Source: Polyangia bacterium
Lineage (GTDB): Bacteria; Myxococcota_A; Polyangia; Polyangiales; Sandaracinaceae
Direction: 5' to 3'
DNA: 34,583 nucleotides
Assembly (NCBI GenBank): GCA_030426845.1
Contig: JAUHXR010000059.1
Coordinates: forward strand, 1-34,583
Shown here piece by piece: positions 1 through 34,583 of the stretch. The position numbers and the translations under genes were made by a program. Under the pieces are notes generated by a model. It made no database searches and was not told the origin of the DNA. It was given only the letters and a program-made list of their open reading frames with translations. Every line of letters begins with the position of its first letter. Positions within the stretch are counted from its first letter, which is position 1.

Positions 1-79
1 TCACCGCGTGGGCCGGGCCCGAGCTGGAGCTCGAGTGATCTCCGTGAGCCGGTTCGCGCGCGTCGCGGTTCGATGGGGC

Positions 80-664
80 ATGACCACGAAGATTGCCTGT
101 GCCGTGCTGCTCTTCATCGGGTGCAACACCAAGGGACCCGTCCTCACCACCGACGACGCCGGCCCGCCCGCGCGCGTCGACGCCGGCCCGTCTGCCGACG
201 CCGGCCCGCCCCCCGACGCGGGCGCGCCCCCCGACGCCGGCCCGCCCCCCGACGCGGGTGAGCTGGGCGCGGGGTGCTCGGGCGCGGCCGGCTACGGGAG
301 CCTCCTCCAGTCGCTCCCTGCCGGCGGCGGCCTGCCCGGCCTCGAGCTGTACGAGGGCTGCGACGGCGCACCGATCATCCTGCACGGCGTCGGGCGGCCG
401 GAGTACCCGCCCGGCCCGCAGGAGGACTTCCGCGCCGGGCTGCAGGGCCTCGCGATGGAGCCGATCACGCTCGGCCCGTGCTGCCCGTCACGTGGCGCCG
501 CGAGCGGCACCTGCGTCGTGTGGCCGATGAGCGCGGCCACGCGTGCGAGCCTCGACGCCGGCCGCTACCACGACGTCGCCATCCGGATGTGGCTGGAGGG
601 AGCGTCGAGGATCCCCATGAGCGCCGAGTCGTACCCCTACTGCATGCCGGTCCGGCGCCCGTAG
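80..664 (+). CDS. Small lipoprotein with Pro-Asp-Ala-Gly linker, unknown function
   Basis: A 194-residue protein that I do not recognise. It begins with a short lipoprotein signal (MTTKIACAVLLFIGC, Cys15), followed by a low-complexity linker of repeated PPDAG units at about residues 25-60. A compact C-terminal region of about 130 residues contains several Cys, including a CC pair (GPCCPS). This layout is typical of myxobacterial surface lipoproteins, in which the linker holds a folded domain away from the membrane. I chose the ATG at 80 because it starts directly at the signal peptide; the frame stays open back to position 8 but adds only a basic, non-signal stretch. The gene converges on the giant ORF ending at 719, with a hairpin between them. 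Confidence 0.72.
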   Translation: MTTKIACAVLLFIGCNTKGPVLTTDDAGPPARVDAGPSADAGPPPDAGAPPDAGPPPDAGELGAGCSGAAGYGSLLQSLPAGGGLPGLELYEGCDGAPIILHGVGRPEYPPGPQEDFRAGLQGLAMEPITLGPCCPSRGAASGTCVVWPMSAATRASLDAGRYHDVAIRMWLEGASRIPMSAESYPYCMPVRRP

Positions 665-680
665 CGAGACCGCTGCGCGC

Positions 681-711
681 CCTCGGTCCGCGACGCCTTC
701 GCGGACCGAGG
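681..711. terminator. Perfect 13-bp hairpin between convergent genes
   Basis: The arm CCTCGGTCCGCGA (681-693) pairs exactly with TCGCGGACCGAGG (699-711) around the loop CGCCT. It sits between the stops of two convergent genes, so it could end transcription from both sides. Neither side has a T-tract, which is common in very GC-rich genomes. Confidence 0.65.
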
Positions 712-718
712 CGGGCGC

Positions 719-3700
719 TCAGTAGAAGCAGCAGCGGAAGCCGGTGTTGGGCACGGCGAAGCTGTTGTCGCCGGCCGTGAAGTCGAACTGACAGGTCCGG
801 CCGGGCTCCACGTTGTTGTAGGAGCCGCCTCGGATCTGGTGCACCGACGAGCTGATCGTCTGGGTGTTCGTCCACTCGCGGGCGTTGCCGCTCAGGTCGT
901 AGATCACGCCGGCCGCGCCCCAGTCGGCGAAGCACGCGCCGAAGGTCGCGTCCGCGGTCGGGGCGAGCGCGTCCTGATCGCCCGGCGTCCCCGTGTCCGA
1001 GTCGTGCTCCTCGCCGTTGCAGGTGCTCACCGACGTGGCGGAGCACATCGACATGTAGCTCCACGTGCAGCTCGAGCCGGCCTCGCACGCGATCTGCCAG
1101 TCCGCCGCGTCGCAGAGCCGCCAGCCGGTCGCGCCGCAGGTGCCGCCCGGGTTGAGCGCGCAGCAGGCGTCGCGCGCCTCGGTCCACGTCACGCCGGTCC
1201 ACGGGAGCACGTTCGGAGCCGAGCAGGCGAGGGTGCTCGTCGAGCCCGCGCTGCCCGCGGTCGCGTCGGGGCGGCTCGCCTCGTACTGCATCATCCGCAC
1301 GGTCCCGCTCGCGCCGGTGAACTGCACGGTCGGGATCGCGCTCAGCGGGATGCTCTCGTCGATGCGCGTGTCGCAGTCGTCGTCGAGGTTGTTGCACGTC
1401 TCGTTGGCCGCCGGCGGGAGCGCGGGCGGGGCGTTGCACTCGGTGCCCGTGCCGGCCGCGTTGCAGACGATCGTGCCGGTGGTCCGGCAGGCGCCCGCGC
1501 CGTTGCCGCAGGCGTTGCCCAGCGTCGGGAACGGCTCGTTGACGACGCCGTCGCAGTCGTTGTCCACGCTGTCGCACCGCGTCTCGATCGCCTCGTAGCG
1601 CGGGTCGGTGTAGTTGCAGACCCAGCCGCCCGCGCCGGTGCAGGTCGGGACGGTCCCCGCGCAGACCCCGTTCGGGTTGCAGAAGCTCGGCGGCGGGGTG
1701 AGCGACGCCTCGGTCGTGCTCGTGTCGCAGTCGTTGTCGACACCGTCGCAGATCTCGGCCCCGGTGTAGCTGCACGCGTACTCGCAGCCGTCGGAGGCGA
1801 GGCCGTTGTCGTTGACGAACCCGGGCGCGCAGCCGACGAGCTGGCAGCTCCCGGCGACGCAGGCGGCGAAGCCGTTGGCGAAGCTGCACGTCGTGCCGCA
1901 GCCGCCGCAGTTGCGCGCGTCGTTCATCAGGTCGAAGCCCTCGTCGACGCTCCCGTCGCAGTCGTTGTCGCGGGTGTCGCAGACGTCGAGCATCGGGCCC
2001 GTGCCGCCGACGCAGGTGAGCGCGGGGCTCGTGCAGGTCAGCGTGCCGGCCGCGCACTCGCCCGTCGTGGGGCCGCAGGCCGCGCCGCCGCCGGGGTTGC
2101 CCTCGTCGACGTTGCTGTCGCAGTCGTCGTCGAGGCCGTTGCAGAGCTCGGCCGCCGCGGGCGGGGTCTCGCCGACGCAGACCACGCTGCCGCTCACGCA
2201 CTGCTCGTTGCCCTGCCGGCAGACGCCGACCGAGCTGCCGCAGGCGCGCGGCGGGTGACCCTCGTCGACGGTCCCGTCGCAGTCCTCGTCGGTCGGCGCG
2301 CCGGCCGGTCCGCAGACCTCGACCCCGGGGCGCACGCCGCCGACGCACTCGAGCGTCCCGCCGACGCAGGTCTCGGTGCCCGCGGTGCACACGCCGCGGG
2401 TCTCGCCGCAGCTCGCGCCGCCGCCGGGGTTGCCCTCGTCGATCATCCCGTCGCAGTCGTCGTCCACGAGGTTGCAGGCCTCGGTCGCGGGCGAGGCGGG
2501 GGTGCACGCGTACTCGCAGCCGTTCGCCGGGTCGCCGTCGCGATCGAACCAGCCCGCGTCGCAGGCCCCGAGGGTGCACACGCCGGCGACGCAGGTCTCC
2601 GACGCGTTGTTGAACTGGCAGGTGAACGCGCAGCTCCCGCAGTTCGTCGGGTCGCCCATCAGGTCGACGTCCTCGTCGATGTTCCCGTCGCAGTCGTTGT
2701 CGCGGAGATCGCAGATGACGTCGTCCGGCTCCTCGACGAGGCAGCGGTACTCGCAGCCGTCGCTCGGGTCGCCGTTCAGGTCGAAGCGCCCGACGTCGCA
2801 GCGATCGATCTCGCAGACGCCGGCGTTGCACGCGGGGAACGCGCCGAGCGGGGCGCAGAGGTTGCCACAGCCGCCGCAGTGCTCGGGGTCGGTCTGGGTG
2901 TCGAAGTCCTCGTCGATGCTCCCGTCGCCGTCGTCGTCGGCGCCGTTGCAGACCTCGTCGGTCGCCGCGTCGGGGCCGCCGTCGACCGCGCCGTCGGGGA
3001 GCCCGGAGTCGCGGCCGCCCGCGTCCACGCCGCCCGCGTCGACCCCGCCCTCGCCCGGCCCCGCGTCGGCCGGGTCGGCGCAGTCGAGGCAGAACGGGTC
3101 GACGTCACAGCCGCCGGTGAAGAGCAGGGCTGCCGCGAGGGCGGCCCGCCGCGCGAGACGCCCCCCCGCGCCGGAGCTCCGGAGAAAAGGGCGTCGCAGC
3201 CCGCCCCTCCGGCGCCACGCGACGAGCCCGAGCGCGAGCGCGAGGAGCGCCCACGGGGTCCACGGGGTCGGCGCGCTCGGTGAGGGCCCGACGCGGCAGC
3301 TGCAGCCGCCCGACGCGAGCACGCGGTCGCGGCCGTCCTCGGCCGGGCCCGCGTCGAAGGGCGGCGGGCCCGCGTCCTCGCTCGGGGTGACCTCGTCGAC
3401 GCACTCGCCGGCCTCGCACATCGTGTTGTCGGGGCAGCGCAGGCCGACGCACGGGTCCGCCACGCAGTTGCCCGTCGCGAGCGCGCAGACCTGGCCGACC
3501 GGGCAGCTCACCCCGTCGCAGAGATCGTCGACGCACTCGCCGCTCGTCGGGTCGCAGACCTGGCCGGTGCAGCTCACGTCGGCGCAGAGGTCGGCCTCGC
3601 AGGCGCCGGCGCGGCAGACCTCGCCGTCCGCGCAGCTCACGCCGGCGCAGGTCGCCTCGCAGACGCCGTCGCGGCAGGCCTCGGTCGCGCCGCAGGTCAC

Positions 3701-6586
3701 GGTCGCGCAGGGGTCGGCCACGCAGGCTCCGCTCGCCACGTCGCAGATCTCGCCCGCGCCGCAGCCGAGCCCGGTGCAGTCGTTGGCCACGCACCGCCCG
3801 AGCGGATCGCGCGGGTTGCAGACCGTGCCGCCCATGCAGACCACGCCGTCGCAGGAGAAGGTGCACTCGTTGTTGCGGCAGACGCAGCTCGCCACGTCGG
3901 CCTGGCCCGGGCCGCAGAGGACCTCGCCGTCGCGCTCACGCGTCTCGGTCGCGCAGGCCGCCTCGTCGCAGCGGTCGGCGACGCAGTAGCAGACGCCGTC
4001 CTCGACCCGCGGGGTCTTGCCGGTCGGGCACTCGAACCCGAACTCGGTGCGGTCGCAGGGCAGCGCGCACTGGCAGTCGAAGCACGTCGAGCCGGCCGGG
4101 CAGAGGTCGCCGGTGGTCGGCGCCTCGTCGGTCGCGCCGTCGCAGTCGTTGTCGGAGCAGTCGCAGGTCTCGCGCGCCGGCCCGACCTCGCCCTCGCAGA
4201 TCAGGCGGCCGCTGACGCAGCGCTCGGTGCCCGGCATGCAGAGGCCCTCGGCCGAGCCGCACGGACCGCCGAGGCCGAGCCCCTCGTCGATCGTTCCGTC
4301 GCAGTCGTTGTCGAGGCTGTCGCAGACCTCGGACTCGGGCCCGATCCCGCCCTGGCAGTCGAAGCCGCCGGTCGCCGGGTTGCACACGTTCACGCCGGGG
4401 CGGCACTCGCCGACGCTGCTCCCGCAGGGCGCGCCGACCGGGATGCCCTCGTCGATGCGCGTGTCGCAGTCGTTGTCCATCGCGTCGCAGGTCTCGGGCG
4501 CCCCCGCGACCTCGCCGACGCAGTCGAGCGCGCCGGTGACGGGGTTGCACGTCAGCACGCCTTGCATACACGGAGGGGTCGCGCTGCCGCAGGCCGCGCC
4601 GCCGCCGGGGTTGCCCTCGTCGGTCATGCCGTCGCAGTCGTTGTCGGCGGTGTCGCAGACCTCGGTCGTCGGGAAGGTCGCGCCGAGGCACTGGATGGCC
4701 CCCATGACGCAGGTCTGCGCGCCGAACGCGCACTGGCCGACGTCGGTGGGCGGGCCGCAGCTCGCGCCGCCGCCGGGGTTGCCCTCGTCGATCACGCCGT
4801 CGCAGTCGTCGTCGGCGTTGTTGCAGGTCTCGGGGCCGCCCGAGACGCCGCCGGTGCAGACGAGCGCGCCGCCGACGCACTGGAAGGTGCCGGGCGTGCA
4901 GGGGCCGACGCTCGTGCCGCAGCTCGCGCCGCCGCCGGGGTTGCCCTCGTCCATCGCGCCGTCGCAGTCGTCGTCGAGCCCGTTGCAGAGCTCGGTGCGC
5001 GGCGTGATCTCGCCGACGCAGGCGCCGAAGCTCCCCGACGTGCAGAGCTGGCGGCCGGGCACGCAGATGCCGCGGCCCATGTGGCCGGTGGTGTCGCAGG
5101 CGCGGGTGAAGCCGTCGACCGTCCCGTCGCAGTCGTCGTCGATCCCGTTGCAGGTCTCGGTCGTCGGGCCGGTCGCGCCGACGCACGCGCCGAAGGTGCC
5201 GGTGCCGCCGACCACGCAGGTCTCCGTGCCGGGGCTGCACGCACCGATGCTCGAGCCGCAGGGCCGGGTGACGCCCTCGTCGATCGTGCCGTCGCAGTCG
5301 TTGTCCGCGCCGTCGCAGGCCTCGGCCGTCGGGGTGCAGCCGGCGCAGATGTCGCCGCCCGCGCCGTCCTCGTCGATGATCCCGTCGCAGTCGTCGTCGG
5401 AGCGGTTGCACACCTCGGCCGGCGGCGCGCCGCAGGTCCCGCAGGCGTTGGTCGCGCCCTCGTCGGTCGCCCCGTCGCAGTCGTCGTCCGCGCCGTTGCA
5501 GGTCTCGGGCGGCGGCGCGCCGCAGCCGCCGCAGGCGTTGGTCACGCCCTCGTCGATCAGCCCGTCGCAGTCGTCGTCCGCGCCGTTGCAGACCTCGAAC
5601 ACGAGCGAGTCGGCGACGATGTCCGCGAGGCCGGCCGAGAGCTCGTCCTGGTTGGTCACGAAGAACGCGGTGTCGCCGCCCGGCGCGCCCGCGTCGGTCC
5701 CGCCCGCGGTGGCGATCGCGTTGAGGTCGGTGCGCAGCGTGCCCGTCGTGCCGAGGCCGACGACGTAGGTGCGGATGCCGGCCGCGAGCTGGGCTGCGGC
5801 CGCGGCGGGCGGGTTGCCGCCGCAGGACTCGCCGCCGTCGGCGATGAGGATGATCGCGTAATTGCGGCAGCTCCGCGGGTCGGCCGCGCGGATCGGCGCC
5901 ATGTAGCCGCCGGTCTCGGAGATCAGACCCGCGAGAGGGGTGTTGCCGTGCGCGCGGATCTCGCAGTCGGTCGTGCCGCTCGCGGTGTTGCAGAAGTTGC
6001 CCGTCGTGGTCGACGCGTTGAACGCGGTCTCCGAGTGGTCGATCCAGCTGAGGATCGCGTAGGTGTTGTCCAGCCCAGTGAAGGCGCCCATGTCGGGGAA
6101 GCCGACGAGCACGTCACCGCCGGCGCACGTGCCGGCGTAGTTCAGGCACGGCGAGGGGTTGCCGAGGTTCGCCGCGCACCAGGGGTCGTGGTAGCTCGCC
6201 CAGCAGTTCGATCCCGCGCTCGTCGTTTGATCGAACCGAGCGAAGCCCCAGTCGACGTAGCCGTAGGCGAGGAGCATCGAGCGGATCGACTCCTTGGCGA
6301 TGAAGATCCGCGACTCGTTGGGGAGGTTGTCGGCGTCGCCCTGATCGATGCCCGCGGTGCAGCCTACGCCGCAGTAGTGGCCGGCGGTCAGCGTGCAGTT
6401 GGCGAGGTTGCCGTCGCCGTAGGTCCACGTGCTGCCACTCCCGCCGAGGGTCCGGACCATCGAGCCCGAGGTGTCGAGCGAGATCATCAGGCGCGGGCTG
6501 AGCACCTCCTGCGCGCCGGCGGGCGCGGCGACGGAGGCGGCGGTGACCGCGACCAGGGCGGCGAAGAATTCGCGGCGACACGACAT
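719..6586 (-). CDS. Giant vWA/MopE-repeat protein fused in frame to a MopE-repeat/FGE-like lipoprotein
   Basis: A 1955-residue exported protein. Residues 1-25 are a signal peptide ending in AGA. A von Willebrand A domain follows, with the metal-site motif DTSGSM at D38-M43. From about residue 333 to 825 there are 11 copies of the MopE-type motif (for example CNGADDDCDGLIDEG; Pfam Cu-binding_MopE family), then Cys-rich EGF-like repeats to about 1070. A MYXO-CTERM-like tail follows: GGCSCR with Cys1095, a hydrophobic segment at about 1109-1124, and RRR at 1125-1127. The reading frame then continues into a second export signal (RRAALAAALLFTGGC, Cys1160), a DAG linker, nine more MopE motifs and, from about 1746, a formylglycine-generating-enzyme-like domain (GWRLCDAADW, DLSGNAREWT, RGGSY, GFRCC). 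The start is well supported: the ATG is preceded by GAGGA at 8 bases. The protein probably works at the cell surface, binding metal or ligand. It may really be two genes (see findings). Confidence 0.85.
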   Translation of the reverse strand: MSCRREFFAALVAVTAASVAAPAGAQEVLSPRLMISLDTSGSMVRTLGGSGSTWTYGDGNLANCTLTAGHYCGVGCTAGIDQGDADNLPNESRIFIAKESIRSMLLAYGYVDWGFARFDQTTSAGSNCWASYHDPWCAANLGNPSPCLNYAGTCAGGDVLVGFPDMGAFTGLDNTYAILSWIDHSETAFNASTTTGNFCNTASGTTDCEIRAHGNTPLAGLISETGGYMAPIRAADPRSCRNYAIILIADGGESCGGNPPAAAAAQLAAGIRTYVVGLGTTGTLRTDLNAIATAGGTDAGAPGGDTAFFVTNQDELSAGLADIVADSLVFEVCNGADDDCDGLIDEGVTNACGGCGAPPPETCNGADDDCDGATDEGATNACGTCGAPPAEVCNRSDDDCDGIIDEDGAGGDICAGCTPTAEACDGADNDCDGTIDEGVTRPCGSSIGACSPGTETCVVGGTGTFGACVGATGPTTETCNGIDDDCDGTVDGFTRACDTTGHMGRGICVPGRQLCTSGSFGACVGEITPRTELCNGLDDDCDGAMDEGNPGGGASCGTSVGPCTPGTFQCVGGALVCTGGVSGGPETCNNADDDCDGVIDEGNPGGGASCGPPTDVGQCAFGAQTCVMGAIQCLGATFPTTEVCDTADNDCDGMTDEGNPGGGAACGSATPPCMQGVLTCNPVTGALDCVGEVAGAPETCDAMDNDCDTRIDEGIPVGAPCGSSVGECRPGVNVCNPATGGFDCQGGIGPESEVCDSLDNDCDGTIDEGLGLGGPCGSAEGLCMPGTERCVSGRLICEGEVGPARETCDCSDNDCDGATDEAPTTGDLCPAGSTCFDCQCALPCDRTEFGFECPTGKTPRVEDGVCYCVADRCDEAACATETRERDGEVLCGPGQADVASCVCRNNECTFSCDGVVCMGGTVCNPRDPLGRCVANDCTGLGCGAGEICDVASGACVADPCATVTCGATEACRDGVCEATCAGVSCADGEVCRAGACEADLCADVSCTGQVCDPTSGECVDDLCDGVSCPVGQVCALATGNCVADPCVGLRCPDNTMCEAGECVDEVTPSEDAGPPPFDAGPAEDGRDRVLASGGCSCRVGPSPSAPTPWTPWALLALALGLVAWRRRGGLRRPFLRSSGAGGRLARRAALAAALLFTGGCDVDPFCLDCADPADAGPGEGGVDAGGVDAGGRDSGLPDGAVDGGPDAATDEVCNGADDDGDGSIDEDFDTQTDPEHCGGCGNLCAPLGAFPACNAGVCEIDRCDVGRFDLNGDPSDGCEYRCLVEEPDDVICDLRDNDCDGNIDEDVDLMGDPTNCGSCAFTCQFNNASETCVAGVCTLGACDAGWFDRDGDPANGCEYACTPASPATEACNLVDDDCDGMIDEGNPGGGASCGETRGVCTAGTETCVGGTLECVGGVRPGVEVCGPAGAPTDEDCDGTVDEGHPPRACGSSVGVCRQGNEQCVSGSVVCVGETPPAAAELCNGLDDDCDSNVDEGNPGGGAACGPTTGECAAGTLTCTSPALTCVGGTGPMLDVCDTRDNDCDGSVDEGFDLMNDARNCGGCGTTCSFANGFAACVAGSCQLVGCAPGFVNDNGLASDGCEYACSYTGAEICDGVDNDCDTSTTEASLTPPPSFCNPNGVCAGTVPTCTGAGGWVCNYTDPRYEAIETRCDSVDNDCDGVVNEPFPTLGNACGNGAGACRTTGTIVCNAAGTGTECNAPPALPPAANETCNNLDDDCDTRIDESIPLSAIPTVQFTGASGTVRMMQYEASRPDATAGSAGSTSTLACSAPNVLPWTGVTWTEARDACCALNPGGTCGATGWRLCDAADWQIACEAGSSCTWSYMSMCSATSVSTCNGEEHDSDTGTPGDQDALAPTADATFGACFADWGAAGVIYDLSGNAREWTNTQTISSSVHQIRGGSYNNVEPGRTCQFDFTAGDNSFAVPNTGFRCCFY
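3107..3304 (-). other. MYXO-CTERM-like anchor followed in frame by a lipoprotein signal
   Basis: This stretch encodes residues 1095-1160 of the giant ORF. The first half has the three parts of a MYXO-CTERM signal: a Cys-containing motif (GGCSCR), a membrane segment and an Arg cluster. Such signals are normally the last residues of a protein. The second half is a twin-Arg-flanked hydrophobic signal ending in Cys1160, a normal lipoprotein N-terminus. Between them I find no stop codon in any frame and no ATG, GTG or TTG in this frame. A run of seven C on the plus strand (about 3160-3167) lies in the junction and is a possible sequencing or slippage site. Confidence 0.6.
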
Positions 6587-6760
6587 GGAAGATTCCTCGA
6601 TGGACGGAGCGGGGGATCCCGCCGGTGAATTTCAGGAAATCACTACGGCTGGATTTGGTCAATCTTGGTGGAGGTCGTTCGGTTCCGACTCTCCCAAGCG
6701 TCCCGCGCCTTTACTGAGGATTTGTCGTGCGGGTCCCATTCGGAGACACTCGAAGGAGCC
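6587..6760. promoter_or_regulatory. Divergent intergenic region
   Basis: This 174-base gap separates the giant minus-strand ORF from the plus-strand receiver/TPR gene, so it must hold promoters for both. It contains an unusually AT-rich patch at about 6627-6666. On the minus strand this patch includes TTGACC (6662-6657), a possible -35 box, but I see no convincing -10 at 17 bases. A Shine-Dalgarno GAGGA for the minus gene and GAAGGAG just before the plus GTG are visible. Confidence 0.4.
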
Positions 6761-9700
6761 GTGACCCACGTCCCGGAACCCAACAAGGCCGCCAAGGGCG
6801 CCGACCGGTCGAGCCTGCTGATGGTGGGCCGCGGCGATCCGATGGATCTGGCGCTGAAGGTTGCCCTCGACCGGCGCGGCCTCGCGGTGAAGCAGATCGC
6901 GCTCGGGACGCTCCGGCGGGCCGTGCTGTCGACCGCGCCCGACCTGATCCTGCTCCTCGGGGACGCGGCCAAGGACGGCGGGCAGGCGGCGCTGGCCCAG
7001 CTCGCGACCGATCAGGCGACCGCCGCCGTCCCGGTCGTCCTCCTCGCCCCGGATGCGAAGCTCCAGTCCAAGATGCACGCCTTCCGCCACGGGGCGATGG
7101 CGGTGGTGCCGCGCTCGGCCAGCGCGGACGAGATCGCGGGCAAGGTCGCCGAGCTGAGCCGCGAGCTCTCGACTCACTTCGAGGAGAAGACCGGCGAGAT
7201 CGGCGAGGCGACCTTCGACGAGCTGGTCGAGCTGGTGAGCCAGGAGCTGCGCAGCGGCATCCTCTCGGTGCACGCGCCCGGCCAGAAGGGCGGGCCGACG
7301 CGGGTGGTGCTCGGCGCGGGCCGGCCGGTCGCCGAGGCGGTGCAGGAGTTCGTCGCGCGCCTCAAGCCGCACGTCGCGGCGGCCGAGCCGATGTACTACC
7401 AGTTCCACGCCTCCGCGGGCGGCTCGGTGGGTCTGTTGAGCCTCGACGAGAAGGCCAAGCCCTCGTCCGACGGGGTGCTCTCCAAGCTGCGGGTGCTCCT
7501 CGTCGACAACGACCCCGCCCGCGCCGACGCGCTCGCCCAGGACCTGCGCAGCGCGGGCGCGCTGGTGTTCGTCACCGACGAGTCGGGCCGTGGCCTCGAG
7601 CGGGCGGTCGGCCTCGATCCGCAGGTCGCGATCGTCGACCAGGAGGGCCTCGAGGGGCGCGGGTTCGAGGTGGTGCGCCAGATCCGGCGGGACCTGCGCC
7701 TGCGCTGGGCCTCGATCCTGGTCGCGCCGTGGGCCGAGATCTGGCCGAGCGGCTCGCCGACCCCGGACCTCGACGCCCTCGCGGCCAAGATCGACCCGCT
7801 CCTCGCGGCCGAGCGCGACCTCTACCTGCGCGCGTCGACCGGCGAGCCCTTCGACATCCGCCTCGAGGCGACCGGGCCGAGCCGGCTCCTGCGCATCCTC
7901 ACCCAGTCGGGCGCGACCTTTCACCTCACCGTCCGCAACCCGAAGGTCACGGTCGAGATCGACCTCGCCGAGGGCCTGGTGGTCGGCGCGACCGCCAAGC
8001 TCCGCCCCAGCGGAGACGCCGCGGGGACGGCCGCCCTGGCCGCGCTCCTCGGGCTCGGCTCCGGGCGCGTGCACGTCGAGGCCCGACCCAATCCGTCTGT
8101 CGCCAACGTGATGGCCCCGGTCGACGAGGCGCTCTCGGCCGCGTCGGAGGAGGAGTCGCCCGTCCAGCCGTCGCGCCCCCCGGACCCGACCGACTTCCTC
8201 CCGTTCGAGGAGGACGCGGGGGGGGACGACGAGACGAAGATCAAGGACCTCTCGGGGCTCGCCAACGCGGCCGAGGCGTTCCTCGACGGTCCGCTCGGCC
8301 AGGCCTCGTCGGGCAAGGCCACCTCGGGCACGGCCGCCTCGGGCACGGCCGCCTCGGGCAGGGCCACCTCGGGCACGGCCGCCTCGGGCACGGCCTCGCC
8401 CGACGCGGCCAGCCCGGCGCGTCCCGCGACCCCGGCGCGCCCCGCTGGCCCGCCGCCGGCCCCGCCGGGCACGCGCAAGCTCCGTCGCAAGTCCACGCTC
8501 GTGATGGGCACGCCCGTGCTGACCCCGAGCGAGGAGCCGCCCGCGTCGGTGGAGCTCGACCCGGGGCTCCGCGAGACCGTGCGGCCGGAGGCGATCGGGC
8601 TCGAGGAGATCGAGGACTCGTCGGTGGCCGCGATCCCGCCGGCGCCCGCCGCCCCGGCGGACCTCTCGCCCGACCTCCCGCCCGACCTCCCCGACGCGCC
8701 GCCGATCGGGCTCGCCGACATCGCCGCCCACGCGGCCCCCGGCGAGGACGGTTCGGGCCCGCTCGCGGTCGGCGAGGGGCCGGGCGCCGCGATCGAGGAG
8801 GACTTCGAGGGCCTCGCCTCGACCCTCGAGCCGGACTCGCTCGCCCCCGCCGCCCTCGCGATCGGCGATCCGGTCGATCCGCTGCCCCCGCCGCCCGCTC
8901 CGCCCGCGCCGACCGGCCCGACGCCGTTCACCACGACGCCGCTCGAGCCTACCCCGCTGCCCGGGCCGCTCCCCTACGACGTGGACGTCGACCTCGACGA
9001 GCCCGAGGCGGCCACGCCGCGCTCGGGCGGCCGCAAGGTCGCGCTCGCGGTGGTGGCCGTGCTCGGCGTGGTGGTCCTCGCGATCGGCGGCCTCGTCGCC
9101 TACCGGGTCTCCGGCGCGCGCGTGGCCGCGCTCGACAACCTGCTCGCCACCCTCGGCGCCGGCCCGGCCCCCGACCCCGCGCCGGATCCGACCAACACCG
9201 ACCCGGACCCCGACCCCGCGCCGGACCCGGATCCGGACCCGGCCACCGCGCCGGACCCGGACCCCGCGCCGGACCCGGACCCGGACACCGACCCGGCCCC
9301 GGACCCGGACACCGCTCCGGACCCGGCCCCGGCCCCGGACACCGCTCCGGATCCGGACCCGGCCCCGGACCCGGCCCCGGACCCGGCCCCGGCCCCGGCC
9401 CCGGACCCGGACACCGCCCCGGACCCGGCTCCCGACCCGGACCCGGACCCGTCTGCCGACCCGGAGTCCGAGTCCGGCACGAGCTCCGAGGACCTCGTGT
9501 CGCAAGCGCGCCGCGCCGGCGACAGCGACCTGGCGCTCGGTCTCTACCGTCGCGCGCTCGCGCTCGACTCACGCAACCACCACGCGATGGTCGGGCTCGG
9601 GCGCATGCTCCTGGCGCGCAACCAGCCGGCAGAGGCGGCCGAGCTGCTCGGCGGCGCGGTCCGCCGGCGGCCGCGGCGCGCGTCCTACCGCGTCTACTAC

Positions 9701-9811
9701 GGCGACGCGCTCTCCGCCTCGGGGGACGCCGCCGGGGCCCAGCGCGAGTGGCGCGAGGCGCTGCGCCTCGACCCCGAGGATCGCCTCGCTCGCCAGCGCG
9801 CCGGCCAGTAA
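6761..9811 (+). CDS. Receiver-like/DUF4388-like membrane protein with DP linker and C-terminal TPRs
   Basis: A 1016-residue multidomain protein. Residues about 10-130 form a receiver-like domain that lacks the usual acidic pocket. Residues about 144-230 look like a DUF4388 (PATAN-type) domain. A second receiver-like domain at about 243-357 keeps the acidic pair (LLVDND) and a phospho-acceptor-like Asp (IVDQEG). A second DUF4388-like domain lies at about 360-460. An Ala/Ser/Gly/Thr repeat (about 516-547) and Pro-rich linkers lead to one membrane helix at about 759-782. After that come about 100 residues of Asp-Pro repeats (about 800-905) and two or three TPR-like helical repeats (about 912-1016). 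DUF4388 and receiver modules are common in myxobacterial motility and polarity regulators. The GTG at 6761 was chosen because it follows GAAGGAG and begins just before the first domain; spacing is short, so TTG 6722 or ATG 6821 remain possible. Confidence 0.8.
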   Translation: MTHVPEPNKAAKGADRSSLLMVGRGDPMDLALKVALDRRGLAVKQIALGTLRRAVLSTAPDLILLLGDAAKDGGQAALAQLATDQATAAVPVVLLAPDAKLQSKMHAFRHGAMAVVPRSASADEIAGKVAELSRELSTHFEEKTGEIGEATFDELVELVSQELRSGILSVHAPGQKGGPTRVVLGAGRPVAEAVQEFVARLKPHVAAAEPMYYQFHASAGGSVGLLSLDEKAKPSSDGVLSKLRVLLVDNDPARADALAQDLRSAGALVFVTDESGRGLERAVGLDPQVAIVDQEGLEGRGFEVVRQIRRDLRLRWASILVAPWAEIWPSGSPTPDLDALAAKIDPLLAAERDLYLRASTGEPFDIRLEATGPSRLLRILTQSGATFHLTVRNPKVTVEIDLAEGLVVGATAKLRPSGDAAGTAALAALLGLGSGRVHVEARPNPSVANVMAPVDEALSAASEEESPVQPSRPPDPTDFLPFEEDAGGDDETKIKDLSGLANAAEAFLDGPLGQASSGKATSGTAASGTAASGRATSGTAASGTASPDAASPARPATPARPAGPPPAPPGTRKLRRKSTLVMGTPVLTPSEEPPASVELDPGLRETVRPEAIGLEEIEDSSVAAIPPAPAAPADLSPDLPPDLPDAPPIGLADIAAHAAPGEDGSGPLAVGEGPGAAIEEDFEGLASTLEPDSLAPAALAIGDPVDPLPPPPAPPAPTGPTPFTTTPLEPTPLPGPLPYDVDVDLDEPEAATPRSGGRKVALAVVAVLGVVVLAIGGLVAYRVSGARVAALDNLLATLGAGPAPDPAPDPTNTDPDPDPAPDPDPDPATAPDPDPAPDPDPDTDPAPDPDTAPDPAPAPDTAPDPDPAPDPAPDPAPAPAPDPDTAPDPAPDPDPDPSADPESESGTSSEDLVSQARRAGDSDLALGLYRRALALDSRNHHAMVGLGRMLLARNQPAEAAELLGGAVRRRPRRASYRVYYGDALSASGDAAGAQREWREALRLDPEDRLARQRAGQ
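9158..9470 (+). repeat. Asp-Pro codon repeat tract
   Basis: About 310 bases are built almost wholly from GACCCG, GCCCCG and GACACC hexamers, encoding alternating Asp-Pro and Ala-Pro. It lies inside the receiver/TPR gene and forms a stiff acidic linker between the membrane helix and the TPRs. The tract is internally repetitive, so its length probably varies between strains. Confidence 0.85.
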
Positions 9812-9892
9812 GGCCTCAGTAACCGGCCGATCCGACCCGCACGGTTTGACCGGCGGCGCCGCCTGACCGAGGCTGGCGTGCGGAGACCTGCC

Positions 9893-11053
9893 ATGCGACG
9901 CCCCATCCTCTTCGCCCTCACCGCTCTGTCTGCCTGTCTCTTGGGGGTCGCCTGCGACGCGGGCGGCACGCCTCCGGGGCGCGACGCCGGGCCCGGCGCC
10001 GGCGGCGAGGGCGGCGAGGTGCAGTGCGGGGACGGGCGCGACAACGACGGAGACGGGCTCGTCGACTGCAACGACCCGGGCTGCACCGGCACCGGCGCGT
10101 GCGGCAACTTCGACGGCGGCCCGGGGCGCGACGCGGGCTTCAACAGCTGCGTCGGCACGCCCTACGAGGCCGAGGAGGCCTTTGCGCCGGTCGACATCAT
10201 CTGGGTCGTCGACACCTCCGGCTCGATGTCGAACGAGGCCGAGCGCGTGCAGGAGAACATGGCCAACTTCGCGTCGGCGATCGGCGCGGTCGGCATCGAC
10301 TGGCGCGTCGTGATGATCAGCACGCAGGACTACGTGAACGTCCCCGCGAGCCTCGCGATGGACCCGCGCTACCGCCTGATCGATCGCCCGGTGAACTCCA
10401 ACGAGCCGATGCAGGCGCTCCTCGACGAGTTCCCGCGCTACCAGGACTTCCTCCGCCGCACCGCGCTCACCCACTTCGTGGCCGTCACCGACGACGAGAG
10501 CAGCCTCGACTGGATGAGCTTCCGCTCGATGATGATGGCCAACCTCGGGCACGGCTTCATCTTCCACACCATCAGCTCCGAGGAGGTCCCGGGGGCGTTC
10601 AACGGCGCCTGCTCGAACGGCGGGGGCTTCCCGCCGGACGGCGCGGCCGAGGCCGGGATCCAGTACTGGCGCATGGCCCAGGCCACCGGCGGGCTGACGC
10701 TCTCGATCTGCACGCCCGCCTCGGAGTGGGTGCGCCTCTTCGACCTGCTGACGGCTGCGATCGCGGTGCCGATCATGATCCCGTGCGAGTTCGACCTGCC
10801 CGAGCCGCCGGCCGGGGAGATGCTCGACTTCGGGCGGGTCAACATCCGCTACACGCCCGACAGCGGCGACTCGCAGATCTACCCGTACGTGGGCAGCGAC
10901 GACGGCGCCGACTGCACCAACGGCGGCTGGTACTACGACGACCCGCGGGCCCCGACGCGGATCATCCTCTGCCCGAGCAGCTGCAACGAGGTCACGGGCA
11001 CCGGCGGCGGCCGGGTGGACGTCGAGCTCGGCTGCCAGACCTTCATCATCTGA
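9893..11053 (+). CDS. von Willebrand A domain lipoprotein
   Basis: A 386-residue predicted lipoprotein. The signal ends at Cys21 (LLGVAC). A short Gly/Asp-rich linker follows, then an Asp-rich motif related to the MopE repeat (DGRDNDGDGLVDCNDPGC, about residues 46-63). A vWA domain begins at about residue 100 with the metal-site motif DTSGSM (D107). Eight or so Cys in the C-terminal half suggest disulfides outside the cytoplasm. vWA domains bind proteins through a metal ion, so an adhesion or surface-complex role is likely; the partner is unknown. The ATG at 9893 was preferred over an upstream GTG at 9878 because GGAG lies 7 bases before it and the signal peptide starts there. The gene stands 80 bases after the TPR gene. 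Confidence 0.82.
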   Translation: MRRPILFALTALSACLLGVACDAGGTPPGRDAGPGAGGEGGEVQCGDGRDNDGDGLVDCNDPGCTGTGACGNFDGGPGRDAGFNSCVGTPYEAEEAFAPVDIIWVVDTSGSMSNEAERVQENMANFASAIGAVGIDWRVVMISTQDYVNVPASLAMDPRYRLIDRPVNSNEPMQALLDEFPRYQDFLRRTALTHFVAVTDDESSLDWMSFRSMMMANLGHGFIFHTISSEEVPGAFNGACSNGGGFPPDGAAEAGIQYWRMAQATGGLTLSICTPASEWVRLFDLLTAAIAVPIMIPCEFDLPEPPAGEMLDFGRVNIRYTPDSGDSQIYPYVGSDDGADCTNGGWYYDDPRAPTRIILCPSSCNEVTGTGGGRVDVELGCQTFII

Positions 11054-11064
11054 GCGGTCGACGG

Positions 11065-11571
11065 TTGGGCGCGCGCGGCTCGCGGCGGCGATCGCCCGCC
11101 AAGGAACCTTGCGATTGCACGAGCGGGCTCGCCTACGGTGAGTGCTGCCGGCCCTACCACGCGGGCGCGGAGGCCCCCGACCCGGTGCGGCTGATGCGGT
11201 CTCGCTTCGCGGCCTTCGCGCGGGGCGACGGGGCCTACCTCTGGCGGACCCTCCACCCCGATCACCCGCTGCGGGAGCGACCCGAGGCCGAGGTGGTGCG
11301 CGAGCTCTCGCGCGCGCGGCAGACGCTGCGCTACCGGGCCCTCGAGGTCCACGACCACGACGCGGCCGGCGACGCGGCGCGCGTCCTCTTCACCGCGACC
11401 GTCTTCGAGCGGGGCCGTGACCGATCGTTCAGCGAGCTGTCCCGCTTCGCCCGGGTCGAGGGCGGCTGGCGCTACCTCGACGGGCTCACCGCGCCCGGCG
11501 CGCCGCCGCCGGAGCTGCGCACCGTCGCGGCCTACGACGAGGCTGCGACTCGATCCGCGCAGGCGCGCTGA
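11065..11571 (+). CDS. YchJ-family protein with N-terminal Cys motif
   Basis: A 168-residue cytoplasmic protein of the YchJ (UPF0225) family, whose function is not established. The N-terminus carries the family's Cys cluster CDCTSGLAYGECC (SEC-C-like zinc motif), followed by PYHAG and RLMRSRFAAFARGD. The C-terminal part resembles an NTF2-like fold (RTLHPDH, VLFTATVFERG, SFSELSRFARVEGGWRYLDG). Length and motif order match the family. The only in-frame start between the preceding stop and the Cys motif is TTG at 11065, 11 bases after the vWA lipoprotein stop; no clear ribosome binding site is visible, so the start is tentative. Nothing in the neighbours suggests a specific role. Confidence 0.78.
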   Translation: MGARGSRRRSPAKEPCDCTSGLAYGECCRPYHAGAEAPDPVRLMRSRFAAFARGDGAYLWRTLHPDHPLRERPEAEVVRELSRARQTLRYRALEVHDHDAAGDAARVLFTATVFERGRDRSFSELSRFARVEGGWRYLDGLTAPGAPPPELRTVAAYDEAATRSAQAR

Positions 11572-11716
11572 GCGAGGCGGCCTTACCTGCGCGGACCGGG
11601 TCGCGGACGTGCGCCGGAAACCGAATGATCTCAGGGCCTGAGCCGCGCGTCCCCCGCCGGCACGCCGGTTGAAGAGCCCCTCCCTCGTGACCCTGACCCA
11701 CGACGGAGGCCCCATC
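11572..11716. other. Intergenic region, no gene seen
   Basis: This 145-base gap between the YchJ-family gene and the CX9C lipoprotein holds a short palindrome (CTCAGGGCCTGAG, near 11630) and the Shine-Dalgarno GGAGG at 11704-11708. No clear promoter or terminator was recognised. Confidence 0.4.
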
Positions 11717-12778
11717 ATGCGAACCCTCACCCTGACCCTCGCCGCGCTCGCCGGTCTCGCCGGCTGCGTGGCGAGCCCGGACGACCTCGCGGCGTCCACC
11801 GACCCGATCACGCTCGTGCGCTGCGGCGCCGACGGCGACTGCGGCCCCGGCGAGGCCTGTCTCGTCGACCGAGAGGGCGGGGTGTGCGTGACCGATCGCT
11901 GCGCGAGCTCGCGCGACTGCCCCGAGGGCACGGTCTGCCGCGGAGCCGACCTCCACTGCGCGGTCGTCGACGCGAGCGAGCCGCGTCCGGAGCCGGTCGA
12001 GCCCACCGAGCCGGGGACCGAGGCGTGCCCGCGCGGCAGCGTTCCGGGCTTCGTCCGCTGTGCCCCTGGCTTCGAGGGCGTGGTCGTCAGCCGCGCGCCG
12101 CACTGCGAGAGCTGCGAGCCGATCGCCTCGACCGCCGAGCGGTGCCGCGCGGCCGGGATCTCGCCCGAGCGCTGCCGCGCCCTCGTGGGCGGCGGGGGTG
12201 ACGAGCCGACGCTGGCGGACCGCTGCCGGGCGGCGGGGATCTCGCCGGAGCGCTGCCGCGACCTCGTGAGCGGGGGCGACGAGCCGACGCTGGCGGACCG
12301 CTGCCGGGCGGCGGGGATCTCGCCGGAGCGCTGCCGGGCGCTGGTGAGCGGCGGTGAGCCGACGCTGGCGGACCGCTGCCGGGCGGCCGGCCTCTCGCTC
12401 GACGAGTGCCGCCGCCTGTGGGTCGAGAGCCAGGATCGCCCCGACGTCGCCGAGCGCTGCCGCCGCGCGGGGCTCAGCTACGCGGAGTGCCGCGCGCTGA
12501 TCGCGGGTGACGACGAGGGCTCGCTCGCGGATCGCTGCCGGGCCGCCGGGCTCTCGATCGAGGAGTGCCGCCGCCTCACCCACGACGCGGGCGACGACGG
12601 CTGGACGATCGCCGAGCGCTGCCGCGCGGCGGGCCTCACCTACGAGCGCTGCCGCGACCTCGTGAGCGGGGGCGACGAGCCGACCCTCGCCGACCGCTGC
12701 CTCGACGCCGGGTACACGCCGGAGGAGTGCCGCCGGCTCCTGAGCGCGAGCACCGACGGGATCGACGCGCGGCGCTGA
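11717..12778 (+). CDS. Lipoprotein with eight CX9C repeats
   Basis: A 353-residue predicted lipoprotein that I cannot assign to a known family. The signal ends at Cys17 (LAGLAGC). Residues about 35-75 are Cys-rich (DGDCGPGEAC, SRDCPEGTVC). From about residue 138 to the end there are eight tandem units of 25-28 residues. Each follows LADRCRAAG-(I/L)-S-x-x-x-CRxL, with two Cys nine residues apart, and the units are joined by acidic Gly-rich spacers. The Cys pair spaced at CX9C in a helical sequence suggests a string of disulfide-stapled helices outside the cytoplasm. Units 2 and 3 are almost identical in DNA, which suggests recent duplication. The ATG at 11717 has GGAGG 8 bases upstream and begins the signal peptide. 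Confidence 0.8.
   Translation: MRTLTLTLAALAGLAGCVASPDDLAASTDPITLVRCGADGDCGPGEACLVDREGGVCVTDRCASSRDCPEGTVCRGADLHCAVVDASEPRPEPVEPTEPGTEACPRGSVPGFVRCAPGFEGVVVSRAPHCESCEPIASTAERCRAAGISPERCRALVGGGGDEPTLADRCRAAGISPERCRDLVSGGDEPTLADRCRAAGISPERCRALVSGGEPTLADRCRAAGLSLDECRRLWVESQDRPDVAERCRRAGLSYAECRALIAGDDEGSLADRCRAAGLSIEECRRLTHDAGDDGWTIAERCRAAGLTYERCRDLVSGGDEPTLADRCLDAGYTPEECRRLLSASTDGIDARR
12200..12420 (+). repeat. Near-identical tandem DNA units in the CX9C gene
   Basis: Units starting at 12200, 12278 and about 12356 share the same run of about 55-60 bases (beginning GACGAGCCGACGCTGGCGGA for the first two), with periods of 78 and 75 bases. The other repeat units in the gene differ much more at the DNA level, so these copies are probably young. 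Confidence 0.8.
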
Positions 12779-12889
12779 GGCCCGGTGGAGTACGGCATCG
12801 ATCCGACCGAGCGCGCGGCGCGTGGGCACGGCTCACGCGCCGCCGCGCGTCTTGAGTTCGACGCCCCCGGGTGCGAGAGTCGACCGCGC

Positions 12890-14221
12890 GTGAGCGATGT
12901 CGACACCCGGGTGGTCCGCGACGACGCCGGCGTTCACCTCGAGCTGCCGGGGGTCAAGCTCACGGTCCTCGAGGGGCCGGACCGCGGCCTGGAGATGACC
13001 GCGCGCCGCGGCATGGTCCGCATCGGCACCGCGTCGGACAACGACCTCGTCCTGCAGGACACCGCGGTCTCTCGGCGGCACGCGGAGCTGCGCCTGCGCG
13101 GCGACGGTGCGGTGCTGCGCGACCTCGGCTCCACCAACGGCACCCGGATCGACGGCGTCAGCGTCATCGAGGCGCGCGTGCCCCCGGCGTCCCTCATCCG
13201 GCTGGGTGACACCTGCGTGCGGCTCAGCCCGGTGGACGAGCCGATCGTCGTGCCGCTCTCGAGCGCCGACCGCTTCGGCAAGCTGCTCGGGACGAGCGCC
13301 CCGATGCGCCAGGCCTTCGCGCTGCTCGAGCGCGCCGCGCCGACCGAGGCGACGATCCTCATCGAGGGCGAGACCGGGACGGGCAAGGAGCTCGCGGCCG
13401 AGGGCGTGCACGACGCGTCGCCGCGGAGCGACGGGCCGTTCGTCGCGATCGACTGCGGCGCGGTGAGCCCGACCCTGATCGAGTCCGAGCTCTTCGGCCA
13501 CGTGCGGGGCGCGTTCACCGGCGCGGTCGGCGATCGGCGCGGCGTCTTCGAGGAGGCCCACGGCGGGACGCTGTTCCTCGACGAGATCGGAGAGCTCCCG
13601 CTCGAGCTCCAGCCGAAGCTCCTACGCGTCCTCGAGAAGCGCGAGATCAAGCGCGTAGGCGAGTCGCGGCCCCGGTCGATCGACGTGCGGGTCGTCGCGG
13701 CCACCAACCGCGACCTCGCGGTGGAGGTCAACCGCGGCACGTTCCGCGAGGACCTGTTCTTCCGGCTCGCGGTGGTGCGCGTCCGGCTGCCCCCGCTCCG
13801 CGCGCGGGCCGGCGACATCCCTCGGCTCGTCGCGCACTTCGTCGCGCGGCTTCGGCCCGGCGCGCCCGCGCCCTCGCCCGAGCTCGTCCAGGCGCTCGCC
13901 CGCAAGAGCTGGCCGGGCAACGTCCGCCAGCTCCGCAACGCGGTCGAGCGCGCGCTCGCGCTCGTCGCGCCGGCGGACGCGCCGGGCTCGCCCGCGATCG
14001 CGCCCGCGCCGGGCGAAGCGGGCCTCCTCGCCGAGACCCTCCAGCTCCCCCTCAAGGAGGGCCTCGAGCGCTGGACCGCGCACTTCGAGCAGGAGTACGT
14101 CAAGCTCGCGCTCGCGCGACACGGGAGCGTGAGCGCAGCGGCCCGGGCCGCGGGCGTGAACCGTCGACACATCCAGCGTCTGATGAAGCGCCACGGGATG
14201 CGCGACGGGGACTCCGAGTAG
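12890..14221 (+). CDS. FHA-domain sigma-54-dependent transcriptional activator
   Basis: A 443-residue bacterial enhancer-binding protein. An FHA domain (about residues 20-115; RIGTASDNDLVL, SRRHAEL, DLGSTNGT) would read phosphothreonine on a partner, probably a Ser/Thr kinase substrate. The AAA+ domain (about 128-345) has Walker A GETGTGKE (from G160), the sigma-54 contact loop GAFTGA (from G207) and Walker [13 protein letters not shown], all intact. A Fis-type helix-turn-helix ends the protein (SVSAAARAAGVNRRHIQRL). FHA-type activators are abundant in myxobacteria. The GTG at 12890 opens just before the FHA domain; GTG 12785 is an alternative that adds 35 unlikely residues. The next gene begins 4 bases after the stop, so the two are probably co-transcribed. 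Confidence 0.88.
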   Translation: MSDVDTRVVRDDAGVHLELPGVKLTVLEGPDRGLEMTARRGMVRIGTASDNDLVLQDTAVSRRHAELRLRGDGAVLRDLGSTNGTRIDGVSVIEARVPPASLIRLGDTCVRLSPVDEPIVVPLSSADRFGKLLGTSAPMRQAFALLERAAPTEATILIEGETGTGKELAAEGVHDASPRSDGPFVAIDCGAVSPTLIESELFGHVRGAFTGAVGDRRGVFEEAHGGTLFLDEIGELPLELQPKLLRVLEKREIKRVGESRPRSIDVRVVAATNRDLAVEVNRGTFREDLFFRLAVVRVRLPPLRARAGDIPRLVAHFVARLRPGAPAPSPELVQALARKSWPGNVRQLRNAVERALALVAPADAPGSPAIAPAPGEAGLLAETLQLPLKEGLERWTAHFEQEYVKLALARHGSVSAAARAAGVNRRHIQRLMKRHGMRDGDSE

Positions 14222-14225
14222 CGCG

Positions 14226-15713
14226 ATGCGCGGTCGGCGCCCGATCGCTTCCGGAGCGCTGCTGCTCGCGCTGGCCTTCGCGTCCCCCGCGTCCGCGCAG
14301 CCCGCCCGAGCCCTCCTCGTCGCCCGTGAGCTCCCCGCGTCGGAGACCGCCGCCATCGCCGAGGCGCTCGCCGTCTCGCTCGAGCAAGAGATCGTGACGC
14401 CCGACGGCCTGACGGAGCGCCTCGAGGCGGCCGCCTCGGAGCTGGGAGACGACCCCGCCGCGGGTCGCCGTGATGCGGCGCTCGAGCGGGCCCGCGCCGC
14501 CTACGTCCAGCTCTCGCTCGCCCGGGCGCGCGAGGCCTACGACGAGGCGCTCGCGGCCGCGACCTCGTCCGCTCGGGCGCCGGCCAGCCCGACCGAGGTG
14601 GCGCAGATCGTCTTCGAGCGCGCGCTCGTCGCCCTGGCCGGCCAGCAGGAGGACGTCGCCCGTCAAGACTTCGTGCTCGCCGCTACCATCGCCCCCGAGC
14701 TCGCGCCCGACCCGGGGGTCTACGGCGCGGCGGTGCTCCGCGCGTTCGCTACGGCCCGCGGACGCGCGCGTCGCGGGCCGCGCCGGCAGCTCGCGGTCGA
14801 GCGCGCCCCCGAGGACGCGCGCGTGTGGATCGACGGCCGGGAGGTCCCGCCCGGCGCGCCGGCGAGGGTACGCGGCGAGGGCCCCCACCTCGTGACCGCC
14901 GCGCGGCCCGGCTACGCCGCGCGCTCGGTCCTCGTCCGGGCCGAGGGGGGCGTCACGAGCGTCGGGATCGTGCTCGCACCGGCCGGAGGTGCGCAGCTCG
15001 CGCGTGACGCGCTCACCGCCTGGCGGGCGGCGGGGGAGCAGCTCGACGCGGCCGGCGCGGACGTCGTCGCGCGCGCGGCTGGCGTCACCCGCATCGTCGA
15101 GGCGCGGCGGGTCGACGCCGAGGTGATCGCGCTGGTGCTCCACGCGCCGGGCTCGGCCGAGCCGCTGCGCTCCGCGCGCGGGGCCCGGCGGAGCTGGGAG
15201 CCGCGGCCGTTCCACGTCCTCGCCGAGGCGCTCGCCGGGCGGGTGGTCACCGCGCCGGCGGCCCCCACCGATCGCGCGCCGGTGTCGCTGGCCGTGTCGG
15301 CGCCCTCGCGGGTCGCGCCGGGGGAGGAGCTCGCGCTGTCGCTCCGCGTCGAGGATCCCGACGCGCGTCTGCGTCGCATCCACGGCGAGTGCGGCGACCT
15401 CGCGGTCGAGCGGGCCCTCGAGGCGGAGGCCGGAGCCCGCGCCCTCGACCTCGTGATGACCGCCCCCGAGGAGGAGACCGCGCTCCGCTGCGCGGTGCGC
15501 GGGCTCGACGTGATGGGAGATACCCTCGTGCGCTTCCCCGCCCCCGACCAGTCGCTGCTCGTCGAGATCCGACCGGAGGGCGGCGATGACGGCGTCGTCG
15601 TCGGGCTCGTGGTCGGCGCGCTCGCGCTGGTCGCGATCGGCGCGGCGTCGGCCGGCGTGTGGCTCGCGCTCAACCCCGAGCAGGAGCTCGATCTGCGGGT
15701 GGGTGCGCCGTGA
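14226..15713 (+). CDS. Exported PEGA-like protein with C-terminal membrane helix
   Basis: A 495-residue protein with a cleavable signal peptide (residues 1-24, ending ASA-QP). An Ala-rich helical region (about 30-180) has a TPR-like feel (EIVFERALVALAGQQEDVARQDFVLA). A PEGA-like beta domain lies at about 187-255 (APEDARVWIDGREVPPG, GPHLVTAARPGY). A C-terminal membrane helix is at about 454-485, followed by a short charged tail. PEGA domains are thought to be small surface-layer-like binding modules. The gene starts 4 bases after the FHA activator and its stop overlaps the next start (GTGA), so the three genes form a likely operon. The molecular function is unknown. Confidence 0.78.
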   Translation: MRGRRPIASGALLLALAFASPASAQPARALLVARELPASETAAIAEALAVSLEQEIVTPDGLTERLEAAASELGDDPAAGRRDAALERARAAYVQLSLARAREAYDEALAAATSSARAPASPTEVAQIVFERALVALAGQQEDVARQDFVLAATIAPELAPDPGVYGAAVLRAFATARGRARRGPRRQLAVERAPEDARVWIDGREVPPGAPARVRGEGPHLVTAARPGYAARSVLVRAEGGVTSVGIVLAPAGGAQLARDALTAWRAAGEQLDAAGADVVARAAGVTRIVEARRVDAEVIALVLHAPGSAEPLRSARGARRSWEPRPFHVLAEALAGRVVTAPAAPTDRAPVSLAVSAPSRVAPGEELALSLRVEDPDARLRRIHGECGDLAVERALEAEAGARALDLVMTAPEEETALRCAVRGLDVMGDTLVRFPAPDQSLLVEIRPEGGDDGVVVGLVVGALALVAIGAASAGVWLALNPEQELDLRVGAP

Positions 15714-17176
15714 CGCGGAATCGGCGCGGCTTCGGCGCGATCGCCGCGGCGCTCCTGGCGCTCGGCTGCCAGCAGCAGACCGCCGTCCACATCGTCCCTC
15801 CCGAGGACGGGACCGTGGTGTTGAGCTTTGTCCTCGAGGTCCACGAGAGCGGGGTGTGTGCGCGCCTGGCGGAGCACGACCGGGACGCATGCCAGCGGGG
15901 CAGCTGCGGGGAGGCCTTCGACCCCGGAGAGCCGTTGACGCCCTCGAGGGAGTACGACGTGACGGCCGACGGTGTGATGCCGCGAGGCGTCCCGCTCGGT
16001 CGAGACAGGTCGCCGCGAGACGTGTTCGTGGTCGCACGGCTCGCCGACGGCAGTCGAGCTTACGGCTGCGCGCCTTTCACCCCAGGCGGGCGCGTGGAGA
16101 CGATCCGGCTCGCGTACCCGCTCTGCGAGGCGTTGCCGGCCTGCGTCGAGGCCCACGAGGACTGCGACGTCGGCGCGGACTGCATGCAGCGGTTCCTCGA
16201 TCGACGCAACCCACCTTGCGAGCTACGAGAGGGGGCGGCCCGGGCGTGGCGAGGCGCCGACGGCGTGCTCTGCGACCCGAGCCCCTCCGCGCTGGCGTCC
16301 TCGCTCGCGACGAACGAGTCGCTCGGGGTGTGCTCGCCGGCGCTCCGCGACTGCGCGACCGGCAACCTGCTCGCCACCGGCGTCTGCCCCGAGCGTCGAG
16401 CCGAGCCGTGCCTCGACGGCACCCGCGTCTACGACCCCACGCAGGACTACGACTGCAACCGAGGCCACCCGATCTGCGGCGACGACGGCTGCGTCGGGGA
16501 CCGGCAGGAGCAGTGCACGGTGGGGGGCTGCGTGGGGCAGCGCAGCTGCCAGGCCGGGCGCTGGACCGACTGTGTCTTCGAGCAGGAGCAGTGCGGCGGG
16601 GGCGACGAGGACTGCGACGGGCTGGTCGACGAGACCGCGGGCATGTGCTCTGCCGGCGTCTTGCCTCGTGGAGACGGGTGCGCATCGGACGGGACCTGCG
16701 TCTGCGGAGCCGGGCCGGAGTGCACCGAGGGCCGCGCGTGCTGCGGCAGCGCGTGCGTCGATCCCCGGGCGGACGTGGCGCACTGCGGCGGCTGCGGGAT
16801 CCCGTGTCGGGGCCGGTGCGTCCGGGGCGTCTGCGAGCTGCCCGACGCGGGCCTCGACGCCGGCACGCTCGACGCCGGGCGACCCCCGCCGCCGCCCGAC
16901 GCGGGCCCGGTGTGCCGGGACATCTCCCATTGCAGCGTCTACGGAGACCGCGTCGACGCGTGCCAGAACAACCTCTGCCGATGCGGCAGCGGGCCAGTGT
17001 GTGCGCGGGGCTTCACCTGTTGCCGAGGCCAGTGCGTGACCCTCGACACGAACGGCTTCAGCGTCTTCAACTGCGGCGTCTGCGGCTGCGGGTGCCGGAG
17101 CTGCGCCGCGGGCGTCTGCCAGGACGACGGCGGCTGCCAGATCGTCCTCGACGCGGGCAGCGCCGACGGCGGCTGA
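15710..17176 (+). CDS. Cys-rich lipoprotein with one MopE-like motif
   Basis: A 488-residue predicted lipoprotein with signal Cys20 (LLALGC). The middle region has regularly placed Cys residues and one MopE-like motif (GDEDCDGLVDE, near residue 297). Then come EGF-like clusters (CVCGAGPEC, CCGSACVD, CGGCGIPC), a Pro/Asp-Ala-Gly linker at about 378-402, and a last Cys-rich module. The many Cys imply disulfide-rich folding at the cell surface. The GTG start at 15710 overlaps the TGA of the preceding gene (GTGA), a typical sign of translational coupling, so it probably works with the PEGA-like protein. The function is not recognised. A hairpin follows the stop. Confidence 0.78.
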   Translation: MTRNRRGFGAIAAALLALGCQQQTAVHIVPPEDGTVVLSFVLEVHESGVCARLAEHDRDACQRGSCGEAFDPGEPLTPSREYDVTADGVMPRGVPLGRDRSPRDVFVVARLADGSRAYGCAPFTPGGRVETIRLAYPLCEALPACVEAHEDCDVGADCMQRFLDRRNPPCELREGAARAWRGADGVLCDPSPSALASSLATNESLGVCSPALRDCATGNLLATGVCPERRAEPCLDGTRVYDPTQDYDCNRGHPICGDDGCVGDRQEQCTVGGCVGQRSCQAGRWTDCVFEQEQCGGGDEDCDGLVDETAGMCSAGVLPRGDGCASDGTCVCGAGPECTEGRACCGSACVDPRADVAHCGGCGIPCRGRCVRGVCELPDAGLDAGTLDAGRPPPPPDAGPVCRDISHCSVYGDRVDACQNNLCRCGSGPVCARGFTCCRGQCVTLDTNGFSVFNCGVCGCGCRSCAAGVCQDDGGCQIVLDAGSADGG

Positions 17177-17213
17177 GCCTCCCTGGCGCACCGTGCGCGC
17201 GGAGGTGACACGG

Positions 17214-17240
17214 GCCCCCGAGACCCCTGAATTCGGGGGC
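17214..17240 (+). terminator. Hairpin downstream of the FHA/PEGA/lipoprotein operon
   Basis: GCCCCCGA (17214-17221) pairs exactly with TCGGGGGC (17233-17240) around an 11-base loop. It lies 37 bases after the lipoprotein stop. There is no T-tract. The same arm sequence recurs in the hairpin at 20981-21012. Confidence 0.5.
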
Positions 17241-17280
17241 TCCGAGGCCCCCGGCACCGCGCGTGCACCCAGCCGCGCCC

Positions 17281-18174
17281 ATGACCAGCCCCCGACCCCT
17301 CCCGGCGCTCGTCGCCTCGTCCCTCCTCCTGATCGTCGGCTGCGCCGGCCAGCTCGGTGAGCCGCCGCGCGTCGGCGTGTTCGACCTGAACGGCACCCGC
17401 GTCGAGATGCCATTCGTCGAGCGCGACGGCGTGGCGCTCGTCGGCGACATGATGCTCGAGCTGCCCGAGATCGAGATCGACGAGCTCAACCCGGACGAGG
17501 GCGTCTCCCAGCAGGCGCTCGCGGGGCTCAGCGATCGCAACCGGCTCTGGCCGCGCGGGATCATCCCCTACCGGATGGCGAACGACCTGCGCGATCGGGA
17601 GGTGCTCATGCGGGCGCTCGCGGAGTACGAGTCGCGCACGACGCTCCGCTTCCGGCCGGCCACCAACGAGGCGAGCTACATGCTGTTCGTGAACCAGACC
17701 CGGGCGGGGGTGTGCCAGGCGTGGCTCGGGTACCGCGAGCACGCGCACACCACGGTCGAGACGGGGGGCTGCGGCTTCTCCACCACCGTCCACGAGATCG
17801 GCCACGGGATCGGCCTCTACCACACCCACCAGCGGCCGGACCGCGACGAGCACGTGCGCGTCCGCTGGGAGAACGTCGAGCCGGGCTGGGAGGGCGCGTT
17901 CCGCCGGCTCTCGGCCCCGCGCACCGAGTACGTCGCGGACTCGGAGGTGCTGGTGCACGGCGCGCTCGTCCTCGGGCCCTACGAGACCCGGTCGGTGATG
18001 CACTACCGCGCGTGGGCCTTCTCCAACGGCAACGGCCCCACGATCGAGCGCCTCGACGGGCAGCCCTACGGCTCGCGCGGCGGTCTGACCGACGAGGACG
18101 CCCGGTCGATCGACGTGCTCTACCAGAACGCGCCGACCTACATCCCTCCGCCGCCGGGCAGCGGCGGCTACTGA
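17281..18174 (+). CDS. Astacin-like zinc metalloprotease, lipoprotein
   Basis: A 297-residue predicted lipoprotein (signal ending LLLIVGC, about Cys21). It has the astacin (M12A) catalytic signature HEIGHGIGLYHTHQRPDRD: zinc ligands H171, H175 and H181 and general base E172. The Met-turn SVMHY, which in astacins supplies the Tyr ligand, is also present. One usual residue differs: the Glu after the third His in HExxHxxGFxHE is Thr here. The N-terminal 90 residues probably form a propeptide. It would cut proteins at the cell surface, for example prey or matrix proteins; this is inference. The ATG at 17281 begins the signal; GTG 17263 is an alternative six codons upstream. Two hairpins follow the gene. 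Confidence 0.85.
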   Translation: MTSPRPLPALVASSLLLIVGCAGQLGEPPRVGVFDLNGTRVEMPFVERDGVALVGDMMLELPEIEIDELNPDEGVSQQALAGLSDRNRLWPRGIIPYRMANDLRDREVLMRALAEYESRTTLRFRPATNEASYMLFVNQTRAGVCQAWLGYREHAHTTVETGGCGFSTTVHEIGHGIGLYHTHQRPDRDEHVRVRWENVEPGWEGAFRRLSAPRTEYVADSEVLVHGALVLGPYETRSVMHYRAWAFSNGNGPTIERLDGQPYGSRGGLTDEDARSIDVLYQNAPTYIPPPPGSGGY

Positions 18175-18234
18175 CCGATCGCGCGTCGCGAGCGAGGGGT
18201 CCGGCGCGCCGCTTCGGCCCCTTCACGCGATCGG
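18175..18234 (+). terminator. Long composite hairpin right after the metalloprotease stop
   Basis: CCGATCGCG (18175-18183) pairs exactly with CGCGATCGG (18226-18234). Inside, GAGGGG and CCCCTTC plus the self-complementary CGGCGCGCCG allow further pairing. It starts immediately after the stop codon, so a terminator or 3' stabiliser is likely. Confidence 0.5.
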
Positions 18235-18272
18235 AGCCCCGCGATCCGGTTCCCGGAATGGCGCGCGCGACT

Positions 18273-18326
18273 CCCGGGTCTTGTCACCAAACGCCGCGGC
18301 GGCGCCGCGCGACGGGGTGACCCGGG
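18273..18326 (+). promoter_or_regulatory. Bulged stem-loop upstream of the YqiJ-like gene
   Basis: CCCGGGT and TCACC (18273-18288, with a bulge between) pair with GGTGACCCGGG (18316-18326). The loop holds the palindrome GCGGCGCCGC. It ends 29 bases before the ATG at 18356, so it could be a structured leader, an attenuator or part of the promoter region. Confidence 0.35.
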
Positions 18327-18355
18327 ACGCGCCACCCGCCCGCCGCGGGCTCGCC

Positions 18356-19015
18356 ATGCACCAGCTCGTCTTCTACCTGCCGATCGCCTTCGGAGCGATC
18401 CTCGCGGCCGGCGCCGCGCTCGGGCTCCTCGAGGGCCTCCCCGACGCGGAGGTCGAGCTCGACCTTGACGTTGACGTTGACGCCGACGTGGACGTCGACC
18501 TGGACGCGGAGGCGGAGGCGGACGGAGAGGGCGAGGTCGGCGCGGGTCCGGGGCTCGGCGCGGCGCTGCTCACCTTCCTCGGCGTGGGCCGGGCCCCGCT
18601 CGGGATCCTCGTGATGAGCGCCTGCTTCCTCTTCGGCGTCGTGGGCCTCGCGTTCGACCGCGCGCTCGAGGCGCTCCTCGGCTCGGGCGCGGCGTGGGTC
18701 GGGCTCTCGGCCGCGCTCGCCGCGGTCGTGACGGCGCTCGGCACCGGCGCGGTCGGCCGCGGGCTAGGGCGCCTCGTCCCGAGCAAGGAGACCTACGCGA
18801 GCCGCAAGACCGACCTGCTCGGTCGCGCGGGCACCGCGGCCCTGCCGACCGACGGGACCTTCGGCCGCGCGCGCGTCACCGACGCGGGCGGCGCGGTGCT
18901 CGAGGTCCGCTGCCGGACGATCGACGAGGAGGCGCTCGCCCGCGGCGAGCCGCTCGTCGTGGTCGACTTCGACGAGGAGGAGGACACCTACCTCGTCGCT
19001 CGCATGCCGTCCTGA
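18356..19015 (+). CDS. YqiJ-like membrane protein with OB-fold tail
   Basis: A 219-residue membrane protein that resembles YqiJ, the NfeD-type partner of flotillins. There is a membrane helix at about residues 4-25 and an acidic loop of alternating Asp/Val/Ala at about 34-60. Two more helices lie at about 80-97 and 105-130. A soluble C-terminal domain (about 145-219: DLLGRAGTAALP, GTFGRARVTDAGG, LEVRCR, VVDFDEEEDTYLVARM) looks like the OB fold of this family. The flotillin gene starts 50 bases downstream, the usual arrangement. The acidic loop is an unusual addition. The ATG at 18356 starts directly at the first helix. Confidence 0.8.
   Translation: MHQLVFYLPIAFGAILAAGAALGLLEGLPDAEVELDLDVDVDADVDVDLDAEAEADGEGEVGAGPGLGAALLTFLGVGRAPLGILVMSACFLFGVVGLAFDRALEALLGSGAAWVGLSAALAAVVTALGTGAVGRGLGRLVPSKETYASRKTDLLGRAGTAALPTDGTFGRARVTDAGGAVLEVRCRTIDEEALARGEPLVVVDFDEEEDTYLVARMPS
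18461..18520 (+). repeat. Asp-Val codon repeat in the YqiJ-like gene
   Basis: GACGTTGACGTTGACGCC and related hexamers encode an acidic Asp-Val/Asp-Ala loop. The GTT codons are rare in this genome, which suggests expansion by replication slippage. Confidence 0.7.
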
Positions 19016-19065
19016 TGGGCGGCGCGCGACCCCAACCCCAACCGTTCGAGAGAGGAAGAGAAGAG

Positions 19066-20976
19066 ATGATCCTGGTCCTGGTGTGCGCCTTCGCGCTGGC
19101 CCTCATCGGAGGCCCGCTGGCGGCGAGCCTGATGGGCCACCCCCTCGGCGCGGCCGCGACGATCGCGTCGACCGCGGTCGGAGGCCTGCTGCTGCTGGGC
19201 GTGGGCGCGCTGGTCACCTACCAGCGCCTCTACAAGAAGACCCGCGCGAACGAGGCCTTCGTTCGCACGGGCCGCGGCGGTGTCTCGGTGATCCGGGACG
19301 GCGGCGCCTTCGTCGTGCCGTTCCTCCACGAGCTGATCGAGGTCACCCTCACGACCCTCAAGCTGCGCGTCACGCGCAAGAACGAGGACGCGCTCATCAC
19401 GCAAGACAAGCTGCGGGCGGACATCGAAGCGGAGTTCTTCGTCCGGGTGCAGCCCGACGAGGAGAGCATCCTGCAGGCGTCCCGCTCGCTCGGGGACCGC
19501 ATGGGGGAGCCCGAGGCGGTCAAGGAGCTCGTCGAGGACAAGCTCGTCAGCGCGCTGCGCACCGCGGCCGCGGGCAAGACCCTCGAGCAGCTCAACAGCG
19601 AGCGCGACGAGTTCCTGACCGAGGTGATGAAGCTCGTCGGCGACGACCTGCGCGCGAACGGCCTGATCCTCGAGACGGTCACGATCTCGCGGCTCGATCA
19701 GACCGACGACAAGTTCCTCAAGGCGGAGAACATCTTCGACGCCCAGGGTCGCCGCAAGATCGCGGAGATCACGCAGCTCAACCTGACCGAGCGCAACCGC
19801 CTCGTCCGCGAGGGCGAGCGCGCGCGCAAGCGTGAGGACGTCCAGACCAAGAAGGACGTGCTCGAGCTCGAGCAGAGCGAGGCGGAGGCCGAGGCGCGCA
19901 TGCGGGCCGAGGTCGCCAAGATCCAGGCGGACACCGAGCGTGAGGCGACGGTCGAGCAGATCGTCGCGGCCCGCAAGGTGGAGCTCGCGACGGTGGAGAA
20001 GACCAAGGCCCTCGAGCTCGCCGCGCGCGAGCAGGAGGAGGCGGTCGAGGTCGCCGAGCGGGCCAAGCAGCAGAAGATCGCGCGGGCCGAGCAGGAGCGC
20101 GCGGCGGCCGAGGCGGAGCTCGCCGACGCCGAGGCGGAGCGCGAGCTCGCGCGCCAGCGGGTCGAGACGGTCCGCGTCACGCAGGAGGCCGAGCGGCTCA
20201 AGGCCAAGGGGGTGATCGACGCCCAGGCCGACGCCGAGCGCGCCTTCGTCTCGGAGCAGCGCAGGGCCGACGCCGAGGCCTACTCGGTGCAGAAGCAGGC
20301 CGAGGCGCAGATGCTCAGCGCCGACGCCGAGTCGACCGCGATCCGCAAGAAGGCCGAGGCTGAGGCGGAGCGCGAGCGGCTGCGGGCCACCGGCATGAAG
20401 GCCACCGCGATGGTCCCCGTCGAGGTGGAGATGGCCAAGGTCGCGCTCGATCGCGATCGCATCGAGACGGTGGTCAAGCCGGAGCTCGAGGCGCGTGAGA
20501 AGCACGGCCAGGTCGCGCAGGAGTTCGAGCTGTCGAAGCTGCGCATCGCGGCGGAGAAGGAGGTGCGGGTCGCGCTCGCCGAGGCCCAGGCTCAGCTCTT
20601 CACCAAGATGGAGGCGAACCTCTACGGGACGCCGGAGGACGTGACGAAGATCCTCGGCAGCCTCACCCAGGGCCAGAGCCTGGCCAAGGGGATCGGCGGC
20701 TTCCTCGGCGCGGCCGACGGCGCCACCCTCGCGGGGCTCGGCGCGCTCACCGACGCGCTCGTGTCCCGTCTCGGCGGCGGCGCGGAGCCGGCCCTGCCGG
20801 CCGCGGCGTCGCCCGAGGTCGAGGCCGGCCGCGCGCTCGAGGCGCAGGTCGACGGCGAAGGGGAGGAGGCCGAGGTCGAGGGTGAGCTCGTGGATGGTCT
20901 CGAGGAGGAGCCGGAAGACGGCGCCCCCCTGGACCCGCCCGAGGCCGACGAGGACACCCCCGTCGCGGCCGAGTGA
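19066..20976 (+). CDS. Flotillin (SPFH/YqiK-type membrane scaffold)
   Basis: A 636-residue flotillin-like protein. Two N-terminal hydrophobic segments (about 2-20 and 32-52) anchor it. An SPFH/PHB domain follows (about 55-210; [43 protein letters not shown] and NSERDEFL regions). A long Glu/Ala/Arg-rich coiled coil runs from about 230 to 480, then a flotillin C-terminal region, ending in an acidic tail (about 590-636). Flotillins oligomerise to organise membrane microdomains and act with NfeD/YqiJ proteins, encoded here just upstream. The start is good: an AG-rich Shine-Dalgarno (AGAGGAAGAG) precedes the ATG. A strong terminator follows. Confidence 0.92.
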
Positions 20977-20980
20977 TCCG

Positions 20981-21014
20981 AGGCCCCCGATCGCGTCCGC
21001 GGTCGGGGGCCTTT
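20981..21014 (+). terminator. Strong intrinsic terminator after the flotillin gene
   Basis: AGGCCCCCGATCGCG (20981-20995) pairs with CGCGGTCGGGGGCCT (20998-21012) with one G-T wobble, followed by TTT. It starts 4 bases after the flotillin stop. The next gene's GTG is 27 bases beyond. Confidence 0.8.
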
Positions 21015-21040
21015 CGCGTTCCGTCGTCTATAGTCCCCGC

Positions 21041-22345
21041 GTGGATGAGCTGACCTGGGCCCTCGAGGAGGTGGTGGGCGCGGCCCTCGTGCTCGACGAG
21101 GAGCTGCGCGTGGTGGCGCACACGCCGTCGGCGGCGGAGGCCCTCGGCGTCGCTCCCCCCGTCGGGGTGAGCGCGCCGCGGCTGCTCTGCGGGCACGGCG
21201 AGGAGCGCCCGGTCGCCGAGGCGCTCGCGGCCGGCCGGGCGGTGACCGCCGAGGTGCTCCGGCCGACGGAGGCCGGCTCCAACCGCGCGGTCCACGTCCG
21301 GGCGAGCCCGTTCGACGCCGGCGGCAAGCGCGCTTGGCTCGTGGTGTTCGACGCCTTCCGCGAGCCCGAGGGCGCGGCCGAGCTCGGCATCGTCACGCGC
21401 GACCCGGCGATGCAGCAGCTGCTGCGGGACGTGCGCAAGGTCGCGCGGAGCAACGCGAGCGTGCTGGTCCGCGGCGAGACGGGCAGCGGCAAGGAGCTGA
21501 TCGCGCGCGCGATCCACACGGCGTCGGACCGCCGGGACGGCCCGTTCCGCGCGATCAACTGCGCGGCCCTGCCGCCGAACCTCCTCGAGAGCGAGCTCTT
21601 CGGCCACGCGCGCGGCGCGTTCACCGGCGCGGTCGCGGACGCCCCTGGGCACTTCCGGCTCGCCGACGGCGGGACGCTCTTCCTCGACGAGGTGGCGGAG
21701 CTCCCGCTCGAGGTGCAAGCCAAGCTGCTCCGCGTGCTCCAGGACAAGAAGGTCATCCCGGTGGGCGGTCGCGAGCCGCTCGGGGTCGACGTGCGCGTGG
21801 TGTCCGCGACCCACCGTGCGCTCCGGACCGAGGTCGAGGCGGGGCGTTTCCGCGCGGATCTGCTGTACCGGCTGCGCGTGATCCCGCTCTACCTGCCGCC
21901 GCTCCGTGAGCGGCCCGGCGACGTCGAGGCGCTCGCCTGGCACTTCCTCGAGGAGCACGAGGCGACGCGCGCGGTCCGCCGTATCACCGACGGAGCGCTG
22001 AACGCGCTCACCGTCTACGACTGGCCGGGCAACGTGCGCGAGCTCCAGAACACCATCGAGTACGCGGTGGTGATGGGCTCGGGCCCGGTGCTCACCGAGG
22101 CGGACCTGCCGCCCGAGGTGCGCGGCGAGGAGCCGGGCGCGAGCAAGGTCTCGGCGCCGGCGCAGCCCGTCAATCCGTCGCTCCCGCCCGAGGCGCGCCG
22201 CCTGGTGAACGCGCTCGAGCGCTCGGGCGGCCACATGGGCCGGGCCGCGAAGTCGCTCGGGATGAGCCGCACCACCCTGTGGCGGAAGCTCAAGCGGCAC
22301 GGGCTCCACCCCGACGACGACACGGAGGCCGGCGCGGAGGGGTGA
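21041..22345 (+). CDS. PAS-like sigma-54-dependent transcriptional activator
   Basis: A 434-residue enhancer-binding protein. The first 115 residues look like a PAS sensor domain ([39 protein letters not shown]). The AAA+ domain has Walker A GETGSGKE (from G145), an intact GAFTGA loop (from G192) and Walker [13 protein letters not shown]. The C-terminal Fis-type helix-turn-helix is [26 protein letters not shown]. It has no receiver domain, so it probably senses a small molecule or redox state directly. GTG 21041 was chosen because it starts the PAS-like region and lies just after the flotillin terminator. It converges on the persulfide dioxygenase gene and could regulate the sulfur genes beyond, which is a guess from position. 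Confidence 0.87.
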
Positions 22346-22350
22346 ACGCG

Positions 22351-22380
22351 CGCCGCGCCCCCCCCTCGGGAGGCGCGGCG
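22351..22380. terminator. Hairpin between convergent activator and MBL genes
   Basis: CGCCGCGCC (22351-22359) pairs exactly with GGCGCGGCG (22372-22380), with three further inner pairs after one mismatch. It lies between two convergent stops (22345 and 22417), so it may terminate both transcripts. There is no T-tract. Confidence 0.5.
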
Positions 22381-22416
22381 TCGACCGGCCGTGTTGGATC
22401 GGGAGCGCGGGCGCGG

Positions 22417-23304
22417 CTACTTGGGCTCGCCGACCTCGTCCGCCGGGTGCAGCAGGTTGAGCGGGATGTTGAGGTAGCGGTGCCCGTTCGCGCGCGGCTC
22501 GGGCAGCTTGCCCGCGTTGACGTTGAGCTGGACGCTCGGGAGCAGGAGCCGCGGCGCCGCGAGGGTCGCGTCCCGCTCGGTCCGGAAGCGCACGAAGTCC
22601 TCGCGGCTGGTGTTGCCCTTGAGCTGGGGGTTGTTCGCCTTGGACGCGCCGATCGTGGTCTCCCACTTCACCTCGCGGCCGCCGGGCTGGTAGTCGTGAC
22701 CGACGAACACGCGCGTGTCGTCGGGGAGCGCGTAGAGCTTCTGGATCGAGACGTAGAGGTCCTCCGCGCTGCCCTTCGGGAAGTCGCACCGGCCGGTGCC
22801 GTAGTCGTCCATGAAGAGCGCGTCGCCCGTGAAGATCGCGTCGTCGATCTTGTAGGTGACGCAGGCGGGGGTGTGCCCGGGCGTCGCGATCACCTCGATC
22901 TTCATCGCGCCGACCTCGAGGGTCTCGCCCTCGGTGAGCAGGCGGTCGAACTGTGAGCCGTCGGTGGCGAAGTCGTCGCCGTAGTCGAAGAGGGGCTTGA
23001 AGGTCTCCTGCACCGCCGTGATCTGCGCGCCGATGACGATCTTGGCGTCGAAGCGGCGCTTGAGGAGCTGGGAGGCGCTGACGTGGTCGGCGTGGGCGTG
23101 GGTCTCGAGCACGTAGCGGAGGTTGAGCCCTGCCTCGCGGACGAACGCGGTGACCTCGTCGGCGGATTCCGTCCAGGTGCGGGACGCGGCCGGGTCGTAG
23201 TCGAGGACCGGGTCGATGACCACCGCGTCCTTCGACCCGGGGTCCCACACGACGTAGGTCAGCGTGTAGGTGCGAGCGTCGTAGAAGGCTTTGATGTCGG
23301 CCAT
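22417..23304 (-). CDS. MBL-fold persulfide-dioxygenase-type hydrolase
   Basis: A 295-residue metallo-beta-lactamase-fold protein of the ETHE1/Blh type. It carries the metal motif HAHADH (H69-H74), then [18 protein letters not shown] and the family motif GTGRCDF (GCGRTDF in many relatives). Later come [12 protein letters not shown] and a C-terminal block ([19 protein letters not shown]) seen in Blh-like proteins. Family members oxidise glutathione persulfide to sulfite with one iron; that activity is inferred here. In several proteobacteria Blh genes sit with SulP and YeeE/YedE transporters, as here. The ATG has AAGGAG at 7 bases. Its first 46 bases overlap the 3' end of the SulP gene, so the two are probably co-transcribed. 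Confidence 0.85.
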
Positions 23305-25055
23305 GGTGAGTCTCCTTGCGTATCGCTGTCATTGCGCGCGCCGTGCCAGTCCGCCTGCGGGTCGATCTCTTCGTCCCCTGCAACCGGCTGCAACGCGTCG
23401 CGCTGAGCGGCCTCGGCCGCCCCGTGCACATCGTGGAACATGCGGCCCTCGCCGAGGGCCACGTCGAGCCCGCCGCGCTTCATGACGTCGCGGACCGGGC
23501 CCTTCACGCCCGCCAGGTAGAGCCGGACGTCCGCGGCCTCGAGCCGCTGGTGGATGTCGTGGAGCATCGTCTCGGCCGACGCGTCCAGGTCGTTGATGCC
23601 GCTCGCGTCGAGGATCAGCGCGTGGACGTCGTCCGCCTTGAGGAGCAGACGGTCGACCTGGTCGCGGAAGAACGACGCGTTGGCGAAATAGAAGCTCGCG
23701 TCGAAGCGCCAGATGACGATCCCGTCGATCGGCGTGGCCTCCGGGAAGCGCTCGAGGTTGCGGTAGGCGGTGGTGCCGGGGAGCCGGCCGAGCACCGCGT
23801 GGTGCGGCTTGGTGCTGCGGCGGACGAAGAGCGCGAGCGACGCGATGACGCCGACCACGATGCCCTCCTCGATGCCGACGAACAGGGTCACCACGAAGGT
23901 GAGCAGGAGCAGGCCCGCGTCGCTGCGCTTGACCTTCCACAGGTGGCGCAGCTCCTGGACGTCGATGAGGCCGAAGACCGCGCTCATCACGATCGCGGCG
24001 AGCACCGCCTTGGGCAGGAAGTAGAACAGCGGCGTCAGGAACAGCAGGCTGATCGCGATGACGATCGCGGTGATCGCGCTCGCGAGGCCGGTCTTGGCGC
24101 CCGCCTGGGCGTTGACCGCGGTCCGGCTGAAGCCGCCCGTGACCGGGTAGGCCCCGAAGAAGAAGCCGATGATGTTGGAGGTCCCGAGCGCGACGAGCTC
24201 CTGGTTGGCGTCGACCTCGTAGCGGTTCTTGCGCGCGAAGGCCTTGGCGACGCTGATCGACTCCATGAAGCCGACGAGCGAGATCGCGAGCGCGGTGGGG
24301 AGGAGGCCCCCGAGCTGGGACAGCTCGAAGCTCGGGACGCTCGGCGCGGGGAAGCCGGCGGGGACCGAGCCAACGATCGCGACGCCGGCCTCGTGCAGGT
24401 CGAAGGCCCAGGTCGCCAGGGTGGCTCCGCCGACCACCACGAGCGCGCCCGGGAAGCGCTTGTTCCAACGCTTCAGCGCCAAAAGGGTGACGATCGAGAC
24501 GACGCCGATCGTCAACGTGATGGGCTTGGTCTCGCCGAGCGCGCCGACCGCGTTGATGACCAGATCGTGGAGCCGCGGGGCCCGCGCGATGTTCGCGCCC
24601 AGCAGGTGCTTGAGCTGGCTCAGCCCGATGATGATCGCGGCGGCCGAGGTGAACCCGCTGATGACCGGGTGGCTCAGGAGGGTCACGAGGGAGCCCATCT
24701 TGAGGAGGCCCATCGCGAGCTGCATCGCGCCGACCATCCCCGCGAGGATCACCGCGAGGATGACGAACTCCGTGGATCCGGGCTCCGCGATACCCCCGAC
24801 GCCGGTCGCCACCAGGAGGCTGACCATCGCGACCGGCCCCACCGCGAGCTGGCGCGAGGTGCCGAGGAAGGCGTAGGCGAGCAGCGGCAGGACCGACGCG
24901 TAGAGGCCGACGATCGGCGGCAGGCCGGCGAGCATCGCGTAGGCCATCCCCTGCGGGATCAGCATCACGGCGACGGTAAGGCCGGCGGTCACGTCGCCGG
25001 GGAGGTCGCGGCGATCGTAGCCGCGGATCCATTCGAGAGAGGGTAGCCAGCGCAT
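23259..25055 (-). CDS. SulP-family anion transporter with STAS domain
   Basis: A 598-residue SulP/SLC26-type permease. The N-terminal signature region is clear ([34 protein letters not shown]), followed by about a dozen membrane segments to about residue 405. A cytoplasmic STAS domain lies at about 430-560 ([37 protein letters not shown]). The family moves sulfate, sulfite, bicarbonate or other anions; clustering with a persulfide dioxygenase suggests sulfite or sulfate export or import. I chose the ATG at 25055 (MRWLPSLEW, the usual family N-terminus); GTG at 25067 is possible. The last 15 codons overlap the next gene and look like its shadow, so the natural C-terminus may once have been shorter. 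Confidence 0.9.
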
Positions 25056-25070
25056 GTCGCTGGTCACGGG

Positions 25071-25086
25071 AGCACCGACCGTGCCA
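25071..25086 (-). promoter_or_regulatory. Sigma-54-like promoter site before SulP
   Basis: Read on the minus strand, TGGCACGGTCGGTGCT keeps GG and GC exactly ten bases apart and matches TGGCACG-N4-TTGC except for one base in the -12 box. Transcription would start near 25060, leaving a very short leader before ATG 25055 and ruling out GTG 25067. That short leader is a weakness. Confidence 0.35.
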
Positions 25087-25117
25087 GGGGCCTGGGGCGC
25101 TCCGGGGCGCGCGGCTG

Positions 25118-25180
25118 GAACGAAACGAAACGGGTGAATTGAAACGTGGATCCGCCCGGATAGTGCATATCTAGAGACTC
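25118..25180. promoter_or_regulatory. AT-rich GAAACG repeats in the SulP/USP divergent gap
   Basis: In the gap between the divergent SulP and universal stress genes, GAACGAAACGAAACG (25118-25132) is followed by GAAACG at 25141, so GAAACG recurs in one orientation at 5-base and 14-base steps. It is followed by an AT-rich stretch (TAGTGCATATCTAGAG, 25161-25176) just before the ATG at 25181. This is a candidate operator plus -10 region for the stress gene. Confidence 0.4.
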
Positions 25181-25960
25181 ATGACCCTGATCGCGCACCC
25201 CTACGTCGGCCGGCCCGAAGAGGACCGCCTCCCTCACGTCCACGCCGTCTCCCTCGCGCTCGGCGCGGGCGGGCGGCTCCTCAGCGTCCACGCGGCCGAC
25301 GGCAGCGACCCGGTCGACGTGGAGGCCCCTGGCCCGCTGCTCGAGCGGTGGGGCAAGGACCCTGCCGCGGTGCGGCACGAGACGGTGCACCACACCTGCT
25401 GCGACGATCCGGTGGACACCGTCCTCGACGCGCTCCAGCGCGCCGCCCCGGATCTCGTCGTGCTCGGGACCACGCAGCGCAAGGGCGCGCTCCGGGTCTT
25501 CCTCGAGAGCCGCGCCGAGACGATCGCCGATCACCTCGCGGTGCCCGCGCTCCTCGTGCCCTCGGGCACGCGCGGCTTCGTCGGTGACGACGGGAGCGTG
25601 CGCATCGCGCGGGTGGTGATCCCCTGCGGCGACGCGCACTCCACCCTCGCCGCGATGGACCGGATGGTGTGGCTCGCGGAGCTGCTCGAGCTCACCTCGG
25701 TCGAGGTGCGGCTCACCCACGTCGGGGCCGAGCCCCGGCCCGACGTCAAGCCGCCCGAGAGCCCGCGCATCACCTGGACGCTGGCCGACGCTCCCGGCGA
25801 GCTGGAGGAGGCGCTCGCGAGCGCGGCGACCGAGGCGGACCTGATCGTGATGGCGACGCGCGGGCACGACTCCTGGGCGGATCGCATCCTCGGGAGCCAC
25901 ACCGAGCGGCTCCTGCGCCTCATCGACTGCCCGCTCCTCAGCGTGCCGCTCGGGGCCTGA
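25181..25960 (+). CDS. Tandem universal stress protein
   Basis: A 259-residue cytoplasmic protein made of two universal stress protein (UspA-like) domains. The first is residues 1-128 (PDLVVLGTTQRKGALRVFLES, ADHLAVPALLVPSG). The second is about 138-259 (ARVVIPCGDAHSTLAAMDRM, ADLIVMATRGHDSWADRIL, GSHTERLLRL). The ATP-binding pattern G-x2-G-x9-G-S/T is only partly kept in the second domain, with Ser in place of the second Gly. Tandem forms usually act in stress or metabolite sensing. It is transcribed away from SulP, and its ATG follows an AT-rich promoter-like stretch. It converges on the TSP3 lipoprotein gene with a gap of only 33 bases. Confidence 0.87.
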   Translation: MTLIAHPYVGRPEEDRLPHVHAVSLALGAGGRLLSVHAADGSDPVDVEAPGPLLERWGKDPAAVRHETVHHTCCDDPVDTVLDALQRAAPDLVVLGTTQRKGALRVFLESRAETIADHLAVPALLVPSGTRGFVGDDGSVRIARVVIPCGDAHSTLAAMDRMVWLAELLELTSVEVRLTHVGAEPRPDVKPPESPRITWTLADAPGELEEALASAATEADLIVMATRGHDSWADRILGSHTERLLRLIDCPLLSVPLGA

Positions 25961-25993
25961 CCTCGTCGCGATCCGGTCGCGTCCGGCCCTTCC

Positions 25994-27211
25994 TCAGGGG
26001 CCGATCGCGACCTCCATCGCGGGCAGCCGAAACAGCGCGCGCCCCTCGCGCGGCGCGCCCCCCTCGACGACGACCGTCAGCCGGCTCTGGAAGAACCGGG
26101 GGCCGGAGGGGACTCCGTCGAGCTCGAGGTTCGGCGAGGGCGCGAGCCGCCAGCAGAGGGTGTCGCCCGCGGCCGCGTCGAGGTAGCCGTCGTCCGCCGT
26201 GACCACCGACGTGACGGCGCGGGCGGCGCAGCGCGGGTCCGCGGCGGGAGTGGCCTGACCGGCGTCGAGCCAGCCTGCCGCCTCCGGGTCGATCGCCTCC
26301 ACCACGAGGTGCACGCGCGCCGCGCTCGGGGCGTCGTCCGGGAGCGTGACGCGGAGGACGCGCGGCGTCGGGGTCGCCCCGCGGTCCATGGGGAACACGG
26401 GCGTGTCGAAAGGCGGGCGATCGGCGGCGTCGGTCGGGTCGGTGCCGACCTGCGCCTCGACGCCGTCGGGCTCTCCGTCGCGGTCGGTGTCCGCGAGCAG
26501 CCGGTGGGTGCCGCGGGTCCGCTCGTCCGCGTCCGGCAGATCGTCGTCATCGGAGTCGAGGTCGAGGAAGTCCGGGACCTCGTCGAAGTCGGTGTCGAGC
26601 GGGAGGGTCCAGAGGTCGTCGTCGCCGGCCTCCTCCGCGTCCGAGAAGCCGTCCCCGTCCGCGTCAGGGTCGAAGCGATTCAGCGCTCCGTCGTCGTCGG
26701 TGTCCGCGCGCCAGCTCCCCTCGTCGCCGTCGAGGATCGTGTCGTCGTCGCTGTCCGGGTCGCGGTGGTCGGGCTCGCCGTCGCCGTCGTGGTCCGGGAC
26801 CTCGCCGCCGTCGCCTCGCTCCTCGTAGTCGGGGATGCGGTCGTCGTCGTCGTCGAGGTCGTGCGGGTCGAGGAGCCCGTCGCCGTCGTGGTCCTCGGCC
26901 GGCTCGTCGGCGTCGGGCACGCCGTCGCGGTCGCTGTCGAGGTCGCGGTAGTTCGGCAGTCCGTCGAGGTCGGGGTCGGCCGTCCCCTCGACGCGGTCCG
27001 CGTACCCGTCCCCGTCGCTGTCCTCGTCGAGGTAGTCGGGCACCCCGTCCCGGTCGGTGTCCGTGCCCTCGAACGCGCCCTCCTCGAGGTCGGCGATTCC
27101 GTCGCCGTCCGCGTCGCTCGGCCGAGACCGAGCCCCGGCGTCGCCGGACCCGCCCGCGCCGTGGCAGCCGGCGAGCACCGTCAGCAGCACGATCGGTGCG
27201 CAACGAGTCAC
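25994..27211 (-). CDS. Lipoprotein with thrombospondin type 3 calcium-binding repeats
   Basis: A 405-residue predicted lipoprotein (signal ending LTVLAGC, Cys16). Residues about 30-265 are a chain of TSP3-type repeats ([40 protein letters not shown] and so on). In this family these wrap around many calcium ions and form a stiff stalk. A C-terminal beta-rich domain (about 270-405; [23 protein letters not shown]) contains two Cys and may be the ligand-binding part. A surface or adhesion role is likely. The GTG start begins the signal peptide. It is the last gene of a minus-strand series, 15 bases after the VOC gene, and may be read with it. Confidence 0.83.
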
Positions 27212-27226
27212 GATGGCCAGGGTAGG

Positions 27227-27595
27227 TCAGTCCTCGCCGAGGGGCTGGCCTACGTCGACGCGGTGGCCGTCGAGGTCCTGGACCACGAACGTGCGCATGC
27301 CCCAGGGCGCGTCGCGGAGCGCCCCTACGATCGTCCCGCCCGCGGCCTCGCAGCGCCGACAGATCGCCGCCGCGTCGCCTACGATCAGGTGCATCACGTT
27401 GGCGTCGCGCGGCGAGGGCGCGGTCGAACGCGAGAGATGCACCTCGGCCGCGCCCCCCTTGAGGACCGCGTAGGTCGGCGGCTCCTCCATCGAGAACGTG
27501 ACCTCGAGCCCGAACGCGTCGCGGTAGAACGCGACCGCGCGCGCGATGTCGGCCACCGGCAGGACGGGCGCCGCGCGCCCCAGGCTGGTCGTCAT
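27227..27595 (-). CDS. VOC-family (glyoxalase/dioxygenase fold) protein
   Basis: A 122-residue protein of the vicinal oxygen chelate superfamily. It shows the paired beta-alpha-beta modules: PVLPVADIARAVAFYRDAFGLEV at the start, then VHLSRS, MHLIVGDAAAICRRCEAAGG, and FVVQDLDGHRVDVGQP at the end. Possible metal ligands are the His in EVHLS and in VMHLIV. Substrates in this family range from methylglyoxal-glutathione to antibiotics, so no specific reaction is assigned. The start ATG is preceded by a purine-rich GGGAGGGAG. It lies between the porin and the TSP3 lipoprotein genes on the same strand. Confidence 0.83.
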   Translation of the reverse strand: MTTSLGRAAPVLPVADIARAVAFYRDAFGLEVTFSMEEPPTYAVLKGGAAEVHLSRSTAPSPRDANVMHLIVGDAAAICRRCEAAGGTIVGALRDAPWGMRTFVVQDLDGHRVDVGQPLGED

Positions 27596-27641
27596 GCTCC
27601 CTCCCCTCGCGAGGAGGATAGCCGGCCGACGCCTTCTCCGC

Positions 27642-28775
27642 TCAGAACGCGGCTTGCAGCTGCAGGCGCGCGCGGGCGCTGTCGCGCGCCTGCTCGTCGG
27701 CGCGCTCGCTCCGCATCCAGCCGAGGTCGAGCTGCACGATCAGGTCGCGCCCGAGGATCGGGGCCTGCGCGGCCAGCGTCAGCTCGTGCTGGCCGGTCAG
27801 GGGCGAGCCCGCGTCCTCGCGCAGGGCGTCGAAGACCGCGACGCGCGCGTAGCGGGCGGTGAGGTCGAGGTGGGTGTCCACGCGGTAGCTGAGCTCGACC
27901 AGGCCGCCGGCCGCGCCGGGCGCGTAGGTCTCGGTCAGGGTCGGCGCGAGGCCGAGGTAGGCGACGACCGTCAGCGCGAAGCCTTCGAGCTTGAACGTGG
28001 CCTCGGGGGCGACCCGGAAGGTGAAGTCGCGGCCGCGCACCGGGGCGCTGTCCCACGCGAAGCTCAGCGCGACCGCGTGGCGGAGCCCGCCGCCCGCGCG
28101 GTCGATCGTCTCGGTCGCGCGGACGCCCTCCGAGTGGTGCGCGATCCGACCGACGAGCTCGGCGTGCATCTCGTCCGGGGCGGAGCCGTCGATGAAGCTC
28201 GAGGGGTTCGGGGCCGAGCCGCCGTAGAGCCGGGGGAGCTCGCGCGCGAACGAAGAGCGCCGGTTCTGGCCGGAGAACACGCCGACCGCGTACTGCAAGC
28301 CCTCCTGCGTCTGGCCGTAGGCCATCGCGCCGAGCTGTCGCTCGCCGCCGAACCAGCGGTTGCTGAGCGGCCAGTCGACCGCCATCTCGGTGAGCGAGCG
28401 CTGCCAGTAGTCGGTGAACGGGACCTTGAGCTGGCCGGCGCGCAGCCGCAGGCCGTCCATCACCGCGAGGTCGACCCAGAGGTCGATCAGCTCGGGCGCC
28501 TCCGGGTTGGCCTCGAGGTGGAGGCGGGCCTGGAAGTCTCCGCCGAGCAGCCGGCCGTGCAGGATCGGTCGCACCCGCCGCAGGCGCGGGGTGACCTCGA
28601 CGTCCCCGCCCGCCGGGGCGCTGGCCGCGAGCTGCAGCTGCGCGATCCCGGCGATGCGGAGCGAGCTCTCCTCGTCACCGACCACGACCTCCGGCACGCC
28701 CTCGGGGAGCTGGGCGTAGACCACCTCCGGGGCGAAGACGGCGAGGGCGAGGGCGATCGAGGAGAGGCGGTTCAT
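27642..28775 (-). CDS. Outer-membrane porin, phosphate-selective O/P-like
   Basis: A 377-residue outer-membrane beta-barrel protein. A signal peptide (residues 1-21, ending VYA-Q) is followed by alternating amphipathic strands. These include features of the OprO/OprP-like family: LHGRLLGGDFQARLHLEAN, LRLRAGQLKVPF, LSNRWFGGERQLGAM, FTFRVAPEATFKLEGF. It ends in Phe, as barrel proteins usually do for insertion. The ATG overlaps the TGA of the upstream rhodanese-fusion gene (TGATG), so the two are translationally coupled. That suggests the porin passes an anion (phosphate, sulfate or thiosulfate) linked to that enzyme's work; the exact substrate is not clear from sequence. Confidence 0.83.
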   Translation of the reverse strand: MNRLSSIALALAVFAPEVVYAQLPEGVPEVVVGDEESSLRIAGIAQLQLAASAPAGGDVEVTPRLRRVRPILHGRLLGGDFQARLHLEANPEAPELIDLWVDLAVMDGLRLRAGQLKVPFTDYWQRSLTEMAVDWPLSNRWFGGERQLGAMAYGQTQEGLQYAVGVFSGQNRRSSFARELPRLYGGSAPNPSSFIDGSAPDEMHAELVGRIAHHSEGVRATETIDRAGGGLRHAVALSFAWDSAPVRGRDFTFRVAPEATFKLEGFALTVVAYLGLAPTLTETYAPGAAGGLVELSYRVDTHLDLTARYARVAVFDALREDAGSPLTGQHELTLAAQAPILGRDLIVQLDLGWMRSERADEQARDSARARLQLQAAF

Positions 28776-30151
28776 CAGTCGGGGTCCCGGGGGCCCTCGA
28801 CGCGCACGGCGTCGGGGCTGACATAGGCGTCGTAGACGGGGAGGCGGGCCGCGAGGTGCCCGAGGGTGGCGTGGAGCTGCGCGTCGCCGAGCTCCTCGAG
28901 CGCCTCGAGGAAGGCGTCGCGTCGCTCCGGGTGCTCGCGCAGCCAGGGGTCCTCCTCGAGGAGGAAGCTCGCGCCCTGCGCGCGAACCCAGGCGCTGACC
29001 TGTGGGTGGCTCACGAAAACCTCGTGGTCGCCGATGTGAGGCACCACCGTGGGGATGCGTGAGTACGGGTGCACGTCGTGGTCGAGGTGCACGGTGAGCA
29101 CCCCCGACTCCTCGTGCCCGCCCTCGAGGACCACGAGGTCGATCGGCGCGCCCTGCCACAGGCGGCGGAAGGCGGCGCGCAGGAGGCTGCGCGCCAGCTC
29201 GGTGCGGACGCCGTACTCCTCCGGGTTCTGCAGCGTCAGCCGGAGGTGGCCGCAGCCGACGTGCGCCGGGTCGACGAGCGCGGCGAGGAGCGGCTCCTCG
29301 AGCTCGGCCGGCGGGTGCCGCACGAGCTCGCGCGGGTCGTAGGGGGCGAACCGCGGGTCGCTGTCGGCCAGCTCCTCGAGCGCGTGCTCGTCGGTGTGCA
29401 TGTAGAAGCGGCCGAAGGCCTCGAGGCGCGCGTCGAGCGCGGCCCGCACGCTCGCCTCGTCGAGGGGCTCGTCGCGGACCCGCTCCAGCGCGGCCAACGC
29501 GAGGAGCAGCTCGCCCGCGTCTCCGCCCATCGTGCCGACGATCGGGTGCGCGTCCCGACCGTCCACGCAGCTCTGGGTGGCCTGCATGAGGAGCGAGGCG
29601 GCGCGGACCCAGCGGATCTGCGTGGGATCGCCGAGGTGGTCCACGATGTCGCCGCGGACGAGCCTGTCGTCCTCGGTCCGCGCGTCCGAGGCGCGGTCCT
29701 TCTCGGCGACCGGCAGCGGCCCGCGGCGGACCGGGTGACCGAGCGCCTCCCAGACGAGGATCCCGCCGGTCATCGACGCGACCCGCGTGAAGCCCATGTC
29801 CTCGAGGTCACGCGTCGCGCGCGCCGAGCGGCGACCCGAGCGACAGACGAGCACGACCGGCTCGTGCGGGTCCCATCGCTCGGCGACCTCGCCGAGCCGC
29901 CGCAGCGGTACGTGCTCCCCGAAGGGAAGGCGATGCACGACCAGCTCGCGCGTGTCGCGCACGTCCACGATCCGAACGGCGTCGCGGTGCTCGAGGACCC
30001 AGGTGGCGTCGACCTCCGGCACCCCGCCGGGGGAGCGCTCGAAGCGGACGACGGTCTCGGCGAGGGCGGCGGTCATCGGTCCATCTCCTGACTCGGCCGC
30101 GCATCCCCCGACGAGGAGGAGGAGGGGAAGGACGAGATGTCGACCGGGCAT
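28775..30151 (-). CDS. Lipoprotein fusion of rhodanese and a carbonic-anhydrase-like domain
   Basis: A 458-residue protein. The N-terminus looks like a lipoprotein signal ([16 protein letters not shown], Cys17), which would place it in the periplasm. A rhodanese domain (about 32-135) has the persulfide-forming loop CRSGRRS (Cys103) and the end motif [15 protein letters not shown]. The remaining part (about 165-458) is not a standard rhodanese partner. It has CVDGRD (C195), MHTDEH (H252) and HVGCGH (H297, C300), together with [18 protein letters not shown]. This Cys-Asp-Arg...His...Gly-Cys-Gly order resembles the metal site of cadmium/zeta-type (and more loosely beta-type) carbonic anhydrases. 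That assignment is my inference. ATG 30151 has AAGG upstream; a cytoplasmic start at 30076 is possible. It overlaps the porin and diverges from YeeE/YedE genes. Confidence 0.8.
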
Positions 30152-30280
30152 GCCTTCGTGCCTTCCAAGAACCAGGCCAGACCAGGCTCGTAGGCGTGGA
30201 TGGGGCTGTCCGCGTCCCAGGCCGTTGCAGCGACGGTTGCGCGAGGTTTCAAGTGTCGGTGGGAGACGCCGTTGGGCTTG

Positions 30281-30296
30281 TGGCACGGCGTTTGAG
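30281..30296 (+). promoter_or_regulatory. Sigma-54-like site before the YeeE/YedE pair
   Basis: TGGCACGGCGTTTGAG matches the sigma-54 pattern TGGCACG-N4-TTGC except that the -12 C is A. It lies 17 bases before ATG 30313, so the leader would be very short. The same TGGCACGG core is found before SulP on the other strand. It sits in the 161-base divergent gap between the rhodanese fusion and this pair. Confidence 0.3.
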
Positions 30297-30312
30297 ACTC
30301 AGAGATACCCAG

Positions 30313-30744
30313 ATGGAGCATTTCACCCCCTTCGCCTCTGCAATCGGCGGCGCACTCATCGGATTGAGCGCGACCGTCTTGCTGCTCTTCAACGGACGAA
30401 TCGCCGGCATCAGCGGCATCTTCGCGGGGGCGCTGTTCCCGGGAGGTGAGCGCGAGCCTTGGCGATGGGCCTTCGTCGCCGGCCTGCTCCTCGGCGGGCT
30501 CGGGATGGCCCTGCTCTTCCCGTCGATGTTCTCGGTGACCTACGACCGGAGCATCTGGATGGTGGCGATCGCCGGCCTCCTCGTGGGTGTCGGCGTGCGC
30601 ATGGGCAGCGGCTGCACGAGCGGTCACGGCGTCTGCGGGCTGAGCCGCTTCTCTCCGCGCTCGCTCGTCGCGACCCTCACGTTCATGGCGACCGGCGCGA
30701 TCACCGTCTTCCTGGTGCGCGTCTTCCTCGGGGGTGCGTCGTGA
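30313..30744 (+). CDS. YeeE/YedE half-transporter, first subunit
   Basis: A 143-residue membrane protein with about four helices. It carries the YeeE/YedE signature [16 protein letters not shown] (C101 and C108). In YeeE-type thiosulfate transporters conserved Cys residues relay the substrate through the membrane. It corresponds to one half of the full-length transporter; split pairs of about this size are common and are often called PmpA/PmpB. The ATG at 30313 starts just before the first helix. Its TGA overlaps the GTG of the second half (GTGA), so both are made together. The neighbours (rhodanese fusion, persulfide dioxygenase, SulP) support transport of thiosulfate or another reduced sulfur compound. 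Confidence 0.88.
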
Positions 30745-31151
30745 AGACCATCGTCTCGGCCTTCGCCGCGGGCCTCATCTTCGCGGTCGGCCTCGCGGTC
30801 GGCGGCATGACCCAGCCCTCGAAGGTGGTCGGGTTCCTCGACTTCTTTGGCGCCTGGGACCCGAGCCTCGCCTTCGTGATGGGCGGCGCGGTCACCGTCC
30901 ACATGCTGCTCTACCGCTTCGTCACCAAGCGCTCGAGCCCCCTCTACGACGACGCGTTCCACATCCCGACGCGGCGCGACTTCAACCTCCCGCTCATCGC
31001 CGGCTCGGCGCTGTTCGGGATCGGCTGGGGCCTCGGCGGGTTCTGCCCGGGGCCGGGCCTCGTGTCGGTGCCCTCCTTCGGGATCGAGGCGCTCGTCTTC
31101 GTGGGCGCGATGGTCACGGGGATGCTCGGCTACAAGCTCGCCCGCGGCTGA
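30741..31151 (+). CDS. YeeE/YedE half-transporter, second subunit (DUF6691-like)
   Basis: A 136-residue membrane protein with about four helices. It begins with the typical [31 protein letters not shown] region. The second conserved block, [15 protein letters not shown], holds the single Cys (C102) that completes the Cys set of the split transporter. The GTG start overlaps the stop of the first half by four bases. The stop lies only 9 bases from the stop of the convergent Na/phosphate transporter, leaving no room for a separate terminator. Confidence 0.88.
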
Positions 31152-31160
31152 GCGGCTCGC

Positions 31161-32780
31161 CTACGTGAGGTCTTCGGCCGCGGCCATCAGGTCCTCCGCG
31201 CCGCGCACGAGGTGCTTGGCGCCGCGCCTCGCCTCGGCGAGCCAGCGCTGAGCGGCGACCACCGCGCGGAGGTCGTGCGCCTCGGTCGGCGGCGCGAGGA
31301 TCGCGGTGCGCCGCTGGTCGTAGCGCTCCTGGAGGCGCCCGAACGCGCGCTCGCTCTCGGCGAGCGAGAACTCCTTGGCCTCCACGTTCGAGGCGGAGAC
31401 CACCGCCCTCAGCGCGTCGCCCAGCGGGCCGTCCAGGCCCAGGGCGGGGAGCGCGGCCTCGTCCAGCTCGGCGCGGAGCTCGACCAGTAAACGTGCTTGC
31501 TCCACCGCGGTGTCGTAGTGACGCCGCGCGCGGAGGAGCCGCGCGAGCGCGTCGGACACGGCGGCGCTGAACGGCTGGCGAGAGAGCGTCGACGCGAAGC
31601 CGGTGATGGAGTCACCCAGCGCCGCGTAGGCCTGGGCCAGCCGCTCGACCGAGGCCGCTGCGGGCGCGTCGCCCTCCCCCGGCGCGATCGCGGCCGCGAG
31701 GAGCTCGCCGGCGTGGCGCCCGAGCCGGCCCGTCTCGCGCGCGATCGCCTCGACCCCGACGTCGGGGACCGCGAGGACGCTCCGGTCGAGGAAGCGCGGG
31801 TGCGCCTTCTCCTCCTCGGTGCTCACCCAGCGCGCGGCGAGGGCTCGCTCGAGGCGGCCGGCGAGCGGCCAGATCAGGATGACGCCGAGGAGGTTGAACA
31901 CGGTGTGAAACGCCGCGAGCGCGGGCAGCGCCCCCGCGCCGTGGCCGAGCGCGCGGCCGAGCGCGAGCTCCACGACGCCGAGCAGGCCGGGGAGGAGCGC
32001 GAGCGCGACCGCAGCCGCCAGGAGGTTGAACACGACGTGGCCGACCGCCGCGCGCCGGGCCGCGGGGGTCGCGCCGACGACCGCGAGGAGCGCGGTGGAG
32101 GTCGTCCCGAGGTTGGCCCCGATGACCATCGCGCCGGCGCCCGTGAGGTCGATCGCGCCGGTCGCGGCCGCGCTGAGGGTCACCGCGATGGCCGCGCTCG
32201 ACGACTGCATCGCCACCGTCAGCGCGACGCCGACCAGCAGCAGCGCGGCGACCCCGAGCGGGCCGCCTCCCCACCCGGCCAGGTCGACCCCCTGGCTGAG
32301 CGTCCCGAACGCGTCGCCGAGGATCGACAGGCCGAGGAAGAACAGGCCGAGCCCCGCCGCCGCCTCGCCGAGCGCCCCGATCCGCCGCCGCTTGTCGAGG
32401 GCCCGCGCCAGCGCGCCTGCGCCGATGAGGGGCAGGGCGTAGGCCTCGACGTCGAGGTCCACCCCGGTCAGCGCGACCAGCCATCCCGTCATCGATGTGC
32501 CGACGTTGCTGCCGAAGACCACCCACAGCGCCTCGCGCAGCCCGAGCAGCCCCGCGTTGACGAAGCCGAGGGTCGCGACGGTGACCGCGCTCGAGCTCTG
32601 GACGAGCGCGGTGAGGCCGATCCCGGTGAGCAGCGCGCGCGGTCGGCTCGCGGTCGCCCGGCGGAGCGCCCGCCCGAGCATGCGGCCAGCCGCGACCTTG
32701 AGCCCCTCGGTCAACAGGCGCACCCCGAGCAGGAACAGGCCGACCCCGCCGATCGCCGCGCCGAGGGTGCTCGCGTCCAT
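31161..32780 (-). CDS. Na/phosphate cotransporter with PhoU-like tail
   Basis: A 539-residue membrane protein of the Na/Pi cotransporter II-related family (NptA/YjbB-like). The two inverted repeats each carry the QSSS motif: QSSSAVT from Q61 and QSSSAAI from Q192. GSNVGTS and GANLGTTST follow as expected. About nine membrane helices end near residue 310. The C-terminal 200 residues are a helical, soluble PhoU-like domain (HAGELLAAAIAP, AYAALGDSITG, ESERAFGRLQERYDQRR), which probably links transport to phosphate status. The ATG starts at the first helix. It diverges from the aminotransferase gene across 72 bases that show no clear promoter. Confidence 0.88.
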   Translation of the reverse strand: MDASTLGAAIGGVGLFLLGVRLLTEGLKVAAGRMLGRALRRATASRPRALLTGIGLTALVQSSSAVTVATLGFVNAGLLGLREALWVVFGSNVGTSMTGWLVALTGVDLDVEAYALPLIGAGALARALDKRRRIGALGEAAAGLGLFFLGLSILGDAFGTLSQGVDLAGWGGGPLGVAALLLVGVALTVAMQSSSAAIAVTLSAAATGAIDLTGAGAMVIGANLGTTSTALLAVVGATPAARRAAVGHVVFNLLAAAVALALLPGLLGVVELALGRALGHGAGALPALAAFHTVFNLLGVILIWPLAGRLERALAARWVSTEEEKAHPRFLDRSVLAVPDVGVEAIARETGRLGRHAGELLAAAIAPGEGDAPAAASVERLAQAYAALGDSITGFASTLSRQPFSAAVSDALARLLRARRHYDTAVEQARLLVELRAELDEAALPALGLDGPLGDALRAVVSASNVEAKEFSLAESERAFGRLQERYDQRRTAILAPPTEAHDLRAVVAAQRWLAEARRGAKHLVRGAEDLMAAAEDLT

Positions 32781-32852
32781 CGGCCCTCAGAGTACGCCCC
32801 GCGCGCCGCGGAGCACGTGACCCGACGCGCGGCGCAGGGTAGACCCCGGCCG

Positions 32853-33971
32853 GTGAGCGTCCCGTTCATCGATCTGTCGCGCGTCGTGCGCGAGGTGCGC
32901 GACGAGGTCCTCGCCGACTGGGCCGCGTGCCTGGACGAGACGGCGTTCGTCGGGGGCGCGCGGGTCGACGCGCTCGAGGCCGAGCTCGCCGACGCGCTCG
33001 GGTGCAGGGCCGCCGTCGCGTGCAGCAACGGCTCGGACGCGATCGTGCTCGCGCTCGCGGTGCGGGGCGTCGGCCCCGGGCACCGGGTCGCGACCAGCGA
33101 CCTCACCTTCTGGGCGACCTACGAGGCGATCGTGCAGGTCGGCGCCCGGCCCGTGCTCTTCGACGTCGACGAGGACCTCCACCTCGACCTCGACGCGCTC
33201 TTCGAGGCCCACCGCGCGGCGCCCCTCGACGCGGTCGTCCTGCCCCAGCTCTTCGGCTGGTGCGCGCCCCGGACGGTCGCGCTGCGCGACTGGTGTCGGG
33301 CCGAGGGCGTCGCCCTGATCGAGGACTCCGCCCAGGCCTTCGGCGTCGCGCTCAAGGGCGGCGCGTCGGTGCTGGCGGGCGCCCCGCTCGCGACCCTGAG
33401 CTTCTACCCGGCGAAGGTCCTCGGCGGCGCGTCGGACGGCGGCGCGATCGTCACCGACGATCCCGAGGTCGCGGCCCGGCTGCGGGTGCTGCGAAACCAC
33501 GGGCGGGCGGACCACTACCGCTTCGCCGAGGTCGGCTGGAATGCCCGCATGTCGGGCCCCAACGCGGCCTACCTCTCGCGGATGCTCGCGCGTCGCGACG
33601 CGATCGTCGGTCAGCGCCGGCGCGCGCTCGACCGCTACGCCGAGCGCCTCGCCGTCGATCCGCGCGTGCGGCTGCACCGTGGCCCGGCCGGGGTGACGGG
33701 CAACGGCTACCTCGCGGTGGTCACGGTGGAGGGCTGGACGGGCGACGCGCTGGCGGACGGGCTGCGCGCGCGCGGGATCGGCTGCGCCCGCACGTACCCC
33801 GAGACGCTCTCGCAGCAGGCCCCGGCGCGGGACGCGGAGCGGGCGATGGACCCCGCGCGGGCCCGCGCCTTCTGCCGGGACGTCGTCAACTTGCCGCTCT
33901 TCTACGGGATCGCCGACGACGAGGTCGACCGGAGCGCCGGGGCGCTGCTCGAGCTCGTCGCCGGGGGCTGA
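32853..33971 (+). CDS. DegT/DnrJ/EryC1-type PLP aminotransferase
   Basis: A 372-residue sugar-aminotransferase-family protein, slightly shorter than average. It opens with VPFIDLSRVVREV and has the cofactor-phosphate region ACSNGSDAIVLAL. Then comes TFWATYEAIVQVGARPVLFDVD, the Asp of EDSAQAFG that holds the pyridine nitrogen, and the PLP lysine K188 in SFYPAKVLGG. RNHG and NARMSGPNAAYL follow, as in the family. Such enzymes make amino sugars for surface polysaccharides or natural products, but no other sugar gene is in view, so the substrate is unknown. The GTG at 32853 is the first start before the conserved N-terminus. It converges on the PEGA gene with one base between stops. Confidence 0.9.
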   Translation: MSVPFIDLSRVVREVRDEVLADWAACLDETAFVGGARVDALEAELADALGCRAAVACSNGSDAIVLALAVRGVGPGHRVATSDLTFWATYEAIVQVGARPVLFDVDEDLHLDLDALFEAHRAAPLDAVVLPQLFGWCAPRTVALRDWCRAEGVALIEDSAQAFGVALKGGASVLAGAPLATLSFYPAKVLGGASDGGAIVTDDPEVAARLRVLRNHGRADHYRFAEVGWNARMSGPNAAYLSRMLARRDAIVGQRRRALDRYAERLAVDPRVRLHRGPAGVTGNGYLAVVTVEGWTGDALADGLRARGIGCARTYPETLSQQAPARDAERAMDPARARAFCRDVVNLPLFYGIADDEVDRSAGALLELVAGG

Positions 33972-33972
33972 G

Positions 33973-34583
33973 CTACCTCAGATCGATGCCGACCACGCGC
34001 GCCGTGCCGCCGCCCTCGACGCGCGCGCGGCGGGTCGCGCTGCGGCCGTTCGCCGGGTTCGTCACGCGGACGGTGTGCGCGCCGGGCCCGACCTCCACCC
34101 GCAGCGGCCAGGCGCCGGCGGGGACGCGGCGGCCGTCGACGCTCACCTGCACCGTCGCGGGGAGGGCCATCACGAGGAGGGCGCCGCCGCGGGCCTGGAC
34201 GCGCGGGAGCCGCGCGTCGATCACCGCCTCGGCCTCCGCGTCGAGATCCACCGTGCGGGTGAACGCGCGGTAGGGCCCCTCCGCGCTCACCTCGAGCGCG
34301 AGCGCGCGCCGCGGGAGCCCCTCGAGGGTGAGCGGGGTGTTCCCGCGCGCCTCGCCGTCGAGCCGGACCGCGGCGCCGCTCGGGGTCGAGCGCACGGTGA
34401 GCCGACCGGGGAGCCGCTGGAGCGCGCGATCGAGCGGCGTGGTCTCTCCGGCGGCGGGCGTGACCTGCGCCGTCACCTCGCGGTGGTCGTCCAGACTCAG
34501 CGCGATCTCGACCGGCGCGCCGGCCTGCACCTCGACGACCGTCGGGGTCGGCTCGGGCCAGCGCGCGCCCTCCACCTGCACGG
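33973..34583 (-). CDS. PEGA-domain protein, N-terminus beyond the right edge
   Basis: The last 202 or so codons of a protein whose start lies outside the window. It has two PEGA-like modules: GRLTVRSTPSGAAVRLDGE with TPLTLEGLPRRALALEVSAEG, and PATVQVSVDGRRVPAGAWP with VEVGPGAHTVRVTN. In myxobacteria PEGA repeats often follow a Ser/Thr kinase domain or a membrane helix; neither can be seen here. A GTG at 34581 opens the frame but is unlikely to be the real start. It converges on the aminotransferase. Confidence 0.75.
   Translation of the reverse strand, partial: VQVEGARWPEPTPTVVEVQAGAPVEIALSLDDHREVTAQVTPAAGETTPLDRALQRLPGRLTVRSTPSGAAVRLDGEARGNTPLTLEGLPRRALALEVSAEGPYRAFTRTVDLDAEAEAVIDARLPRVQARGGALLVMALPATVQVSVDGRRVPAGAWPLRVEVGPGAHTVRVTNPANGRSATRRARVEGGGTARVVGIDLR

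Follow-up and report, generated by a model that had tools for sequence, protein, structure and literature searches.

A predicted rhodanese lipoprotein from a Polyangia bacterium carries a divergent zeta-class carbonic anhydrase-like domain

The window, a stretch of 34,583 nucleotides from a Polyangia bacterium, encoded a predicted lipoprotein in which a rhodanese domain preceded a C-terminal domain resembling zeta-class carbonic anhydrases (zeta-CA-like; Table 1). The first-pass annotation had proposed a lipoprotein joining a rhodanese to a metal domain, and the reading frame proved real, opening with a lipobox pattern that marks the product as a likely bacterial lipoprotein and continuing into a rhodanese match above the Pfam cut-off. 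Homologue comparison recovered proteins with identical domain architecture, and the residues on which the proposal turned (C103, C195, H252 and C300) were confirmed letter by letter in the translation. Cys103 (codon 29843-29845) lay within an intact active-site loop, CRSGRRS, identified by loop alignment, and the rhodanese is predicted to be of the active type. In its extent and Cys-bearing loop it resembled single-domain rhodaneses of the GlpE/PspE type and the BpPRF rhodanese, but differed from them in forming part of a lipoprotein ahead of a zeta-CA-like domain. The C-terminal domain had no match in Pfam, NCBIfam or PDB sequence searches.

The TGA stop of this gene shared one base with the ATG of the porin-like gene that follows it (TGATG). 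The Blh-type persulfide dioxygenase fell below the cut-off of NF040641, which is a two-domain model. FisR/BigR sulfide-detoxification operons of Acinetobacter comprise SQR, PDO, TauE and YeeE/YedE (PMC7315123); the window locus shared with them the persulfide dioxygenase, the YeeE/YedE pair and a sigma-54 activator, and added the SulP permease, the porin and the zeta-CA-like rhodanese lipoprotein, carbonic anhydrase being unmentioned in the Acinetobacter paper. Elsewhere in the window, a Na/Pi-cotransporter-family gene (31161-32780) lay near the porin-like and zeta-CA-like genes, and the very large protein encoded at positions 719-6586 had numerous putative copper-binding repeats of the MopE type and ended in an FGE-sulfatase-like domain.

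Table 1. Positions of the lipoprotein gene, its domains and motifs, and neighbouring genes in the window
Feature	Positions	Strand	Basis
Whole gene, predicted lipoprotein with rhodanese and zeta-CA-like domain	28775..30151	-	458 aa plus stop; translation
Lipoprotein signal peptide, lipobox Cys17 (LVGGC)	30101..30151	-	Sequence pattern
Rhodanese domain, residues 49-136	29744..30007	-	Pfam PF00581 E 1.6e-9, above cut-off; loop alignment
Zeta-CA-like domain, residues 165-458	28778..29659	-	AlphaFold model, CDCA1 structural match, hhalign
CVDGR, proposed ligand Cys195 with Asp197/Arg199 pair	29555..29569	-	Invariant; same letters in bacterial and diatom CDCA
HTDE, proposed ligand His252, then Thr253, Asp254, Glu255	29387..29398	-	H252 and D254 invariant; aligns with HGD of CDCA
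Insertion of ~40 residues (about 257-295) between His252 and Cys300	29267..29383	-	hhalign gap; short relatives
GCGH, proposed ligand Cys300	29246..29257	-	Invariant; aligns with MGCG/LGCG of CDCA
GGHEE, second-lobe motif with His346, Glu348	29108..29122	-	H346 and E348 invariant
Porin_O_P-like outer-membrane protein, next gene	27642..28776	-	Pfam below cut-off: E 0.018 here, 0.0009 in L123
YeeE/YedE-type sulfur transporter half, divergent	30313..30744	+	Pfam Sulf_transp E 2e-8
DUF6691, second YeeE/YedE-type half	30735..31151	+	Pfam PF20398 E 4e-41
SulP anion permease with STAS domain	23259..25067	-	TIGR00815 over cut-off
Blh-type persulfide dioxygenase	22417..23304	-	NF040641 dioxygenase part E 2e-107; PDB matches include ETHE1
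Sigma-54 activator, FisR-like by context	20882..22345	+	Sigma54_activat, PAS_4, HTH_8

The C-terminal domain was modelled with AlphaFold from 19 aligned homologues, with a pLDDT of 91.3 and a pTM of 0.89. Foldseek ranked chains of the diatom enzyme CDCA1 first, at E 0.06-0.15, and VIA-align superposed the three CDCA1 repeats on the model at Z 10.4-11.7 (177-182 residues, rmsd 3.2-3.6); all other entries reached Z 3.2 at most, leaving CDCA1 as the only entries above Z 5. The predicted fold of residues 165-458, which had been suggested as a check on the proposed relationship to carbonic anhydrases, thus upheld that relationship for the zeta class (CDCA); the part that pointed to beta carbonic anhydrases proper did not stand. 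Beta-CA chains appeared in Foldseek at E above 2 only. The domain shares with the beta-CA family (PF00484, which includes COS and CS2 hydrolases) the C-x-D-x-R motif, a metal site of the Cys2His type and the Asp/Arg pair, but it gave no PF00484 sequence match and lacks the conserved H-x-x-C pair that supplies the second ligands there. Residue 297, the histidine of that pair in the window protein, was H, F, N, Y, S or G among relatives, which rules out beta-style ligation by C195/H297/C300 and leaves C195, H252 and C300 as the proposed ligands. A weak Pfam match to DinB_2 (E 0.06-0.27) was set aside because the fold matched CDCA. LCIB/theta-CA, a further candidate, was absent among the fold-search matches listed, an absence that does not in itself exclude it.

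The motifs CVDGRD, MHTDEH and HVGCGH lay where the first-pass annotation had placed them, with spacings of 57 (C195-H252) and 48 (H252-C300) residues, and its Cys-His-Cys site in zeta order gained support from the fold, the motif register and the profile match described below. C195, D197, G198, R199, H252, D254, G299, C300, G301, H302, H346 and E348 were invariant in 22 aligned sequences, window included, and the equivalent of GGHEE, G-x-H-x-E, was likewise invariant in the CDCA alignment. The predicted ligands follow the CVDGR, HGD, GCG order of the zeta class, and from homology to CDCA1 we infer that they cluster in space. Likeness to CDCA1 (PF18484) therefore extends over the fold (Z up to 11.7) and the order C-V-D-G-R, H-x-D, G-C-G, G-x-H-x-E. 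Unlike CDCA1, the window protein is bacterial, a predicted lipoprotein, fused to a rhodanese and unmatched by PF18484, with a ~40-residue insertion between the His and the second Cys, a GCGH motif where the zeta class has GCGF/Y, and a longer C-terminus. This insertion was absent from CDCA and from relatives in small (~1 Mb) genomes (short forms L118 and L066/L062); since the latter, with HTDDHAEQAQSGCG and HTDNHALAKHEPTGCG, have near-CDCA spacing, the long second spacing is explained as an insertion. Neither it nor the invariant H302 is a CDCA feature, and both may alter the substrate.

Genuine PF18484 proteins also occur in bacteria: 12 of the 379 genomes of the window's phylum (L067-L078) encoded proteins above the Pfam CDCA cut-off, ~210 aa long and close to the diatom enzyme, and their profile matched diatom CDCA1 at E 8e-77. 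Their motifs KCVDGR, SVHGD, MGCGFFKLW and LEGxHxE have counterparts in the window family as SCVDGR, FYxHTD, HxGCGHLRL and LxGGHxE. When 39 members of the window family were compared with this bacterial CDCA family by hhalign, all four motifs lined up in register and the match reached E 6.5e-8, against a best E of 0.0088 among 30 column shuffles and 0.27 for the reversed alignment; an earlier comparison with 19 sequences had been weak (E 0.022) and became strong once more, and shorter-spaced, relatives were added. We are therefore nearly certain that the domain is homologous to zeta carbonic anhydrases. As PF18484 gave no match at E 10 to the window protein, and none in the window genome either, the family is filed as a divergent bacterial zeta-class branch, sister to the PF18484 members; one small-genome relative reached the Pfam model at E 0.0022, below its cut-off. 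Bacterial members of PF18484 have been known before; any novelty would lie in the present branch. Among open-licence papers we found none joining CDCA, or carbonic anhydrase, with a rhodanese and none describing the branch or the fusion, in line with the first-pass annotation, which had known of no such fusion.

Of the genomes sampled, 34 of 379 in the window's phylum and 6 of 287 in the small-genome phylum encoded the zeta-CA-like domain; some of the small-genome cases were partial matches, and L119, the copy furthest diverged among them, had altered motifs. Plasmid and viral collections yielded no relatives. A 350-residue stand-alone member from the small-genome phylum (L117) carried a twin-arginine-like signal, SRRDLLKYG, pointing outside the cytoplasm. 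A maximum-likelihood tree resolved three clades. Clade I (98/98), which holds the window protein, consisted mostly of predicted lipoproteins with a Cys-rhodanese, lipobox candidates again being found by pattern, and included two members without a rhodanese; clade III comprised stand-alone zeta-CA-like proteins. In clade II the rhodanese Cys was replaced by Ser in 14 members; the few that kept Cys included some whose position in the tree was unresolved, and the clade showed no convincing lipobox. Metal-site residues were retained in all three clades.

Sulfur genes, such as the transporters and persulfide dioxygenase that the first-pass annotation had noted beside the window gene, recurred near distant relatives. 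SulP, a persulfide dioxygenase or YeeE lay near the gene at 10 of 16 loci of clades I and III, window included, and at none of 17 loci in clade II and the unresolved rows (Fisher p 9e-5, computed without correction for relatedness, with L101 and L126 closely related and some of the contigs in clade II short). The link to sulfur genes is real but clade-specific. SulP copies 54-74% identical to the window's adjoined zeta-CA-like genes in five genomes (L087, L111, L112, L114 and L123); among stand-alone members (L111, L112, L114, L123) SulP was the neighbour that recurred, and in the last three of these it was the closest partner. Porin-like homologues stood directly downstream in L087, L088 and L089, and a homologue of the sigma-54 activator occurred in L090, L101 and L126. 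In L110 and L111, where the zeta-CA-like member lacks a rhodanese, stand-alone rhodanese genes lay nearby, so that the fusion joins partners that are co-encoded as separate neighbours elsewhere; the L110 neighbourhood also held a YeeE/thiosulfate-transporter-like gene and a molybdopterin oxidoreductase pair. In L093, the gene for the zeta-CA/rhodanese lipoprotein was followed ~1.2 kb downstream by a signal-bearing beta-carbonic-anhydrase-like gene (10867-11535).

In zeta-class enzymes water is activated for attack on CO2 by a metal that two Cys and one His coordinate; a single CDCA repeat, itself two-lobed, mimics a dimer of beta-CA and carries the metal ligands in just one lobe (PMC4413181, PMC11085502). 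CDCA1 itself is an established carbonic anhydrase, active with Cd or Zn (PMC4413181). The conserved residues of the window domain would allow the same metal and water chemistry, and the domain is probably a metal-dependent hydratase or hydrolase. C195, H252 and C300 would hold Zn or Cd, and the Asp197/Arg199 pair would position a metal-bound hydroxide for attack on a CO2-like substrate. Loss of catalysis, leaving the domain as a metal-binding scaffold or sensor, would fit the divergence from CDCA (no Pfam CDCA match at E 10), the insertion beside the site and the mixed architectures, but invariance across lineages extends to all three ligands, to the Asp/Arg pair and to G-x-H-x-E, and we consider such a role unlikely.

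The functional proposal of the first-pass annotation was that one enzyme frees sulfur from a C-S compound at the metal site and hands it directly to Cys103. Fusion of the two domains, the CRSGRRS loop kept intact by the window's clade and the pairing of separate rhodanese and zeta-CA-like genes in L110 and L111 all speak for such a hand-over. Yet the metal domain also occurs alone, and its site was kept in nearly all members with a Ser-rhodanese (14 of the 17 that belong to clade II or are of unresolved placement) or with no rhodanese (11 members), including a sister clade that lacks sulfur genes. Hydrolysis of COS or CS2 moreover releases HS-, not sulfane sulfur, and HS- alone is unable to persulfidate a rhodanese Cys. 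With the rhodanese Cys dispensable across the family and HS- as the product, direct transfer is the least likely of the readings considered, and we regard it as very improbable.

The reading we prefer, with a probability of about 0.5, is that of an envelope protein whose lipid anchor would tether a putative zeta-type carbonic anhydrase. Periplasmic interconversion of CO2 and bicarbonate may then serve the SulP anion exchanger encoded nearby, by supplying bicarbonate or buffering protons. Sulfide-derived persulfide would meanwhile be converted to sulfite and thiosulfate by the persulfide dioxygenase together with the rhodanese, the latter of which would be an accessory drawn from the same gene cassette, outside the metal site. 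CO2/bicarbonate is favoured by the SulP linkage and by the constancy of the site in members without sulfur genes, and the chances that CO2 is the putative main substrate are about even. Against it, the sulfur-chemistry neighbourhood fits COS or CS2 equally, and the window SulP fell far below the cut-off of the BicA model and was nearer to sulfate permeases than to BicA.

A serious alternative, which we hold to be possible though less probable, is an envelope COS or CS2 hydrolase whose H2S is oxidised by the persulfide dioxygenase/rhodanese cassette, with SulP, YeeE and the porin moving sulfur anions. It draws on the sulfide-oxidation context, since the sulfur cassette adjoins the gene in distant clades (the L110 set included) and a Cys-rhodanese occurs mainly where that cassette is present. 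Zeta carbonic anhydrases are also said, in the title of a 2021 paper by Alterio that is cited in PMC13144422, to have CS2 hydrolase activity. COS hydrolases are known within the beta-CA family (PMC8209446, PMC5745022). On the other side, some stand-alone members (L114, L123) adjoin SulP alone and clade II retains identical metal-site residues without sulfur genes. No residue tells CO2 from COS or CS2 here, and we know of no sequence signature that separates COS/CS2 hydrolases from CO2 hydratases. That an envelope zeta-type enzyme of this kind, feeding sulfide to the persulfide dioxygenase and rhodanese, represents a phylum-wide, unrecognised family of sulfur-gas hydrolases is a more tentative proposition still.

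The window genome (G000, a 95% complete assembly) gave no match to PF00484 (beta-CA), PF00194 (alpha-CA) or PF18484 (CDCA), which speaks for the CO2 reading. Among 57 genomes checked, a beta-CA was missing in 10 and the zeta-like gene present in 22, and only the window genome and G053 combined the two; as most carriers also have a beta-CA, the zeta-like gene is not a general replacement for a missing one.

To our knowledge, zeta carbonic anhydrases have been thought nearly confined to diatoms. The family described here adds a second bacterial zeta-class branch, one that is invisible to sequence searches and missed by surveys that use existing models. Fusion or linkage to a rhodanese is frequent in this branch, and some of its clades are also linked to sulfide-oxidation genes. 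With its relatives placed among such genes, the window lipoprotein points to a putative link between CO2-type chemistry and sulfur metabolism. The family makes bacterial zeta-type action on CO2, COS or CS2 directly testable, and the members with short spacing are relevant to how the diatom enzyme arose.
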